Below, one piece after another: positions 1 to 64,000 of a stretch of 64,000 bases of DNA. A program made the translations under genes and the position numbers. Positions within the stretch are counted from its first letter, which is position 1; the number at the start of each line of letters is the position of its first letter. The notes beneath the pieces were generated by a model. It was not told where the DNA came from, searched no databases, and was given only the letters and a program-made list of their open reading frames with translations. Source of the DNA: Rhizobium nepotum 39/7 (GTDB lineage Bacteria; Pseudomonadota; Alphaproteobacteria; Rhizobiales; Rhizobiaceae); the NCBI RefSeq assembly GCF_000949865.1, contig NZ_JWJH01000007.1, positions 306,963 to 370,962 on the forward strand, in the 5' to 3' direction.

Positions 1-228
1 TGATTTCAGCGCCTCGTATTTGTTGTCCTCGGCTGTAACCGCAAGCTGCGCGCCGAATTCACGGGCCTGTTCCGCCAGGAGGTCGATGTTTCCGGCGCCG
101 GTGAGCGCCATGATCTCGAATTGGCGGCGACCACCCAGCTGACGCACGACATCCAGTGTGTTCGTGCCGATCGAACCCGTCGAACCCAATATCGTCAGCT
201 TGCGTGGCATTTCACTGGTATTTTTCAT
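1..228 (-). CDS. dxr: 1-deoxy-D-xylulose 5-phosphate reductoisomerase, N-terminal part
   Basis: Only the first 76 codons are inside the window; the gene continues past the left edge. The translated N-terminus carries [15 protein letters not shown], the NADPH-binding signature of Dxr, about 14 residues after the start, followed by a Rossmann beta-alpha segment ([15 protein letters not shown]). Dxr converts DXP to 2-C-methyl-D-erythritol 4-phosphate in the cytoplasmic non-mevalonate isoprenoid pathway. The ATG at 228 is the first start; an ATG at 210 would also leave the motif intact. It is divergent from the PAP2 gene across about 185 bases in which I see no other gene. Confidence 0.93.
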
Positions 229-413
229 CTTCGGTCCGTCGGTCGTTTCCGGTTCGCACGTCCTATGCATGCCGTTCTCCAGAAACTGCTGCACATTTTC
301 GGGCGACATGCATTAGCCTCTACTCGCGAAAACCTGCCATAACAAGGACACAGCCAGGCTATTGTTTTTGCGGATGGCAAAGCCATATGCAAGAAAATCA
401 TGAGAGAGCATCA

Positions 414-1115
414 ATGCGACGTTTCCTAGTTTCCAGCGGATGGATTTTTGCGGCGAGCCTCGTGCTTGTGCTGGTCTTTATTCCTCTCGATCCACGCCTT
501 TCCGAAAGTGCGCAGGCCCTGCCGGGAACGATCGTTTCCTTCAATCGCATCATTACCGATTTCGGAACGTTCGGTTGGATGCTTTATTCAACGGGCGCTC
601 TTGCCATCTTCGCTTATGTCGGCGCGCGCGTTTTACAGGCGCGGACCTATGCCGGACGCCTGAGAACGGCATGGCGGCTCCTCGCCTATTTCTTTTTGAC
701 GATCGGAACGGCAAGCATTCTGGTTCATATGCTCAAATTCCTGATCGGACGGGCGCGGCCGGAACTTTTCGTGGAACTGGGTGCCTATAGTCTCACCCCG
801 TTTACCGGTGACAATCTCTATGAAAGCTTTCCCTCCGGTCATTCGACGGCTGCGGGGGCATTTTTCGGCGTTTTTGCCATGCTGATGCCGCGTTTCCGCT
901 GGGTGTTTCTGCTGTTTGCCCTTGCCATCGGTATTTCACGCGTCATCGTTGGTGCGCATTATCCAAGCGATGTCGCCGCCGGTCTGCTGCTCGGCATGTG
1001 GACCGCCATGGCCTTCGCCTTTATCTTTGCCAGGTCCGAAATGCTTTTCCGTTTCGATGAGCACGGCTGGCCGCAACCGAAAAATGCAGGCCTTCCGGCA
1101 ACGGATACACGATAG
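414..1115 (+). CDS. PAP2-family membrane phosphatase
   Basis: A 233-residue integral membrane protein with the three-part PAP2 signature: KFLIGRARP (K-x6-RP), FPSGHS, and RVIVGAHYPSDV (R-x5-H-x3-D), which supply the phosphate-binding and phospho-histidine residues. About five or six hydrophobic segments surround them. Such enzymes dephosphorylate lipid substrates (phosphatidate, undecaprenyl-PP, lipid A or phosphatidylglycerophosphate) on the periplasmic side; the substrate cannot be read from the sequence. The frame is open upstream to 156, but the start at 414 is preferred because GAGAGAG (402-408) lies five bases before it and the upstream peptide is not membrane-like. An in-frame ATG at 387 is the alternative. 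Confidence 0.85.
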   Translation: MRRFLVSSGWIFAASLVLVLVFIPLDPRLSESAQALPGTIVSFNRIITDFGTFGWMLYSTGALAIFAYVGARVLQARTYAGRLRTAWRLLAYFFLTIGTASILVHMLKFLIGRARPELFVELGAYSLTPFTGDNLYESFPSGHSTAAGAFFGVFAMLMPRFRWVFLLFALAIGISRVIVGAHYPSDVAAGLLLGMWTAMAFAFIFARSEMLFRFDEHGWPQPKNAGLPATDTR

Positions 1116-1146
1116 GGACGTTTAACGGGACGGAGAGGGGGCCGCG

Positions 1147-2403
1147 ATGGAAGAAGCGAAAGTCACGCCGGAAAATGACGGCAGGGCCGTTCAGCACATC
1201 CGCACTTCGGTCGCCGTGGCCGGTGGTGGGCCGGCGGGCATGATGCTTGGCCTGTTGCTTGCCCGCAGCGGCATCGACGTGACCGTGGTCGAAAAACACG
1301 GGGATTTCCTGCGCGATTTTCGCGGCGATACCGTCCATCCTTCAACGCTTGAACTGATGGAGCGGCTGGGTTTCGGCGAGGAGTTTCTGAGCCTGCCGCA
1401 TACGCGCGCGCCACAGCTGAATGCGGTTATTGGCGGCGAGCGCATCACGATCGCGGATTTTTCCCGGCTACCGGTCCGACATCGCTTTATTGCGTTCATG
1501 CCGCAATGGGATTTTCTCAATTTCATCGTCGGCAAGGCCGGGCAATATGAGAATTTCCGGCTGCTGATGAATGCGCCGGTGACCGGCCTCATCGAGCGCG
1601 ACGGGCGTGTCGGCGGTCTCATCGTCAATACGCCGGAAGGCGTAATCGAGATCGCCGCCGATCTGGTGGTGGGGGCGGATGGACGCAATTCCATCGTCCG
1701 CGAGGCGGCGGGGCTCGAAGTGCAGCGCTTCGGCATACCGACCGAGGTGCTGTGGTTGCGCCTTTCGAGACAGCCAGGCGATCCGACGGAAACCATGGGG
1801 CATGCGGGCTCGCGGCAGGGTTTCGTGATGATCAACCGAGGCGACTATTGGCAATGCGGTTATGTGGTGCGCAAGGGCTTTTTCGCGGACATAAAACTTC
1901 AGGGAATTGAGGCGTTCAGGGACAGGGTTGCGGAAATCTGCCCTTTCCCGCGCGACAGGCTCGACGAACTTACGAGCTGGGACGACGTGCATCTCCTGAC
2001 CGTTCGTATCGACCGGTTGAAGCGCTGGTGGAAGCCCGGCCTGATTTGCATCGGCGATGCGGCTCATGCCATGTCGCCTGTTGGCGGCGTCGGCATCAAT
2101 CTCGCTGTTCAGGATGCGGTTGCTGTGGCCAACGTGCTGGTGCCGGTGTTTTTGTCGGGCCGGGCCATTGCCGATGACGATCTCGCCGCAATCGAAAAAC
2201 GACGATCCTTCCCCACCAAGGCCACGCAGTTTTTGCAGCGGATGATGCGTATCGGCCGCAAGAAGGAGCAGGCGGACACGGCGGAAAAACCGAAAGGCCC
2301 GCCGGCCTTCGTGCTGGCGATCATGCGATTTCCGCTTTTTGCCCATTTGACCGGCAGACTGGTGGGGCTGGGCTTCCGTCGGGAAAAGATCGAGACGGTG
2401 TGA
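1147..2403 (+). CDS. FAD-dependent monooxygenase (PHBH/UbiH-like)
   Basis: A 418-residue flavoprotein of the aromatic-ring hydroxylase type. Residues about 23-50 form the FAD-binding Rossmann fold (VAGGGPAGMMLGLLLARSG then an acidic residue after beta 2). A central GADGRNS (DG motif) and the later GDAAHAMSP...GGVGINLA motif complete the FAD/NADPH signatures. The family hydroxylates phenolic or other small substrates with NAD(P)H and O2; the actual substrate is unknown. GGAGAGG precedes the ATG by about nine bases, and the gene follows the PAP2 gene by 31 bases, so co-transcription is possible. It converges on the ROK kinase gene with six bases between stop codons. Confidence 0.85.
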   Translation: MEEAKVTPENDGRAVQHIRTSVAVAGGGPAGMMLGLLLARSGIDVTVVEKHGDFLRDFRGDTVHPSTLELMERLGFGEEFLSLPHTRAPQLNAVIGGERITIADFSRLPVRHRFIAFMPQWDFLNFIVGKAGQYENFRLLMNAPVTGLIERDGRVGGLIVNTPEGVIEIAADLVVGADGRNSIVREAAGLEVQRFGIPTEVLWLRLSRQPGDPTETMGHAGSRQGFVMINRGDYWQCGYVVRKGFFADIKLQGIEAFRDRVAEICPFPRDRLDELTSWDDVHLLTVRIDRLKRWWKPGLICIGDAAHAMSPVGGVGINLAVQDAVAVANVLVPVFLSGRAIADDDLAAIEKRRSFPTKATQFLQRMMRIGRKKEQADTAEKPKGPPAFVLAIMRFPLFAHLTGRLVGLGFRREKIETV

Positions 2404-2409
2404 CGCTGT

Positions 2410-3336
2410 TCAGGAATGGACGGCGATTTCCTTCGCATATTTCAGCCCGATAACGGCTGAACCGATCAGCCCCGGCTCGATCCGGCAAATGGCAGGCACG
2501 ACCAGCGGGCGGTCGAAGCGCCTGAGAATGCGGCTTCTGACGGCCTCGTCCAGAGCGGCCAGAAGTTCCCTCGAATTCGAAAGCCCGCCACCGACCGGCA
2601 CGATGGTCGCGCCGGTGACGTTGATCACCATTGCCAGCGGTGAGGCGAGAATATCGATGAGGATTTCAATGGTTCTTGCGGCCTCCGCATCGCCGGCCTG
2701 CCAGGCGGCAATAATATCCTCACTGGTCATATCCTTCCGGTGAAGATGCAGATGCAGTTTTTCCATACCACGGGCGCTACCGATAGCATCGACGCAACCG
2801 GTGAGGCCGCAACCGCATTCGAAGCGCGGCAGCGAGACCGGCGGGTTGCCGGCCAAAGTCGCGGCCACCGGCCCGTGGCCCCATTCGCCGGCAAAACCGC
2901 CATCGCTGTTGATGAGCTTACCGTCGATCACCAGCCCACCGCCGACACCCGTTCCGAGGATGACGCCGAAAACCACACGGTGTCCCTGTCCGGAGCCGAT
3001 TTCCGATTCGGCGATCACGAAACAATCCGCATCGTTCGAAACGATAACGGGAAGGTTCAGGGCTTTTTCCAGATCGTCTTTCAACACCCTGCGGTGAATG
3101 CTTGGAATATTGGCGACTGTCGCCTTGCCGGTGTCGAGATCGATGACGCCTGCAATCGACAGCGACACGCAGTCGGGTGTGCCGCCGCTATTGTCGATGA
3201 CGGATTTCAGGCCGGCGGCGAAGTCTTCGAAGCTGGTTTTCGGTGTCGGTATACGCGGCACGGGGCGAATATCGTCCGGGGCATGGGCAATTGCGCCCTT
3301 GATGGTCGTTCCGCCAATATCGAAACAAACGATCAT
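2410..3336 (-). CDS. nagK: ROK-family N-acetylglucosamine kinase
   Basis: A 308-residue ROK kinase with the N-terminal phosphate motif (FDIGGTTIKGA), a central GTGVGGG ATP-binding loop, the GEWGH sequence and the ROK zinc signature CGCGLTGC. The family phosphorylates hexoses with ATP in the cytoplasm. N-acetylglucosamine is inferred from position, as last gene of the GntR-SIS-nagA operon; its start is three bases after the nagA stop. N-acetylmannosamine or glucosamine remain alternatives. The product GlcNAc-6-P would be the NagA substrate, which fits uptake by the unphosphorylating ABC importer encoded on the other strand. Confidence 0.82.
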   Translation of the reverse strand: MIVCFDIGGTTIKGAIAHAPDDIRPVPRIPTPKTSFEDFAAGLKSVIDNSGGTPDCVSLSIAGVIDLDTGKATVANIPSIHRRVLKDDLEKALNLPVIVSNDADCFVIAESEIGSGQGHRVVFGVILGTGVGGGLVIDGKLINSDGGFAGEWGHGPVAATLAGNPPVSLPRFECGCGLTGCVDAIGSARGMEKLHLHLHRKDMTSEDIIAAWQAGDAEAARTIEILIDILASPLAMVINVTGATIVPVGGGLSNSRELLAALDEAVRSRILRRFDRPLVVPAICRIEPGLIGSAVIGLKYAKEIAVHS

Positions 3337-3339
3337 GGT

Positions 3340-4506
3340 TCAGACTCCGGAACGTGTGGCATCATAGATTTTTTCTCCTGATATCCATGTGGAATGCATC
3401 TGGAGGTCTGGTGTCAGCATGATGAAATCCGCATCGAAGCCGGGCAGGAGTTTTCCCTTGGCTGACGCGCCGATTGCCTGTGCGGGATAGGCGGATGCCA
3501 TTCGCAGAGCCTCTTCCAGCGGCATTTCCATCTTCTCATGCATGAAGCGGATGCAGGAGAGCATGTCGATATCCGCTCCCGCCAGCGTGCCGTCCGCAAG
3601 CGTCAACCTGCCGCCGTTGCGATAGACGCGCCGGCCGTTCAGTTCGAAACCGTCATCATCCGTGCCGATGGTGGACATGGCGTCGGTGACGAGGAAGATG
3701 TGGGCCGGGCCATTCTTGGCGCGGAGTGCAATGCCGATTGCGGCCGGATCGACGTGGAAACCATCGGCGATAAGCCCGCAATCCAGCTTGCCGTTTGAAA
3801 GCGCTGCCCCCACCAACCCCGGTTCGCGGTGGCCAAGCGGGCTCATGGCGTTGAAGAGATGCGTGACCATGGATGCGCCTGCATCAGCATAGGCTGTCGC
3901 CACATCGAGGCCCGCATCGGTATGGCCGAGGCTGACGACGATGCCGGCTTGTCGGAGCGCGGCGACTTGCTCCACAGTCGTGTTTTCCGGGGCAATGGTC
4001 GTCATCACGAAGGGAAGCTTCGCCTTGCAGCCGATCAGGACTTCAAGATCGGCCGTCTCCATCTTGCGGATAAGCGCCGGATCATGCGTGCCCTTGCGCG
4101 CGACGGAAAGATGCGGCCCCTCGAAATGCAGGCCGAGGAAGCCGGGCACGTGCGCCTTGAGGGCGGCAATGCCTGCCTGCGCCGCTTTGGACGTTACGTC
4201 CGGACGGTCGGTGATGAGCGTAACCATCAGTCCTGTCGTGCCAAACTGGGCGTGGGCGGAGCAGATGCGGGCGATGCCAGCCACATCCGGCTGGTTGTTG
4301 AACATGACCCCGCCGCCACCATTGACCTGAAGGTCGATGAAGCCCGGCGCGATCAACAGCCCGTCCGCATCGATCGCCTCGGCTTCGGCGGGCACGCCGT
4401 CCGAGATAGCGGCAACATGCCCGTCTTGGGTCAGAAGTACCTTGCCATCGTGCCACGCGGCGCCGTCGAAAATACGTGCGCCGATGAATGCCTTGATGCC
4501 GCTCAT
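3340..4506 (-). CDS. nagA: N-acetylglucosamine-6-phosphate deacetylase
   Basis: A 388-residue amidohydrolase of normal NagA length. Visible features are the PGFIDLQVNG strand near residue 55, the metal-binding Glu of HFEGPHL, the His residues of LGHTDAG and THLFNAM, the lid sequence PLGHREPG, and the catalytic Asp of TDAM. It hydrolyses GlcNAc-6-P to GlcN-6-P and acetate in the cytoplasm. Its ATG overlaps the stop of the upstream SIS gene (ATGA, 4503-4506), which indicates translational coupling. The next enzymes needed, deaminase and kinase, are its immediate operon neighbours. Confidence 0.93.
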   Translation of the reverse strand: MSGIKAFIGARIFDGAAWHDGKVLLTQDGHVAAISDGVPAEAEAIDADGLLIAPGFIDLQVNGGGGVMFNNQPDVAGIARICSAHAQFGTTGLMVTLITDRPDVTSKAAQAGIAALKAHVPGFLGLHFEGPHLSVARKGTHDPALIRKMETADLEVLIGCKAKLPFVMTTIAPENTTVEQVAALRQAGIVVSLGHTDAGLDVATAYADAGASMVTHLFNAMSPLGHREPGLVGAALSNGKLDCGLIADGFHVDPAAIGIALRAKNGPAHIFLVTDAMSTIGTDDDGFELNGRRVYRNGGRLTLADGTLAGADIDMLSCIRFMHEKMEMPLEEALRMASAYPAQAIGASAKGKLLPGFDADFIMLTPDLQMHSTWISGEKIYDATRSGV

Positions 4507-5525
4507 TGGGTTTCAGTCACCTTCTTCAATGCCACGGGCGCATCCGGGTTGAAGCCCCTTGCGCGCGACAATTGCTCGATGAAGCCGTAAAACGGTGCGA
4601 TCAGCAACAATGCGTCGGTCAGCGGGTGATTGGTTTCCACGAAGGGCAGGGGTTTGGCCGGGCTGCCTTTGGCGGATGTGACGAAAACATTTGCGCCTTT
4701 GTGAGCAAGGCTTGCGGCAATATCCGTCACCGAGGTCTCGGCGCGGTCGCGTGCGGCAAAGGCGATGATGGGGAATTTCGGGGCAACCAGCGAGACCGGG
4801 CCGTGCATCACTTCCGCCGATGAATAGGCTTCCGCGTGCAGTTCGCAGGTTTCCTTGCACTTCAACGCTGCTTCTGCGGCAATGGCAAGGGCAGGACCCC
4901 GGCCCAGCATGTAAAGCGATTCTTCGCCCTTGACCGCCTCGGCAATATGGCTCCAGTCGAGCGCGATCGCCCTGGCGAAATTCTGTGGCAGGGCGCTGAC
5001 GGCTTTGGCGAGCAGATTGTCTTCCGTCCATTCCGCGAGGATCGCGAGGCCGGCGACAATGGAATTGACGAAGGACTTGGTCGCGGCAACCGCTTTTTCC
5101 GGCCCCGCCTGAATATCGATCGCGTGATTGGCCGCCTCGCCGAGAGGGGAAGGAAGGGTGTTCACGAGGGAGAAGGTAAGCGCGCCGCCCTTGCGGGCGC
5201 TTTCCGCCAGAGCGACGATGTCAGGGCTTTTGCCCGATTGCGATACGGCGAAAGCCGCTGCCCGTTCCAGCCGCAGCTTCGTCTGGTAGATCGAGGCGAG
5301 CGAGGGGCCGAGCGAGGCGACCGGAAGTCCGGTCTGCAATTCGATCGCATATTTCAGGAAATGCGCGGCGTGATCGGACGATCCGCGCGCAATGGTGACG
5401 ATAACGGCGGGATCGCGGGCCTTCAGCCTGTCTCCGGCTTCGCGGAAGGCGGCATTGGTATTGTCCAGCAGGCGGGCGACGGCATCGGGAATCTCGTTGA
5501 TTTCCTGGCGCATCAGGGTTGTCAT
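4503..5525 (-). CDS. SIS-domain aminosugar isomerase/deaminase (NagB-II/AgaS-like)
   Basis: A protein of 340 residues with two sugar-isomerase (SIS) domains, like the C-terminal half of GlmS but without its glutaminase domain. The first domain has the phosphosugar-binding ARGSSDHAA and SQSGKSPD motifs; the second has GRGPALAIAAEAALKCKE and the HGP of AEVMHGP. No classical NagB lies in this locus, so this is the best candidate for GlcN-6-P deamination to fructose-6-P, as shown for NagB-II type proteins elsewhere; that assignment is inferred. The ATG at 5525 has AAGGAC eight bases upstream. A GTG at 5555 overlapping the GntR stop is a less likely start. Confidence 0.82.
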   Translation of the reverse strand: MTTLMRQEINEIPDAVARLLDNTNAAFREAGDRLKARDPAVIVTIARGSSDHAAHFLKYAIELQTGLPVASLGPSLASIYQTKLRLERAAAFAVSQSGKSPDIVALAESARKGGALTFSLVNTLPSPLGEAANHAIDIQAGPEKAVAATKSFVNSIVAGLAILAEWTEDNLLAKAVSALPQNFARAIALDWSHIAEAVKGEESLYMLGRGPALAIAAEAALKCKETCELHAEAYSSAEVMHGPVSLVAPKFPIIAFAARDRAETSVTDIAASLAHKGANVFVTSAKGSPAKPLPFVETNHPLTDALLLIAPFYGFIEQLSRARGFNPDAPVALKKVTETQ

Positions 5526-5551
5526 CGTTTTATGTCCTTGGTCGATATGGT

Positions 5552-6307
5552 TCACTCGGAGGCGATCGTCAGTTCGGCGACGAGATCGTAGGCGTCGCTG
5601 CGATAAAGCGCGCGCGATATTTCCATGAGACGCCCGCTTTCCAGATACGCCATGCGCTGGACGGAAAGTGCTGCAGAGCCCGGCGGAACCCCAAGCAGCA
5701 GGGTTTCTTCGTCCGTCAGGTTGCGGGCGGAGATGCGCTGGATGGCGCGGACGGGGCGAATGCCGTTTTTCTCAAGTTCCTGATAAAGCGAGTTTTCCAC
5801 CAGTTCAGGGTCCGGCAGAATATCTCCCGGCAGGCTCGTCACTTCGAGCGCGATCGGCTGGTCGTTGGCAAGGCGCAGTCGCGTCAACCGGGCAACCATG
5901 GCGGATTGGGAAAGGCCGAGAGCCATCATCTCGTCACCGGTCGGATAAAACAATCCCCTGTCCAGCCAGCGTGTGCTCGCGGCCATTCCCCGGCGGCGCA
6001 TGTCCTCCGTAAACGAGGTGAGCTTGGTCAAGGGTTGCTGCATGCGGGTGATGGGTTTGACGACGAAGGTGCCCGAACCGTGCCTGCGGACCAGAAGGCC
6101 GTCGCGGACCAGATCGTCCACAGCCTTGCGCACCGTGACACGGCTGACGCAGGCGCTTTCGGCAATATCACGTTCGGGCGGCAGGGCGTCGCCATGCTTC
6201 AGGCGGCCGCCATTGATGGCGTCCTCAATCGTCTGACGCAGTTTCAGGTAAAGCGGGCCGCCGCCTCCCGATTGCAGGTCGTTCAGATTAAGCACTGCCC
6301 CGTTCAT
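5552..6307 (-). CDS. GntR/HutC-family transcriptional regulator (NagR/DasR-like)
   Basis: A 251-residue regulator. Residues about 17-82 form the GntR winged helix (GDALPPERDIAE, SRVTVRKAVDDL, RHGSGTFV), followed by a UTRA effector domain typical of HutC members. It heads the operon with the SIS protein, NagA and NagK, so it is probably the local repressor responding to an aminosugar phosphate such as GlcNAc-6-P or GlcN-6-P, as NagR/DasR do; the effector here is inferred. It is transcribed divergently from the oxidoreductase/ABC operon across a 437-base AT-rich region that holds candidate operators. Confidence 0.88.
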   Translation of the reverse strand: MNGAVLNLNDLQSGGGGPLYLKLRQTIEDAINGGRLKHGDALPPERDIAESACVSRVTVRKAVDDLVRDGLLVRRHGSGTFVVKPITRMQQPLTKLTSFTEDMRRRGMAASTRWLDRGLFYPTGDEMMALGLSQSAMVARLTRLRLANDQPIALEVTSLPGDILPDPELVENSLYQELEKNGIRPVRAIQRISARNLTDEETLLLGVPPGSAALSVQRMAYLESGRLMEISRALYRSDAYDLVAELTIASE

Positions 6308-6744
6308 CCATAACCTCTGTCACAATCGATGTGGCGAGTTCCGGCTATATCATACGCATTACAATCGGCAATACCAAAATAGAACCATTGGTGAAATTGT
6401 AGGATTATTCGGTGGTTTTTTCGATGATTTGCGTAATAATGCGGCTATGTGCCTGAAATTTTCGCATTAACCAAAAAAAATTTCCGCCAATGGTAATTGC
6501 TATAGACGATTGGCATTTTTTTGGTATTGTTTTTGTATCGCTGGTCGGCGACGCGCTGTTTTGCGTCCGCCTCCATGGAAAAATTGATCTCCGATTCTCC
6601 AGAGGATTTGCGGGATCGAATTTAACTTGACCGTTGTGAAAATTAATTTCATCGTGACGGGAAATTATCGCAGATATCGAACGACCAACACAGAAATGGT
6701 TGCTTCTGCGAAAATTATTTACGAATGAACAGGGAACAAAGTTC
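6308..6744. promoter_or_regulatory. Divergent control region of the two nag-type operons
   Basis: This 437-base intergenic stretch is much more AT-rich than its surroundings and contains no convincing gene. It holds a perfect 11-base inverted repeat, CAATACCAAAA at 6369-6379 and TTTTGGTATTG at 6519-6529, 150 bases apart centre to centre, plus a small palindrome ACCATTGGT at 6384-6392. TGGTAT/ATACCA-type half-sites would suit a HutC-type GntR protein. I infer an operator region serving both the leftward regulator operon and the rightward transport operon, possibly with DNA looping. I could not place -10/-35 elements with certainty. Confidence 0.5.
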
Positions 6745-7926
6745 ATGAAGGTGGGAATTATCGGACTCGGATTCCGTCTCGGTTATCTGGGCTACGTTTT
6801 TCACGAGATCGACAAGGATTTCGAGATCGTCGGTTATGTCGATCCCGCCCCGGCTGGTCTGCCGGGGCTTGAGGAAAAAGGCATTTCGGCCGGCAAGGCC
6901 TATGACAGCCCCGAAGCGCTGATCGCTGGCGAGACATTCGATCTTTTGATGATCGGCTCGCCGAACCATATGCATCTGGAGCATATCCGCATCGGGCTTG
7001 AAGCCGGTTGCACCATCTTTTCCGAAAAACCCATCGTCGTCAGCATTGAGGAAAGCCTCGAACTTGCCCGGCTGCTCAACAAGCACGGCCATGAGCGGCT
7101 GCTGGTCGGTCTCGTCCTGCGTTATTCGCCGCTTTACCGCGATCTGCGCGCCGCGCAGGCCGAAGGCAAGCTCGGCGATGTCGTTTCCATCGAGGCTTCG
7201 GAACATATCCCGCCCTATCACGGTGCGTTCTTCATGCGCGACTGGCGGCGTTACGAGAATTATTCCGGCTCCTTCATGCTGGAAAAATGCTGCCACGATC
7301 TCGATCTCTATAATGGCGTGGTCGGTGCGCGGCCGCGTTTCGTATCGAGTTTCGGCGGGCGCAAGAGCTTTACGCCTGCGAACGCCCCGCAAAATGACGG
7401 CATCAACGACATGGAGGTCTACCATCGCAAGCCGAGCGGCTGGATGGGCTCCGAAAAGGTGTTCGACAGCGACGGCGACATCATCGACTACCAGACGGCG
7501 ATCGTCGAATATGAGAACGGCGCGTCGCTTGCTTTCCATACCAATCTAAACGTTCCCGACGATTTCCGCCGTTTCTGCGTCATCGGCGCCAAAGGCATGG
7601 CTGAGGGCGATTTCGTGCGCGGCTTCCTGAACGTGCACAATGCCCGGACCAACGAAAAGACCGTCGCCAAGACCTATTCGGCGGCAACCACGCTCTCGCA
7701 GCATTACGGCGCCGACGAGCAGATGGCCGCGGACGTGATCGCTCATGTCGTAGAGGGTACGCCCCTGCCGGTTTCCGCGCTCGATGCGATCGAGGCCGGG
7801 ATTCTGGCGCTTGCCATGGACGAGGCGCGCCATGGCCGCAAGGTGGTCGATCTCAAGCCTGTGTGGGAGGAATACGATCTGGCGCTCCACGGGCAGCCGA
7901 AATCTCCCGCTGTGAAATCGGCTTAA
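6745..7926 (+). CDS. Gfo/Idh/MocA-family oxidoreductase
   Basis: A 393-residue NAD(P)-dependent sugar oxidoreductase. The N-terminus begins directly with the Rossmann strand (MKVGIIGLGFRLGYLG), a FSEKPIV motif supplies the conserved EKP lysine near residue 94, and EKCCHDLDL provides the usual catalytic Asp/His region. The frame opens earlier at 6700, but the ATG at 6745 has AGGGAA eight bases upstream and a start appropriate to the family. As first gene of the transport operon it probably oxidises the imported sugar or its derivative; the exact reaction is unknown. It ends 12 bases before the first permease gene. Confidence 0.85.
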   Translation: MKVGIIGLGFRLGYLGYVFHEIDKDFEIVGYVDPAPAGLPGLEEKGISAGKAYDSPEALIAGETFDLLMIGSPNHMHLEHIRIGLEAGCTIFSEKPIVVSIEESLELARLLNKHGHERLLVGLVLRYSPLYRDLRAAQAEGKLGDVVSIEASEHIPPYHGAFFMRDWRRYENYSGSFMLEKCCHDLDLYNGVVGARPRFVSSFGGRKSFTPANAPQNDGINDMEVYHRKPSGWMGSEKVFDSDGDIIDYQTAIVEYENGASLAFHTNLNVPDDFRRFCVIGAKGMAEGDFVRGFLNVHNARTNEKTVAKTYSAATTLSQHYGADEQMAADVIAHVVEGTPLPVSALDAIEAGILALAMDEARHGRKVVDLKPVWEEYDLALHGQPKSPAVKSA

Positions 7927-7938
7927 GGGGGCGCGGCG

Positions 7939-8823
7939 ATGGATGCGAAACGCAGCGCGGTGATCTTCGCCTGGCTTCTTCTTTTGCCGGCGCTTTTCTA
8001 CATCACGGTTATTGTTGCTTATCCGCTTGTGGATACCTTCATCCTGTCCTTCACGGACGCGTCGCTGAAAAAGACGACGAACTGGGTGGGTTTTCTCAAC
8101 TACGAGAAGATTTTCAACGAAACTTTTGCCGGGGTCATCACGCGGACCTTTATCTGGACGTTCTTTTCCGTCTCGATAAAGATGATCATCGGCACATTTG
8201 GTGCAGTGCTGCTGAATTCGGCAGTTCCCGGTCGGGCGCTGTTTCGCATCCTGACGATGCCGCCATGGATCGTGCCGATGGCTATCGGCATCTTCATGTG
8301 GGGCTGGATGTATAACGGCCAGTTCGGCATGATTTCCGGCCTTCTGCAGAACCTTGGCCTGGTGAATGGTCCGGTTGCTTTCCTCGCCTATGGCAACACG
8401 GCCTTCTGGGCGACGGTGATTACCGATGTGTGGATCGGCGTGCCGATGGTGACGCTTTATCTGCTCGCCGCCATCCAGTCCATTCCGCAGGATTTGCATG
8501 AGGCTGCATGGACGGACGGTGCCAGCCGCGTCTACCGCTTCCGACGTATCACGTTGCCGCTGATGTTGCCGGCCATGATCACCATGTCGGTCCTGTCGCT
8601 GATTTCGACGTTCAATTCCTTCGACATCATCTGGATTCTCACGCGCGGCGGTCCGAACGGTGAAACAACGACGATGATCATCGACACGTATAAGACGGCG
8701 ATCGGAGCTTATAAATATGGCGAGGGTGCCGCCCGCGCAGTGCTGATCTGCATATTCCTGTCGATCTTCACCTTCTTCTATTTCCGCATCACCCGCCGCT
8801 TCTCGCAGGAGGCCAGCCGATGA
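7939..8823 (+). CDS. Sugar ABC transporter permease (MalF/UgpA type)
   Basis: A 294-residue inner-membrane permease with about six hydrophobic segments. The cytoplasmic EAA loop reads EAAWTDGASRVYRFRRITLPL, with the conserved Gly that contacts the ATPase. This is the MalF/UgpA-like partner of a CUT1 importer. GGGGGC lies in front of the ATG, and its stop overlaps the ATG of the next permease (ATGA at 8820-8823). In the operon with binding protein and ATPase it should import a mono- or oligosaccharide; the flanking hexosaminidase and nag genes point to GlcNAc or chitooligosaccharides. Confidence 0.88.
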   Translation: MDAKRSAVIFAWLLLLPALFYITVIVAYPLVDTFILSFTDASLKKTTNWVGFLNYEKIFNETFAGVITRTFIWTFFSVSIKMIIGTFGAVLLNSAVPGRALFRILTMPPWIVPMAIGIFMWGWMYNGQFGMISGLLQNLGLVNGPVAFLAYGNTAFWATVITDVWIGVPMVTLYLLAAIQSIPQDLHEAAWTDGASRVYRFRRITLPLMLPAMITMSVLSLISTFNSFDIIWILTRGGPNGETTTMIIDTYKTAIGAYKYGEGAARAVLICIFLSIFTFFYFRITRRFSQEASR

Positions 8824-9677
8824 CCGACAGACATGCGATGATCAACCGTTACAGGTGGTATGAGATCGTCGGGATCTATTGCGGCGTTGCCGTATTCCTG
8901 ACCTTCGTGCTGGCGCCGTTTGTGGAAGGGTTTCTGGTTTCGCTGAAACCGCTCAGCCTGCTGTTTTCCTCGCCCTACAAGTTCTGGCCGGAAAACGGCT
9001 CGTTCGAGGCCTACAGGACCATGTGGGTCAGCGTTCCGGGTTTTGCTCTTTATATTTTCAACTCGTTCTTCATTGCCGGCGCCATCACGCTCATCGTTCT
9101 TGTCCTCGTGATACCCGCCGCCTATGCGTTTGCGAGGTTTGACTTCAAGGGCGCAGGTCTGTTGCTGGGACTATTCCTCGCGGTGAAGATGTTCTCAGGC
9201 GCCGTTTTGCTTATTCCGCTGTTTCGCCTCATGCGGTCGATCGGCGTACTGAACAGCTATTTTGCGATGATCATTCCCGGCGTCGCCTTCATCATTCCCA
9301 CAGGCATCCTGCTTCTATTGACCTATATGCGCCGTATACCGCGCGAACTGGAGGAAGCTGCTTATGTGGATGGGGCGAGCCGGCTCTATACCCTGCGCAG
9401 GGTGGTCTTGCCCATAGCAACGCCAGGCATCGCAGTTGTCGCAATCTCTTCCTTCATCGAGGCCTATGCGCAGCAATTCATCTATGCGCTGACGTTCAAT
9501 TCCAGGACGGAATACATGCCGTTGCCGGTGGGCCTGTTTGCCTATTTCGGCCGGCAGGAGGTTGTCTGGAACGAACTCATGGCCGCAAGCTTCGTGGGTA
9601 TCGCGCCAGCGATGATCGCGATTTTCCTGATGCAACGCTATCTCGTCGGCGGTCTCACCGCTGGCGCGGTGAAATAA
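8820..9677 (+). CDS. Sugar ABC transporter permease (MalG/UgpE type)
   Basis: A 285-residue second permease with about six membrane segments and the EAA loop EEAAYVDGASRLYTLRRVVLP. It overlaps the stop of the preceding permease gene by four bases, so the two subunits are translationally coupled and presumably form a heterodimeric channel. MalG-type C-terminal ending (LVGGLTAGAVK) is typical of CUT1 transporters. The binding-protein gene follows after 40 bases with its own strong ribosome-binding site. Confidence 0.88.
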   Translation: MTDRHAMINRYRWYEIVGIYCGVAVFLTFVLAPFVEGFLVSLKPLSLLFSSPYKFWPENGSFEAYRTMWVSVPGFALYIFNSFFIAGAITLIVLVLVIPAAYAFARFDFKGAGLLLGLFLAVKMFSGAVLLIPLFRLMRSIGVLNSYFAMIIPGVAFIIPTGILLLLTYMRRIPRELEEAAYVDGASRLYTLRRVVLPIATPGIAVVAISSFIEAYAQQFIYALTFNSRTEYMPLPVGLFAYFGRQEVVWNELMAASFVGIAPAMIAIFLMQRYLVGGLTAGAVK

Positions 9678-9717
9678 ACAACAACCGGAACGACTACCAG
9701 AAAACGGGAGACTATCG

Positions 9718-10950
9718 ATGGCACTGAAACATTACGGATTGGCGCTTTGCGCTTTCGCATTTGCCGGTTCCACTGCTCTTGGCACGGTGACGGCGCACGC
9801 CGCCGACAAGGAGATCAGCTGGATCTATTGCGGCGACAAGATGGACCCCATCCATGAGAAATACATCAAGGAATGGGAAGGCAAGAATGCCGGATTTAAG
9901 GTCGTTCCGGAAGTCGTGGGCTGGGAGCAGTGCCAGGACAAGGCAACGACGCTCGCTGCCGCCGGCACCCCGGTCGCCATGGCTTATGTCGGCTCGCGCA
10001 CGCTGAAGCAATTCGCGCAGAACGACCTCATCGTTCCGGTGCCGATGACGGAAGACGAAAAGAAGACCTACTACCCGAATATCGTCGATACGGTCACTTT
10101 CGAGGATACGCAGTGGGGCGTACCGGTCGCTTTCTCGACCAAGGCGCTTTACTGGAACAAGGACCTCTTCAAGCAGGCGGGTCTCGATCCGGAAACACCG
10201 CCGAAGACCTGGGCTGAAGAAATCGCCTTTGCCAAACAGATCAAGGAAAAGACCGGTATCGCCGGTTACGGCCTGCCCGCCAAGACGTTCGACAACACCA
10301 TGCACCAGTTCATGCACTGGGTTTATACCAATAACGGCAAGGTGATCGATGGCGACAAGATCACTGTCGACAGCCCGCAGGTTGTCGCAGCGCTCAAGGC
10401 CTACAAGGACATCACGCCCTATTCCGTCGAAGGCCCGACTGCCTATGAGCAGAACGAAATCCGCGCCATCTTCCTCGATGGCAAGGTCGGCATGATCCAG
10501 GCCGGCTCTGGTGCGGCAACCCGCCTGCAGGAAACCAAGATTAACTGGGGCATCGCAACCCTGCCGCTCGGCCCTGAAGCCAAGGGTTCCGGCACGCTGC
10601 TCATCACCGACAGCCTTGCGATCTTCAAGGGAACCGGCGTCGAAGAAAAGGCGACCGAATTCGCCAAGTTCATCACTTCGCCCGGCCCGCAGGGCGAATA
10701 CGAACTGCAGGGCGGCGCTGGCCTCACGCCTCTTCGTCCGTCGCCGAAGGTCGATGAATTCATCGCCAAGGACCCCTTCTGGAAGCCGCTGATCGACGGT
10801 ATCGCCTATGGCGGTCCCGAGCCACTCTTCACCGACTACAAGGGCTTCCAGGACACGATGATCGAGATGGTACAGTCCGTCGTTACCGGCAAGGCTACGC
10901 CGGAGGATGCCGCGAAGAAGGCCTCCGGCGCTCTCGAGCAGTATAAGTAA
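9718..10950 (+). CDS. Sugar ABC transporter substrate-binding protein (family 1)
   Basis: A 410-residue periplasmic protein with a signal peptide (hydrophobic stretch at residues 7-24, probable cleavage after the AHA-A sequence near 29). The body matches extracellular solute-binding family 1: an early DKMDPIHEKYIKEWEG segment, GVPVAFSTKALYWNKDLF near residue 135, and a late PSPKVDEFIAKDPF segment. It captures the sugar for the two upstream permeases. GGGAG precedes the ATG by about six bases. A strong stem-loop directly follows the gene, which may stabilise its message relative to the downstream ATPase. Confidence 0.88.
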   Translation: MALKHYGLALCAFAFAGSTALGTVTAHAADKEISWIYCGDKMDPIHEKYIKEWEGKNAGFKVVPEVVGWEQCQDKATTLAAAGTPVAMAYVGSRTLKQFAQNDLIVPVPMTEDEKKTYYPNIVDTVTFEDTQWGVPVAFSTKALYWNKDLFKQAGLDPETPPKTWAEEIAFAKQIKEKTGIAGYGLPAKTFDNTMHQFMHWVYTNNGKVIDGDKITVDSPQVVAALKAYKDITPYSVEGPTAYEQNEIRAIFLDGKVGMIQAGSGAATRLQETKINWGIATLPLGPEAKGSGTLLITDSLAIFKGTGVEEKATEFAKFITSPGPQGEYELQGGAGLTPLRPSPKVDEFIAKDPFWKPLIDGIAYGGPEPLFTDYKGFQDTMIEMVQSVVTGKATPEDAAKKASGALEQYK

Positions 10951-10963
10951 TCCACTTTTGATA

Positions 10964-10992
10964 CGGTTGCGGGCGCATGTCGCCCGCAACCG
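10964..10992 (+). terminator. Intercistronic stem-loop after the binding-protein gene
   Basis: CGGTTGCGGGCG (10964-10975) and CGCCCGCAACCG (10981-10992) form a perfect 12-bp stem with the five-base loop CATGT. No run of T follows, so it is more likely a partial terminator or 3' mRNA stabiliser than a full rho-independent terminator. It separates the binding-protein gene from the ATPase gene, where unequal expression is usual. Confidence 0.7.
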
Positions 10993-11140
10993 GCATATTT
11001 CGCCGCGAGAACGTTTGCCGCCATTATGGACGCATCCTCTCGTGTTTTTTCAACGGTTCCGCTCGGACACGATTTTTTCCCGTGTTGCGGAACGTCTCTG
11101 AACGCAGCCTGATGTCGGCTGGTGACGGGAGAGGCAAGTT

Positions 11141-12253
11141 TTGGGTCAGCTTTATCTCAACAACGTCCGCAAGAACTATGGACATTTCGAAGTCATCAAG
11201 GGCGTTCAGCTCGACATCAGGGATGGCGAGTTCGTCGTTTTTGTCGGCCCCTCGGGATGCGGCAAGTCCACATTGCTGCGCATGATCGCCGGCCTTGAGG
11301 ATATTACCGCCGGCGACATCGTCATCAATGGCGTCAAGGTCAATGAATTGCCGCCGGTGAAACGCGGCATCGCGATGGTCTTCCAGTCCTATGCGCTCTA
11401 TCCGCATATGACGGTTTTCGAAAACATCGCTTTTCCCCTCCGCGTCGAAAAGATGGAGGAGAGCAAGATCAAGGAAAAGGTCGAGGTTGTCGCCAAGATT
11501 CTGCAACTCGACCAGCGCCTGCAGCAGCGTCCCGGCATGCTGTCCGGCGGCCAGCGCCAGCGCGTAGCGATCGGCCGCGCCATCGTTCGCGAGCCGAAGA
11601 TATTCCTGTTCGATGAGCCGCTTTCCAACCTCGATGCAGCACTTCGCGCCGACATGCGCATTGAGCTTACCAATCTTCACCGGACGCTGCAGGCGACGAT
11701 GATCTATGTGACGCATGATCAGGTGGAGGCCATGACCATGGCCGACCGCATCGTCGTGCTGAATGCCGGCGAAATCGCCCAGGTCGGCGCGCCGCTCGAG
11801 CTTTATCATAAGCCGGCGAACCTGTTCGTCGCCGGTTTCATCGGCAATCCGAAAATGAACTTCCTGAAGGTCACCTGCAAAACCGCCAACGCCGATGGTG
11901 TGACTGTGGAATATGAGGGGCAGACGATCACCGTGCCGGTGGAGCCTCGCCCCGGTCTCGAAGGCGCGCAGCTGACGCTCGGCATTCGCCCGGAACATAC
12001 CGGTCTGGAAACAGCCGACCTCAATATCAAGGTTGCGCCCAGCGTCATCGAGCGGCTTGGGATCAATACCATCGCTTACGGTATTGCCCCCACGGGCGAG
12101 AACTATTGCGCGCTTCTTTCCGGTTCCGCGCCGGTTGTTGTCGATGAACCCATCGTCACCGGTATCAAGGCGTCGGATTGCCATCTGTTTGATGAAAGCG
12201 GCATCGCTCTGGAGCGGCACGTCGACCTTTCTGTCCTCAAGCTGATACAATAA
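11141..12253 (+). CDS. Sugar ABC transporter ATP-binding protein (MalK/UgpC type)
   Basis: A 370-residue CUT1 ATPase. Walker A is GPSGCGKST, the Q-loop is [13 protein letters not shown], the signature is LSGGQRQR, Walker B leads into DEPLSNLD, and the H-loop is [15 protein letters not shown]/regulatory domain occupies roughly residues 240-370. The start is a TTG at 11141: an in-frame stop lies at 11123, GGGAGAGG is placed at 11127-11134, and the resulting [15 protein letters not shown]-terminus is typical. It energises the permeases encoded upstream. The 190 bases between binding-protein and ATPase genes hold only the stem-loop and leader. Confidence 0.9.
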
Positions 12254-12261
12254 AGGGCAGG

Positions 12262-12301
12262 AACCGGGCTATGAAATCTGTCTCCCCATGCCCGGTTTTT
12301 C
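12262..12301 (+). terminator. Rho-independent terminator of the ABC operon
   Basis: AACCGGGC (12262-12269) pairs with GCCCGGTT (12290-12297), followed by a T run, nine bases after the ATPase stop codon. It is a conventional terminator and marks the end of the rightward oxidoreductase/ABC operon. Confidence 0.8.
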
Positions 12302-12346
12302 CCGACGCGATCCGTCTTCGGCGGGTTTCCTCCGCCTTCTCCCGAC

Positions 12347-12377
12347 AAAAAAATGACGCCGGGCTTTCGGCCCGGCG
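12347..12377 (-). terminator. Rho-independent terminator of the leftward SnoaL-like gene
   Basis: Read on the minus strand, CGCCGGGC and GCCCGGCG (12370-12377 and 12357-12364) form an 8-bp GC stem with a five-base loop, then a T-rich tail (A7 on the plus strand at 12347-12353). It lies about 28 bases beyond the stop of the leftward gene, back to back with the terminator of the ABC operon. Confidence 0.8.
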
Positions 12378-12405
12378 CTCGAATATCTCTCGCAGAGGCG
12401 TTGGA

Positions 12406-12891
12406 TCAAGGCATGGGGTTCGGCATGTAGCCGGTGAAACCGCTGATTTTCCAGCGGCCCTGATGCAGCCGGCAATAATAGAGCGTCTGCCATTTCATCA
12501 CGTCGAAGCTGCCATCGGCCTTGCGAAGCCCGCCGTCGAACTTCTTGCGGACGAGCGCGGTCTCGCCTTCCACTTCGATCTCCTCCAGCGTGGTAGTCGT
12601 GAAGATGGCGTCGCGCGGGTCTTCGGCGAATTGCTGTGTCTGGAAATCCTGCGCCTGTCGCAACCACTCGTCGCGATAGGCGACAAGCGAGGGGAAGGAC
12701 AGACGCCAGTTGTCCGGGTTCGCGTCCCGGTTGGCGTTGATGCCGAGAAAACCGTCCTCGACGAAATCTTCCGCCACCTTCGACCAGTCGGCGGTGAGGA
12801 AAGCGTCGATATCCCGCGTCACCAGCATCTCCCAGATGGAATGGCGGGCGACGTCTGTTTCGGGAAAGGGGTTTTTGAATGGATCGCGCAT
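12406..12891 (-). CDS. SnoaL/NTF2-like conserved protein
   Basis: A 161-residue soluble protein whose pattern resembles the NTF2/SnoaL fold: an N-terminal helix region (MLVTRDIDAFLTADWSKVAEDF), and C-terminal strands ending QTLYYCRLHQGRWKISGFTGYM, the usual closing strands of these small alpha+beta cones. Such proteins are isomerases, hydrolases or binding proteins, and I cannot assign a substrate. It is a single gene with its own terminator, divergent from the RpiR regulator gene, and one of the two RpiR-like operator palindromes lies 17 bases upstream of its start. It may therefore be controlled by that regulator. Confidence 0.7.
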   Translation of the reverse strand: MRDPFKNPFPETDVARHSIWEMLVTRDIDAFLTADWSKVAEDFVEDGFLGINANRDANPDNWRLSFPSLVAYRDEWLRQAQDFQTQQFAEDPRDAIFTTTTLEEIEVEGETALVRKKFDGGLRKADGSFDVMKWQTLYYCRLHQGRWKISGFTGYMPNPMP

Positions 12892-12907
12892 GGTTTGGGT
12901 CCGTTGT

Positions 12908-12993
12908 TGAAATTATTTTCAGGAACTGGATATTTCTCTGGCGAATATTGTTGGCATATGCTCATCTTCCAATCAACAGAGAAAATAATTTTC
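12908..12993. promoter_or_regulatory. Pair of RpiR-type operator palindromes
   Basis: TGAAATTATTTTCA (12908-12921) and GAAAATAATTTTC (12981-12993) are near-perfect palindromes of the same GAAAATAATTTC core. Their centres are about 72-73 bases apart, close to seven helical turns. They lie in the 244-base region between the divergent SnoaL-like and RpiR genes, and have the AT-rich GAAA-N-TTTC form known for RpiR-family sites. They are the best candidates for binding by the adjacent regulator. Confidence 0.6.
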
Positions 12994-13135
12994 AGATCAT
13001 GGGTGTCCGGAGTGTCGTCAACAGGACGAAACATGGTCGATTCATGGGTATGGATGGTTGACGGACGTCTCGGATTAGGATGCATCGGAAACGGGGCCAA
13101 GGCCTGATTTTTTGGCGGAACGGAGACCGGTGAGC

Positions 13136-13999
13136 ATGGATATTTTTGCAAAGATTCAAGACGACAGGGGACAGTTCTCACAATCGGAGCGGCGGATCGC
13201 CGATGTCTTGGTTTCGGACTTCGAATTCGCTGTCAATGCTTCGATCATCGAGCTTGCCGCTCGCGCCGAGGTTTCCCCACCGACAGTGACGCGGTTCTGC
13301 CGTCGTCTCGGTTGTCAGAGCTTTTCGGATTTCAAGGTCAGCCTTGCCAAGACCGCTTATGTCGGCATTCGCTACCTCACTTCGGAACCCACCAGCACCG
13401 GCCCTTCGGATGTCGCCGAGGAGGTGCTTGCCAAGGCGCAGGAAGCGCTTTTCCTGCTGCACAAGACGCTTGATCCCGCGCTCGCAGACGAAGCGGCGAT
13501 CAAGATCGCCAATAGCGGTATGATCTATGCCTTCGGTGCGGGCGGCAACTCCTCGATGATCGCGACGGAAATCCAGAACCGGCTGTTTCGCCTGGGCTTG
13601 CGCGTTTCGACCAGCGCCGATCACAGCATGCAACTGATGATGACGGCCGCTGCCCGGAAGGAAGACGTCATCATCGGTTCCTCCTTTTCCGGCCGCAACA
13701 TGGAGCTGGTGAAATGCTTCAGACTGGCGCGGGAAATGGGAGTTACCACCATTGCGCTGACCCAGAGCGACACGCCCGTCGCCATGGCTGCCGACATGGT
13801 GGTGGCCGTCAACGTGCCTGAAGGAAACAACATCTTCCGCCCGACCTCATCGCGTTACGCCTATCTGGCCGCCGTCGATGTTCTGGCGACGCTTGCTGCC
13901 TATCACCACAGGCAACGGTCGATGGTGACGTTGCGTCACATCAAGCAGCAACTCGTGGAACATCGCGATCCGGATGACCGGCAATTGCTGGGTGACTGA
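13136..13999 (+). CDS. RpiR/MurR-family transcriptional regulator
   Basis: A 287-residue regulator. The N-terminal HTH-6 domain (about residues 1-77) contains QSERRIADVLVSDF and EVSPPTVTRFCRRLGCQSFSDFK; a C-terminal SIS domain (about 120-255) contains GAGGNSSMIATE and GSSFSGRN, the phosphosugar-binding loops. It should sense a sugar phosphate. The ATG at 13136 is preferred over an upstream TTG because GGAGA lies nine bases before it. It heads a rightward set with SDR, hexosaminidase, M81, MFS and CutC genes, so it probably governs amino-sugar or chitooligosaccharide use. Confidence 0.88.
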   Translation: MDIFAKIQDDRGQFSQSERRIADVLVSDFEFAVNASIIELAARAEVSPPTVTRFCRRLGCQSFSDFKVSLAKTAYVGIRYLTSEPTSTGPSDVAEEVLAKAQEALFLLHKTLDPALADEAAIKIANSGMIYAFGAGGNSSMIATEIQNRLFRLGLRVSTSADHSMQLMMTAAARKEDVIIGSSFSGRNMELVKCFRLAREMGVTTIALTQSDTPVAMAADMVVAVNVPEGNNIFRPTSSRYAYLAAVDVLATLAAYHHRQRSMVTLRHIKQQLVEHRDPDDRQLLGD

Positions 14000-14072
14000 A
14001 GGCGTGATGATGAAAAATGTGAGCGGTTTTGCCTGAAATCCGCTCTGGAACGTTTCGAAGGAGTGACATGAC

Positions 14073-14855
14073 ATGCAGGACAGGAAAGACCGGGTCGCCG
14101 TCGTAACGGGGGCGGCAGGTGACATAGGCCGGGCAATTGCCGCAGCGCTTTCTGAAAGCCATGCAAAGGTGGTGCTGGTCGACATCGATCCAGACGCCCT
14201 TTCCACTGCGCTTTCCCTGCTTTCCGGTTCCGCCTTCGTTCCGATAACCTGCGATGTTACCGATCCGCAGGATCTCGCAAGGCTGGCCTCGGAGGTCGCG
14301 GAGCTGGGTGATGTCGCGACCCTCGTCAACAATGCAGGTGCTGCAAGGGCCGTCAGCCTGCACTACACCACCGCTGAAATTTGGCGCAAGGACAACGCCC
14401 TCAATCTGGAAGCGCCGTTTCTCTGCTTCAGGGCTTTCGAAGATGCGCTGAAGCGGACTGAGGGGTCTGTCATCAATATCGCTTCCGTCAACGGCATGGC
14501 GGTGTTCGGCCACCCCGCCTATAGCGCGGCGAAGGCCGGGCTGATCCATCTGACGAAGCTGATCGCCGTCGAATACGGAAAATTCGGCATCCGCTCCAAT
14601 GCCGTTGCGCCGGGCACCGTGCGCACGCAGGCCTGGGAGGCGCGGGCAGCCGTCAATCCTCAGGTCTTCGAGGAAGCGAAGCACTGGTATCCGTTGCAGC
14701 GCATCGTGAGGCCTGAGGATGTGGCCAATGCCGTCGCTTTTCTGGCCGGCCCACAGGCCGCCGCCATCAGTGGCGTTTGCCTGCCCGTCGATTGCGGGCT
14801 GATGGCGGGGCAGGCGCCGCTTGCCCGGACTTTCTCGCAATCCGAACATTACTGA
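14073..14855 (+). CDS. Short-chain dehydrogenase/reductase (SDR)
   Basis: A 260-residue classical SDR. Visible motifs: TGAAGDIGRA (TGxxxGxG cofactor loop), an acidic residue in VDIDPD suggesting NAD preference, NNAG, the catalytic Ser of INIASVNG, and YSAAK with catalytic Tyr and Lys. The C-terminal substrate segment is ordinary for sugar or polyol dehydrogenases; the substrate is not identifiable. AAGGAG lies nine bases before the ATG. It follows the RpiR gene by 73 bases and precedes the GH20 gene by 44, so it likely belongs to the same transcript. Confidence 0.87.
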   Translation: MQDRKDRVAVVTGAAGDIGRAIAAALSESHAKVVLVDIDPDALSTALSLLSGSAFVPITCDVTDPQDLARLASEVAELGDVATLVNNAGAARAVSLHYTTAEIWRKDNALNLEAPFLCFRAFEDALKRTEGSVINIASVNGMAVFGHPAYSAAKAGLIHLTKLIAVEYGKFGIRSNAVAPGTVRTQAWEARAAVNPQVFEEAKHWYPLQRIVRPEDVANAVAFLAGPQAAAISGVCLPVDCGLMAGQAPLARTFSQSEHY

Positions 14856-14899
14856 CCGGAGCCCTCCAGAGGGTTCAATGCACAATAAAGGGGAGCATC

Positions 14900-16819
14900 A
14901 TGACGCTCGCACACTATCGTCTCGAAAATTCATGGCATCCGCTCGAAGATTCCGCCTCTGGCGGCTTCACCTTTACCCTGTTCAATCTTTCCCGTGAGCC
15001 GCTGAAGGATTTCCGGATCGTCTATACGTCGTTGACGCGGACCGTCGACAAGCCCGTTTGCGGTAACGCCGTCTATCTGCGCCGCAACGCCAATTTCCAT
15101 GAATTTGCGCCGCCGCCCGGCTTTGTGCTTGCGGCTGGCAAATCGTGGCGTTTCACCGTCGATGGCCTGCTCAGGCCCGCCCGCCATCGCACGGATGGCG
15201 CGAAATCCGCCTATATCAGCCTTGCCGACGGCACACATCGGGTCGCCGATGTCGGTGATCTGATGCTGGACGGGCGCCACAGCGAGCCGGCGCCGGCGCT
15301 GCTTCCTGAAGGAAAGCTCGATCTGCCCTTCTCCATCCAGCCCTGGCCAGCCGAAATCGATGCCGAACCTGGCGACACCTTTCCAGTCGCACTTTTCCCG
15401 GCGGAAGACGCTGAGGCTGAGGAAGTGCTTGCGGTGGATACCGTGCTTTCACTGTTCCGCAGGCTTTTTGCCGTTGGGCATGTGCCGTTCAGCCTCGCGC
15501 CGGTTCACGAGGGCAAACCGCTCCGTTTCAAACGCCATAGCGGTCTGGAAGCGGAGGGTTATCGCCTGTCTTTCTCCGATGAAGCCGTTGTCGTGGAATA
15601 TTCGGCCGCTGCCGGTCTGCAATATGGCCTGACGGTTCTGGCGCAATTGCTGCATGGCGCGCGGATCGATTCCAAGTTCCGCTTTCCGGCCTCCGGCACC
15701 ATCAGCGACGCACCGCGTTACAGCTGGCGCGGTTGCCATCTGGATGTCTCGCGGCAATTCTATCCGACTGATGATGTCGTGCGGCTGATCGATATTCTTG
15801 CATGGCTGCGCATGAACCGGTTCCATTGGCACCTCACGGATGACGAGGCGTGGCGGCTTGAAATCAAGGCCTATCCGCTGCTGACGACCGTCGGCGCGAC
15901 ACGCGGGCCGGATGCGCCGCTTCTGCCGCAGCTCGGCAATGGGGCTGAACCGGTTTCCGGTTATTACACGCAGGATGATGTTCGCATGGTCGTTGCACAC
16001 GCGGCGGCATTGAACATCGAAATCGTGCCGGAGGTCGATATTCCCGGCCACAGCACGGCGGCTCTCGTTGCCTATCCGGAACTGACGGATGGGCAGGAAG
16101 CGCCGGACAGCTACCGCTCGGTACAGGGATATCCCAATAACGCGCTCAATCCGGCCATTGAGCCGACCTATGAGTTCCTTGGCAAGATATTCGACGAGAT
16201 GGTGGAGCTTTTCCCCTCGCGGCTGATCCATATCGGCGGCGATGAGGTTGCTGATGGTTCGTGGCTTGCCTCGCCGCTTGCCAAGGCGCTGATGGAAAAG
16301 GAGGGACTCGACGGCACCTTCGGTATCCAGTCCTATTTCATGAAACGCATTCAGGCGATGCTGCATGAGCGCGGTCGTCAGCTTGCCGGCTGGGACGAGG
16401 TTTCGCACGGCGGCGGCGTTGATCCCAAGGGAACATTGCTGATGGCGTGGCAGAAGCCGGAAGTGGGCCTCGAGCTTGCACGCCAGGGCTACGACGTGGT
16501 GATGACGCCGGGGCAGGCCTATTATCTCGACATGGTGCAGGATGAAGCATGGCAGGAGCCGGGCGCAAGCTGGGCCGGCACCGTTCCACCTTCCCACACT
16601 TATGCCTACGAGGCGGTCGGCGACTTTCCAGAGGAGTTGAAGGAGCGGATGAAAGGCGTTCAGGCCTGCATCTGGTCCGAGCATTTCCTCAATCGCGCCT
16701 ATTTCAACCGTCTGGTTTTCCCGAGACTGCCGGCCATTGCGGAGGCGGCATGGACGCCTAAAGCGCAGAAGGACTGGCTGCGTTTTTCCGCCATCGTTCC
16801 GCTCAGCCCGGTTTATTGA
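14900..16819 (+). CDS. GH20 beta-N-acetylhexosaminidase
   Basis: A 639-residue enzyme of family GH20. After an N-terminal beta-rich region come the GH20b-like domain and a TIM barrel, entered by RYSWRGCHLDVSR with FHWHLTDDEAWRLEI. The catalytic Asp-Glu pair is in HIGGDEV, and EVDIPGHS supplies a further active-site His. It releases terminal GlcNAc/GalNAc by substrate-assisted catalysis. No signal peptide is evident, so it may act in the cytoplasm on imported chitobiose or related oligomers, consistent with the neighbouring importer. AAAGGGGAG precedes the ATG at 14900; the longer frame from 14777 overlaps the SDR gene and is not used. Confidence 0.92.
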   Translation: MTLAHYRLENSWHPLEDSASGGFTFTLFNLSREPLKDFRIVYTSLTRTVDKPVCGNAVYLRRNANFHEFAPPPGFVLAAGKSWRFTVDGLLRPARHRTDGAKSAYISLADGTHRVADVGDLMLDGRHSEPAPALLPEGKLDLPFSIQPWPAEIDAEPGDTFPVALFPAEDAEAEEVLAVDTVLSLFRRLFAVGHVPFSLAPVHEGKPLRFKRHSGLEAEGYRLSFSDEAVVVEYSAAAGLQYGLTVLAQLLHGARIDSKFRFPASGTISDAPRYSWRGCHLDVSRQFYPTDDVVRLIDILAWLRMNRFHWHLTDDEAWRLEIKAYPLLTTVGATRGPDAPLLPQLGNGAEPVSGYYTQDDVRMVVAHAAALNIEIVPEVDIPGHSTAALVAYPELTDGQEAPDSYRSVQGYPNNALNPAIEPTYEFLGKIFDEMVELFPSRLIHIGGDEVADGSWLASPLAKALMEKEGLDGTFGIQSYFMKRIQAMLHERGRQLAGWDEVSHGGGVDPKGTLLMAWQKPEVGLELARQGYDVVMTPGQAYYLDMVQDEAWQEPGASWAGTVPPSHTYAYEAVGDFPEELKERMKGVQACIWSEHFLNRAYFNRLVFPRLPAIAEAAWTPKAQKDWLRFSAIVPLSPVY

Positions 16820-16831
16820 GAGGAAGACCAG

Positions 16832-18265
16832 ATGCGTATTGCCGTTGGTGGTATTCATACCGAATGCAGCACCTATTCGCCGGTGCTGATGAAACAGGAA
16901 GATTTTCGCGTTTTTCGCGGCACAGAGTTGCTGGAGGCCGAGTACTTCAATTTTGCCGGAGAAGGCGGGGCGGAAGTGCTGCCGCTTCTGCATGCGCGGG
17001 CGGTGCCGGGCGGACCGATCTCGCGTGTCGCCTATGATGCGTTCAAGCAGGAATTCCTTGAACGTCTCACGGCTTGCCTGCCGCTGGACGGGCTTTATCT
17101 TGCCATGCACGGCGCGATGAATGTCGAGGGCATGGACGATGCGGAAGGTGACTGGATTTCCAGCGCCCGGGCCGTCGTCGGGCCGGATGTGATCGTTTCC
17201 GCCAGTTACGACCTGCACGGCAATGTCAGCCAGACGATTATCGACCAGCTTGATATTTTCGCCGGCTACCGAACCGCACCGCATATCGATGTGCGCGAGA
17301 CGATGGTGCGGGCGTGGACGATGCTCATCAAGGCGCTGAAAACGGGCGAAAAGCCCGGTGTGGCATGGGCGAAAATCCCTGTTCTGCTGCCGGGCGAAAA
17401 GACATCCACGGAAGATGAACCCGCCAAAAGCCTCTATGCCGTCCTGCCGGACCACGATGTCCGGCCCGGCATATGGGATGCGAATTTCATGATCGGCTAC
17501 GTCTGGGCCGACGAACCACGGGCGACGGCCTGCGCGGTTGTGACAGGAACGGACAGAGAGGCCGCGCAGGCGGTAGCCGCCGAGATCGCGCGATCCTACT
17601 GGAATGTCCGGCAGGATTTTCGTTTCGGCCCCGTGACCGAGCCGCTCGATGCCATCCTGGATATTGCGGCAAAAACGACCACCAGCCCAATCATTCTCGC
17701 TGACTCGGGCGACAATCCGACCGGCGGCGGGGTGGGCGATCGCGCCGATGTTCTGGCCGCGCTGATTGCGCGCAGCTGGCAGGACGTGCTGATCGGCGGC
17801 ATCACCGACCGGCCGGCGGTCGAAGCCTGCTTTGCGGCGGGCGAGGGCGCAACGCTTTTCCTGAAGATCGGCGGCAGTCTCGATCCACGCAGCCCATCCG
17901 TTACCGTGGAAGCCAAGGTCCTGAAACTCGACGATCCCGGCGCGGCTGATCAGCGTCAGGCGGTGGTCGGCATCGGCGGCATTACCGTGATACTGGCCGC
18001 GCGGCGCAGGCCCTATCACATGATTTCGGATTTCACCCGCGTCGGTTTCGATCCGAAGGCAGTGAGGTTGCTGGTCGTCAAGTCAGGTTATCTATCGCCG
18101 GAGCTTGCGCCGATCGCCAATCCCAATCTCATGGCGCTGACGGAGGGGGTTATCAATCAGGATATCGAAAACCTTCCCAACCGCCGCCGGTCTGGCGATT
18201 TTTACCCATGGAAGCCGCATTTCGATTATATGCCGCAACCCATCCTTTCGGCCCGCTGGCGATGA
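16832..18265 (+). CDS. M81-family metallopeptidase-like protein (MlrC-like)
   Basis: A 477-residue protein of the M81 (MlrC) family: N-terminal GGIHTECSTYSP, GLYLAMHGAMNVEG, and ASYDLHGN, which carry the Asp/His zinc ligands, then a C-terminal domain with DSGDNPTGGG. Named for the microcystin-degrading MlrC, most rhizobial members sit in transport and catabolic operons and have unknown substrates. It starts 12 bases after the hexosaminidase stop with AGAGGAAG in front, so it belongs to the same operon. A role in removing a peptide or amide group from an amino-sugar compound such as a muropeptide is possible but only inferred. Confidence 0.85.
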   Translation: MRIAVGGIHTECSTYSPVLMKQEDFRVFRGTELLEAEYFNFAGEGGAEVLPLLHARAVPGGPISRVAYDAFKQEFLERLTACLPLDGLYLAMHGAMNVEGMDDAEGDWISSARAVVGPDVIVSASYDLHGNVSQTIIDQLDIFAGYRTAPHIDVRETMVRAWTMLIKALKTGEKPGVAWAKIPVLLPGEKTSTEDEPAKSLYAVLPDHDVRPGIWDANFMIGYVWADEPRATACAVVTGTDREAAQAVAAEIARSYWNVRQDFRFGPVTEPLDAILDIAAKTTTSPIILADSGDNPTGGGVGDRADVLAALIARSWQDVLIGGITDRPAVEACFAAGEGATLFLKIGGSLDPRSPSVTVEAKVLKLDDPGAADQRQAVVGIGGITVILAARRRPYHMISDFTRVGFDPKAVRLLVVKSGYLSPELAPIANPNLMALTEGVINQDIENLPNRRRSGDFYPWKPHFDYMPQPILSARWR

Positions 18266-18330
18266 CAGCGGTTCGATAGCATTCCATCCAGCGATCCGGC
18301 CGTGTGCCGGATCATCTCAGGCGAACCTTC

Positions 18331-19536
18331 ATGCCGTCGGCTCTTTCCATCGTTATCAACAATCCGTCGATCCGCATCGGGGCGCTCGCCATTCTGTTCT
18401 TCGGGTTTTCGAATGCTGCGACTGCTCCCTATCAGGCGGTGATCGGCATTCGCGAAATTGGCCTCAGCAACACCGTCTATTCGCTGCTGATGCTGTTTGC
18501 CGCCATCATCAATGTCAGCGCCAGCGTGCTGATGGGCATCGTCGCCGACAGGCTGGGCGAATATCGCAAGCCCATGCTGCTCATCGCGCTCTTCGGCGTC
18601 AGCGGTTATATGCTGGTTTATCTCGTCGGCAATGCCACGGCCTTCGTGAGCGCCAAGCTGGTTCTCCTGCCGATTTTCGGGGCGATGAACTCGCTGATCT
18701 TCGCGCATGTGCGCGCCGATGCCCGTAATCTTTCGACCGGTGACATGATCGCCGTGAATTCGATCATGCGGGCCACGATCTCGCTGTCCTGGGTGCTGGT
18801 GCCGGGTATCGTCGGTATTTTTCTGGTGAATTCAGGCAATATGCTGCTGGCTTTCCTGTTCTCGGGGGTCTGTGCGCTTGTCTGTTTTCTGCTTGTGGCG
18901 TTTTGCCTGCCGCGCACGGCCACACCGGCATCGGTGAACGTGCAGGCGCGTTTCGGTTTTCGTGCCTCGCTCGCGGAAATCGGCTCGCGGCGGGTGCTGT
19001 TGCGCATCATCGCCATCGCCCTGATCTGCTCGATGCTACATCTCAATGATTCCATTCGCTCGCTCATCATAACGGGCCAAGCGAAGGGTACGGTCGCGGA
19101 TATCGGCATCGTGGCGGGCATCGTCGCCGCGCTGGAGATCGTTTTCATTCTCCTGTGGGGCTGGATCGAGAAGAAAGTCCCGCAAACGCTGACGCTTGCG
19201 GCGGGCGCGGTGCTCTATGCCATCTATCTGATCCTGCAGGGGCTGGCTTCCGCGCCATGGCATATCTACGCGCAGACCGTCATCAGCGCGCTGGGGGCTG
19301 CCGCCATCATCAGTATCCCGATCACCTATCTGCAGGAACTGATCGCGGACCGGCCGGGGCTCGGAAGCTCGTTGATCGCCGTCAACATTTTCCTTGGCGC
19401 CGGCTTGGGTGCGCTGATTTTTGCCGTGGGTACGCTCGTCACGAGCTATTCGGGAACTTCCATTCTGGGAGCAATCGTGGGTCTCGGTGGCGTTTACATG
19501 CTCTATGCGCTTGATGGGACGGGCCGTCGCAGATAG
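18331..19536 (+). CDS. MFS transporter, sugar efflux (Set)-like
   Basis: A 401-residue membrane protein with about twelve hydrophobic helices and the MFS loop 2-3 motif in GIVADRLGEYRKP. Overall order and length resemble SetA/SetB sugar efflux transporters. It lies in the operon with hexosaminidase and CutC genes, so it may export or relieve excess sugar, or take up a product; the direction is not visible. The ATG at 18331 gives the usual N-terminus; a GTG at 18304 would add nine residues. Neither has a strong ribosome-binding site, and the gene follows M81 by 65 bases. Confidence 0.8.
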   Translation: MPSALSIVINNPSIRIGALAILFFGFSNAATAPYQAVIGIREIGLSNTVYSLLMLFAAIINVSASVLMGIVADRLGEYRKPMLLIALFGVSGYMLVYLVGNATAFVSAKLVLLPIFGAMNSLIFAHVRADARNLSTGDMIAVNSIMRATISLSWVLVPGIVGIFLVNSGNMLLAFLFSGVCALVCFLLVAFCLPRTATPASVNVQARFGFRASLAEIGSRRVLLRIIAIALICSMLHLNDSIRSLIITGQAKGTVADIGIVAGIVAALEIVFILLWGWIEKKVPQTLTLAAGAVLYAIYLILQGLASAPWHIYAQTVISALGAAAIISIPITYLQELIADRPGLGSSLIAVNIFLGAGLGALIFAVGTLVTSYSGTSILGAIVGLGGVYMLYALDGTGRRR

Positions 19537-19599
19537 AGCGTCGAACCGAAAAGATAGTCCGGCGCGTAAACAGAGCATGCTTGAATGAAAGAGGTTACG

Positions 19600-20340
19600 A
19601 TGATTCTCGAGATTTGCGTGGACGATGTAGCCGGTCTGGAAGCGGCGGTCAGGGGCGGGGCCGACCGGATCGAGCTTTGCGCGGCGCTGTCCGGCGGCGG
19701 CGTGACGCCGTCTGCGGGTTTCATGCGCCGGGCGGCGGCTTACGATCTGCCGGTGAGCGTAATGATAAGGCCGCGCGCCGGTGATTTCGTGTTCACGCGC
19801 GATGAGGCCGATGTGATGAAACGCGATATCGATGCGGCGCGCACGGCAGGGCTTTCCGGAGTGGTGCTTGGCGCATCGCTTGACGATGGCTCGCTTGATA
19901 TTCCCCTGCTCGAAGAATTGTGCCGTCACGCCGATGGGCTGGATGTGACGCTGCACCGGGCTATCGATGTCGTTCCCGACATGGATGAAGCGTTGGAGGC
20001 CGCCATCGCGCTGGGTTTCCCGAGAATTCTGACCTCCGGCGGTGCGCGTTCGGCGCTCGAGGGTATCGAAACGCTTGCGCGTTTATCCGAAATGGCCGCC
20101 GGGCGGATCGTCATCATGCCGGGTGCCGGTGTGCGCCCGCCAATCGTACAGACATTGCTGGACCGTTTTCCCATCACGGAAATCCACGCATCCTGTTCCG
20201 CCGTTCCGTTTTATGATCCGGAAAGCCGGGTGGCGAAGCTTGGTTTCACCGGCGCAGGGCGCAAGGGCACGGATGAGGCGGCGGTTCGCGAATTGAAGAC
20301 GATCCTTACCGCTCATCAAAAAGGCGGCGCAGGGCTCTAG
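19600..20340 (+). CDS. cutC: CutC-family protein
   Basis: A 246-residue TIM-barrel protein with the family hallmarks: ILEICVDDV at the N-terminus, GADRIELCAALSGGGVTPS, VMIRPRAGDF, VTLHRAIDV and a late EIHASCS. CutC was first linked to copper tolerance, but its enzymatic role is not settled, and members often sit beside sugar-catabolic genes as here. The ATG at 19600 has AAAGAGG five bases upstream and begins at the first barrel strand; the frame opens at 19585. Its last 35 bases overlap the end of the convergent glycosyltransferase gene. Confidence 0.87.
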   Translation: MILEICVDDVAGLEAAVRGGADRIELCAALSGGGVTPSAGFMRRAAAYDLPVSVMIRPRAGDFVFTRDEADVMKRDIDAARTAGLSGVVLGASLDDGSLDIPLLEELCRHADGLDVTLHRAIDVVPDMDEALEAAIALGFPRILTSGGARSALEGIETLARLSEMAAGRIVIMPGAGVRPPIVQTLLDRFPITEIHASCSAVPFYDPESRVAKLGFTGAGRKGTDEAAVRELKTILTAHQKGGAGL

Positions 20341-21457
20341 CCGTCCCGGTCGCGCCGTCGAGATCGAGTTTGATCGTGTCCGGTCCCGGCAGGGCCAATG
20401 CCGCCCTGATGGCATCGGCCATGGATTGCGCGGAGATATCCTTCTCCTCCAGAACCTGCGCCAATCCTAGCCGCGCCAGCCGTTCGGCGCGGGCGCTCTG
20501 TTCCGTTTCGCCATCAGCCGCAAAGGGGATCAGAAGCGATCGGCATTTTGCCTGAAGAATATCGCAGACCGTGTTGTAGCCGGCCTGTGAAACCGAAAGT
20601 CGCGCGCCTGCCAGCAGGCTTGCGAAATCCTTGCGGAAACGGAAGACGGAAACATTATCCACTGCCTGCGCCGAGATCGCATCGAAATCCGCCTGCGGCA
20701 TGTTGGGGCCGGTTACGAGGCACCAGCTTTTGATGTCGTCCAGCAGCGGAGCAGCGTTAAGTGCGGCCCGGATGAGTGCTGCTCCCACTGCGCCGCCGCC
20801 TGCGGAAACGACGATATCGAATTTCTCCGCCGGTTGCGGTGGTGGCAGGGGCGCAACGAGTCCGGTGTAGACGATGCGCTGGCTGATCTCGTCAGCGAGG
20901 GGAAAGGTCTCTTCGAGCCGGACAAAATCCGGATCGCCATGGACCAGCACCGCGTCGAAATGTTTCTTCACCAGCGACACGGTTTCTTCGTCCCGGCCCG
21001 GTTTTGTTTTTTCCTGCAGAATGTCGCGCAACGACGTCATGACGAGCGGGCGCGGGTCGCTTTCCTCGATCTCATCCAGAAGCGGCAGCAATTCGAAACG
21101 CACCTGCCTGCGGCCGAAGGGGAAAGCCTCGATGATGACGATATCCGGTTTCGCGCCGTGATAGGCACCGATCAGCATGTCTGTGCGGAGCTTCCGGAAG
21201 GCGTCATCCACCGGTTTGCCGGAGCTGTCGGCAAGACCGGAAAAGCTGCCGTCGCTGACGGCGATCGGCGGCAATTCGACATGGCGGATGCCCTCGCCCG
21301 GAAAGCCCGGAACCGGGGTGCCGCCCGTCACCAGAACGACATCGAAACCATCCACCTGAAGGGCGTTGGCAATGCGGCTGGCGCGGGCGATATGGCCGAT
21401 GCCAAGAAGGTGCTGGACGTAGAAGAAGACGGAAGGGCGCTTTTCCGTATCGGTCAT
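20306..21457 (-). CDS. Predicted glycosyltransferase, GT28-like
   Basis: A 383-residue two-domain GT-B protein. The N-terminus YVQHLLGIGHIARASRIANAL is the MurG/GT28-type acceptor fold start, and the C-terminal part has VSAGGGAVG, then SQAGYNTVCDILQ with the nucleotide-sugar phosphate-binding Gly-rich loop. It is related to the protein encoded at 22744-23952, and both flank a GT4 gene. Its ATG overlaps the stop of the GT4 gene (ATGA, 21454-21457). Sugar donor and acceptor cannot be read. Its end overlaps the cutC end by 35 bases. Confidence 0.8.
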   Translation of the reverse strand: MTDTEKRPSVFFYVQHLLGIGHIARASRIANALQVDGFDVVLVTGGTPVPGFPGEGIRHVELPPIAVSDGSFSGLADSSGKPVDDAFRKLRTDMLIGAYHGAKPDIVIIEAFPFGRRQVRFELLPLLDEIEESDPRPLVMTSLRDILQEKTKPGRDEETVSLVKKHFDAVLVHGDPDFVRLEETFPLADEISQRIVYTGLVAPLPPPQPAEKFDIVVSAGGGAVGAALIRAALNAAPLLDDIKSWCLVTGPNMPQADFDAISAQAVDNVSVFRFRKDFASLLAGARLSVSQAGYNTVCDILQAKCRSLLIPFAADGETEQSARAERLARLGLAQVLEEKDISAQSMADAIRAALALPGPDTIKLDLDGATGTARALRRLFDER

Positions 21458-22700
21458 GGTGATTTTTTCCACTCGGTCTCGAACAGGGCCTTCAATTCGA
21501 CAATGCTGGTGCGATGGTCGAAGGCGGTTCGGACACGGTTTTCTGCGGCACCACCCAGACGCTGGCGCAATTGCGGATCGGTAATGGCGGCGCGCAGGGC
21601 TTCAGCGAAGGCGGCGGGATTTTCCGGTTCCGTCAACATTCCGTTTTCGCCGTCGACGAAGAATTCCGGGATGCCGGAGATATTGGTGGAAATGCAGGTC
21701 AGCGCCTGGCTGGCGGCCTCGACCAGCACATTGGGAAGACCGTCGCGGTCGCCATCGCTGGTGATGCGGCAGGCAAGGGCGAATAAATCCGCCCCGCGGT
21801 AATTCTCCAGCACCTGCTTCTGGTCCATGGCGCCGGTCCAGATGATTTTGTCGGCGATGCCAAGTTCGTCAGCGAGTTTCTTCAGTGCGGCAAGCTCGTC
21901 ACCGCCGCCGATATGGGTGAAACGCCAATGGATTTCCTGCGGAAGCGAGGCCAGAGCCTGCAACAGAATATCGATACCCTTTTTCTTGACTGCCCGGCCG
22001 ACGCTTAAAATCCTGACGGGATCATCGACGTCCGACCCGTCTCTTTCCGGGTGCGGCGCGTCGAAATGCGGGAAGCGGGTGAGATCAAGTCCGTGATAGC
22101 TTAAGTGCACATTCCGCTTGAGGCCGGAAAGGCTGCGAAGGTGCTGAAAGCCGCTGGCGGTGCAGGTCACGGCCCAGCGGGCGCTTTCCAGCTTTGCGGC
22201 GAGATCACGGTCGCTGGAGGTCCAGATGTCCTTGGCGTGGGCCGAAATCGTCCACGGCGTGCCGGTGATAAGGTGGGTGTAGGCGGCGACCGAGGCGGGT
22301 GTGTGAATGAAGTGAACATGCAGCCACTCGGCATCCGCCGGCCATTCATGCGCCAGCACGGCGGCTTGCCCGAAACGGCGGAAACGGTTGCGGCTGAGAT
22401 CATGCGACGATCGCTGAAAAACCGACGGAGCGCCTTGGCGAAGCCCGGCTTTTTGCGGCAAGCCCACAGCGCCTTTAGAACGCGCAACGGCTCCTCGTGC
22501 AGATATTCCGGCAGGTAGGTGACGGGTGCGCGGATTTCATCATGGACGGGGTGGCGTTTTTTATCGGTCGGCCGGCGCATGGACATGAGTTCAAGCGTCA
22601 GCCCGGCCTTTTCAAGCCCCAGAAGCTCCTGAGCGATGAAAGTCTCGGACAGGCGCGGATAGCCCTTGAGGAGCACCACGATTTTTTTTGTGTCGGTCAC
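21454..22700 (-). pseudogene. GT4-family glycosyltransferase, frameshifted
   Basis: Two leftward reading frames together make one GT4 protein of about 415 residues. The first (from ATG 22700) gives VVLLKGYPRLSETFIAQELL up to about ALRRFFSD. The second continues with HDLSRNRFRRFG, then VHFIHTPASVAAY, SAHAKDIW, ILSVGRAVKKKG and the GT4 C-terminal SDGDRDGLPNVLVEA. The join lies within about 22396-22425, where a one-base loss would explain the change of frame; a T5 run (A5 on the plus strand) is nearby. Either the gene is broken or there is a sequence error. Both halves keep conserved motifs, so the defect would be recent. Confidence 0.82.
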
Positions 22701-22743
22701 GTTGCGCGTGTCTCTTTTGAAGCGGTGATGGTCGGGGGGCCGG

Positions 22744-23952
22744 TCACGCGGTGAGCGTGATCGGCGCCTTTTCGCCCTCGGTCGGGAGCCATTCGGCTAT
22801 CCGTTTCGATATGTTTTCCAGACCGTCGAGCTTCAGATCCCGCGAATTGACGGAGGGCGGCGCACGGTTCGGCAGCGCTTTGAGAGCCGCCGCCATCTTG
22901 GCGGGGTTTTCGGCGTCTTCCGGCAAAAGCATGTCGAAGAGACCGAGTTCCGCCGCTCGCGTAGCACGAATAAGCTGCTCTTCCCTCGGCACCGTGCGCG
23001 GCACGACAAGCGCCGGTTTATCGAAGGACAATATCTCGCAGACGGTGTTATAGCCGCCCATCGACACGACGGCCTGAGCGCCGGCGACGAGGTCTTCCAT
23101 GCGGTTGTCGAACTCGATGATCTCTATATGCGGAATATCGGCAACACTGCTCATGAAGCGCTGGCGCTGATCCCCGGGCATATAGGGGCCCAGCACCACC
23201 AGCGCCTTGTGCGTCAGTTCCCTGTCGTGGCGGTAAGCATTGATGACGTCGTCGATCAATTCGCTGCCGTCACCGCCGCCGCCTGTGGTGATGAGAAGAT
23301 AGTCACCTACCGGTCGGTGCGCCACGGTTTCCGCCTGCGTTTTGGAGCGTTGCAGGAAGCCGACGAAATCCATCTTGTCGCGAACGGTTTGGGGAACGTC
23401 TAGCCCCGTCAGCGGGTCGTGGAAATCCGGCGGACCATAGACCCATACATGGTCATAGAACTTGCCGATCTTGGTCATCACGTCATTGCGCTTCCATTCC
23501 GCCTCAAGCAGCTGCGGCGAATCCATGACGTCACGCAGGCCGATGACGAGCTTGGTTCCCTGGCTTTTGAGGTAGGTAAGCGTTTCCTCCACTTCACCGC
23601 GAAGGCCCATGGGCTCCTTGTCGACGATGAAGATGTCCGGCTGGAAACTTTCGGCGGTATGATAGATGATGGAGCGGCGCATCTTCAGCGTTTCCTGAAG
23701 GTCGATATGCCTGTCCATGGAGGTGTATTCGCCGTTGCGCAGCTTGATGACACTCGGGATTTTCACGAAATCGACACGGGTGCGATAATCGAAGGCGCCG
23801 GCAATGGTCGCACCCGAAATGATGAGAACATTGAGGCCGCGATAATCCTCCACCAGCGCATGCGCGATCGTGCGACAACGCCGCAGATGCCCGAGGCCGA
23901 AGGAATCGTGGCTGTACATGAGGATGCGTGCATCGTTCAAACGGGAGGTCAT
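22744..23952 (-). CDS. Predicted glycosyltransferase, GT28-like
   Basis: A 402-residue GT-B type protein related to the one at 20306-21457: MYSHDSFGLGHLRRCRTIAHAL at the N-terminus, LITTGGGGDG at the start of the C-terminal domain and VSMGGYNTVCEILS as the donor phosphate loop, followed by PRTVPREEQLIRA. The ATG at 23952 has GAGG about ten bases upstream; a GTG at 23961 is possible. It is the first of three consecutive glycosyltransferases and starts 72 bases after the ABC permease gene, so it may share the transport operon's transcript. Confidence 0.82.
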   Translation of the reverse strand: MTSRLNDARILMYSHDSFGLGHLRRCRTIAHALVEDYRGLNVLIISGATIAGAFDYRTRVDFVKIPSVIKLRNGEYTSMDRHIDLQETLKMRRSIIYHTAESFQPDIFIVDKEPMGLRGEVEETLTYLKSQGTKLVIGLRDVMDSPQLLEAEWKRNDVMTKIGKFYDHVWVYGPPDFHDPLTGLDVPQTVRDKMDFVGFLQRSKTQAETVAHRPVGDYLLITTGGGGDGSELIDDVINAYRHDRELTHKALVVLGPYMPGDQRQRFMSSVADIPHIEIIEFDNRMEDLVAGAQAVVSMGGYNTVCEILSFDKPALVVPRTVPREEQLIRATRAAELGLFDMLLPEDAENPAKMAAALKALPNRAPPSVNSRDLKLDGLENISKRIAEWLPTEGEKAPITLTA

Positions 23953-24024
23953 GGGCCACACCTCTTTTTGCCTTTCACAAAAAAGGCGATGGCGGAAGAG
24001 CAGTTTATCAAAGGGTGTTCCATT

Positions 24025-25200
24025 TTATCTGAAGGGGTCTGCAGCATCACGTAGTCCGTCACCGAAGAAATTAAAGGCCAGAATGACGAGAACAACCGGA
24101 ATCGTCGGGATGAGAAGCCACGGATATAGCGCAATGACGCTGACGCTGCGCGCCTCCGTGAGCAGAATTCCCCAACTTGTGATCGGCGGCCTAAGACCGA
24201 GACCAAGAAAACTCAATGCGGTTTCACCGAGAATCATGCCCGGTATCGTCAGCGTTGCCGACGCGATCAGATGCGACATGAAGCCGGGGATAAGGTGCCT
24301 GCCGATGATGCGCGGCGTGCCCGCGCCCATCAGTTGCGCTGCCAAAACATAGTCTTCCTCGCGAAGCGCCAGCAATTTCGAGCGTACGGCGCGCGCCAGT
24401 CCCGTCCAGTCCAGCATGCCGAGAATGATGGTGATGCCGAGATAAACGAGGATCGGGCTCCAGGTCACGGGCATGATCGCCGCAAGTGCGAGCCAGAGTG
24501 GAATGCTCGGAATGGATTGCAGGACTTCGATGATACGCTGGACGATGAGATCGAAGGTGCCGCCGCGATAACCTGCCAGACCGCCGATCACAATGCCGAG
24601 AACGAAACTCATGGCGACGCCGAGAAGGCCGATGGTCAGCGAGATACGCGCGCCATAAATGATCCGCGACAGCACGTCACGGCCCAGCCGGTCGGTGCCG
24701 AGCAGGAACATTTCTCCGCCCTCGGCCGGGCATACGAAATGGGTTTTGCCCTCGAACATGCCCCAGAAATGGTAGGTGTCGCCCTTGCAGAAGAAACGCA
24801 ACGGCTGGATGTCCGTCGGCACATCCCGGTAGACACGCCTCAGATTGTCCATGTCGAGCGTCATTTCCCGGCCATAAACGAAGGGGCCGACAAATTTGCC
24901 GTCATTGAAGAGGTGAATACCCTGGGGTGGGGCGTAGATATGCTCGATATTGCGGGTGTGGAGATTGTACGGCGCAAGGAACTCGCTGATTAGGATCGAA
25001 AGATAAAGCAGCACCAGAAAAGCGCCGGACCAGACGGCAACCTTGTGCTGGCGGAACTGCCACCACATGAGCCGCAGTTGCGACGCCTTGCTGAAGGCCG
25101 CCATTCCGGATGTGTTGGGTTCGATGAGCGACGGGTCGAACGGCGCCGTCGAGACATAATGGGGCAGCGCTTCGCCTGATGTCGGGATGGATGAAGTCAT
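24025..25200 (-). CDS. Peptide-type ABC transporter permease (DppC/YejE-like)
   Basis: A 391-residue permease longer than usual DppC, with an extended periplasmic loop between membrane segments 1 and 2 (about residues 75-165), as in YejE. The GTDRLGRDVLSRIIYGARISL sequence and the permease loop near GMLDWTGLARAVRSKLLALREEDY are characteristic of peptide/nickel importers. Its ATG overlaps the stop of the partner permease (ATGA, 25197-25200). Together with the adjacent genes it forms a full importer of peptides or peptide-like compounds. Confidence 0.87.
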   Translation of the reverse strand: MTSSIPTSGEALPHYVSTAPFDPSLIEPNTSGMAAFSKASQLRLMWWQFRQHKVAVWSGAFLVLLYLSILISEFLAPYNLHTRNIEHIYAPPQGIHLFNDGKFVGPFVYGREMTLDMDNLRRVYRDVPTDIQPLRFFCKGDTYHFWGMFEGKTHFVCPAEGGEMFLLGTDRLGRDVLSRIIYGARISLTIGLLGVAMSFVLGIVIGGLAGYRGGTFDLIVQRIIEVLQSIPSIPLWLALAAIMPVTWSPILVYLGITIILGMLDWTGLARAVRSKLLALREEDYVLAAQLMGAGTPRIIGRHLIPGFMSHLIASATLTIPGMILGETALSFLGLGLRPPITSWGILLTEARSVSVIALYPWLLIPTIPVVLVILAFNFFGDGLRDAADPFR

Positions 25201-26195
25201 TTGACGTTACCACCTCCGAAGCGGATTCTTGGGTCAAGTATGGCTAGGGCGATATCTGACACCAGAACACCGATCACCGTCAGGAAAGCAAGGAACATCA
25301 GGAACGAACCGGCCAGATACATATCCTGGCTCTGCAGCGCCCGGATGAGCATGGGACCGGTGGTTTCGAGCGACAGGACGACGGCGGTGATTTCAGCGCC
25401 GGAAATGATGGCGGGCAGGATCGAGCCGATGTCCGAGATGAAGAAATTCAGCGCCATGCGCAGCGGATACTTGATCAGCACCTTGAAGGGGTGAAGCCCT
25501 TTGGCGCGCGCGGTCACGACGTATTGTTTCTGCAATTCGTCCAGCAGGTTTGCGCGCAGGCGGCGGATCATGCCGGCCGTGCCCGCCGTTCCGATGATGA
25601 GGACGGGTATCCAGATATGTTCGAGGATCGACTTGAACTTCGGCCAGCTCATCGCCTGGTTCAGATATTCCCGGTCCATCAGATGGCCGATGGAGATGCC
25701 GAACCAGATATTGGCGAAATACATCAGGATCAGCGCCAGCATGAAGTTGGGAATGGCGATGCCGAGCAGGCCGAGGAAGGTCAGGCCGTAGTCGCCCCAG
25801 CTGTATTTATGCGTGGCGGAGTAGATGCCGATCGGAAAGGCAAGGATCCAGGTGACGATGATGGTGACGAAAGACACCAGAACCGTCAGCCACAGGCGGT
25901 CTCCCACCACCTCGTTCACCGGCAGCTGATATTCGAAAGAATAACCGAAATCTCCGACCAGCATGCCGGTCGCCCAGCGGAAATAACGGATCGGCGCCGG
26001 CTGGTCGAAGCCGTAGCGGACGCGCAACTCCTCGATTTCGGCAAGGTTTGCCGTCTCGCCCATGGCGCGCAGTTCGGCGACGTAGCTTTCGAAATAATCG
26101 CCCGGCGGCAATTCGATGATGGTGAAGACCAGCATCGAGATCAGGATCAGCGTGGGGATCATGACGAGGATGCGCTTGAGAATATACCGCAGCAT
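25197..26195 (-). CDS. Peptide-type ABC transporter permease (DppB-like)
   Basis: A 332-residue permease starting MLRYILKRILVMIPTLILIS, the standard DppB/OppB N-terminus, with GDFGYSFEYQLPV and a membrane loop VTARAKGL near residue 230. The long frame opens at 26306, but the ATG at 26195 lies directly after the binding-protein stop, has GGAG nine bases upstream and yields the family N-terminus. It pairs with the permease encoded just downstream. Confidence 0.87.
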   Translation of the reverse strand: MLRYILKRILVMIPTLILISMLVFTIIELPPGDYFESYVAELRAMGETANLAEIEELRVRYGFDQPAPIRYFRWATGMLVGDFGYSFEYQLPVNEVVGDRLWLTVLVSFVTIIVTWILAFPIGIYSATHKYSWGDYGLTFLGLLGIAIPNFMLALILMYFANIWFGISIGHLMDREYLNQAMSWPKFKSILEHIWIPVLIIGTAGTAGMIRRLRANLLDELQKQYVVTARAKGLHPFKVLIKYPLRMALNFFISDIGSILPAIISGAEITAVVLSLETTGPMLIRALQSQDMYLAGSFLMFLAFLTVIGVLVSDIALAILDPRIRFGGGNVK

Positions 26196-26196
26196 A

Positions 26197-28098
26197 TCAG
26201 GCGTCTCCGTCATACCAGAAGGCATCCGGCATGTAGATACCGAGATACGATGTGGGTTCATAGCCGAAGAGCGCCTTTTCCGGCACGTTTCGCATGCGTT
26301 TGACATGGACGACGGGTTGCAGGGCGCCGTTGACGATGCCGATGGAAAATACCTGCTGCGTGTAGATTTCCAGCATCTCCAGCCAGATGGCCTCGCGTTC
26401 TGCCTCGGTGACGCTTCGGCGCCATTTTTTCAGGAGATCGAGCAGGTGCGCCGCCTCTGGCAGATCGGGCTCCTTGCCCTCGCGCCCGCCGGACAGATAA
26501 TGGATGCCCCAGACCGGCCATTGCAACTGGTCGTCGCCGGTGGGCGCAAGGCCGGAAGGCAGCATGTCCGGTGTCGGCACGCCATTGTCCATGCCCATCC
26601 AGACCGACATCAGCACTTCGCCGCCCATGGCGCGCTTGCGGAAGACGTCGCGCTGGGTGGGACGGACGGAAACCGCGATGCCGATATGCCGCCAATGATC
26701 CGTCACCAGCTCCATCACATCGGTATCGAGCGTGCTTTCGCCTGTTGTCTCGACGATGATATAGGCCGGTCGGCCGTCCGGCAGGAGCCGGATGCCGGCG
26801 CTGTCGCGTTTCTCAAGACCCACTTCGTCGAGCAGCCTGTTGGCCGTCGCCCGGTCGAAGGCGCTCCAGGCCTCTGCGAATTCCGGCCGGTAAAGTGTGC
26901 TTTCCGGCAGGACGGTGTCGGCGCTTTCCTTCGCCAGCCCATAAAAGCAGACCATGTTGACTTCGTGCCGGTTGATCGCCAGCGACAGCGCGCGGCGTAC
27001 GCGCACGTCCTGGAAACAGCTCCGCCATACCGGGTCGGCACAATTCAGATTGGGCAAAAGCGCGATGCGCGACCCCTGGGATCGCTTGTAGAGGTTCACC
27101 TTCAAGGGGAAGCGCTTTTCGGCATCCTTCAGGAAGGTGTAGTCGGCGAAATCGAGGCCGAAATATTGCAGATCGCTGTCACCCGACGCTGTCTTGGCCG
27201 AGATGATGTCGGAGGAGGTGACGTTCAGCAGGAACCGGTCGAGATAGGGCAGTTGCAGGCCGTTTTCGTCGATACGGTGATAATAGGGATTGCGCTCGAA
27301 AACGAACTGTTCGGCCGGTGGCGAAGTCGTATTGCGCCATGCGTCGAGCGTTGGCAGAGCGGGATTTTCCGGACGGACCTGCCGCGACATCTTGATATGC
27401 AGCCCGCTCCAGTCATCCGCCTTGTTTTTCTTGATGAGCTTGGCGAGGTTTTCCGCAGTCTGATATTTGGCGTGGAACTGCTTCATATAAGCGGCGGGCA
27501 GGAACAGCCGCGCCGGCGAGGCCGCTGCGAGCTTCGCCAGAAAATCGGGGTTTGGACCTTCCCAGGTATAACGCACCGTCAGCCGGTCGATGACTTCGAT
27601 CAGAGGCGGTTTGTTGTTGACCAGAAGCTCGATCGGCGGACCGCCCTTATGGATTTCCTTGTTGAGAGCTACGTCCTCCCAGAAATACCGGAAATCCTCG
27701 GAGGTCAAATCGCTGCCATCGGACCATTTATGGCCCTCGCGCAGTTTGAAGGTGAATATGCGTTCTTCCTGAACGTCGTAGCTTTCCAGAATGTCCGGAT
27801 GAAGCTCGAATTTTTCATCATAACCGACAAGACGGGCATAGTTGCTGATGGGCATAAGCCGGATATCACGCTGGCCGCCGATCAGCATACGCACCGAGCC
27901 GCCGTGTTTTCCCGGCTCCCGGCCAAGCGCTTTCATATCCATGACGCGCGGATTTTTCGGCAGGCGCTCCGCTATATCAGGCAACTCGCCCTTTTCCCGC
28001 TTTTCCTTGAAATAGGCGGGGTCGGTATAGGCGGCGCGCGCATGGGCCGGCAAAAAAACGGAAGCCAGCAAGGCAAGGGTGGTGCGGCGCGTGATCAA
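26197..28098 (-). CDS. Peptide-type ABC transporter substrate-binding protein (family 5)
   Basis: A 633-residue solute-binding family 5 protein. The N-terminus has paired arginines and a hydrophobic stretch (ITRRTTLALLASVFLPAHARA), which could be a Tat-type or ordinary signal peptide, cleaved around residue 22. The family segment FTFKLREGHKWSDGSDLTSEDFRY and later DVRVRRALSLAINR are clear. The start is a TTG that overlaps the ATPase stop (TTGA), which suggests coupled translation. Ligands of this family include peptides, opines and muropeptides; which one is not determined. Confidence 0.87.
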   Translation of the reverse strand: MITRRTTLALLASVFLPAHARAAYTDPAYFKEKREKGELPDIAERLPKNPRVMDMKALGREPGKHGGSVRMLIGGQRDIRLMPISNYARLVGYDEKFELHPDILESYDVQEERIFTFKLREGHKWSDGSDLTSEDFRYFWEDVALNKEIHKGGPPIELLVNNKPPLIEVIDRLTVRYTWEGPNPDFLAKLAAASPARLFLPAAYMKQFHAKYQTAENLAKLIKKNKADDWSGLHIKMSRQVRPENPALPTLDAWRNTTSPPAEQFVFERNPYYHRIDENGLQLPYLDRFLLNVTSSDIISAKTASGDSDLQYFGLDFADYTFLKDAEKRFPLKVNLYKRSQGSRIALLPNLNCADPVWRSCFQDVRVRRALSLAINRHEVNMVCFYGLAKESADTVLPESTLYRPEFAEAWSAFDRATANRLLDEVGLEKRDSAGIRLLPDGRPAYIIVETTGESTLDTDVMELVTDHWRHIGIAVSVRPTQRDVFRKRAMGGEVLMSVWMGMDNGVPTPDMLPSGLAPTGDDQLQWPVWGIHYLSGGREGKEPDLPEAAHLLDLLKKWRRSVTEAEREAIWLEMLEIYTQQVFSIGIVNGALQPVVHVKRMRNVPEKALFGYEPTSYLGIYMPDAFWYDGDA

Positions 28099-29987
28099 GG
28101 GCGAAGCTCCTGGATGTCGGCATTGCCGTTCGCAAGAACGAAATGGCCTTCGCCAAGATCGGCGGAGATCATCTCGCCATTACCCTCGTCGCGGAATTGC
28201 TTGCCCCAGTCGAATTTGCCCGTCGCGCTTATCTTGCCGATGGTGCGGAAATCGAGTGGACGGTCGAGATCGGGGAAAGGTACGGCCGCCAGCAGCGATT
28301 TGGTATAGGGATGCACTGGAGACCGCATCATGGCTTCCCGCGGTGCCAGCTCGACGATGCGGCCTTCGCACATCACGGCCACGCGGTCGGCCATATAATC
28401 CACCACCGCCAGATTGTGCGAGATGAAGAGGTAGGTAAGCCCGAGGTCTTTTTGTAAATCCTTGAGCAGGTTGAGAATCTGCGCCTGCACGGAGACATCG
28501 AGGGCGGAGACGGGTTCGTCGCAGATCAGCAGTTCGGGACCGAGCGCCAGCGCTCTGGCAATGCCGATACGTTGTCTTTGCCCGCCCGAGAAACTGTGCG
28601 GATAGCGGTTCAGCGCGCTTTCTCCAAGACCGATGGCCTTGACGAGATTGCGGACTTTCTCCGCCCGGTATTTCGCGTCGCCGCGTCCATGGATTTCGAG
28701 CGGTTCGCTCAGGATATTGCCCACGGTCATGCGCGGCGAAAGCGACGAGATCGGGTCCTGAAAGACCATCTGGATCTTCGACCGCAATTCTTTCAGATCG
28801 CCATCTTTGGCATTGAGGACATCGATATCACCCTGCGGCCGGTGAAAGGTGACGGAGCCTTCATCCGGGCGAACGGCCCGCATGAGGATTTTGCTGACGG
28901 TCGTCTTGCCGCTGCCGCTTTCGCCGACCAGCCCAAGACATTCGCCCCGACGGATTTCAAAACTGACGCTGTTGACCGCCTTGGTGGCGTTGGCGTCGCC
29001 GCTGCGGAACCAGCTGGATTTCCGGGTCGTGAATGTCTTGCTGATATTGTCCACGGTCAAAAGCGGGCCGGGGGTTTTGATCACTGCGGCAGTTTTTTTG
29101 CCGACGAGGCTTTCGTGATCGACGGTGATTTCGCGTAGCGCCTTCAGTCTTTCACCGGGCTTCATATCGAAATGCGGCACGGCGGCCATCAGACCCTTGA
29201 GGTAGGGATGGCTTGGCGACTTGAATATATCGTCGACCGTGCCGGCTTCCATGATCTCGCCCTGGTAGATCACGGCAACTTCGTCCGCGATGTTCGCCAC
29301 CACGCCAAGATCGTGGGTGATGAGCAGCATGCTCATGTTCATCCGGCTCTGCAGATCGCGCAGGAGTTTCAGAATTTGCGCCTGTATGGTCACATCCAGC
29401 GCTGTCGTCGGCTCGTCGGCGATCAGGAGGGCGGGGCGACAGATCAGCGCCATGGCGATCATCGCGCGCTGGCGCATGCCGCCCGACAATTCGAAGGGAT
29501 ACATGTTCACGACCTTCTTCGGGTTGGAAAACCCTACAAGGTCCAGCGTTTCATGCATTTTTTCCGCGCGCTCGGCCGGCGACAGGATGCTGTGGATTCT
29601 CAGCGCCTCGTCGATCTGGTTGCCGATCGTATGCAGCGGTGAAAAAGACGTCATGGGTTCCTGAAAAATCAGCCCGATGCGATTTCCGCGTATCGAGCGG
29701 ATTTCCCGGCCGTCCTTCGGCAATTGCAGCAGATCGACGGGACCGGCTGCGGCATTTGCGGGATCGGTGAACAGCACGCGACCGTCGACGCGCGCCGTCT
29801 TGGGGTGGATACCCATGATCGTCTGGCCGATCACGGATTTTCCGGAGCCGGATTCTCCGACCAGCGCCGTGACTTTTCCGGGAAGAATGCGAAGACTGGC
29901 ACCCCTTACGGCATCAATCGTGCCACCCATAAGAGAAAACGAGACCCGCAGATTTTCAATACGGAGCAAATCTGCGCCTACGCTCAT
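28095..29987 (-). CDS. Fused dual ABC ATPase (DppD-DppF type)
   Basis: A 630-residue protein with two complete nucleotide-binding domains. The first (residues about 7-270) has GESGSGKSV, LSGGMRQRA and IADEPTTALD. The second (about 310-570) has GESGSGKTTVSK, FSGGQRQRIGIARAL and ICDEPVSALD. Each ends with the SPxHPY segment typical of oligopeptide transporters. It is the first gene of the importer operon, upstream of binding protein and two permeases, and supplies both ATP sites. AAGGAA lies about nine bases before the ATG. The 211 bases between it and the divergent GT32 gene contain nothing else I can identify. Confidence 0.9.
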   Translation of the reverse strand: MSVGADLLRIENLRVSFSLMGGTIDAVRGASLRILPGKVTALVGESGSGKSVIGQTIMGIHPKTARVDGRVLFTDPANAAAGPVDLLQLPKDGREIRSIRGNRIGLIFQEPMTSFSPLHTIGNQIDEALRIHSILSPAERAEKMHETLDLVGFSNPKKVVNMYPFELSGGMRQRAMIAMALICRPALLIADEPTTALDVTIQAQILKLLRDLQSRMNMSMLLITHDLGVVANIADEVAVIYQGEIMEAGTVDDIFKSPSHPYLKGLMAAVPHFDMKPGERLKALREITVDHESLVGKKTAAVIKTPGPLLTVDNISKTFTTRKSSWFRSGDANATKAVNSVSFEIRRGECLGLVGESGSGKTTVSKILMRAVRPDEGSVTFHRPQGDIDVLNAKDGDLKELRSKIQMVFQDPISSLSPRMTVGNILSEPLEIHGRGDAKYRAEKVRNLVKAIGLGESALNRYPHSFSGGQRQRIGIARALALGPELLICDEPVSALDVSVQAQILNLLKDLQKDLGLTYLFISHNLAVVDYMADRVAVMCEGRIVELAPREAMMRSPVHPYTKSLLAAVPFPDLDRPLDFRTIGKISATGKFDWGKQFRDEGNGEMISADLGEGHFVLANGNADIQELRP

Positions 29988-30198
29988 GCCAAAGGGTTCC
30001 TTGCCGTCTCTTTATCGTTGCCTTGTGACAATTTTCTCAGGAGGGCTTAAAGGCACGTTATCGTAGGGTCTGTTGTCTGTCTACGCTCCTGAAACATCGA
30101 AATGTGCAGCAAATTCAAAGCCGGCTTCCAAAACGCCATGGCTTGCCTGATGGCTCGTGTTTGGCGATATGTTAGGGAGCGTTTCCGAGTGAGGATTC

Positions 30199-31161
30199 AT
30201 GTCCGACAAGAAATATTATGATGCCCAGCTGGATAGAGCCCGGCAGTTGCAAAATGAAGGCCAATATGGGGAAGCGAGTGCGCTTCTCCTATCTCTGGTT
30301 GCAGTAAAAGACGGGCACCTGATGGGTGAGAGAACGGTTCTCGGCATGCCGCGCAGGCTGCATGCGGCGCGGCTGCGTCTCGCCAAGGCCGAAGGCGATA
30401 TGGTGGCGAAGATCGGCTATCAATATACCTTGGTTCCGCCACCACAGGTGCTGGCAAAATACGCACAATTTTCCCCGGAAGAACGCCGCGCGATCAACCT
30501 GAAAAGCAGGGAGGACGTGCCAAGGATCATTCATCAGATATGGATTGGGGAAAAAGCCCCGCCCGTGTCGGTTGAGGCCTGGGCCACCCATGCCGCCTCG
30601 CATGGTTATGAATATCGCTTCTGGCGGGAAGCCGATCTTGAGCAAGAGGGCGTATTTGCAAACGGCGTCTTCCGAACGATGCTGGACAAGGGCGATTATC
30701 CCGGCGCTGTCGATGTGGCCCGTTATATCGTGCTGGAGCGTTTTGGTGGCATCTATCTCGATTGCGACTGGTATCCGGCGCGGGACGATGTGAGTTTTGA
30801 TGCTTTCCTGCCATTGGCAGGGCTGACCGCGTTCGATGAACAGACCCCGCGCGATACCGGACAGGGCAGCATGCTTCTCGCCAACTCCTTCATCGCCGCC
30901 CCGGCTGGCCATCCGGTGTTCCGCAGGATGCTGGAGGCTTTTCCGGGGATCATCGAGGAGATGCCGCGTGCGCCCGCCTGGTGGTCGACCGGCCCGCTGA
31001 TCTTTACCGTCCTCGCCCGGGCTGGAAGCATCAGCCTCGCCCCGGCAGCGTTTGTTGCCGCGTCACTTGCCGATCGCGCGTCGTTTCAGGAGGTGGAGGC
31101 TGTCAGGCAGGAACTTGCCACTGGGACAGGTGGTTTGCTGATCGCCTGGAAATCATGGTGA
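30199..31161 (+). CDS. GT32-type glycosyltransferase (DXD sugar-binding)
   Basis: A 320-residue protein. After a helical N-terminal region (about residues 1-105), the GT32 core appears: RIIHQIWIGEKAPP, YEYRFWRE, then the donor/metal motif in GGIYLDCDWYP (DxD) near residue 193. Such enzymes transfer sugars in capsular or lipid-linked polysaccharide synthesis; donor unknown. Its stop region overlaps the 3' end of the convergent deacetylase gene by nine bases. It stands divergent from the peptide-type ABC operon. Confidence 0.82.
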   Translation: MSDKKYYDAQLDRARQLQNEGQYGEASALLLSLVAVKDGHLMGERTVLGMPRRLHAARLRLAKAEGDMVAKIGYQYTLVPPPQVLAKYAQFSPEERRAINLKSREDVPRIIHQIWIGEKAPPVSVEAWATHAASHGYEYRFWREADLEQEGVFANGVFRTMLDKGDYPGAVDVARYIVLERFGGIYLDCDWYPARDDVSFDAFLPLAGLTAFDEQTPRDTGQGSMLLANSFIAAPAGHPVFRRMLEAFPGIIEEMPRAPAWWSTGPLIFTVLARAGSISLAPAAFVAASLADRASFQEVEAVRQELATGTGGLLIAWKSW

Positions 31162-31896
31162 TACCTCAAGAATAAGGTCCGCCGAGGAACGCCAGCGGGC
31201 GGCGGGATGTTCAGTGGTCACCTCGAAAAGCCGTCTCAGAAAGCGCCAGACATTGTCGTCATGCACGAGATGATGGCTGAGGATGCCGGTCGTGCCACCG
31301 TCCTCCGCAGTCCGCAGGATGCGGGCGGCGGTCTCTGTGAAAAGGATGTCGTCATCGCGGCCGCCACGGCTGCCGTGCCAGTCGATCACGTCGACATGGG
31401 TATTCAGGCAAGGCGGTGCCGTCTCTTTCTCCGGACCGAAAACCGAAAGGGCGCGATATCCGAGGCCCGTCAACCCTTCCAGGATGCTGGCATCTATGCG
31501 GTTCCACGGCGGAACCAGCATGGGCACCAAACGCGCGCCATGCAGATCGTAGAGTTTTTCCAGCCCGGATTGCAACTCGTCGAGAACGATGGGCAGGTCG
31601 CGGTGCGCTCCGAGTTCCTGCTTCTTTTCTTTTTCTCTGGCATAATTCGTATGCGACCAGCCATGGACGGCGACTTGGGCAATGTCGGCCGTGTCCAGAT
31701 GCCGCGCGAGCTTGTCGGTCGTCGTCTCGGGAATGACCGCGAGCGTGACCGGAGCGGAAAAGCTGCCGCAAAGATCAAGCAGCGTGTCGAGTGCCGGTGT
31801 CGGCTCGACCGCATCGTCATCTCTCAGCCAGAGATCGGCCGTTACGCCGCGCCGTCCGCATTCGTCCAGTGCCGCAACGAGTTTCTCCAGACTCAT
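31153..31896 (-). CDS. Polysaccharide deacetylase family protein
   Basis: A 247-residue protein with NodB-like features: LWLRDDDAVEPTP with the acidic metal/base region near residues 23-30, PVTLAVIPE, and AVHGWSHTNYA with the HxxxH metal ligands near residue 80. C-terminal LSHHLVHDD could provide a further His. It probably removes N-acetyl groups from a surface polysaccharide. Start ATG overlaps the stop of the upstream GT4 gene by four bases, so the two are co-translated, which supports a role on the same glycan. Confidence 0.83.
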   Translation of the reverse strand: MSLEKLVAALDECGRRGVTADLWLRDDDAVEPTPALDTLLDLCGSFSAPVTLAVIPETTTDKLARHLDTADIAQVAVHGWSHTNYAREKEKKQELGAHRDLPIVLDELQSGLEKLYDLHGARLVPMLVPPWNRIDASILEGLTGLGYRALSVFGPEKETAPPCLNTHVDVIDWHGSRGGRDDDILFTETAARILRTAEDGGTTGILSHHLVHDDNVWRFLRRLFEVTTEHPAARWRSSADLILEVSP

Positions 31897-32990
31897 GATG
31901 TTCGTGCCTTTGCTTGTAACAGGATATGGTTCAGCTGTTTTGCGGCGTTTTCCAGAGATCGTTCATTCCTGACGAACTGGCGGGCCGCTTTCGCCAGTTC
32001 TTCACGCCGCCTGTCATCGCCGAGCAGCGTTTCAATTGCTGCGGCATAGGCGGCTGTATCATTTTCTGGTGTCAGTAATCCGGTGGTTCCGGATTTTACC
32101 ACTTCGGGAACGCCGGCCACCTCTTCGGCGACAACGGGAAGGGCAGCCGCCTGCGCTTCGAGATAGGCAAGACCATAGGCCTCGCCGTGCCCCGGCCAGA
32201 CATAAAGCGATGCCCTGGAAAGAAGCGTTGCGATCTCTGGTGCGGTTTTTTCACCGTGCCAGACGAGGCGGTGATCGGGAAAAGAGCTGAACATGGCCTG
32301 TACGGACGCACGTTCCGGCCCATCGCCGACGATATCAAGCGTCCAGTTCAGATCTTGCGGCAAGAGGGCAAGCGCTTGAGAGAGTGCGAGATAGCTGTCG
32401 AGCTTGTCGCCCGCCCGCATCATGGCGACGGTGATGAGTTTTCCGGGTGCGGAGCGGGGTGTGTTCTTGAGAAAGGCGTCGGCATCGATAAAGGGTGGCA
32501 ACATCGCCAGGTTGAGGCTTGGCGAGGCACGCGAAAGCCCCTCGCGGTCCCGCGCGGTGAAACAGATATTGACCGAGGCGGCGTTCAGTGCGGCCAGCAA
32601 TTCGTCCTGAACCGCCTGCCAGCCCATCCCATTGCGCTTGGGGGAATAGGACGCCTCGGCGGTGACATAGGGGATATCAAAACGTCCGCAAAGCTCCGGC
32701 CCGAGCAAATCCGGGGCCTTGTAATAGGGGTGATAACTAAACCAGAGGTCCGGCGCGCCCTGCCGCTGCCAGCGCTCAGTGATGGTTTCGATCTCGCGTT
32801 CGGCGGCATCGGCGAGCAAGCTGCGAGCCGGATCATCCGCCTGTTTCAGAAAGCTGCGCAGTTCGGAAGCGACGGAAACGTCGTGGTCGCCCATCGTCAT
32901 TGCCCGCATCAGCAGGCGGGCCATCAACCGGTCTCCGGAAGGAACGGGATGGTTGGGTGATTTGAGCGGCGAATAAAAGGCGATCTTCAT
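31893..32990 (-). CDS. GT4-family glycosyltransferase
   Basis: A 365-residue GT-B protein. The N-terminus MKIAFYSPLKSPNHPVPSGDRLMARLL is the usual acceptor-side Rossmann start, and the C-terminal GT4 domain has LDIVGDGPER, LVWHGEKT and the EAYGLAYLEAQAAALPVVA segment with the E-x7-E donor-binding glutamates. It heads a two-gene leftward unit with the deacetylase. It is divergent from the nucleotide-sugar dehydrogenase across 127 bases. Confidence 0.85.
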   Translation of the reverse strand: MKIAFYSPLKSPNHPVPSGDRLMARLLMRAMTMGDHDVSVASELRSFLKQADDPARSLLADAAEREIETITERWQRQGAPDLWFSYHPYYKAPDLLGPELCGRFDIPYVTAEASYSPKRNGMGWQAVQDELLAALNAASVNICFTARDREGLSRASPSLNLAMLPPFIDADAFLKNTPRSAPGKLITVAMMRAGDKLDSYLALSQALALLPQDLNWTLDIVGDGPERASVQAMFSSFPDHRLVWHGEKTAPEIATLLSRASLYVWPGHGEAYGLAYLEAQAAALPVVAEEVAGVPEVVKSGTTGLLTPENDTAAYAAAIETLLGDDRRREELAKAARQFVRNERSLENAAKQLNHILLQAKARTS

Positions 32991-33117
32991 GCCGACGGTT
33001 GTGCGTTGACGACTGTTCCGGCGTCAACCGGAATTTGAAAGGGCCAAGCCTTGACAGTCCGCCCATTCTTGCCCAACTGAAAGGCATCTTTTGCACATGC
33101 GCGGAGCGTGACACGCT

Positions 33118-34458
33118 TTGACTTCTCTAGTTGTCTCCCAGAAATTGCTTTCCAGTATCGAAAACAAGAACGCCAAAGCGGGCGTGATCGGCCTTGGCTA
33201 TGTCGGGCTGCCGCTCGCCATCACGGTCGCCAAGGCTGGCTTCAAGGTTGTCGGTTTCGACATCGACCCCGGCAAAATTACCGCGATCGATGCGGGCCGC
33301 AGTTATATCGAGGCGGTTTCGGACGAGGTGCTTTCAAGTGTCCGGTGCAATGACGGCTTCGTCGCCACCTCAGATTTTTCCAGACTGGCCGAATGCGATG
33401 TGATCGCCATTTGCGTGCCGACGCCTTTGACGAAATATCGCGAGCCGGACCTTTCCTATGTTGAAAAGACCTGTCGGGACATCGCCGCGCATCTGCGGCC
33501 AGGGCAGCTCGTGGTTCTGGAATCGACCACCTATCCCGGCACGACCGACGGGGTGGTGAAGACCATTCTGGAAAGTACCGGGCTCGTATCCGGCGCTGAT
33601 TTCTTCCTCGGCTTTTCGCCCGAGCGGGAAGATCCCGGCAATCGAGATTTCGAGACCTCGACCATTCCAAAGGTCGTCGCCGGCGATGGCGAGGCGGCGG
33701 GAAAACTGATGGCGGCCTTTTACGGTTCGGTGGTCGAGAAGATCGTTCCTGTCTCGACGAATGCCACGGCCGAGGCGGTGAAAATCACCGAAAACGTCTT
33801 CCGCGCCGTCAATATCGCGCTCGTCAACGAACTCAAGGTCGTCTACGAGGCCATGGGTATCGACATCTGGGAGGTGATCGACGCGGCTAAAACCAAACCG
33901 TTCGGTTTCATGCCGTTTTATCCCGGCCCCGGTCTCGGCGGCCATTGCATACCGATCGACCCGTTCTACCTCACCTGGAAATCGCGGGAGTATGAATTGC
34001 CGACGCGGTTCATCGAACTCGCAGGTGAAATCAACACCGGCATGCCGCGCCATGTCATCGGACGGGTGGCGGAAGCGCTCGACATCCATTCCGGCAAGGC
34101 GCTCAGCCGCTCGAAGGTGCTGGTCGTCGGTCTCGCCTACAAGAAAAATGTGCCGGATATTCGCGAAAGCCCCTCGCTGAAACTTATCGAGCTTATTCAC
34201 GAACGGGGCGGCCAAGCGGCCTATTTCGATCCTCACGTGGCCGAAATCCCGAAAACCCGGGAATACAGCCACCTGATGGGCATGAAATCCGTGGAATGGG
34301 ACCGGCAGACAATCGGCGCTTTCGACGCCGTTCTCGTAGCGACTGATCACGACAATGTGGACTATGCCGCACTTTGCGAGTGGTCACCGCTGATCATCGA
34401 CACGCGAAATGTCTTTGCGCGGCGGGACATTGCCGCAAAACACATCATCAAGGCCTGA
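33118..34458 (+). CDS. Nucleotide-sugar dehydrogenase (UDP-HexNAc type)
   Basis: A 446-residue UDP-sugar dehydrogenase: N-terminal NAD fold (GVIGLGYVGLPLAITVAKAGF), catalytic loop GPGLGGHCIPIDPFY with the active-site Cys, and C-terminal VLVVGLAYKKNVPDIRESPS. These features are those of WbpA/TviB-like enzymes that oxidise UDP-N-acetylhexosamines to uronic acids by two NAD-linked steps, rather than UDP-glucose dehydrogenases; the substrate choice is inferred. The start appears to be TTG at 33118, with GGAG about 12 bases upstream and no ATG that would keep the fold. It should supply a uronic acid donor for the nearby glycosyltransferases. Confidence 0.87.
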   Translation: MTSLVVSQKLLSSIENKNAKAGVIGLGYVGLPLAITVAKAGFKVVGFDIDPGKITAIDAGRSYIEAVSDEVLSSVRCNDGFVATSDFSRLAECDVIAICVPTPLTKYREPDLSYVEKTCRDIAAHLRPGQLVVLESTTYPGTTDGVVKTILESTGLVSGADFFLGFSPEREDPGNRDFETSTIPKVVAGDGEAAGKLMAAFYGSVVEKIVPVSTNATAEAVKITENVFRAVNIALVNELKVVYEAMGIDIWEVIDAAKTKPFGFMPFYPGPGLGGHCIPIDPFYLTWKSREYELPTRFIELAGEINTGMPRHVIGRVAEALDIHSGKALSRSKVLVVGLAYKKNVPDIRESPSLKLIELIHERGGQAAYFDPHVAEIPKTREYSHLMGMKSVEWDRQTIGAFDAVLVATDHDNVDYAALCEWSPLIIDTRNVFARRDIAAKHIIKA

Positions 34459-34492
34459 TCGCCTTCTTCAGGCATTCATGAATGGACGGAAA

Positions 34493-34975
34493 ATGAGCAG
34501 ACTGGACAGTTTCATTCGCCGGTTGACCGCGCAGCGGGATATCCTCAACCATGTCGAGGCCGATCTCGATCTGCCGGATGACGGCGCGATCATGGAAATC
34601 GGCCTTGGAAACGGGCGCACGTTCAATCATTTGCGGGAATTGTTTCCAGAACGCCGCATCGTTGCCTTCGACAGGGCCATGGGCGCACATGCCTCATCCG
34701 TTCCGCCGCAGGAAGATCTCGTGATCGGCGAAATATCGCAAACCGCTCCGGCCTTCATCGGTGTGGAAGCGGCCATGGTACATGCCGATATCGGCACGGG
34801 CTATCCGGAGAAGGATGCGATTACATTGATATGGCTGCCTCATCTTGCTGCCGGCATGCTGGCGAAAGGCGGCGTGGCTATCAGCGGCCTGCCTCTCGAT
34901 CATCCCCTGTTGAAGCCGCTGCCGGTGCCGGAAAGCGTACCGACCGACCGCTATTTTCTCTATCGCAAGATTTGA
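34493..34975 (+). CDS. Small SAM-dependent methyltransferase-like protein
   Basis: A 160-residue protein with a class I methyltransferase core: DDGAIMEIGLGNGRTFNHL (motif I, glycine loop), RRIVAFDRAMG (acidic end of beta 2), and a later strand ITLIWLPHLAAGML. It is shorter than typical enzymes. The methyl acceptor is unknown. Starts at 34493 (chosen) or 34478 both have weak ribosome-binding sites. It follows the nucleotide-sugar dehydrogenase by about 34 bases and may share its transcript. It converges on the cyclase gene. Confidence 0.7.
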   Translation: MSRLDSFIRRLTAQRDILNHVEADLDLPDDGAIMEIGLGNGRTFNHLRELFPERRIVAFDRAMGAHASSVPPQEDLVIGEISQTAPAFIGVEAAMVHADIGTGYPEKDAITLIWLPHLAAGMLAKGGVAISGLPLDHPLLKPLPVPESVPTDRYFLYRKI

Positions 34976-35012
34976 GGCCGGACGGCGCGGCAGCAAAAGC
35001 GTCGGGCCTGTC

Positions 35013-36707
35013 TTACAGATATCGTTCGCTCTCTTCCTTCGAGAGCAGGAAAACCTTCATTTGCGAGTTGCGCCCGCGAATGGCGATTTCTTCGCTGCGC
35101 AGATCGGCAATCTCCTGCCCCGCCTGAATGATGGCGGGTTCGGACACGACGATGGCCGCGCCGAATTCCTTGGCCTTGGTTTCCAGCCTGCTTGCCACGT
35201 TCACGGTGTCGCCTATGGCCGTCAGGGTTTTCGCCGCGCCATACCCCATGACGCCGACGATCGTCGGTCCGGCGTGAATTCCGACCACCACTTCCAGCCG
35301 CACGGCGAATTGTTTCTCCAGCCCTTCGTTCAGGATTGAAAGCTCCCGCAAGATGATTGCGGCCGCCCTCATGGCATTGCGGCAGGCATTTTCCGCGTTG
35401 TCGCCAAGCCCGAAGAGGGCCATGGCGCCGTCGCCGATAAATTTGTCGAGATGGCCGCCGGCCTGTTCGACGGCCTGGCCGACGATGGTGAAATAGCGGT
35501 TCAGAAGAAACACGACATCGTAAGGTAGCTTGGCTTCGGAAAGCGTGGTGAAATTGCGCAGATCGCAAAAGAGGATGGCGATTTCTTCTTCCTTGCCGGG
35601 TCGGGCCGGTTGCGCGTCCGTTGGCAGGTCGCTTTGCTGGGGTGGCGAGACGAGAAGCGCAATCTGAATATCGTGAGTGGGACGCAACTGACAACCGAGC
35701 CGCACGTCCGAATCGGCGTGGATGCGCCGTAACGTGGTTTGCTCGATGTCTCCGGGAGGCGGAAGCGTGCCATTGCTGCCGACGACCCTCACCCGACAGG
35801 TTGAACAGCGCCCTTTGCCGCCGCATACGGAATAATGCGGAATGCCTGCGAGCCTGCTGGCCTCCAGAATGCTGAGCCCGGCCGGGACACGCGCTTGCGC
35901 GCCATGTTCATAACGGATTTCGATGGCGGTTGATCTCTGCCGCCAGCTGCGTGCACCGCGCAATACGAAAACCAGCATTATCGCGCTCGCGAAAAGCGTC
36001 TCTGTCGCGCGGGTGATGAAGCGGATTTGCGTCTCCATCTCCCGTTGCAGCGGAATGTCGTCTCTTTGCACGAGGTTATCGACGAGCCCGGGAGGAAGCG
36101 CGTATTTTCTATCCACCTCCTCCAGCCAGCGGCCCGCATCGCTGAAACCCAGCAATGCCAAAAGCGGCAACATCACCGCCACCGTCATGAATATTCCGGC
36201 AATTCTCGGATACCAGTCCCGATAACGCAGCCAGAAATAGAGACCGATACATCCGTGGGTCCAGATGACAACCAAGGCGAGACTTTGCCACGCTCCTCCC
36301 ATGGGGCTGTTGATCCAGAGCCGGCGAACGACCGTGTAATAGCCCACGTCGATACCGTAGAGCATGTGCGAGACACGGATATTGACGGCATGGCTGATGA
36401 TCAGAAACGGGATCGACAGGCCGAAAATGACTTGAAGCGCCTCGCGAAGCGGCATGCGCAGCGTTCTGCGCTGATAAAGCGAACGCAGAACAAGACAGAC
36501 ATGCACGACAACCGAGCCGTAAAACAGCAGGCTGCTGACGGGATTGAGCCAGATCAGGCTGAACCATTTTCGTGCCCGTTCGGCAGTGTCGATGGAGATG
36601 AGCGCAAGGGAGTGATTGAAAAGATGGGAAAATACGAAAGCAAATATGATGAGGCCGGATAAAATCCGGGCGCGTCTCAGGTTGGTTTCCGAAAAGAAAC
36701 GGATCAT
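35013..36707 (-). CDS. Membrane-bound 2Fe-2S adenylate/guanylate cyclase
   Basis: A 564-residue three-part protein. Residues about 12-250 form five or six membrane helices carrying spaced histidines (H28, H69, H106, H151) that resemble haem-binding membrane subunits. Residues about 260-355 are a plant-type ferredoxin domain with C295, C301, C304 and C339. Residues about 373-560 are a class III cyclase with FCDLRNFT (D382), HLDKFIGDGAM (K422, D426) and NVASRLE. It should make cAMP or cGMP from the nucleoside triphosphate, perhaps in response to redox state; redox control is inferred from the domains. A cyclic-nucleotide-binding gene lies two genes upstream. Confidence 0.9.
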   Translation of the reverse strand: MIRFFSETNLRRARILSGLIIFAFVFSHLFNHSLALISIDTAERARKWFSLIWLNPVSSLLFYGSVVVHVCLVLRSLYQRRTLRMPLREALQVIFGLSIPFLIISHAVNIRVSHMLYGIDVGYYTVVRRLWINSPMGGAWQSLALVVIWTHGCIGLYFWLRYRDWYPRIAGIFMTVAVMLPLLALLGFSDAGRWLEEVDRKYALPPGLVDNLVQRDDIPLQREMETQIRFITRATETLFASAIMLVFVLRGARSWRQRSTAIEIRYEHGAQARVPAGLSILEASRLAGIPHYSVCGGKGRCSTCRVRVVGSNGTLPPPGDIEQTTLRRIHADSDVRLGCQLRPTHDIQIALLVSPPQQSDLPTDAQPARPGKEEEIAILFCDLRNFTTLSEAKLPYDVVFLLNRYFTIVGQAVEQAGGHLDKFIGDGAMALFGLGDNAENACRNAMRAAAIILRELSILNEGLEKQFAVRLEVVVGIHAGPTIVGVMGYGAAKTLTAIGDTVNVASRLETKAKEFGAAIVVSEPAIIQAGQEIADLRSEEIAIRGRNSQMKVFLLSKEESERYL

Positions 36708-36916
36708 ACAAATCCCATCAGATGGTCATTCGGCGCAGAATCATCATTGATTATACCGTGGCGTCTTTAGTGCGGCGCATCTCGTGGCAATATCGTGGAG
36801 CAATCGACCGGCATCGGTCAATTGTGCGTGTTCGAATGCCCGCATGGCGAAGGATTAAATCAGGGCTTTGAAAAACTGTCGGACAGGTCAAACCTTCGTC
36901 GGAGCGAAGTTGCGGA

Positions 36917-37777
36917 TCAAAGTTCGATGATCTGGCCGTCCATGGCCGCGAATGCGCCGCTGAACTGGGCTTTCGCCTGTTTTTCGATGTTATCCAGTTC
37001 CTCGTCGCTGCGGCTTGGGGCGTGGTGGATGAAGCCGACATTTTTTGCGCCTGCCTGCTTGGCAAGACGGATCGCCTGTTGCCAGGAGGAATGACCGTAA
37101 CCGCGATAAAGGCTCATCTCGTCGTCGGTGAACATGGCGTCGTAGAGGAAGAGATCGACGTCCCTGATCAGGTCGAGCACGGTTTCATCGATGCTGCCCG
37201 GTTCGTGCTCGGTGTCGGTGATGATGGCGAGGGATTTTCCCTCCCAGTCCAGCCGGTATCCGACCGCATTGCCGGGATGATTGAGCATTCCGGTTCTGAT
37301 CGAGAGGCCCGGAAGAACATCGAGAGTGTCGCCCGGCATAAAGTCCCGTGTCGCGATTTTTGCGCAGCAAACTTCCAGCGGCACGGGGAACCATGGCGGG
37401 CTCATGAAATCCCTGAGCATTTCCCGTGTAGTCATGGTGCCGGCGAGGTGACCCGACCAGATGGCGACATCGTTGGAGCTGTTGTAGAAAGGCTTGAAAT
37501 AGGGAAAACCGACAATGTGGTCGTAATGGCAGTGGGAGAAAAACAGGTTTGCGCCGGTTATACCTTCCGCTCGCAACGCAAGGCCTGCAGGATGCAGCCC
37601 CGAACCCGCGTCGAACAAAAGAACATGATCTCCGCATCGTACCTCGATGCAGATGGTATTGCCGCCGTATTTTCGGAAGTTTTCACCTGAAACAGGAAGC
37701 GTTCCCCGCGCACCCCAGATTTTTACCCGAAAATTTCTATTACTTTCCCGACTTACTGTGTCGGAATCGAACGCCAT
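36917..37777 (-). CDS. Metallo-beta-lactamase-fold hydrolase
   Basis: A 286-residue MBL-fold protein. Near the N-terminus WGARGTLPVSG and YGGNTICIEV are typical of the PhnP/cyclic-phosphodiesterase-like branch; the metal motif is FFSHCHYDHIVG (HxHxDH), with later Asp in IITDTEHEPG and His in GYGHSSW and FIHHAPS. Substrate unknown. Position between a nucleotide cyclase and a cyclic-nucleotide-binding protein makes a cyclic-nucleotide phosphodiesterase role attractive, but this is inference. The ATG at 37777 has GGGGTG in front; the frame opens at 37795. Confidence 0.82.
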   Translation of the reverse strand: MAFDSDTVSRESNRNFRVKIWGARGTLPVSGENFRKYGGNTICIEVRCGDHVLLFDAGSGLHPAGLALRAEGITGANLFFSHCHYDHIVGFPYFKPFYNSSNDVAIWSGHLAGTMTTREMLRDFMSPPWFPVPLEVCCAKIATRDFMPGDTLDVLPGLSIRTGMLNHPGNAVGYRLDWEGKSLAIITDTEHEPGSIDETVLDLIRDVDLFLYDAMFTDDEMSLYRGYGHSSWQQAIRLAKQAGAKNVGFIHHAPSRSDEELDNIEKQAKAQFSGAFAAMDGQIIEL

Positions 37778-37967
37778 GACACACCCCAATAACAACGGAA
37801 TCTTGCACGCTTTCCTCCCATGAAGCCCGTTGTCTCTACAGTTTCTTATATCCGCTCTTTTTCTGGCGGACGCCCTTACCCTTATTCAGTCAGCATTTCA
37901 TTTATATTGCAATGGTGCGACATTTATTTTTCCAATATCGCCCTTCAAAGCAGCAAGAAATTGCGGC

Positions 37968-38423
37968 TCATGTTCTGGCGCTTGTGCGCGCTTTGCTTAG
38001 TTCCGTCGTCGTCTGGGTGAGACGTTCGGCGAGAACGCGCATGACCTTGATGGTGATGTCAGGGAAATCGGACATGAGCTTGAAGAACTGTTCCTTGCCG
38101 ATCCGCAGGGCTTCCACATTGGTGGAGGCGCGCACGGTCGCGGTCCTGACGCTATCACAGAGAATGGCGATTTCGCCGACAATCGCATTGCCGGTCATTT
38201 CGGCCACTCTTAGCGTGCCCGAGGGAGAATCGACCAGAACATCCACTTTTCCGGTCAGAAGGACATAGGCCGCATCGCCGACATCTCCCTGCCGGAACAG
38301 CACGTCGCCTGCGTGGTAGGACACCCGGTCGGACGCGAATGCGAGCAGTTTCAGCTTGGACGGCTCCATTTCCGAAAAAAACGGAACCCTTTTCAACATC
38401 TGAATTTCGTCTTTAAACAGCAT
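37968..38423 (-). CDS. Stand-alone cyclic-nucleotide-binding domain protein
   Basis: A 151-residue protein made of one CNB/Crp-N domain: FFSEMEPSKLKLLAFASDR, the GDVLFRQGDVGDAAYVLLTGKVDV beta roll, and a phosphate-binding cassette GEIAILCDSVRTATV with E84 and R93 conserved, followed by the C-helix. There is no HTH domain, so it is not a DNA-binding regulator; it more likely binds cNMP and controls a protein partner. It starts 43 bases after the stop of the degenerate ABC gene and is probably co-transcribed with it, which points to that protein as partner. Confidence 0.87.
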   Translation of the reverse strand: MLFKDEIQMLKRVPFFSEMEPSKLKLLAFASDRVSYHAGDVLFRQGDVGDAAYVLLTGKVDVLVDSPSGTLRVAEMTGNAIVGEIAILCDSVRTATVRASTNVEALRIGKEQFFKLMSDFPDITIKVMRVLAERLTQTTTELSKARTSART

Positions 38424-38466
38424 TGCCTTACCCTGTTATTGTTCCACCTCGGTCGCGTTCTTGGAG

Positions 38467-41184
38467 TTATGTTGCGACCATATCCTTGAATGTACCGTTT
38501 TCCTCAGCCAGAGTCTCGTAACTTCCGTCGGCGGTGATGAGGCCCTGATGGACGACGATGACCCGGCCGAACATGCGCGAGAGCGTCGCATTCGACAGGA
38601 CCCATATGATCGAGGGGTTATTGTTGTTCTGTTTCAGGAATGTGATGACCCGCTCGACAATCTCTTCCTGCTGTCGGGGATCGAGACCGGGAAGGGGGCG
38701 GTTGAAGACATAATAGTCGGATTTGCGGATCAGCGCCCTTGCGAGATTGAGCTTCTGCCGCTGGAGCGGCCCGAGCCGCTTGCCGCCGGCGCCGAGGTTG
38801 AAATCAAGACCCACCGCCAGCACACGCTCGTAGACGCCCTGCTTGCGCATGACCTCGGCGACGATGCGGGTGATGCGCCGTGATGCATCGGTGTAACGGT
38901 GGCTGACCTTGCCGAACAAAATATTATCCAGAAGGCTGGTGGCGCTCATATATTTGGTCGGATCGTAGATTTCGATCACGTTCTTCAGGCTGTCGGGCAG
39001 GTTTTCGTGGAACATGTGCCGGACTTCGACGATCCGGTTCATGATTTCCGGTGACAGCAGGCCGAAACGCTGCCGCGGCTCGATGTAGAAGAAACTCAGC
39101 CGCAGCATCGCGCGCTTTTCGCTTTCATTGGCCTCGTCGAAACTCCGGCTCTGAAGACGTTGCAGCATTTGCTGATAGATCGGAATGTCATCGGGCGTCA
39201 TGAATGTGAGCTGCTGGAAGAAGGGGTGGTCTCCCGGCAGGTCGGCGAAGATTTCCACGATGTTTTCGGCAATCGTGTACCCCATCTCGAACAGGGTTTT
39301 GACAAGGCCGGTCTCGCGCATCAACGAACGGAAATAGTCGCTTTCGATGACGGTCCTGATCGTCTGGGTGGAGTCCCGCATGGTGCCGAACAACAGGTTC
39401 TCGCCCACGGTCGCCTCGCTGTTGTAGCTCTCCAGCTCGAAAGGCGCGATGAGGCCGCTCAGGTTCTCCTTTTCCAGTTCGGCGCGCAGGACATGCCGCA
39501 GTTCCACGATGCGGGCGGCAAGATGTAGGTCGGTCAGGGGGTCGATCGACGAGCGCAGCGCGAATTCCAGAATATCCTGCGAGAGTTCCACGCTGTCGAG
39601 GACAGCCAGAATGGCCTTGATGAGGTTTTCCGGCTTGCCGTCACCGGCAGGGCTTGAAGCGTAGTCGATCCATTCGCTGTTGATGTCGATCGTCGGATTG
39701 CCCGCCAGCTTGGCTTCCCGGATTTCCCACTTGCGATGTTCCAGCGCCGCACCTTCGTACTGCTTCTCGACAAGCGGCGCGTGCTTGAGCCCGTAAAGCA
39801 GATTGTCCTTGAGGCTGGCGTGGAAAAAATAGCTGTCCGAGGACACATAGGAAATGCGCCGTCCGGTGAGCGATTCCGGCAGTTCCAATATGTCGACGTC
39901 GTTGATGCTAACCTTGCCGGAGATCGGCCAGAGCGTGCGGCCGATTGCATCCGCCAGCGCCTCTGCTCCCGAGCCACCGACGATGGCGATCACCTCGCCC
40001 GGTTCGATCTTCAGCGATGCCTGCTCCAGAAGCCTGCTGCCGCTATCGTCCTCCAGCGTCAGATTGGCAACGACGATCGGCCCGGTAATTGCCGCGACGG
40101 ACCCCGGTGACAGTTTCTGCACCTTGTCGTCGATCATGTTCGACGCATCGAACTGTTCGAAGACCTGTTCGTATTTCACCTGGACATCCTGACGCGCCTG
40201 ATCCCAGTCGATTAGTTCCTTCAGCGGTCCGGGCAGTTCCTTATAGGCGTTGATGACGGCGACCAGCTGTCCGACATCGAGGCTGCCCTTGAGGGTGAGA
40301 TAACCGCCGAGCGCATAAAAGAAGAATGGCGTGAGCTGTGCGAGGAAGTTGTTGATGAATTTGACCAAAAACTTCCACTGGTACAGATCGTAACGGATCT
40401 TGAAGATGTCGCCGAGCCGGTGCGAGGCATCGGCGCGTTCGAAATTGGAAGTGTCATAGGCGTGGATGGTGCCGATGCCGTCAACCATTTCGCTGATACG
40501 TCCGGCAAGCTGGCGCGCGCTTAGCTGCCGCTGCCGGCCCAGTTCGATGAGGCGGCGGCGCATTTTGGGGATGATGCCCACCTGTATGGCGGCCATGAAG
40601 GCGGCAATCAGACCCAGCCAGAAATTCTGCACGAGAATGAAGAAGAGCGCGGAGAGCGCCTGACCGCCGAGAAGTGCCGGCTGCACGAAGGCGTCACCGG
40701 TAAACCCGCCCAGCGGCTCGACCTCGTCCTTCACCATGCTGGAGATTTCGGCGCCCTTGACCCGCTTGAAATGCGTGGGCGGAAACCGCAGGATCCTGTC
40801 GATAAGTTCGAAGCGGATGCGCCGGAGAAGACGCTCGCCAAGGCGGCCCTTGAAGGTATTGATGTAATATTTGAAAAGCCCGTTGATGACGACAAGCGCA
40901 AGGAATGTCAGGCTGAGAGCCATCAGCATCGACATGCGGTTGAGTTCGAGGCCGGGGAAAAGCGTCACGGTTCCCCAATAGGGAATATCGACCGTGAGAT
41001 GCATGAACATCTGTGTTGCGTTCGCGCCTTCGAAACCGTCCCCCTGAATAGGTCCGTTGACGATCTGCTTGGGCAGATCGAAGGCAAGGAAATAGGGGAT
41101 CATGGACAGGGCGACGATCAGCAGGATGAAGAGCTGCTGCCGCCTCGTATGCGACCAGATGTAACGCGTAAGGCTTTGTTCCAT
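38467..41184 (-). CDS. ABC-exporter-like protein with degenerate, expanded nucleotide-binding domain
   Basis: A 905-residue protein. Residues about 15-330 are an ABC exporter membrane domain with six helices (for example RGLGERLLRRIR-like FKGRLGERLLRRIRFELIDR coupling region and SEMVDGIGTIHAY). The following NBD has lost its catalytic parts: Walker A reads GGSGAEALA (403-411; no Lys), the signature region is LGPLQRQ, Walker B reads YVFNRPL (Asp and Glu replaced), and the H-loop position is Asn (N865). About 300 extra residues lie between Q-loop and signature, with three copies of a DNLLYG/ENLLFG/DNILFG segment (near 460, 595, 753). Function unknown; transport by itself seems unlikely. Confidence 0.85.
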   Translation of the reverse strand: MEQSLTRYIWSHTRRQQLFILLIVALSMIPYFLAFDLPKQIVNGPIQGDGFEGANATQMFMHLTVDIPYWGTVTLFPGLELNRMSMLMALSLTFLALVVINGLFKYYINTFKGRLGERLLRRIRFELIDRILRFPPTHFKRVKGAEISSMVKDEVEPLGGFTGDAFVQPALLGGQALSALFFILVQNFWLGLIAAFMAAIQVGIIPKMRRRLIELGRQRQLSARQLAGRISEMVDGIGTIHAYDTSNFERADASHRLGDIFKIRYDLYQWKFLVKFINNFLAQLTPFFFYALGGYLTLKGSLDVGQLVAVINAYKELPGPLKELIDWDQARQDVQVKYEQVFEQFDASNMIDDKVQKLSPGSVAAITGPIVVANLTLEDDSGSRLLEQASLKIEPGEVIAIVGGSGAEALADAIGRTLWPISGKVSINDVDILELPESLTGRRISYVSSDSYFFHASLKDNLLYGLKHAPLVEKQYEGAALEHRKWEIREAKLAGNPTIDINSEWIDYASSPAGDGKPENLIKAILAVLDSVELSQDILEFALRSSIDPLTDLHLAARIVELRHVLRAELEKENLSGLIAPFELESYNSEATVGENLLFGTMRDSTQTIRTVIESDYFRSLMRETGLVKTLFEMGYTIAENIVEIFADLPGDHPFFQQLTFMTPDDIPIYQQMLQRLQSRSFDEANESEKRAMLRLSFFYIEPRQRFGLLSPEIMNRIVEVRHMFHENLPDSLKNVIEIYDPTKYMSATSLLDNILFGKVSHRYTDASRRITRIVAEVMRKQGVYERVLAVGLDFNLGAGGKRLGPLQRQKLNLARALIRKSDYYVFNRPLPGLDPRQQEEIVERVITFLKQNNNNPSIIWVLSNATLSRMFGRVIVVHQGLITADGSYETLAEENGTFKDMVAT

Positions 41185-41514
41185 ATAAAACTTCTATGAC
41201 CTGTCGGGCCGGGCCCGGCGTGTTGGTTTGCGCGGTGTCGAGACGGTCAGGCTGCCGAATGGCGCAGTCCCCTCCTGCAAATAGGTATGTGACTCGCTAT
41301 TTATCAGTATATTCAAGCGGTTTCGAGCAAAATAGCGCCCGTGCCAGGGCTTGCCCACCGTCACCCGCATCTGTTTTCGCAGCGCCTGCGTCACAATCGA
41401 TATAAACGCGACGGTATTTTTAGAATTCTCTAATGTTATTGTTTTTACTATGGAACAGGCGTTAAAACACTTCGGTATAGTGATCCCCTGGATGGTTGAG
41501 CCAGACACTGGCGA
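41185..41514. promoter_or_regulatory. Divergent intergenic region
   Basis: This 330-base stretch lies between the leftward ABC-like gene and the rightward tandem hydrolase gene. The part from about 41275 to 41480 is AT-richer than its neighbours. It should contain both promoters, but I cannot assign -35/-10 boxes with confidence, and I see no convincing gene or RNA. A 104-codon leftward frame here has no recognisable features. Confidence 0.4.
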
Positions 41515-43350
41515 ATGATTGCAAGGTCAATGGCGATAGATATTTCAGAGCGTGCGAGTAGTGAACCTTCTCCAGATACGTTGTCGCTTTTCGGCGTTGC
41601 ATCGGATGGAGCGATTGCGCGTCCGGTTTCTTTTGAGGGGTGCACGGGTATTTTCCATCCGGCGCGCAAGGAGATCAAGCGGGATCATGCGGTTCTTTTC
41701 GTCAGTCCCTGGGGCATGGAGGAGTTGTGTAGCCGCAAGTTCCAGCGGGTTCTGGCTGAGCGGCTGGCCGCGTCCGGCGTCGCCAGCCTGCGGTTCGACT
41801 ATCATGGCGCAGGTGATGCACTCGATCCGGAAGACGTGGGCCGGACCGCGGACTGGCTTGCCGACACGCGGGCAGCATTCGATTATCTGAAGCGGCTTTC
41901 CGGTTGTTCCGGGGTGGTGGTCCTCGCCCAGGGACTCGGTTGCCCGATCGTCGTGCAGGCGCTTGCCGATGCGGCGGCTGCCGGTTCCATGGCGCTTCTG
42001 GCCCCCGTCGTCTCCGGCCGCGCCTATCTTCGCGAGCTGGCAATGTGGTCGTCCATGATCGACGACGGCCTTGGTCTTCGCCCCGGCCAGCGTATGGCGG
42101 AGGCGGGGGCAATTGCGGGCATGGCCATGCCGGCAAATGTTGCCGACGGGATCAAGAAGATCAATCTTGCAAATCTGGATGCCGCTCCAGCGCGCAACAT
42201 TCTGGTTCTGTCGAGACCGGGCCGGGTAACCGACAGCGATTTCGCCAAACGCCTCACCGCGATCGGTGTTGAGGTGGAAGAGGCGGAGTTTTCGGGTTAC
42301 GACGATCTCGTCTCCAGCCCGACGCTCTCGAAAATATCCGGCGATGTGGTGAACCGGCTTCATGACTGGGTCCTGTCGAAGACCAGTGCCGGGGATGCGG
42401 CGGGGCAACAGGAAGATTTTACCATCAATCCCCCGCAGCGCGGTCGCGGTTTTTTCGAGCAGCCGGTGCAGTTTGGTGAAGACGGGCGGCTTTTCGGAGT
42501 TTTCTGCGTGCCGGACGATCGGCAGGCGGTTTCTTCGGTCCTTCTTCTCGGCGCGGCTTACGACCGGCATGCGGGTTGGGGCAGGCTTTCCGTGCAGACG
42601 GCCCGCGCTCTTGCGCGTGGGGGCGTCGCCTCGCTCCGGTTCGACGCGGCCAATATCGCCGACAGTCCTCCCGTCGAAAACGCGCCCGATCAGGTCCTTT
42701 ACGATGTCGCACAGAATGACGACGTGGCCGCCGCGCTCGATTTTCTCGGCCGGCGCGGCAAAGGACCTTTCATTGCGGCGGGGCGGTGCAGCGGCGCCTA
42801 TCTTGCCTTCAACAGTGCGCTTGCCGACGACCGGATCAGCGCTGTGGTTGCGGTCAACCCGGTTGTCTTCCACTGGCGGAAAGGCCGCTCGGTCGATGAG
42901 GCGCTGCACAAACGACCGCGTTCCTTCGGAGAATACAGCCAGCGTTTTCGTCAGGGCGCCACATTCAAGCGTCTCCTCAGTGGTGATGTCGATGTGATGA
43001 GCGCCGGGCTGAACATCGCCAAGGCGACACTCAAAAAGCTTTCGACAAAAACGGCAAGGCTTTTCCGCAGCAGCAGCGAGGAAGGGCGTGCCGTCTACAG
43101 CGCTTTTGAAAAGTTGAAGGCAAAAGGTACAGCCATCAGCCTGCTCTATAGCGACAATGACGACGGGCTCGAACATTTCCAATATTATTTCGATACCGAT
43201 GGCAGGGGGCTATCAGCCTACCGGAATGTATCGCTGACGATTATTCCCGATGCCGATCACAATCTTTCGACGCCCGAAGCGAAAAGAGCCTATATCGATG
43301 CGGTGATGCGGCTGGCTCTAAAAGGAAAATCGCCGGCTGGAACCCAGTGA
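41515..43350 (+). CDS. Tandem alpha/beta hydrolase with predicted Cys nucleophile
   Basis: A 611-residue protein with two alpha/beta-hydrolase units. The first (about 55-290) has FDYHGAGDAL after strand 4, but its elbow is AQGLG with Gly140 where the nucleophile belongs, and no clear His. The second (about 320-610) has FDAANIADS, the elbow GRCSG with Cys425, an acidic residue near D547-D549 and His582 in PDADHNLS, so a Cys-Asp-His triad is complete. Such Cys enzymes act on thioesters or lactones. Start at 41515; 41530 is possible. The 3' end overlaps the convergent GH2 gene by 33 bases. A thioesterase or transferase role with the adjacent carrier system is inferred. Confidence 0.8.
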   Translation: MIARSMAIDISERASSEPSPDTLSLFGVASDGAIARPVSFEGCTGIFHPARKEIKRDHAVLFVSPWGMEELCSRKFQRVLAERLAASGVASLRFDYHGAGDALDPEDVGRTADWLADTRAAFDYLKRLSGCSGVVVLAQGLGCPIVVQALADAAAAGSMALLAPVVSGRAYLRELAMWSSMIDDGLGLRPGQRMAEAGAIAGMAMPANVADGIKKINLANLDAAPARNILVLSRPGRVTDSDFAKRLTAIGVEVEEAEFSGYDDLVSSPTLSKISGDVVNRLHDWVLSKTSAGDAAGQQEDFTINPPQRGRGFFEQPVQFGEDGRLFGVFCVPDDRQAVSSVLLLGAAYDRHAGWGRLSVQTARALARGGVASLRFDAANIADSPPVENAPDQVLYDVAQNDDVAAALDFLGRRGKGPFIAAGRCSGAYLAFNSALADDRISAVVAVNPVVFHWRKGRSVDEALHKRPRSFGEYSQRFRQGATFKRLLSGDVDVMSAGLNIAKATLKKLSTKTARLFRSSSEEGRAVYSAFEKLKAKGTAISLLYSDNDDGLEHFQYYFDTDGRGLSAYRNVSLTIIPDADHNLSTPEAKRAYIDAVMRLALKGKSPAGTQ

Positions 43351-45774
43351 CATCACATCGCCTGAAGGCGGCGTTTCGGGTGCCGCTGTCTCCGGCAGAA
43401 GGCTGATTTTTCTGGTCTCTCCGGGGACGAGATGGAACCAGTTTTCCGAGGCGCTGTAACCTTCCGCCGCGACATGAACCGATTGCGCCAGCCGGTCCGT
43501 ACCGATCTCTAGCGACCAGTTACCTTTTTCCTCGCTGACCCCCACCTGAAGATTGGCGGCGTGCAGCGCCTTTTTCCGGCCGAGTGGAAAATGGAATGCG
43601 TCAGCGATGACATGCCCGGTCGCAACCTCGCGAAGCCGGGCCACCGTCACATCATGGGATGGCGGGCCGAACCGGTAGGCATAGGTCGTATCGAAGAAAG
43701 CACCGAACAGCTCGGTTGCGGCAATTGTCTGGCCCTGTCGCGGCAAAAGCGTCAGCGGCCGTTTGGCGTGGACGACGGGCTGCGTGCCGTCACGCAGGCA
43801 GGTCAGTTCCAGCATGGTTTCCAGGCCGTCGCCGGTTTCGTTGACGAGATGAATGTCCAGCCCGTTGGTTCCTTCATCGGAAAGACTGACCTGTATCGGT
43901 CGAAACGCTCTTTTCAGCGCATGCCAGACCGATTTCGGCCTGCCGGTGGCATCGATGACGCCCCAGCCCGCGCCGGGAACGAGATCCTGCAGGGTCCAGA
44001 CCAATGCGCCCCGGCACGAGGAGGCGTCGCGACGCCATTCGGCGAAGGTCGCTTCCATGACCTCGGCGGTAACGGCTCGGGACATGTCGAGATAGAGGCC
44101 GCCATCCTCGCGTCGCAACACGTCCGGTTCGACGTCGTAAAGCAGCTCCAGATAATGGTCGCGAACATCCTCGAAATCCCAGGAGGCACCGCGATCGCGT
44201 GGCGTGCGGGCCTTCCATCGCGGATCGTGCGTCGCCAGTGCAGGGAGATATTTGTCCAGCGTTTCCTGTTCGGGAATATTGGCAAAGGCGAGGCATTCGG
44301 CGGCAAAGCGCACGTCGGCCCGGCGGGCATCTTCCAGCGGCCGGCAATAGGCGCCCACGCCATAATAATGGCCGATCCCGGCATTGGGGAAAAAGGGCAA
44401 TGTTCCACCCGAGGGGGAGTTTGCCACGTAGACCGCATCGGGCCGTTTCCCGGCCAGCACGTCCGGCAAAATGTCCTCGGTGAGCGTTCCTTTCCATATC
44501 TGTTCCGGCAGGCCGAGCATCGCGCCCTGCTGGTACATTTCGCTACCGCCGCAGAAAATGGCGAGCGAAGGCGAAAGAGCTGTCGCTTCGAGGAACTGCG
44601 AGATTTCCGTGACGATATGCTGCCGGAGGGCATCATCTTTTGCCGGATAATCGAAGTTGGCGAGCATGGCGTCCTGCCACACCATGATGCCGAGTTCGTC
44701 GCAAAGCGCGAAGAACTCCGGTGTCTCATAAGCCATGGTGCCACCGACGCGGATCATGTTCATGCCGGCTTCGGCAGCTTTTTTGAGCCATGGCTCATAG
44801 TCCGGTCTTGTTCCGGGCAGGCGCACGATGTCGGCTGTCGTCCAGGCCGCACCGCGACAGAAAACGGATTGCCCGTTTACCCTGAGGCCGAAACCGTTGC
44901 CATCTTCGCCATAGTCGATCTCCAGATTTCTGAAACCGGTGCGGCCGAGCCGATGTTGCTTACCGTCCAGTTCCAGGATGATTTCGTGCAGCGCCGGTCT
45001 GCCATGGGTGTGCGGCCACCAGGTCTCGACGCCGGGTATGTTGAGTTTGCCTGAGAGCTTGCCGTTTTCGTCCCTGGAAAGATCGGTGCTGTAGCCGGCG
45101 CAGGTAAGCCGCGCGGATTGGAGGTCTCGGCTTGTCTCGAGGGTGATGTTGACCGTTCCCGTGCCGGTTTCGTCGAGCGAGGACCGGGCCGTGCAAAGCA
45201 CGCTTTCCTGCCCTATCAGGCTGATGGGCCGCCATGGACCGCCAGGATGAATTTCCGGGCACCAGCCCGGCATATATCCGAGCGCCGAGGTGCGGATCAG
45301 CCGCAACCCCTGTGTGTTCATCATCTGCGGTCGCCAGCGGGCGCGGGGGCCGGTTTTTTCGAGCCTTGGCGAAAGCGCCCGGAAGCAGATCGACAGTTCG
45401 TCCGCGCCTGTCAGCTGGACTGGAACCTCCAGCCTCTCGAACATGCTCTGGCTGGCGGCGATCAGTTCGCCATTGAAGAAGATTTCCGCAATTGTCGACA
45501 GACCGTCGAAGCGCAGGATCGCCCGCTCCCGGGCATCGGAAATCATCGTCAGGCGATACCAGGCATCCCTGTCGTTAAGGGGTGTCGGATTGAAACGGTC
45601 GAATTTCCCGGCCAGTTCCAGGGCCTGCGCCACCGTGCCGGGAACGGATACGTGAAGGCTTTCAAGGGCTGCGGGAATATCGGAGGGCGTCTCGCAGGCA
45701 TCGGCCGGCGTCAATGTCAGCGTCCAGCCTTCGCTCAGCAACTTTTCGCTTTCGCCGGGAAGATAAGTCCTCAC
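43318..45774 (-). CDS. GH2-family glycosidase, beta-mannosidase-like
   Basis: An 818-residue protein with a GH2 layout: N-terminal sugar-binding beta domain (SVPGTVAQALEL, DAWYRL), immunoglobulin-like domain, then the barrel (FCRGAAWTTADI, MNMIRVGG, FFALCDELGIMVWQDAMLANF). The acid/base Glu is in CGGSEMYQQ and the nucleophile Glu is likely in FAAECLAF. This pattern suits exo-beta-mannosidases and relatives. No signal peptide is seen. GTG at 45774 is preferred because it overlaps the DUF1839 stop (GTGA) and starts the protein properly. As last gene of the carrier-protein operon it suggests that the pathway product or acceptor is a glycan or glycoside. Confidence 0.85.
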   Translation of the reverse strand: MRTYLPGESEKLLSEGWTLTLTPADACETPSDIPAALESLHVSVPGTVAQALELAGKFDRFNPTPLNDRDAWYRLTMISDARERAILRFDGLSTIAEIFFNGELIAASQSMFERLEVPVQLTGADELSICFRALSPRLEKTGPRARWRPQMMNTQGLRLIRTSALGYMPGWCPEIHPGGPWRPISLIGQESVLCTARSSLDETGTGTVNITLETSRDLQSARLTCAGYSTDLSRDENGKLSGKLNIPGVETWWPHTHGRPALHEIILELDGKQHRLGRTGFRNLEIDYGEDGNGFGLRVNGQSVFCRGAAWTTADIVRLPGTRPDYEPWLKKAAEAGMNMIRVGGTMAYETPEFFALCDELGIMVWQDAMLANFDYPAKDDALRQHIVTEISQFLEATALSPSLAIFCGGSEMYQQGAMLGLPEQIWKGTLTEDILPDVLAGKRPDAVYVANSPSGGTLPFFPNAGIGHYYGVGAYCRPLEDARRADVRFAAECLAFANIPEQETLDKYLPALATHDPRWKARTPRDRGASWDFEDVRDHYLELLYDVEPDVLRREDGGLYLDMSRAVTAEVMEATFAEWRRDASSCRGALVWTLQDLVPGAGWGVIDATGRPKSVWHALKRAFRPIQVSLSDEGTNGLDIHLVNETGDGLETMLELTCLRDGTQPVVHAKRPLTLLPRQGQTIAATELFGAFFDTTYAYRFGPPSHDVTVARLREVATGHVIADAFHFPLGRKKALHAANLQVGVSEEKGNWSLEIGTDRLAQSVHVAAEGYSASENWFHLVPGETRKISLLPETAAPETPPSGDVMSLGSSRRFSF

Positions 45775-46754
45775 GCGGCCTCGCTGGCGTTCGACAATTT
45801 TGCCGCAAGGGCGTCCATCACGCCATCCCATGCTTCCGCAGCCGGATCGAGCACGGAGGCGAGCGCATCGAACTTGCGGCGCGTGACGGCGCGGGCAAGC
45901 TGAAACTGCACGGTCTTGGCGACTTCGGATATGCGCAGCGCGTGGTCCCTGGCTTCAGAAAAACCGTCTTTATCCAGCCATTCGAGGTGGCTTGCCGCCA
46001 GCTCGAAATTGGCGCCGAGCTGGCGCAGCGTGTTGAAGGCATATTTATGGAAAAAGCCGAAGGGCCTGTCGGCGACCTTTTCCACCTGTGCCGGAAACAC
46101 GGCTGCAAAAGCCCTGACCGGGTTGGCGGACGGCCGTCTCGAAAAATGAAACTTCAGCAACCGTTCGGCCGTCTTGCGGATATGCGCCTGTGATGGATTG
46201 CCGTCTGCGAATTTCGCGAATTCCGTATAGGGCAGGAAGGGCGGATCGGTTTCCGCTAGATGATGCTGGAACAGGCCGTCAAAGTCTTTACCCGACAAAT
46301 GGAAGAAGCCGGCATTGTGGAAGTAGTCGAGTTCCCGGTTTGCCAGATCCAGTCGGTTGATGGCGATGGTGGTCTTGCCGTGCTCCTTCTGGTAGCCCAC
46401 CCCATGGGTATCGGGCATATGGAAGCTGTCCATCTCGATCAGGCAGATACGGCCGCGTTCCAGCTGGGCCTCGATGTGGTTTTCCACCCGATCGAAGATC
46501 GCAAGCTCCGTGGCGCGAACGCCATAGAGCGCTTCGAGATCCTCCAGCGGCACCTTGAAGAAGGTGAACTGGTCGCCCTCAAAATCCTGCGTCAGGGTAA
46601 AACCGAACATGGCTTCCGGCGGCAACCCTTTCGAGGCGAGTACCTCGATCCACAAATCGATGTAGCAATTGGTCTCCGGCCACATTCTGTCGGACGAATG
46701 GAGCGGATGCTGCACATAGTTTTTGGGATCGAGGCCCGGAAAAATCTGCCGCAT
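45771..46754 (-). CDS. DUF1839 protein, possible carrier-dependent acyltransferase
   Basis: A 327-residue protein I recognise as DUF1839. Near the N-terminus ETNCYIDLWIEVL places a Cys (C30) at the start of a helix, followed by GICLIEMDSFHMPDTHG-like text (RICLIEMDSFHMP, 102-114), KEHGKTTIAINRLD (H125) and YFHNAGFFHLSG. This Cys...His...Asp order is like BtrH/C39-type cysteine folds, some of which move acyl groups from carrier proteins to acceptors. That comparison is mine from pattern, not proven. It lies six bases after the ligase gene and overlaps the GH2 gene by four bases, so it should act on the product of the ligase/carrier step. Confidence 0.75.
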   Translation of the reverse strand: MRQIFPGLDPKNYVQHPLHSSDRMWPETNCYIDLWIEVLASKGLPPEAMFGFTLTQDFEGDQFTFFKVPLEDLEALYGVRATELAIFDRVENHIEAQLERGRICLIEMDSFHMPDTHGVGYQKEHGKTTIAINRLDLANRELDYFHNAGFFHLSGKDFDGLFQHHLAETDPPFLPYTEFAKFADGNPSQAHIRKTAERLLKFHFSRRPSANPVRAFAAVFPAQVEKVADRPFGFFHKYAFNTLRQLGANFELAASHLEWLDKDGFSEARDHALRISEVAKTVQFQLARAVTRRKFDALASVLDPAAEAWDGVMDALAAKLSNASEAA

Positions 46755-46760
46755 GAATGG

Positions 46761-47669
46761 TCAGCCCCAGAGCGTTTTCACAGCCTTCGCAGGCCATTTT
46801 TTCACATCCAGACCGTGATGCGCAAAGAGCGCCAGCGCAATGCGCTCAAGGCCGAAGCCGACGCAGGCGGTGTGCGCCACATCGCCATTGTCAAGGTTCA
46901 GGTCCCATTTCTGGCCGAAGGCGTCCTGATGGTAATTGAAACTCATGCAGGCCGTCGGGTTTGTGGCGGAGGTAACGGGGATCAGCAACTCGAACTTCAG
47001 ATTCTGATCGCGCTGATTGTTGGCGAGCATCTTGCCGGCGCGGCCGAAGAAGGGATCGTTGGCCACATCGATCGTCACCTCGAGGCCTACTGCTTCCATC
47101 ATCGCCACGCCGCGGTCCATCCATGTCTGGCGGAATTCGGTGACGTCGGTTTCAGTGCCCATGCGCACATATTCGCGCATGCGGAAAAGCTGCTGGCGCG
47201 CCGGATCCTTGGAGGGTTCATGGCGGAAACAATAGGACTGGATATCGTAGAGCCCTCCGCCGGCGGGCAGGGCGCCGCGTTTGGCAATCGTCGGGTAAAG
47301 CGGGTAACAGGCCGCCGGCGTCAGCACGATGTCGGTGGCTTTCTGGTCCTTGGTCCAGTCTTCGCCCTCATCCATGGATTTCAACAGACTCACATGATCG
47401 AGTTCGCAGCCGCAGAAGGAGTGGACCGTACCCGCCAGTTGCGGGAAGCTCTTCATGTAACCGCTCTTTTCAAAATAGGCGCGGTTGATGCCCGGCGGAA
47501 AACGGATCGCTTCGGCGCCGTCAGCGCCGCCCGTGCGGTCGATCAGCCGTTCGAATGCGGCAATCACGTCCTCGAACTGGCCGCTGCGCCCATAAAGACC
47601 ATCCACACCGGTTTCAATCAGTAGGCCTTCTTCGAACAGTCGATCGAGAAACGATGTTTGCATGTCCAT
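46761..47669 (-). CDS. Amino acid:[carrier protein] ligase (SerRS-like)
   Basis: A 302-residue class II aminoacyl-tRNA-synthetase-like catalytic domain without a tRNA-binding domain. Motif 2 is CFRHEPS...[10 protein letters not shown] (147-171), motif 3 is [12 protein letters not shown] (271-282). C121, E166 and C269 match the Cys-Glu-Cys zinc set of the archaeal-type SerRS homologues. Characterised members from Bradyrhizobium and Agrobacterium adenylate a small amino acid (glycine or alanine) and load it on the phosphopantetheine of a carrier protein, not on tRNA. The carrier gene is two genes upstream here. The amino acid used by this copy cannot be read from sequence. Confidence 0.93.
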
Positions 47670-47673
47670 GGTG

Positions 47674-48855
47674 TTATCCCAAAAGGCTGGTGTCCTGCCT
47701 GTGAACCAGCAGGAGATTGGCGGAATTGCCGAGAATTCGATCGTTGGAAATCATCAGGCGGGCGGAATGCGCGTCGCGAAGGTGCCGGCCAAGGCTATAG
47801 GGCGTACCGTTCTTGTAACCCATGATGCCGCAGATCAGCATGGCATGGTCGATGATCTCCAGAATGGTTTCCGAAGAGCAGATCTTCACATTGTTCATGG
47901 CGACCGCAAAGGCCATGGACATCAGCTTGTCCGGATCGCTCTTGGTATCCTCGTAAGCCTTGATGCCGGCGATGATGTTGGATTTGACCACCTGCAACTT
48001 GGTGGAAACTTCGGCAAGACGAATCGCGCCGGGTGGAGCGACGCCGGGCGACTTGCGTGCCGCTGTTCTCACGAAGGACTGGGCGCGCAGCACGGCGTCG
48101 GACGCGATGCCGTACCAGACGGCGCTCCACAGGAGATGGGAGCTTGCAAGCATGGATTGCGCCGCGATTTCCGCAAATGGTTTGGGGAAGATTTGCGCGG
48201 CCGGTGCCTCGCCGCGGAACAGGAAGCCGTCCGAACACGTGCCACGCATGCCGAGCGTGTCCCAGATATGGGTTTTTTCGAGCGTATATTGATTTTTGAG
48301 GAATACGGTCATCACCTGATCGGCGGGCGCGGCGTCCTTGTGGGCGCGCGAGGTGATGAGAATGGCATCCGCATTGCTGCCGTAGGAAATGACGGTAGCG
48401 TCCTTTTCCAGCCGGCAGAAATCGCCTTCGACTTCGATCGCGCAGATGGAGTTGCGCAGATTGCCGCCGATACCGCCTTCGGTGGTGGCCGAGCCGAGCA
48501 GAAGCTGTTCGTTGGCGATGCGGCTCATGAAACCCGCATGCCATGCGCTCGCCTCGCCATGTTCCACAAGGCTGGAGGCCTTGATGTGGTGCATGGCGAA
48601 AATCATTGCCGTTGCCGAACAGGCCTGGCCAAGCCGGGCGCAGATATCGGCGATTTGCTGTATGGATGCGCCTTCGCCGCCAAGGGAGGACGGGACCTGA
48701 ATGCCGAGAAGGCGCTCTTGTCTCAGCGCCTTGACGGCTTCCTCGGGGAAGCGACCGGTGACATCCACCTCATCCGTGTGTTTGGCTGCAATTGCCGCGA
48801 CACGGCCTGCGCGCGCGGACAGCGTTTCATCCTGCGGCGCTACTGTCACATTCAT
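47674..48855 (-). CDS. Acyl-CoA dehydrogenase-like flavoprotein
   Basis: A 393-residue protein with the acyl-CoA dehydrogenase layout: helical N-terminal domain with [25 protein letters not shown], middle beta domain with [13 protein letters not shown] (flavin/substrate region) and [13 protein letters not shown], and helical C-terminus with [29 protein letters not shown]. In carrier-protein pathways such enzymes oxidise aminoacyl-S-carrier substrates (for example prolyl to pyrrolyl). Here its start overlaps the carrier stop by one base and the ligase gene begins four bases after it, so oxidation of the loaded amino acid is the natural inference. Confidence 0.87.
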
Positions 48856-49106
48856 CAGGCTGCCTCTTTACCATCCAGAATGAGCTTAACGGTGTCTTCA
48901 ATGGCCTTGATGCTTGCAAAGGACTTACGGTTCAAGAGGTTGTCCGGGAATTCGATATCGAAAGCTTCCTCGATACCCAGCATCAATTGCACCGAAGCAA
49001 AGGAAGAAAGGCCTGCCGCATAAAGATCCGCTTCATTTGCAATCGTATCGACAGGGGTTGGAAGCTGGCCGAATTTTGCCAGTATTTCACGAATAGTCGC
49101 ATTCAT
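48855..49106 (-). CDS. Phosphopantetheine carrier protein
   Basis: An 83-residue acyl/peptidyl-carrier-like protein. The modification site is AGLSSFASVQLM, with Ser35 as the likely phosphopantetheine attachment residue in place of the usual DSL serine; the following acidic helix (LGIEEAFDIEFPDNLL) is typical of helix 2-3 of carriers. It opens the five-gene leftward operon carrier, dehydrogenase, ligase, DUF1839, GH2, all packed with overlaps or gaps under ten bases. It would hold the amino acid as thioester through the pathway. No 4'-phosphopantetheinyl transferase is in the window. Confidence 0.9.
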   Translation of the reverse strand: MNATIREILAKFGQLPTPVDTIANEADLYAAGLSSFASVQLMLGIEEAFDIEFPDNLLNRKSFASIKAIEDTVKLILDGKEAA

Positions 49107-49296
49107 TCCGACGTATCTCCCACGAATTTCACATCAGGATGGTCTATGCTTATCGTTACGTTGCAAACGATAATATTCGCCTAAACCATTAGGTTAATTA
49201 CAACTAACGGCAGCATGCGCCATCCGCGCATCTTTGCCAAGAGTTCATGGGCGCTCTTGACAAATGTCGGGCGGTGTTTTTTGCTGTGGCCATTCA

Positions 49297-51319
<2,023 letters not shown>

Positions 51320-51320
51320 C

Positions 51321-52325
51321 ATGCGTGTTCTTGTCAAGGGAACGGGGGTCGCCGGTTTGACGGCGGCCTTCGAACTGGCACGAAGCGGCGTGACCGTCGA
51401 GGTTTCGGAGCGCAATGCCGAAGCCTCGCGCGGCGCATCCTTTTATGCCGGTGGCATGCTGGCGCCCTGGTGTGAGCGTGAAAGTGCGGAAGAGCCGGTT
51501 TTGACGCTGGGTCAGACGGCGCTCGACTGGTGGGATGAGGCGACACCCGGCCTTGTCGTCCGAAACGGCACGCTGGTCGTCGCGCCCGCCCGCGACAAAG
51601 CGGAGCTGTCGCGTTTCGCATCCAGAACCAGTGGATACCGTTGGGTGGATGAGTGCGAAATCGCCGCTCTGGAGCCCGATCTTGCCGGGCGGTTTCGCTC
51701 CGGGCTGTATTTTGCGGGCGAGGGGCATCTCGATCCGCGCCTTGCGCTGAAATCGCTTTATGAGCGGCTTTGCGGCATGGGTGTGCGGTTTCATATGGGC
51801 GTCCCGGTGGATGAACAGCCTTTCGACCGGGTGGTGGATTGCACTGGCCCTGCGGCGGTGGGTGTGGTGCCCAACCTCCGCGGCGTGCGGGGAGAAATGC
51901 TTTACCTCGCCACGTCAGAGGTTTCCCTGTCTCGCCCCGTCCGGCTGCTGCATCCGCGTATTCCGCTTTACATCGTGCCGCGCGAGCCCGGCCGTTTCAT
52001 GGTGGGTGCGACGATGATCGAGACGGAGGATGCGGGGGCCATTTCCGCCCGCTCGATGATGGAGTTTCTGAACGCCGCCTATGCCGTGCATCCGGCCTTC
52101 GCGGAGGCGGAGATCATCGAAACCGGAACGGGTGTGCGTCCGGCATATCCCGATAATCTGCCTGATGTCACTGAGGACGGTCGGACCATCTTCATCAACG
52201 GCGCGCACCGGCATGGCTTTCTGCTGTCCCCGGCTATGGCGCGGCAGGCGGCTGAAATCGTCTGCCAAAATATTTCTGGAAAGGAACAGGATCATGAAAC
52301 TTCTGGTGAATGGCGACGAGCTTGA
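51321..52325 (+). CDS. thiO: Glycine oxidase ThiO
   Basis: A 334-residue FAD amine oxidase. The N-terminus MRVLVKGTGVAGLTAAFELARSG is the dinucleotide-binding fold; SRGASFYAGGMLAPW, EGHLDPRLAL and the late GTGVRPAYPDNLPD...NGAHRHGFLLSPA are typical of glycine oxidases. It oxidises glycine to dehydroglycine for the thiazole ring. It begins one base after the thiC stop and overlaps thiS by 32 bases. The GGG of the usual GxGxxG is GTGVAG here, which is acceptable. Confidence 0.92.
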   Translation: MRVLVKGTGVAGLTAAFELARSGVTVEVSERNAEASRGASFYAGGMLAPWCERESAEEPVLTLGQTALDWWDEATPGLVVRNGTLVVAPARDKAELSRFASRTSGYRWVDECEIAALEPDLAGRFRSGLYFAGEGHLDPRLALKSLYERLCGMGVRFHMGVPVDEQPFDRVVDCTGPAAVGVVPNLRGVRGEMLYLATSEVSLSRPVRLLHPRIPLYIVPREPGRFMVGATMIETEDAGAISARSMMEFLNAAYAVHPAFAEAEIIETGTGVRPAYPDNLPDVTEDGRTIFINGAHRHGFLLSPAMARQAAEIVCQNISGKEQDHETSGEWRRA

Positions 52326-52491
52326 TCTCGCGACCGAGACACTGGCGGATTTGCTCGCCAGCCTCGATTACGAGGGCGACTGGCTGGCGACGGCGGTCAA
52401 TGGCGAGCTTGTTCATTCGGAAGAGCGCGCCGATTATCAACTGAGGGCGTTCGACCGTGTCGAAATCCTCTCGCCAATGCAGGGAGGTTGA
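52294..52491 (+). CDS. thiS: Sulfur carrier protein ThiS
   Basis: A 65-residue ubiquitin-like protein, [21 protein letters not shown]..., ending in MQGG. The C-terminal Gly-Gly is the site of adenylation and thiocarboxylate formation for thiazole sulfur delivery. AAGGAA lies before the ATG, within the 3' end of thiO, and thiG begins four bases after its stop. ThiF is not in the window. Confidence 0.93.
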
Positions 52492-52495
52492 GGCC

Positions 52496-53269
52496 ATGCT
52501 GACGCTTTATGGCCGTGAGGTTTCGTCCCGCCTTCTGCTGGGTACGGCGCGTTATCCGTCTCCCGCCGTGCTTGCCGATGCGGTGCGGGCCAGCAATACG
52601 GATATTCTGACGATTTCGCTGCGCCGGGAAACGGCGGGCGGCAAGAAGGGCGGCCAGTTTTTCGAGCTGATCCGCGAGCTGGATCGTTACATCCTGCCGA
52701 ATACGGCCGGTTGCCATACAGTGAAAGAAGCGGTGCTGACTGCGAAGATGGCGCGTGAGGTTTTTCACACCAACTGGATCAAGCTGGAGGTCATCGGCCA
52801 TCACGACACCTTACAGCCCGATGTCTTTGCGCTTGTCGAGGCGGCGAAAATTCTCACCGACGATGGTTTCGAGGTCTTTCCCTATACGACGGACGATCTT
52901 GTCGTCGCTGAAAAGCTGCTGGATGCCGGCTGCAAGGTACTGATGCCCTGGTGCGCGCCGATCGGCAGCGCCATGGGGCCGCTCAACCTGACGGCGCTGA
53001 AATCGATGCGGGCGCGTTTTCCTGACGTGCCGCTGATCGTCGATGCCGGTATCGGCCGACCCTCGCATGCGGTGACGGTGATGGAGCTTGGTTACGATGC
53101 CGTTCTGCTCAACACGGCGGTTGCCGGCGCGGGCGACCCGGTCGGCATGGCGGAGGCTTTCGCCCGTGCCATAGAGGCTGGTCATCAGGCTTGTCTGGCC
53201 GGACCACTGGAACCGAGGGATATGGCCATTCCCTCTACACCGGTGATTGGCACTGCGGTGTTTTCGTGA
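52496..53269 (+). CDS. thiG: Thiazole synthase ThiG
   Basis: A 257-residue TIM-barrel enzyme combining deoxyxylulose phosphate, dehydroglycine and ThiS-thiocarboxylate. Clear segments: [27 protein letters not shown] with the Schiff-base Lys, [23 protein letters not shown] and [18 protein letters not shown] 52496 has GGGAGG upstream; longer frame from 52457 is overlapped by thiS. No thiE follows: the next gene is a P1 peptidase. Confidence 0.95.
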
Positions 53270-53330
53270 TTCACCTTTTGCGTTGACAGTACCCGGTGGC
53301 GGCGGGATACCGGGAGAAAAGGGGAACGGC

Positions 53331-54335
53331 ATGGCGGCACGCAACAATCTTCTGACGGATATCGATGGCGTTTCGGTTGGCAATGTGACCGATCTCGCAC
53401 TCGGCTCCGGCGTTACGACAATCGTTTTCGAAAAGCGCGCTGTCGCTTCCGGTTCGGTTCTCGGCGGGGCGCCCGGCGGTCGTGATACCGGCCTGCTTGA
53501 TCCGGCAATGACGGTGGAAACGGTGGATGCCTTTGTGCTGTCCGGCGGTTCGGCCTTCGGGCTGGATGCGGCGGGCGGCGTTCAGGCCGGGCTTCGCGAA
53601 ATCGGGCGCGGCCTGCAAGTCGGTTCCACCCGTGTTCCCATCGTGCCGCAGGCAATTCTCATGGATCTGCTGAATGGCGGCGATAAGGAGTGGGGTCTGC
53701 ATTCGCCCTATCGCGAGATGGGATATGCGGCTTTCAGGGCGGCGCGTGCCGAGCCTTTCGAGCTTGGAACGGTCGGTGCGGGAACGGGGGCGACGACCGC
53801 CACCTTCAAGGGCGGGCTCGGTTCGGCAAGCGCTGTCAGCTCCGGCGGTTACAAGGTGGCGGCCATCGTCGCCGTCAATGCGCTCGGTTCCGCAACTGTC
53901 GGAACTAGCCGCCATTTCTGGTCCGCGCCTTTTGAAGCGCAGAGCGAATTCGGCGGTTGCGGTTTCCCTGATCGCTTTGAGCCGGATCATACCGCGTTGC
54001 GCCTCAAGGGCGTCAATCTCACGGCGACGACCATCGGTGCGGTGGTGACAGATGCAGTCCTCACCAAAGCACAGGCGCATCGCCTTTCCATCATGGCGCA
54101 TGACGGGTTGGCGCGCGCCGTGCTGCCGGCCCACCTGCCGAGCGACGGCGACACCATGTTTGCGGCTGCGACCGGCGAGAAGCCGCTTGAGGGCGGGGTT
54201 CATTTCGCGGAGCTCTGCCATCTCGCCACCATCGTGATGGCGCGCGCGGTGGCGCGTGGCGTCTACGAGGCGACGGCCCTGCCGGTGGAAGGTGCGCAGA
54301 AGGCCTATCGTGATCTTCATGGCCGGGGCCTTTGA
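53331..54335 (+). CDS. P1-family (DmpA-like) aminopeptidase
   Basis: A 334-residue member of the P1/DmpA Ntn-hydrolase-like family. LTDIDGVSVGNVTD near the N-terminus, GRDTGLLDP, FVLSGGSAFGLDAA and the autocleavage site VNALGSATVG with the new N-terminal Ser (Gly-Ser bond) are typical. These enzymes release N-terminal amino acids, including D- or beta-amino acids. The ATG at 53331 has AAGGGGAA in front. The role beside thi genes is unclear; it lies three bases before the ModE-like gene. Confidence 0.86.
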   Translation: MAARNNLLTDIDGVSVGNVTDLALGSGVTTIVFEKRAVASGSVLGGAPGGRDTGLLDPAMTVETVDAFVLSGGSAFGLDAAGGVQAGLREIGRGLQVGSTRVPIVPQAILMDLLNGGDKEWGLHSPYREMGYAAFRAARAEPFELGTVGAGTGATTATFKGGLGSASAVSSGGYKVAAIVAVNALGSATVGTSRHFWSAPFEAQSEFGGCGFPDRFEPDHTALRLKGVNLTATTIGAVVTDAVLTKAQAHRLSIMAHDGLARAVLPAHLPSDGDTMFAAATGEKPLEGGVHFAELCHLATIVMARAVARGVYEATALPVEGAQKAYRDLHGRGL

Positions 54336-54338
54336 ACG

Positions 54339-54734
54339 ATGAGCGAGACACGTCCGCCACTGAACCCGGTTCTCCGTATCGATTTTCCACCCGGAGAGCG
54401 TCTCGGGCACGGCAAGATCGAATTGATGGAACTGATAGTCGAGACCGGATCGATCTCGGCCGCCGGGCGGGCGATGGACATGTCCTATCGCCGTGCATGG
54501 CTGCTCGTGGATGCGCTGAACCATATGTTCAGGCTGCCGGTGATCGAATCCCAGCGGGGCGGCAAGCAGGGTGGCGGCGCTGCGCTGACCGCTTTCGGTA
54601 CCGAATTGCTGGAACGTTATCGCGGCATGGAAAAGCGGATGAACGAGGCCCTGCGTCAGGATATCGACTGGCTGGAGGCCAACCGTAATCCGGATGCCGC
54701 CTTCAATAGGGATCGAGAGCCGCCGACTTTATGA
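54339..54734 (+). CDS. ModE-type winged-helix regulator lacking the molybdate-binding domain
   Basis: A 131-residue protein matching the N-terminal winged helix of Mod[40 protein letters not shown] and the wing [18 protein letters not shown]. The C-terminal Mop/TOBE molybdate-binding domains of full ModE are absent, so sensing must be indirect or it serves as a simple regulator. It converges on modC, overlapping it by 32 bases, and so is probably the local regulator of modABC. It could be translated together with the P1 peptidase. Confidence 0.86.
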
Positions 54735-55779
54735 TCGCATGCACCGGCCTTCCGGGCTCCAGCTGAAGACGTTCGCGCGACAGATCGGTGATGCGCGACT
54801 GGATGAGATCGCCGCCGCAATCCACCTGAATGATCACCATGCCATCTGCGCTGGCTGAGATGCCGGCAATATGACCTTCGAGAATATTGAGCGCGCTCAG
54901 ACCTTCCGGTTTTGTCGTGGCGAGCATGACATCGCGCGCCGGTATCAGCACGCGCGCAGATGTGCCGGGCGCTGCTTTTTTTGCCGGAACCTGCAGCAGC
55001 GCCGAGCTGAGCCTTACGGCGGCAAGCCCGTGCCGTTCATCGAAGCTTTCGATGTGGCCGGAAAGGATGCTGCCCGCTTCGCGCCGTTCGAGATGGCCGC
55101 TGAAGTCCGGCCGCGACAGCACGTCGGCCGCCTGTCCCTGCGCCTCCACCTTGCCGTCCTTCATCACCACGATGCGGTCGGCGAGGCGGGCGACTTCCTG
55201 AATGGAGTGGCTGACATAGACAATCGGGATTTTCGTTTCGTCGCGCAGCCGTTCGAGATAGGGAATGATCTCAGCCTTTCGCTCCTCGTCCAGCGAGGCG
55301 AGCGGTTCGTCCATCAAGAGTAGCCTGGGTGAAGACAGAAGTGCTCGGCCGATGGCGACCCGCTGTTTTTCTCCGCCGGAAAGCTTGTCGGGGCGACGTT
55401 GCAAAAGATGGCCAATGCCCAGCATGTCGACGATGCGGTTTTCATCCGTTCCTGCCGCCTTTTCCATGGCGAACCATTTGCCGTAGTTCAGGTTCTGGGT
55501 CACGCTGAGATGGGGAAACAGCCGCGCTTCCTGAAAAACATAGCCGAAACGGCGCCTGTGCGCCGGCAGGAACAGCCGTTTTTGGCTATCGGCCAGCACT
55601 TGGCCATCCAGCGAGACCCGTCCTTCATCTGGCCGCAGCAGACCTGCGATGATGCGGATCATCGAGGTCTTGCCGGAGCCGGATCGTCCGAAAAGTGCTG
55701 TGACGCCACCTTCGGAGGTAAAGGATGCATCGAGCACGAAGGAGCCGAGGCGGTGGCGGGTGGTGACTGAAAGCGTCAT
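54703..55779 (-). CDS. modC: Molybdate ABC transporter ATPase
   Basis: A 358-residue ATPase. [12 protein letters not shown] is Walker [17 protein letters not shown] the signature, [11 protein letters not shown] Walker B, and YVSHSIQEV the H-loop. A Mop-like TOBE domain near residue 290-355 ([18 protein letters not shown]) binds molybdate as in ModC. The ATG at 55779 overlaps the modB stop by four bases; the longer frame up to 56067 is an artefact inside modB. It energises molybdate import for molybdoenzymes. Confidence 0.94.
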
Positions 55780-56483
55780 TCCATGCTCACCCGTTTTCCG
55801 ATGATGCGGGCGAGAAACTCCGAGACGAGCAAAGCGAGCATGGAAATCACGACGGAAATGATGGTCAGCCGCAATGCGCCGGCATCGCCGCCGGGAACCT
55901 GTGTGAAGGTGTAGATGGCGGCGGACAGCGTCTGGGTCTCGCCGGGAATATTGGACACGAAAGTGATGGTCGCGCCGAATTCGCCCATGGCCTTGGCAAA
56001 AGCGAGGATCATGCCCGCGATGATGCCGGGCAGGGTCAAGGGCAGGGTGACGGTCAAGAACACCCATAGCGGGCTTGCGCCCAACGTTCCCGCTGCTTCC
56101 TCGAGCTTGCGGTCCACCGCTTCGATGGAGAGGCGGATGGAACGGACCATCAGGGGAAACGCCATGACGGCGCAGGCGAGTGCGGCCCCTGTCCAGCGAA
56201 AGGAAAAGACGATGCCGAACCAGCTATCGAGAAATTGGCCGATAGCGCCCCTGCGGCCGAAGAGGACGAGCAGCAGAAAGCCGGTGACGACGGGCGGCAG
56301 GATGAGCGGCAGGTGGACGATGCCATTGAGCAACGACTTGCCCCAGAAACGGCCGCGCGCCAGCACCATGGCCACCAGAATGCCGAAGGGCAGGCTGGCG
56401 AGCATGGCAATGGAGGACACCCACAGGCTGAGCCTGATCGCCATCCATTCTTCAGGGCTGAGTGTCCACCAATGCAAAGCCAT
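55776..56483 (-). CDS. modB: Molybdate ABC transporter permease
   Basis: A 235-residue permease with five to six membrane helices: [34 protein letters not shown] is the usual ModB/CysT segment, and [22 protein letters not shown] is the cytoplasmic EAA loop. Its ATPase partner overlaps its stop, and the binding-protein gene lies 54 bases upstream, so the three form one operon. Confidence 0.94.
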
Positions 56484-56537
56484 ATCTCGCTATCGTCATC
56501 TCTTTCGGCCCCAGATCGGAGGCCCGCGATGCGCAGT

Positions 56538-57329
56538 TTATTTCAAAACGGTAAAGCCTTGCTTTTCAAAGAAGGGGGCCGCCTTTTCGGACTTCAGGAA
56601 ATCCAGATAGGATTTTGCCGCCGGCGATTTTGCCTCGGAGAGAATGGCGACCGGATAGATGATCGGCGGATGGCTGTCTTCCGGGAAGGTGCCGACGATC
56701 TTGACGCCGGGATCGGCAGCGGCGTCGGTCTGGTAGACGATGCCATAGGGTGCTTCGCCGCGCGATACGAGCAGCAGGGCGGCGCGTACGCTTTCCGCGC
56801 CGGCGACTTTCTGCTCAATCGAAGACCAGATGCCGAGTTTTTCCAGCGCCGCCTTGCCGTATTTGCCGGCGGGAACGGAATCGACCGCGCCCATGGCGAG
56901 GTGACCGTCGCCCACCAGCCCGGCAAGATCGAAGCCCTTTTTAATGTCGACCGGTTTCGCCTTGTCGGCCGGGGCGACGAGAACGATGCGGTTGCCGAGC
57001 AGATTGGAGCGGCTTTCAGCCTCGATCAGCTTCTTGTCGGCAACATAATCCATCCAGGCGAGGTCGGCGGAAATGAAGATATCCGCCGGCGCGCCCTGCT
57101 CGATCTGTTTGGCGAGAGCGGAGCTTGCGGCGTAGGATACGGTTGCATCATTGCCGCTTTCCTTTGCCCATTCGGCATTGATGGCATCAAGCGCGTTTTT
57201 CATGCTCGCGGCGGCAAAGATCGTGATTTTTTCGGCGGCATGGGCGGGAACGGCCGCGAGGGACGCCGCCACCCAGAGGGATGTAGCCGCGGTGATGGTT
57301 TTGAAGAAGGTGCGACGCAAGAGTCTCAT
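56538..57329 (-). CDS. modA: Molybdate ABC transporter substrate-binding protein
   Basis: A 263-residue periplasmic ModA. The signal peptide is residues 1-31 (paired Arg, hydrophobic core, AHA-A). The mature start KITIFAAASMKNALDAI, SYAASSALAKQIEQGAPADIFISAD, GNRIVLVAP and the later YGIVYQTDA are typical ligand-binding segments for molybdate/tungstate. GGGGGACACC is in front of the ATG. Repeated AATATATCGAT elements upstream are probable ModE-type sites. Confidence 0.94.
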   Translation of the reverse strand: MRLLRRTFFKTITAATSLWVAASLAAVPAHAAEKITIFAAASMKNALDAINAEWAKESGNDATVSYAASSALAKQIEQGAPADIFISADLAWMDYVADKKLIEAESRSNLLGNRIVLVAPADKAKPVDIKKGFDLAGLVGDGHLAMGAVDSVPAGKYGKAALEKLGIWSSIEQKVAGAESVRAALLLVSRGEAPYGIVYQTDAAADPGVKIVGTFPEDSHPPIIYPVAILSEAKSPAAKSYLDFLKSEKAAPFFEKQGFTVLK

Positions 57330-57348
57330 GGTGTGTCCCCCGGTTCGA

Positions 57349-57412
57349 GATATTCTGATGAATATATCGATGCCTATAGAGCAATCATTATATTTTCAAG
57401 AATATATCGATG
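57349..57412. promoter_or_regulatory. Candidate ModE-type operators upstream of modA
   Basis: GAATATATCGATG occurs twice, at 57360-57372 and 57400-57412, exactly 40 bases apart, and the first copy faces GATATTC (57349-57355) as an inverted repeat. Read on the minus strand each copy is CATCGATATATTC, which fits the ATCG-N-TATAT half of the known ModE box. The spacing and place, 20-83 bases before the modA start, suit repression by the short ModE-like protein. Confidence 0.55.
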
Positions 57413-57476
57413 TGTTTGGAAAAAGCAGAGGCCTATGGGCGGATCAACTTGTGCGAAGCCGCTGAACTCAGGTTCC

Positions 57477-57548
57477 GTCACCCCGGACTAGATCCGGGGT
57501 CCAGCGCGCGCCATGGCTGGATGCCGGGTCAAGCTCGGCATGACGGAG
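57477..57548. repeat. Candidate dispersed palindromic intergenic element
   Basis: This stretch carries two hairpins: CCCCGGA...TCCGGGG (about 57481-57499) and ATGCCGGGTCAAGCTCGGCAT (about 57521-57541). GTC/CACCCCGGA...GATCCGGGGTCCAGC sequences of this kind are frequently repeated in intergenic DNA of alphaproteobacteria. Only this copy is in the window, so repetition is not shown here. Confidence 0.55.
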
Positions 57549-57609
57549 GGAGTTTTTTCGTCCACACCCTTAACTTAAGCGTCTTCGATGGTAGTTTCAG
57601 CGTTTCTGA

Positions 57610-58893
57610 TCAGAAGCGTTCACCGGCGAAATGCGCAATCTGCGCGCCCGCCTCATAATAGGCTTCCTTCACTGCACGGAAGGCCTGGGCTTTTGGTTCC
57701 GTCAGGGGCAGGGGTAACTCGTTTTCAGCGATATCGCCGAGAATATGGTGTGCAATCACCTTGCCGAAGGCTGTGCCGGGCGCGATGCCTCGGCCGTTAT
57801 AGCCTGAAAAGCCGACGACATTTTCTGCGAATTTATGGAAGCGCGGCACGGCATTGTCGGTCATGCCGATCTGGCCGTACCATTCACATTCGAATTCCGT
57901 ATCGCCGAGTTGCGGGAAAAGCCGCCTCAGCGACCGTTTCGCCCAGGCTCGGTGAATGGCGGCACCCGGACCGCGCAGGGCGCCGACGCTGCCGAAGACC
58001 AGCCGGCCCGCTCTGTCCATGCGGAACGATGACAGGATTTCCTTTGTATCCCAACAGCCTTCGCGGCCCGGCAGAATACTCTTTTGCAGGTTGTCGCTGA
58101 GCGGTCTGGTGGCGAAGTTGAAATAGGGCAGGTAGGTCTGCTCATCGCGGACGATCTGCCATGGCCCGGTACTATAGGCTTCGGTGGCGACGACGATCCA
58201 GTTGGCGGTCACTGATCCCTGCGGCGTCTTGACCACCCATTTTCCGCCGACGCATTCGGTCGCCACCACAGGGCTTGCGGTGTGCAGCCGCGCCCCGGCC
58301 TTTTGCGCGGTGGCGGCCAGACCGCGAACATAGGCAAGCGGCTGGAGGGTGCCGGCGCGCGTGTCGAAAAGCGCGCCGGAATAGCCGGTGCTGCCGGTGC
58401 GTCTTGCCGTTTCGTCGGCATCGAGAACGCGGACGGGCGCGCCCCGCGCAGCCCATTGTTCACAACGCTCGCGAATTTCGGCGAGGCCCTTTTCACCGAC
58501 GGCACAATGCAGCGTGCCGTTTTTTTCGATCTCACAGGGAATCCCGTGTTTTTCCACCAGCTCACGCACGAGAAGCGGCGCGTCGCCCAGAAGGTCGAGA
58601 AGCCGTTCACCGTAGGTCTCACCCAGCACGCCGGGCAGCTCCTTCGGCATGACCCACATGCCGCCATTGATGAGACCGACATTGCGGCCTGCGCCGCCGA
58701 AGCCGATCTCCTTTGCTTCGAGAAGAACGACGTCCACGCCCTTTTCGGCAAGATGAAGGGCGGCGGATTGTCCGGTAAAACCGCCGCCGACAATCACCAC
58801 GTCGGCAACCGCAGCACCTTCCAGAGCTGGCGTTGCAGGCGGTTGCGGCGCGGTCTTTTCCCAGAGGCCGTGCGAGTGGGGGTCGTTATACAT
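57610..58893 (-). CDS. FAD-dependent amine/amino-acid oxidoreductase (DAO family)
   Basis: A 427-residue flavoprotein. VVIVGGGFTGQSAALHLAEKG with the acidic LLEAKEIGFGGAGRN motif is the DAO-family FAD fold; WYGQIGMTDNAVPRFHKF and GYNGRGIAPGTAFGK form the C-terminal flavin-binding part. The overall look resembles gamma-glutamylputrescine oxidase-type (PuuB-like) enzymes, which oxidise an amine and release aldehyde and H2O2; the substrate is not certain. It is divergent from a GcvA-like LysR regulator across 130 bases, which probably controls it. Confidence 0.85.
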   Translation of the reverse strand: MYNDPHSHGLWEKTAPQPPATPALEGAAVADVVIVGGGFTGQSAALHLAEKGVDVVLLEAKEIGFGGAGRNVGLINGGMWVMPKELPGVLGETYGERLLDLLGDAPLLVRELVEKHGIPCEIEKNGTLHCAVGEKGLAEIRERCEQWAARGAPVRVLDADETARRTGSTGYSGALFDTRAGTLQPLAYVRGLAATAQKAGARLHTASPVVATECVGGKWVVKTPQGSVTANWIVVATEAYSTGPWQIVRDEQTYLPYFNFATRPLSDNLQKSILPGREGCWDTKEILSSFRMDRAGRLVFGSVGALRGPGAAIHRAWAKRSLRRLFPQLGDTEFECEWYGQIGMTDNAVPRFHKFAENVVGFSGYNGRGIAPGTAFGKVIAHHILGDIAENELPLPLTEPKAQAFRAVKEAYYEAGAQIAHFAGERF

Positions 58894-58939
58894 CGTTCCA
58901 CCATGTTCCGGGCGAGTTCATTTGTTTTTCGTATGAGTG

Positions 58940-58968
58940 ACAAGCCCTTGTTTATGAGACTTTACAAG
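58940..58968. promoter_or_regulatory. Candidate LysR operator
   Basis: Three half-sites of the same sequence lie together: ACAAG-CC-CTTGT at 58940-58951, then CTTGT (58947-58951) facing ACAAG (58964-58968) over 12 bases. The place, about 55-84 bases before the LysR start and 47-75 bases before the oxidase start, is usual for LysR sites. Assigned by position and symmetry only. Confidence 0.4.
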
Positions 58969-59023
58969 CGGCCATGCCTGTTGAATATCGACATATCGTC
59001 AAGAGTTCATTCCGTGAGGGAAT

Positions 59024-59950
59024 ATGGTTCTTCCGCCTCGCCGTTTTTTACCTTCGCTGTCTCTGCTTGCGGCTTTCGAAGCCGCCTCGCGCGCGGGCAG
59101 CGTGACAGCCGCTGCAAAAGAACTGGGGCTGACGCAGGGGGCTGTCAGCCGGCAGATACTTGCGCTTGAAGAGCAGCTTGGTGTGGCACTGTTTCTGCGC
59201 GAGCGGCAGACGATCCGGCTGACCCGGGCGGGGGAGGGCTATGCGCGGGAAATCCGCGAGGCGTTGCGGCGCATATCGACGGCGTCGCTCAATCTGCGCG
59301 CCAATCCCGATGGTGGCACGCTCAATCTCGGTGTTCTGCCAAGCTTCGGTGCGCGCTGGCTTGTGCCGCGCCTTCCCGATTTCATCGCCCGACATCCGGG
59401 CATTTCGGTCAATCTTCTGACCCGTTCGTCGCTGTTTGATTTCCGCACCGATACCGTCGATGCGGCGATCCATTTCGGATTGCCGCATTGGCCCGGAACC
59501 GAGCTTGTGTTTCTGATGCATGAAAAAGTCGTTCCGGTGTGCAGCCCGGCTTTCAAGGAGCGGTACGGACTTTCGCAGCCAGGCGATTTGCTGCATGTGC
59601 CGCTGCTGCATATGACGACCCGGCCGGATGCCTGGGAACAATGGTTTCGCAGCCGTGATGTGCGTTTCGACAATGTACATGGCATGCTTTTCGATCAGTT
59701 CACGACGATTGCCGAGGCGGCGAGCGCCGGGGTCGGGGCATCGCTCATTCCGTCCTTCATGATCGAGGAGGAGTTGCGAAGCGGTCGGCTTGTGGCGGCG
59801 GTCACGGGGGAGGTGGAGAGCGAAGAGGCCTATTATCTCGCCTGCATGCCTGATCGTGCCGGTTATGCTCCGCTTGAAAGTTTCCGAAGCTGGATCGTTT
59901 CTCAGGCCGCTATTCGGACAGGGCGCAGCGGGGAAGACTTTTCGGCGTAA
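59024..59950 (+). CDS. LysR-family regulator (GcvA-like)
   Basis: A 308-residue LysR protein. The N-terminal HTH (residues about 9-67: LPSLSLLAAFEAASRAGSVTAAAKELGLTQGAVSRQI) is followed by the effector domain starting LNLGVLPSFGARWLVPRL, a start typical of the GcvA branch. It is transcribed away from the FAD amine oxidase and probably controls it; the effector is unknown. GAGGGA sits just before the ATG at 59024. Confidence 0.88.
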   Translation: MVLPPRRFLPSLSLLAAFEAASRAGSVTAAAKELGLTQGAVSRQILALEEQLGVALFLRERQTIRLTRAGEGYAREIREALRRISTASLNLRANPDGGTLNLGVLPSFGARWLVPRLPDFIARHPGISVNLLTRSSLFDFRTDTVDAAIHFGLPHWPGTELVFLMHEKVVPVCSPAFKERYGLSQPGDLLHVPLLHMTTRPDAWEQWFRSRDVRFDNVHGMLFDQFTTIAEAASAGVGASLIPSFMIEEELRSGRLVAAVTGEVESEEAYYLACMPDRAGYAPLESFRSWIVSQAAIRTGRSGEDFSA

Positions 59951-60004
59951 ACCGGTGGTCGGTCTTGCAAGACCGGCGCGGCTCAGCCAATAGTGCGCCA
60001 TGAC

Positions 60005-60023
60005 GTGTGGCGCAGCGCCACAC
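60005..60023. repeat. Perfect inverted repeat before the Lrp-like gene
   Basis: GTGTGGCGC and GCGCCACAC flank a single A (60005-60023). It lies between the LysR stop and the start of the small Lrp/AsnC-type gene. It could be a hairpin ending the LysR message or an operator; it is not followed by a T run. Confidence 0.5.
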
Positions 60024-60051
60024 ACCGCAAGTTTCAATACGGGAGATGTCC

Positions 60052-60288
60052 ATGAAGCCCATTTTTGTTCAGCTTCAATGCGAGCCCGGCAAGACCTACG
60101 ATGTCGCCGACGCCATCTACAAAACCGAACTGGTTTCGGAGCTTTATTCCACCAGCGGCGAATATGATCTGATGCTGAAAATCTATCTTCCGCAGGAAGA
60201 GGATATCGGCAAGTTCATCAACCAGAACATCGTCAACATTCCGGGCATCGTCCGCTCGCTGACGACGCTGACCTTCACCGCGTTCTGA
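60052..60288 (+). CDS. Stand-alone Lrp/AsnC ligand-binding (RAM) domain protein
   Basis: A 78-residue protein made only of the Lrp/AsnC effector domain: MKPIFVQLQCEPGKTYDVADAI, then YSTSGEYDLMLKIYLP with the conserved G-x-YDL, and a late PGIVRSLTTLTF strand. There is no HTH. Such proteins bind amino acids and may modulate other regulators or enzymes. The ATG at 60052 has GGGAG six bases upstream; a longer frame from 60007 starts in the inverted repeat and is not used. Confidence 0.87.
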   Translation: MKPIFVQLQCEPGKTYDVADAIYKTELVSELYSTSGEYDLMLKIYLPQEEDIGKFINQNIVNIPGIVRSLTTLTFTAF

Positions 60289-60450
60289 CACGCATTTCGA
60301 GCCTTCGACCGCGCATCCGGCCAATCGAGACGTCTTATTTGGTGGTTGGGGAGAGTGCTTCGGAGGCGCTTTTTCAGCTCAACTCAGCTCAGCGCGTCTT
60401 GCGTCATGGATGACTTATGTCATCCGCTGGAAGGATTGTCAGGCAAGAGA

Positions 60451-60499
60451 AAAGCGCGCCATCGACCCGGTGTTCGGGATACGATATTCGGCGCGCTTT
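60451..60499 (-). terminator. Probable terminator of the small leftward gene
   Basis: AAAGCGCGCC (60451-60460) pairs with GGCGCGCTTT (60490-60499); inside lies a second small hairpin (CCCG-GTGTT-CGGG). On the minus strand the stem is followed by TTTTCTCTT. It lies 41 bases after the stop codon of the 62-residue gene. Confidence 0.6.
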
Positions 60500-60539
60500 G
60501 GTTTTGACAGGGCTGTGAGCGGGTGATGGGTTTCCCGCA

Positions 60540-60728
60540 TCAGGCCGCAGCCAAGTTCCGGTTGCGCACGAGATCGCGTATTGCAATCCGCACATCATCG
60601 GCGCTGTCGAACTTCTGTTCGTCCAGGTCGTGAACGTGGAACTTCACCGCGATGAACTTCAGCCGGTCGTTGTCCGGTATGACGATGCCGACGGGTTCGC
60701 CAGCGAATTCAATAACTTGCTTTTGCAT
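60540..60728 (-). CDS. Small conserved hypothetical protein
   Basis: A 62-residue soluble protein, MQKQVIEFAGEPVGIVIPDND..., ending in DVRIAIRDLVRNRNLAAA. It has a beta-rich first half and a helical end, no Cys pair, no membrane segment and no motif I can name. The ATG at 60728 has GGGAG seven bases upstream, and a plausible terminator follows the gene, which together support a real gene. Function unknown. Confidence 0.65.
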   Translation of the reverse strand: MQKQVIEFAGEPVGIVIPDNDRLKFIAVKFHVHDLDEQKFDSADDVRIAIRDLVRNRNLAAA

Positions 60729-61106
60729 AGATATACTCCCGCTGTGGCTAATTAACACAGCATGTTGTCGAACTGATTTTCAGAAAATTGAGACCGTCAG
60801 GTCACATTCGACAGCAGCGGGAACACATGGATTTAAATCCAGCATTCCAGGACTCAAGACCTAGGGTTGCGTTGATGCGAATATATTTTGACATGACACA
60901 CTCCCTGTATTGGTGTTGGCCCAGAATCAGGAGGATCGCTCTCCAGTTCCACACTGATAATCCAGGCCACCACTAAAATCAATGCTGATTGTTATAGGTA
61001 GAATATTTTTCTGTATGATGACAGGAGAGGGGCGGAAATGTGAAATTTTTGTTTTTGTGCGAGACCGCCTCGAAAAGCCCGACGCATCAGGCTTTTTACG
61101 CTTCTT
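60729..61106. other. Intergenic region without recognised features
   Basis: These 378 bases between the small leftward gene and epmB contain only short frames without ribosome-binding sites. The region is AT-richer than its flanks. It should hold the promoter of the 62-residue gene and the end of the epmA-epmB transcript, but I cannot place either. Confidence 0.4.
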
Positions 61107-62171
61107 TTAATCGTCGTCAGATGCTGGCGGTGGGTAAATATGATCGTTTCCGTTGAAGTCGGAGACAGAGTAACAGCCATCACGGGTTTTTTCGGCCGCA
61201 TTTCTGCCGATCATGGCCTTGCCGTGACCACCCGGTATGTCGAGGACATAGGTCGGCTGGCAAAGACCGGAGACATGTCCCCGCAAGGCGGAGACGATTC
61301 GCTGCCCTTCTTCAATCGTCAGCCGGAAATGGCTTGTTCCAGGCGCAAGATCGGGATGGTGCAGGTAATAGGGCTTGATACGGGTTTCGACAAAAGCGCG
61401 CATCAGCTCGGCGAGAACTGTCGGATCGTCATTGATGCCCTTCAAAAGCACGGTCTGGCTGACCATGGCGATGCCGGCGTCGATCAACCGCGCGCAGGCG
61501 CCTTTGGCTGCTTCGCTAAATTCGCGTGCGTGATTTGCGTGCAGGGCCACATAGGTGGTTTTGCCGCTGGCCTTCAGCGCCTCAATCAGCGGGCTGTCGA
61601 TACGATCGGGATCGACGACCGGCACGCGAGTGTGGAAGCGAACGATCTTGACGTGCGGTATGTCTTGCAGCCGCTTCATCAGGTCGGACAGTCGCCGCGC
61701 GGAGAGCACCAGCGGATCGCCGCCGGTGAGGATGACCTCCCAGATGGCCGGGTTGGCTTTTATATAATCGAATGCGGCGTCCAGCTCTTCCGGGCTCATC
61801 ATGCCGTTGCCCTGCGGCCCGACCATTTCGCGGCGGAAACAGAAACGGCAATAAACCGGGCAGATATGAACCGCCTTCAAAAGAACCCGGTCCGGATAAC
61901 GGTGAACGATGCCGTGCACGGGACTGTGGGCGTCATCGCCAATCGGATCGTCCCGCTCTTCAGGGAGATGGACGAGTTCTGCCGGGTCCGGCACGAATTG
62001 CCGGGCGATGGGGTCCTGCGGATCGCGGTTGTCCATCAGGCCGGCAACCGCTGGGGTGATGGCGAGCGCATAACGTTGCGTGACTGCGCGCAGCTCCTCG
62101 AGCGCCTCGGCCTCGATCAGACCTGCCTCGAGAAGCGCTTCGGGTGTCTTGATGGTTTCAAGCCTTGTCAT
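61107..62171 (-). CDS. epmB: EF-P beta-lysylation protein EpmB (lysine 2,3-aminomutase-like)
   Basis: A 354-residue radical-SAM enzyme. CPVYCRFCFRRE is the CxxxCxxC cluster motif, EVILTGGDPLVLS and VRFHTRVPVVDP are typical of the KamA family, and HHPDLAPGTSHFR and TYVLDIPGGHGK lie in the PLP/substrate part. It is short like EpmB, which isomerises alpha-lysine to (R)-beta-lysine for EF-P. ATG 62171 overlaps the epmA stop by four bases, giving an epmA-epmB operon that faces away from efp. Confidence 0.92.
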   Translation of the reverse strand: MTRLETIKTPEALLEAGLIEAEALEELRAVTQRYALAITPAVAGLMDNRDPQDPIARQFVPDPAELVHLPEERDDPIGDDAHSPVHGIVHRYPDRVLLKAVHICPVYCRFCFRREMVGPQGNGMMSPEELDAAFDYIKANPAIWEVILTGGDPLVLSARRLSDLMKRLQDIPHVKIVRFHTRVPVVDPDRIDSPLIEALKASGKTTYVALHANHAREFSEAAKGACARLIDAGIAMVSQTVLLKGINDDPTVLAELMRAFVETRIKPYYLHHPDLAPGTSHFRLTIEEGQRIVSALRGHVSGLCQPTYVLDIPGGHGKAMIGRNAAEKTRDGCYSVSDFNGNDHIYPPPASDDD

Positions 62172-63232
62172 CGGCCATATTCCGCGACGGGCGCCCACAT
62201 GACGAGATCAATGCGAGGAGCGCCGGTTGCCAGCATCACCAGCCGGTCGAAGCCGAGCGCTATGCCGCTTGCCGAAGGCATGATCGCCAGTGCCGCCAGA
62301 AAATCCTCATCCAGCGGATAGGTCTCGCCGTAAACCCGCTGCTTCTCGGCCATCTCCATTTCGAAACGTCGTCTCTGCTCGGCGGCGTCGGTCAACTCGC
62401 CGAAGGCATTGGCAAGTTCCACGCCGCAGGCATAAAGCTCGAAACGTTCCGCCACCCGCGCATCCCGCGGTGACTTGCGGGCAAGGGCCGCTTCGCTGGT
62501 GGGATATTCGTCGAGAATGGTGACGCGGCCGAAGCCGAGTTCGGGTTCCACCCGCTCGACTATGACACGGCTGAACATATCCGCCCAGGTGTCGTCATCG
62601 GCCACGCGGATGCCGGCATTGGTGAGGCTGGCGGCGAGATGCCGCTCGTCCGTTTCACCGTTTCGGCCGATGCTCGCCAGAAGGTCAATTCCCACATAAC
62701 GCTCGAAGGCTTCAGCGACACTCAGGCGCTCCGGCTCCAGGAACGGGTCAACGCTGCGGCCGCGATAGGTGAAGTTCTTCGTCTTGGCTGTTTCAGCGGC
62801 GAGCGCCAGAAGATCGGCGCTGTCCTTCATCAGGGTCTCGTAGGTTTCTCCGACCCGATACCATTCCAGCATGGTGAATTCCGGGTGATGCAGCGGACCT
62901 CTTTCCCGGTTTCTATAAACATGCGCGAAACATAAAATGCGTTCCTCACCGGCCGCGAGCAGCTTCTTGCAGGCGAATTCGGGCGAGGTGTGGAGATAGA
63001 GCGGGGCGGCGTCGCCGGCCGGCGTCAGGCCCTGTGTGGCGAAGGCGTGCAGATGTGCCTCGTTACCGGGGGAAACCTGCAACGTGGCAGTGTCGACTTC
63101 TAGAAAATCGGCGCGCGCAAAATGTCCGCGGAACGCCAACTGGATCGCATTGCGTCCAAGCAGGAAAGGGCGGCGGTCGGCATGGACATCGGGCGTCCAC
63201 CATGGCGACATTGTCTCGTTGCTTGAGCCCAT
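62168..63232 (-). CDS. epmA: EF-P lysine ligase EpmA (GenX/PoxA)
   Basis: A 354-residue class II LysRS-like catalytic domain without the anticodon-binding domain. YLHTSPEFACKKLLAAG, CFAHVYRNRERGPLHHPEFTMLEWY (motif 2) and the motif-3 region GIALGFDRLVML are clear. It attaches beta-lysine to the conserved lysine of EF-P. Start at 63232 is assumed; ATG 63211 would also be possible and both have weak ribosome-binding sites. Divergent from efp across about 250 bases. Confidence 0.92.
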   Translation of the reverse strand: MGSSNETMSPWWTPDVHADRRPFLLGRNAIQLAFRGHFARADFLEVDTATLQVSPGNEAHLHAFATQGLTPAGDAAPLYLHTSPEFACKKLLAAGEERILCFAHVYRNRERGPLHHPEFTMLEWYRVGETYETLMKDSADLLALAAETAKTKNFTYRGRSVDPFLEPERLSVAEAFERYVGIDLLASIGRNGETDERHLAASLTNAGIRVADDDTWADMFSRVIVERVEPELGFGRVTILDEYPTSEAALARKSPRDARVAERFELYACGVELANAFGELTDAAEQRRRFEMEMAEKQRVYGETYPLDEDFLAALAIMPSASGIALGFDRLVMLATGAPRIDLVMWAPVAEYGR

Positions 63233-63310
63233 CTCTCTTTTCTTTTCCGTCTCACCTGCGGCGCTTCTCGCGGATAAACGGCCCGCAAAACGCCTGATCG
63301 CATCATTTAA

Positions 63311-63356
63311 AGCAATTCCGGGCGGAAAACCGCTAGGCACTCTTCCGCGAATTGCT
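63311..63356. repeat. Palindromic intergenic element
   Basis: AGCAATTC (63311-63318) and GAATTGCT (63349-63356) are perfect inverted arms, and between them GCGGAAAACCGC forms an inner hairpin. The GCAATTCCGGGCGGAAAACCGC type is a common repeated element in Rhizobiaceae intergenic regions. It lies in the divergent epmA/efp region. Only one copy is visible here. Confidence 0.6.
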
Positions 63357-63483
63357 GTAGAAGGCTGGCAATTCGCGTGGATTTAAGGTAGTTGCGCCCC
63401 AGAAAAAAGACAAAACGTCTGCCGGGGCCGGTGCTGCCGCGCAGTCCTTTACGACGCATTTCATCGAGTTACAAGGAAGTCAT

Positions 63484-64000
63484 ATGGTCAAGGTTATCGC
63501 CTCATCCGTCCGCAAGGGCAATGTTCTCGACGTGGACGGCAAGCTTTACGTCGTTCTTACCGCGCAGAACTTTCACCCGGGCAAGGGCACGCCGGTCACG
63601 CAGGTGGATATGCGCCGCATCGTTGACGGCACGAAGGTTTCCGAGCGCTGGCGCACCACCGAGCAGGTCGAGCGCGCTTTCGTCGAAGACCTGAACTTCC
63701 AGTTCCTCTATCAGGACGGCGAAGGCTTCCATTTCATGAACCCGGCAAACTACGATCAGGTCGTGGTCGATGTCGATACGATGGGCGATCAGAAGGCCTA
63801 TCTCCAGGAAGGCATGACCTGCGTTCTTTCCATTCACGAAGGCAATCCGCTGGCTGTCGAACTGCCGCGCCACGTGACGCTGGAAATCGTGGAAACGGAA
63901 CCGGTTGTGAAGGGCCAGACGGCTTCTTCTTCCTACAAGCCGGCAATTCTCTCCAACGGCATCCGCACCATGGTGCCGCCGCATGTCGACGCTGGCGTCC
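63484..64000 (+). CDS. efp: Elongation factor P, partial
   Basis: The first 172 codons of EF-P, cut by the right edge. Domain I has NFHPGKGTP with Lys34 in the loop that is beta-lysylated in bacteria using EpmA; then [25 protein letters not shown], and [16 protein letters not shown]. It binds ribosomes stalled on proline runs. AAGGAAG lies six bases before the ATG at 63484. epmA-epmB are the neighbours on the other strand. Confidence 0.96.

Follow-up and report, generated by a model that had tools for sequence, protein, structure and literature searches.

What becomes of an amino acid once a SerRS-like ligase has placed it on a small carrier protein? The question is raised by a cassette of five genes on the minus strand (43318-49106) of a 64,000-nucleotide stretch of the Rhizobium nepotum 39/7 genome, hereafter the window, which encode, in order, a carrier protein, a flavoprotein, a SerRS-like amino acid:[carrier protein] ligase, a DUF1839 protein, and a GH2 glycosidase (Table 1). 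The host is an Agrobacterium relative. Our preferred answer, which we regard as having an even chance of being right, is that the cassette would link a small amino acid, held on the carrier, through an amide bond to the amine of a sugar destined for a surface polysaccharide or glycolipid.

A sequence-only reading of the window took the steps after loading to be undescribed, yet they had been predicted in a note added in proof by Iyer et al. in 2010 (PMC2922099), and DUF1839 had been treated in a 2023 survey (PMC10318531). The 2010 note described the neighborhood and predicted that Atu2574 joins the amino acid by an amide bond to an amino sugar of the cell surface and that the redox enzyme modifies the amino acid, probably by monooxygenation; it also reported liposaccharide genes. 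The survey placed DUF1839 among papain-like proteins and proposed that it processes glycans at the cell wall. By gene order, Atu2574 is DUF1839. The gene set of the StRS-based pathway of Iyer et al. is orthologous to the cassette, as judged by gene order and by identity of the carrier to Atu2571 at 82 of 83 residues, and the roles predicted there for the ligase, the redox enzyme, and the uncharacterized ORF are the same as those considered below. The neighborhood and the amide hypothesis were thus already known. The 2010 note gives no fold for Atu2574, residue test of the redox enzyme, or counts, and makes no mention of a fused hydrolase or paired DUF1839 copies; what is added here is a CcbD-like fold, a flavoprotein without its base, linkage counts, an extra hydrolase, and paired DUF1839 copies. 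A literature search of limited scope found no experimental test of the cassette.

A compact cassette with conserved gene order

The five genes had been read from the sequence as standing in this order with overlaps or gaps under ten bases. All five open reading frames were found on the minus strand with their families confirmed, and the packing is tight: the carrier and flavoprotein frames overlap by 1 nt, gaps of 4 nt and 6 nt separate the flavoprotein from the ligase and the ligase from DUF1839, respectively, and DUF1839 overlaps GH2 by 61 nt when the first GH2 start codon is taken. An alternative GH2 start 57 nt later gives a 4-nt overlap with DUF1839, as in several relatives. A convergent gene, absent from the earlier gene list, encodes a fused double hydrolase, the end of which overlaps the end of GH2 by 33 nt.

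Table 1. Genes of the cassette and the convergent hydrolase gene in the window
Product	Position	Strand	Profile matches
Carrier protein, 83 aa	48855..49106	-	PF00550 3e-07; PRK07081 121.3 bits (cut-off 72)
Acyl-CoA-dehydrogenase-fold flavoprotein, 393 aa, without the usual catalytic Glu	47674..48855	-	PF02771 (N domain), PF00441 (C domain)
SerRS-like amino acid:[carrier protein] ligase, 302 aa	46761..47669	-	NF005479 509.8 bits (cut-off 357)
DUF1839, predicted papain-like aminoacyl transferase, 327 aa	45771..46754	-	PF08893 440.9 bits (cut-off 22.5)
GH2 beta-mannosidase-like glycosidase, 837 aa as longest ORF	43318..45831	-	PF22666, PF17753
Fused double alpha/beta hydrolase, 611 aa, convergent	41515..43350	+	TIGR03100/TIGR03101, both below cut-off

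Other nearby features were considered and set aside. A TPP riboswitch (49289-49400, plus strand) was rejected as part of the cassette, as it sits at the start of thiC. Genes for EF-P and for EpmA-like and radical-SAM proteins, which lie upstream in many Rhizobium loci, were taken as neighbors only; their clusters, with representatives identified, are present in 47/90, 38/90, and 30/90 loci, respectively. Scanning for promoters and terminators gave nothing above shuffled sequence (3 against a mean of 2.2 and 9 against a mean of 7.3).

The five-gene order is kept in 78 of 80 loci collected by DUF1839 similarity. The two exceptions are L045, a contig of 4,953 bases with no carrier recognized ahead of the flavoprotein gene, and L044, which in 6,451 bases holds the ligase, DUF1839, and a piece of GH2, with carrier and flavoprotein not recognized. 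GH2 lies beside DUF1839 in all 80 loci, in L044 as that piece only. In an order-level sample of 397 genomes, DUF1839 was found in 65, and in every one of these the ligase lies upstream of it on the same strand, at a distance of 30-454 nt in model coordinates. In a phylum-level sample, DUF1839 was found in 12 of 299 genomes, and the identical 12 carry the ligase above its cut-off. The sequence-only reading had staked the grouping on whether the ligase and carrier accompany DUF1839 and the flavoprotein in other genomes, and they do: the ligase is linked to DUF1839 in 65/65 genomes and carrier and flavoprotein are present in 78/80 loci. Chance clustering of the five genes is rejected on the ligase linkage and the conserved order.

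Probable loading of the carrier

The carrier, which matches the one in PDB 4h2w (Atu2571) at 82 of 83 residues, is by alignment the ortholog of Atu2571, and its phosphopantetheine attachment site, Ser35, is present in 89/89 aligned rows. The ligase matches PDB 4h2w_A with an E value of 1.4e-95 and aligns to no more than positions 311-503 of the SerRS profile (518 positions); as judged from sequence, it consists of the catalytic core and lacks the N-terminal domain with which SerRS binds tRNA. The Bradyrhizobium ligases (Bll0957; PDB 4h2w, 3mey) belong to the same family, and the entries 4h2w-4h2y hold that Bradyrhizobium ligase together with the near-identical carrier. Charging of a carrier with Gly or Ala is reported for the family (PMC9437257). 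Family membership (NF005479, PDB 4h2w) supports the earlier proposal that this ligase loads an amino acid on the carrier.

In a tree of 28 rows, the DUF1839-linked ligases form one side of a branch with support 99/97, and nine ligases without DUF1839 stand apart. Bll0957-like ligases (L134-L142) adjoin a flavoprotein, are without DUF1839 and GH2, and lie outside the DUF1839 branch; Bll0957 itself was left out of the tree. Indeed, in nine of nine fetched loci the flavoprotein and ligase are present while DUF1839 and GH2 are absent, and it follows that loading and oxidation would have a use without the transfer. No replacement transferase was identified beside the DUF1839-less ligases, where neighbors are mixed: a TRAP-type binding protein, an alpha/beta hydrolase, a cupin, an aminotransferase, methionine genes, and three ORFs with no Pfam match.

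A flavoprotein without the usual catalytic base

The top match of the flavoprotein model (pLDDT 87.4) is 2jif, aligned over 362 residues with Z 40.7. The fold search gives dehydrogenases and monooxygenases near-equal scores, with 5z8t (40.3), DszC (39.5), and KijD3 (38.9) within about 2 Z of the dehydrogenases at 39-41; in addition, DnmZ is the second sequence match of the single flavoprotein and the fourth of the flavoprotein profile. A catalytic Glu was sought at the positions of MCAD-376 and IVD-254, which we take to be its two possible sites, in a register taken from the alignment to PDB 3pfd, and was absent from both in 98/98 rows. Ile369 replaces the usual residue in all 98 rows, in which His240 is equally invariant, and the alternative site, position 239, carries Ser (90), Ala (6), Cys (1), or Thr (1).

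Because the catalytic Glu is replaced by Ile throughout, ordinary alpha,beta-dehydrogenation, and with it oxidation of an alanyl to a dehydroalanyl group, appears unlikely. The idea, raised in the sequence-only reading, that alanine is oxidized to a dehydro form is therefore not borne out for the usual acyl-CoA dehydrogenase route, and we reject canonical dehydrogenation of alanyl-carrier as the default, though another residue could act as the base and the canonical reaction could then proceed. With the Glu for alpha,beta-dehydrogenation missing, oxidation at the nitrogen or across the Calpha-N bond probably fits better. The carrier-tethered cysteine dehydrogenases CaeB1 and ColB1 (PMC8149447; PDB 7xp7) have the fold in common with the flavoprotein, for which we infer a carrier-bound amino acid substrate as well; the base proposed for CaeB1 is Glu372 (PMC8149447), in contrast to the invariant Ile here.

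DUF1839 as a predicted aminoacyl transferase

The DUF1839 model (pLDDT 87.0) matches CcbD with Z 19.3 over 287 residues, AziU2-U3 with Z 18.1, and CtaG with Z up to 17.6. Fourteen matches with Z 15.4-19.3 cover DUF1839 from residues 6-15 to residues 320-327, the next match falling to 6.9, and the first 19 Foldseek matches are likewise CcbD, AziU2-U3, and CtaG. Among 91 rows, Cys30 and Thr128 are each present in 90, and His146 and His125 in all 91. On the strength of the model, DUF1839 is predicted to be a papain-like aminoacyl transferase with Cys30, Thr128, and His146 as its putative catalytic residues. Thr128 and His146 fit the swapped Cys-Thr/Ser-His triad proposed in the 2023 survey (PMC10318531), with His125 as invariant as His146, whereas CcbD uses Cys-His-Glu (PMC12945683).

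CcbD first accepts proline from a carrier on its own Cys, where an amino sugar then attacks through its amino group (PMC12945683), and the match of the model to this carrier-dependent amide synthase supports the transfer role previously suggested for DUF1839. The likeness of the cassette to the lincosamide synthetase CcbC/CcbZ-CP/CcbD, in which carrier loading is followed by joining of the aminoacyl group to an amino sugar by a papain-like enzyme of the CcbD fold (PMC12945683), is one of fold. In the cassette, by contrast, a SerRS-like ligase takes the place of the NRPS adenylation domain, a flavoprotein is interposed, GH2 and a hydrolase are added, and the setting is likely that of a polysaccharide.

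With E values up to 10 admitted, a sequence search for structures with the DUF1839 profile gave a single chain, weak and unrelated. BtrH_N (PF14399) had no match in the window's DUF1839 protein, for which PF08893 alone was reported, or elsewhere in its genome, and comparison of the DUF1839 profile with nine BtrH_N proteins was not significant (probability 3.4%). The local alignment from that nonsignificant comparison pairs Cys30 with the BtrH Cys. Three genomes have a cassette copy of DUF1839 without Cys30. Six plasmid records hold DUF1839 in two places, of which H87 and H91 were looked at.

GH2, the fused hydrolase, and glycan context

The nearest solved chains to GH2 are beta-mannosidases (PDB 5n6u, E 6.9e-44). 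Glu431 and Glu512, presumably the catalytic pair and read as such also from the alignment to 5n6u and 2vjx, are both present in 89/90 rows, the remaining row being gapped; the motif at Glu431 is not kept letter for letter, with G-G-S-E instead of G-N-N-E. The two halves of the convergent hydrolase are each matched by one of the profiles for exosortase-A-associated hydrolases 1 and 2 (TIGR03100, 90.1 bits against a cut-off of 168.45; TIGR03101, 62.9 bits against 202.75); unlike these, the two are fused in one protein, and the scores fall under both cut-offs. Cys425, in a G-x-C-x-G motif of the second domain, is present in 54/54 rows. A homolog was recognized within 9 kb in only 46/80 loci, and it may be encoded on the strand of GH2 (30/52) or on the opposite one (22/52).

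The link to a glycan or glycoside put forward in the sequence-only reading is supported by genomic context. In Cupriavidus metallidurans, exopolysaccharide genes surround the cassette: a gene for an undecaprenyl-phosphate-type sugar transferase (Bac_transf) immediately precedes that of the carrier, and Wzc, GT87, and ManC are among the neighbors. A member of the GT4 glycosyltransferase family follows GH2 in 21/90 loci. In L127, GH2 and the hydrolase are separated by a polysaccharide deacetylase that adjoins a weak flippase match and could expose an amino sugar. Several loci have no obvious polysaccharide genes nearby; in one such locus, L159, the neighbors are a TonB-dependent receptor and an ABC/RND export set. 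The neighbor genes from which a surface-glycan acceptor is deduced differ among lineages.

Such loci bear on the strongest competing explanation, unlikely in our judgment, in which the product is a small diffusible aminoacyl-glycoside (a lincosamide-like metabolite, a signal, or a metal binder) and GH2 removes a precursor sugar. CcbD, the closest mechanistic relative of DUF1839, works in an antibiotic pathway, and export genes in place of polysaccharide genes, as in L159, would suit this product. The exopolysaccharide genes of C. metallidurans, the glycosyltransferases by the cassette in 21/90 loci, and the liposaccharide genes reported by Iyer et al. (PMC2922099) argue against it.

Proposed pathway and further alternatives

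For amide formation on a surface amino sugar, the following pathway would account for the cassette. First, the SerRS-like ligase would adenylate Gly or Ala and load it on the carrier phosphopantetheine, a reaction published for the enzyme family rather than for this cassette. Second, the flavoprotein would oxidize the loaded aminoacyl group, probably at the nitrogen or across Calpha-N. Third, as the fold suggests, the acyl group would pass to Cys30 of DUF1839 and from there to an amino sugar, as CcbD joins proline to a thiooctose. In the last and weakest step, the beta-mannosidase-like GH2 may trim or recycle an intermediate glycoside, and the editing or release of carrier-bound groups may fall to the Cys-type fused hydrolase. 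Several results count against this pathway: the searches gave no sequence-level link between DUF1839 and CcbD-like proteins, and the catalytic sets of the two differ; the neighbors that suggest the acceptor vary among lineages, with none for glycans near the cassette in loci such as L159; nine loci have flavoprotein and ligase but no DUF1839; three cassette copies of DUF1839 have lost Cys30; the hydrolase is recognized in part of the loci and on either strand; and the flavoprotein fold search favors neither dehydrogenases nor monooxygenases.

Dlt and Alm systems likewise combine a loading enzyme, a carrier, and a transferase. By this logic the aminoacyl group could instead go to a hydroxyl, so that a surface glycan or lipid would be esterified, much as teichoic acid is D-alanylated or lipid A glycinylated, and the carrier does score 25.6 bits to DltC, under the DltC cut-off. 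We consider an ester improbable, since the DUF1839 fold matches an amide-forming enzyme, DUF1839 has no Pfam likeness to the DltB or AlmG transferases, and a membrane-bound acyltransferase was not found in the cassette.

Still harder to sustain is the proposal that DUF1839 and the hydrolase are thioesterases that free an oxidized amino acid, with GH2 of separate function and co-transcribed by happenstance. The nine fetched loci with flavoprotein and ligase and without DUF1839 imply that oxidation may be an end in itself, and the invariant Cys of the hydrolase motif would suit a thioesterase; however, the likeness of DUF1839 to a transferase extends along the whole protein, and GH2 accompanies it in every one of the 80 loci, the L044 piece included.

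Least credible is alpha,beta-dehydrogenation of alanyl-carrier by the flavoprotein, followed by transfer of a dehydroalanyl group or, after hydrolysis, of a pyruvyl group: CaeB1 and ColB1, of homologous fold (ColB1 structure, Z 39.8), do dehydrogenate carrier-tethered cysteine (PMC8149447), but the equivalent of the Glu372 thought to be the CaeB1 base is Ile369, position 239 offers no Glu, and glycine, a known substrate of the ligase family, has no beta carbon.

Implications

Amide formation on a surface amino sugar can be taken further, in a picture that is speculative and unlikely. The cassette would represent a new class of aminoacyl-glycan synthetase. Its flavoprotein, lacking the base, would oxidize Gly or Ala on the carrier at N or across Calpha-N, yielding an imine, oxime, N-hydroxy, or glyoxylyl group; its papain-like transferase would then link the product as an amide to an amino sugar in a surface polysaccharide, which would thereby gain side groups that are reactive or bind metal. 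Cupriavidus-type clusters would pair active and Cys-less DUF1839 subunits.

The SerRS-like ligases, described in 2010, would be tied via DUF1839 to a known kind of carrier-to-amino-sugar chemistry, and their cellular role thereby becomes a defined biochemical test with five purified proteins. If the proposal is true, many plant-associated and soil Pseudomonadota would put an oxidized amino acid on a surface sugar, a modification that may have escaped glycan analyses.

Cassette Organization and Linkage

The sequence-only reading had proposed a closely packed five-gene cassette at 43318-49106, which our analysis bears out, with all five genes on the minus strand. The carrier matches the protein of PDB 4h2w at 82 of 83 residues (counted in the alignment), its match to PDB 2jq4, named Atu2571, scores nearly equally, and for the ligase, the Bll0957-type chain of 4h2w gives an E value of 1.4e-95. 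The nearest DUF1839 relatives among the matches listed are Agrobacterium records (92-95% identity), some of which carry the name Rhizobium rhizogenes; the host is accordingly related to Agrobacterium. A TPP riboswitch (73.3 bits; gathering threshold, 54.3) marks the start of a divergent thiC ORF.

Features of the window and DUF1839 copies in other loci
Feature	Position	Strand	Remark
Carrier	48855-49106	-	
Acyl-CoA-dehydrogenase-fold flavoprotein	47674-48855	-	
SerRS-like amino acid:[carrier protein] ligase	46761-47669	-	
DUF1839	45771-46754	-	
GH2 glycosidase	43318-45831	-	
Fused double alpha/beta hydrolase	41515-43350	+	Convergent with GH2; 33-nt overlap at GH2 end
MsbA-like ABC protein and neighbors	38467-41184; 37968-38423, 36917-37795, 35013-36707	-	
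TPP riboswitch	49289-49400	+	
thiC ORF	49385-51319		
DUF1839 copies	L158:14755-15951 and 19726-20709; L161:11668-12969 and 20391-21371; L124, L125		

Among the 80 loci with the most similar DUF1839, the best of at least 582 places and thus mostly close relatives, 78 carry the genes for carrier, flavoprotein, ligase, DUF1839, and GH2 in that order on one strand, and 46 have a recognizable hydrolase homologue. The two exceptions (L044 and L045) are short contigs, and in L044 no carrier or flavoprotein was recognized despite 3.7 kb ahead of the ligase. The same five genes occur in five annotated plasmid records (Azospirillum, Mycetohabitans, Rhizobium, and Caballeronia), the hydrolase being adjacent in four. 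The carrier is directly preceded in many Rhizobium loci (e.g., L019:4444-7277) by genes for EF-P, an EpmA-like ligase, and a radical-SAM enzyme.

In an order-level sample of 397 evenly drawn genomes, DUF1839 was present in 65, with the ligase upstream on the same strand in every one, and the ligase exceeded its cut-off in 88, 23 of which had no DUF1839. The phylum-level sample (299 genomes) yielded DUF1839 in 12 and the ligase in 21, with weak ligase relatives under the cut-off in 16 more. Nine regions around ligases lacking DUF1839 were examined: the flavoprotein adjoined the ligase in all of them, seven also had a carrier-like ORF, and none had a DUF1839 or GH2 homologue. A ligase tree of 28 rows placed all 12 ligases linked to DUF1839 on one side of a branch with 99/97 support; the group without DUF1839 was weakly supported (70/84), and distant rows drew long-branch warnings. 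Distant SerRS-like ligases under the family cut-off, from other families of the phylum (L143-L149), had no cassette genes nearby. In two genomes DUF1839 is split over two frames (G484:C1:2515620-2516545 and G636:C1:1766007-1766916), by frameshift or assembly error.

The DUF1839 Model Resembles CcbD-Type Proteins in Fold

The AlphaFold model of DUF1839 (pLDDT 87.0, from 24 sequences) matched CcbD with a Z score of 19.3 (287 residues, 3.6 Å, 10% identity), the AziU2-U3 complex with 18.1, and CtaG with up to 17.6. These proteins cover nearly the whole length of DUF1839, and the next row of the fold search has a Z of 6.9. They also fill the first 19 Foldseek rows, with E values from 5.5e-08 (AziU2-U3) to 6.6e-03 (the weakest CcbD chain). 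Because sequence searches with DUF1839 returned no link to CcbD-like proteins, the connection rests on the model. Across 91 aligned rows, Cys30 and Thr128 are each kept in 90 and His125 and His146 in all, a pattern that agrees with the Cys-Thr/Ser-His triad that a 2023 survey (PMC10318531) proposed for DUF1839.

In all three two-copy genomes examined, Arg replaces Cys30 in the cassette copy, and the second copy retains Cys30. Position 128 of the cassette copy is Ser in two of them, L158 (Cupriavidus metallidurans CH34) and L161 (C. campinensis), where the second copy lies a few kilobases away; in the third genome (G255) it is Ala, and the second copy, on a different contig (L124; cassette copy, L125), keeps both Cys30 and Thr128. 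His125 and His146 are retained in 12/12 rows. Since both CcbD monomers contribute sugar-binding residues, as PMC12945683 describes, a Cys-less DUF1839 subunit may possibly pair with an active one.

The Flavoprotein Lacks the Usual Catalytic Glutamate

The flavoprotein model (pLDDT 87.4) has a clear acyl-CoA dehydrogenase fold (Z up to 40.7). Because dehydrogenases, ColB1 (39.8), DszC (39.5), and KijD3 (38.9) nearly tie as matches, the fold does not reveal the chemistry; ColB1 is a cysteine dehydrogenase whose substrate is tethered to a carrier, and KijD3 is of the nitrososynthase type. At the catalytic-Glu position, that of MCAD Glu376 and visible as Glu in the PDB 3pfd alignment, all 98 aligned flavoproteins have Ile369. 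The alternative base position, that of isovaleryl-CoA dehydrogenase, placed here via the adjoining G-I-A motif, holds Ser in 90, Ala in 6, Cys in 1, and Thr in 1, and the next residue, His240, is invariant (98/98). CaeB1 dehydrogenates carrier-bound cysteine with Glu372 as its supposed base, according to PMC8149447. With no Glu at either position, ordinary alpha,beta-dehydrogenation is unlikely here, and so is the oxidation of alanine to a dehydro form suggested by the sequence-only reading. Calpha-N oxidation or N-oxygenation would be a better fit, also for glycine, whose side chain offers no beta carbon. Some amine oxidases need no carboxylate base for oxidation across Calpha-N.

GH2, Hydrolase, and Glycan Setting

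Both catalytic Glu residues of GH2 are kept in 89 of 90 rows, the remaining row being gapped, and its nearest solved relatives are beta-mannosidases. The enzyme is probably cytoplasmic, since no signal peptide was obvious by eye. In the hydrolase, the Cys of the second-domain G-x-C-x-G motif is invariant (54/54 rows), Gln occupies the first-domain nucleophile position in 50/54, and the protein's scores for the two exosortase-A hydrolase families fall short of the cut-offs.

In 21 of 90 loci, GH2 is followed by a GT4-like gene, assigned from two representatives checked with Pfam, and in 20 of these the hydrolase comes next. L127 has a polysaccharide deacetylase gene placed between those for GH2 and the hydrolase. 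A bacterial sugar transferase gene precedes the C. metallidurans cassette, with Wzc, GT87, and ManC genes near, and the second DUF1839 copy of G255 has ManC, glycosyltransferases, and a hydrolase homologue close by. L159 is a counter-example, with no such glycan genes within 15 kb on either side. In the window, ORFs at 30199-34458 resemble, by eye, glycosyltransferases, a polysaccharide deacetylase, and UDP-glucose dehydrogenase and are possibly the cassette's own glycan genes. The 905-aa MsbA-like ABC protein has long insertions around its ATPase part; a cNMP-binding protein adjoins it, followed by metallo-beta-lactamase-like and adenylate-cyclase-like ORFs (both by eye).

Proposed Mechanism and Relation to Earlier Work

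Most likely, the ligase would load Gly or Ala onto the carrier, carrier loading having been reported for this family in PMC2922099 and PMC9437257, and the flavoprotein would oxidize the loaded residue. Cys30 of DUF1839 would then accept the acyl group, which would be linked through an amide bond to an amino sugar. GH2 would trim or recycle a glycoside, and the hydrolase would edit or release mis-loaded groups. Our results back the transferase fold, the linkage, and the context; the chemistry of the oxidation, the acceptor, the product, and what GH2 and the hydrolase do are inferred. The cassette would act in the manner of lincosamide synthetase without belonging to its pathway: the enzyme that loads the carrier, the extra oxidation step, the triad, and the setting are all different.

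The sequence-only reading had held the later steps to be undescribed. In fact, the note added in proof of Iyer et al. 2010 (PMC2922099) described the neighborhood, with a carrier, redox enzyme, the then uncharacterized ORF Atu2574, glycosidase, and liposaccharide genes, and so anticipated the finding in print; we equate Atu2574 with DUF1839 via gene order from Atu2571. A literature search of limited reach found no experiment on the cassette. The cassette is real, widespread, and already noticed earlier, and we file it under carrier-protein-dependent aminoacyl transfer as its predicted function.
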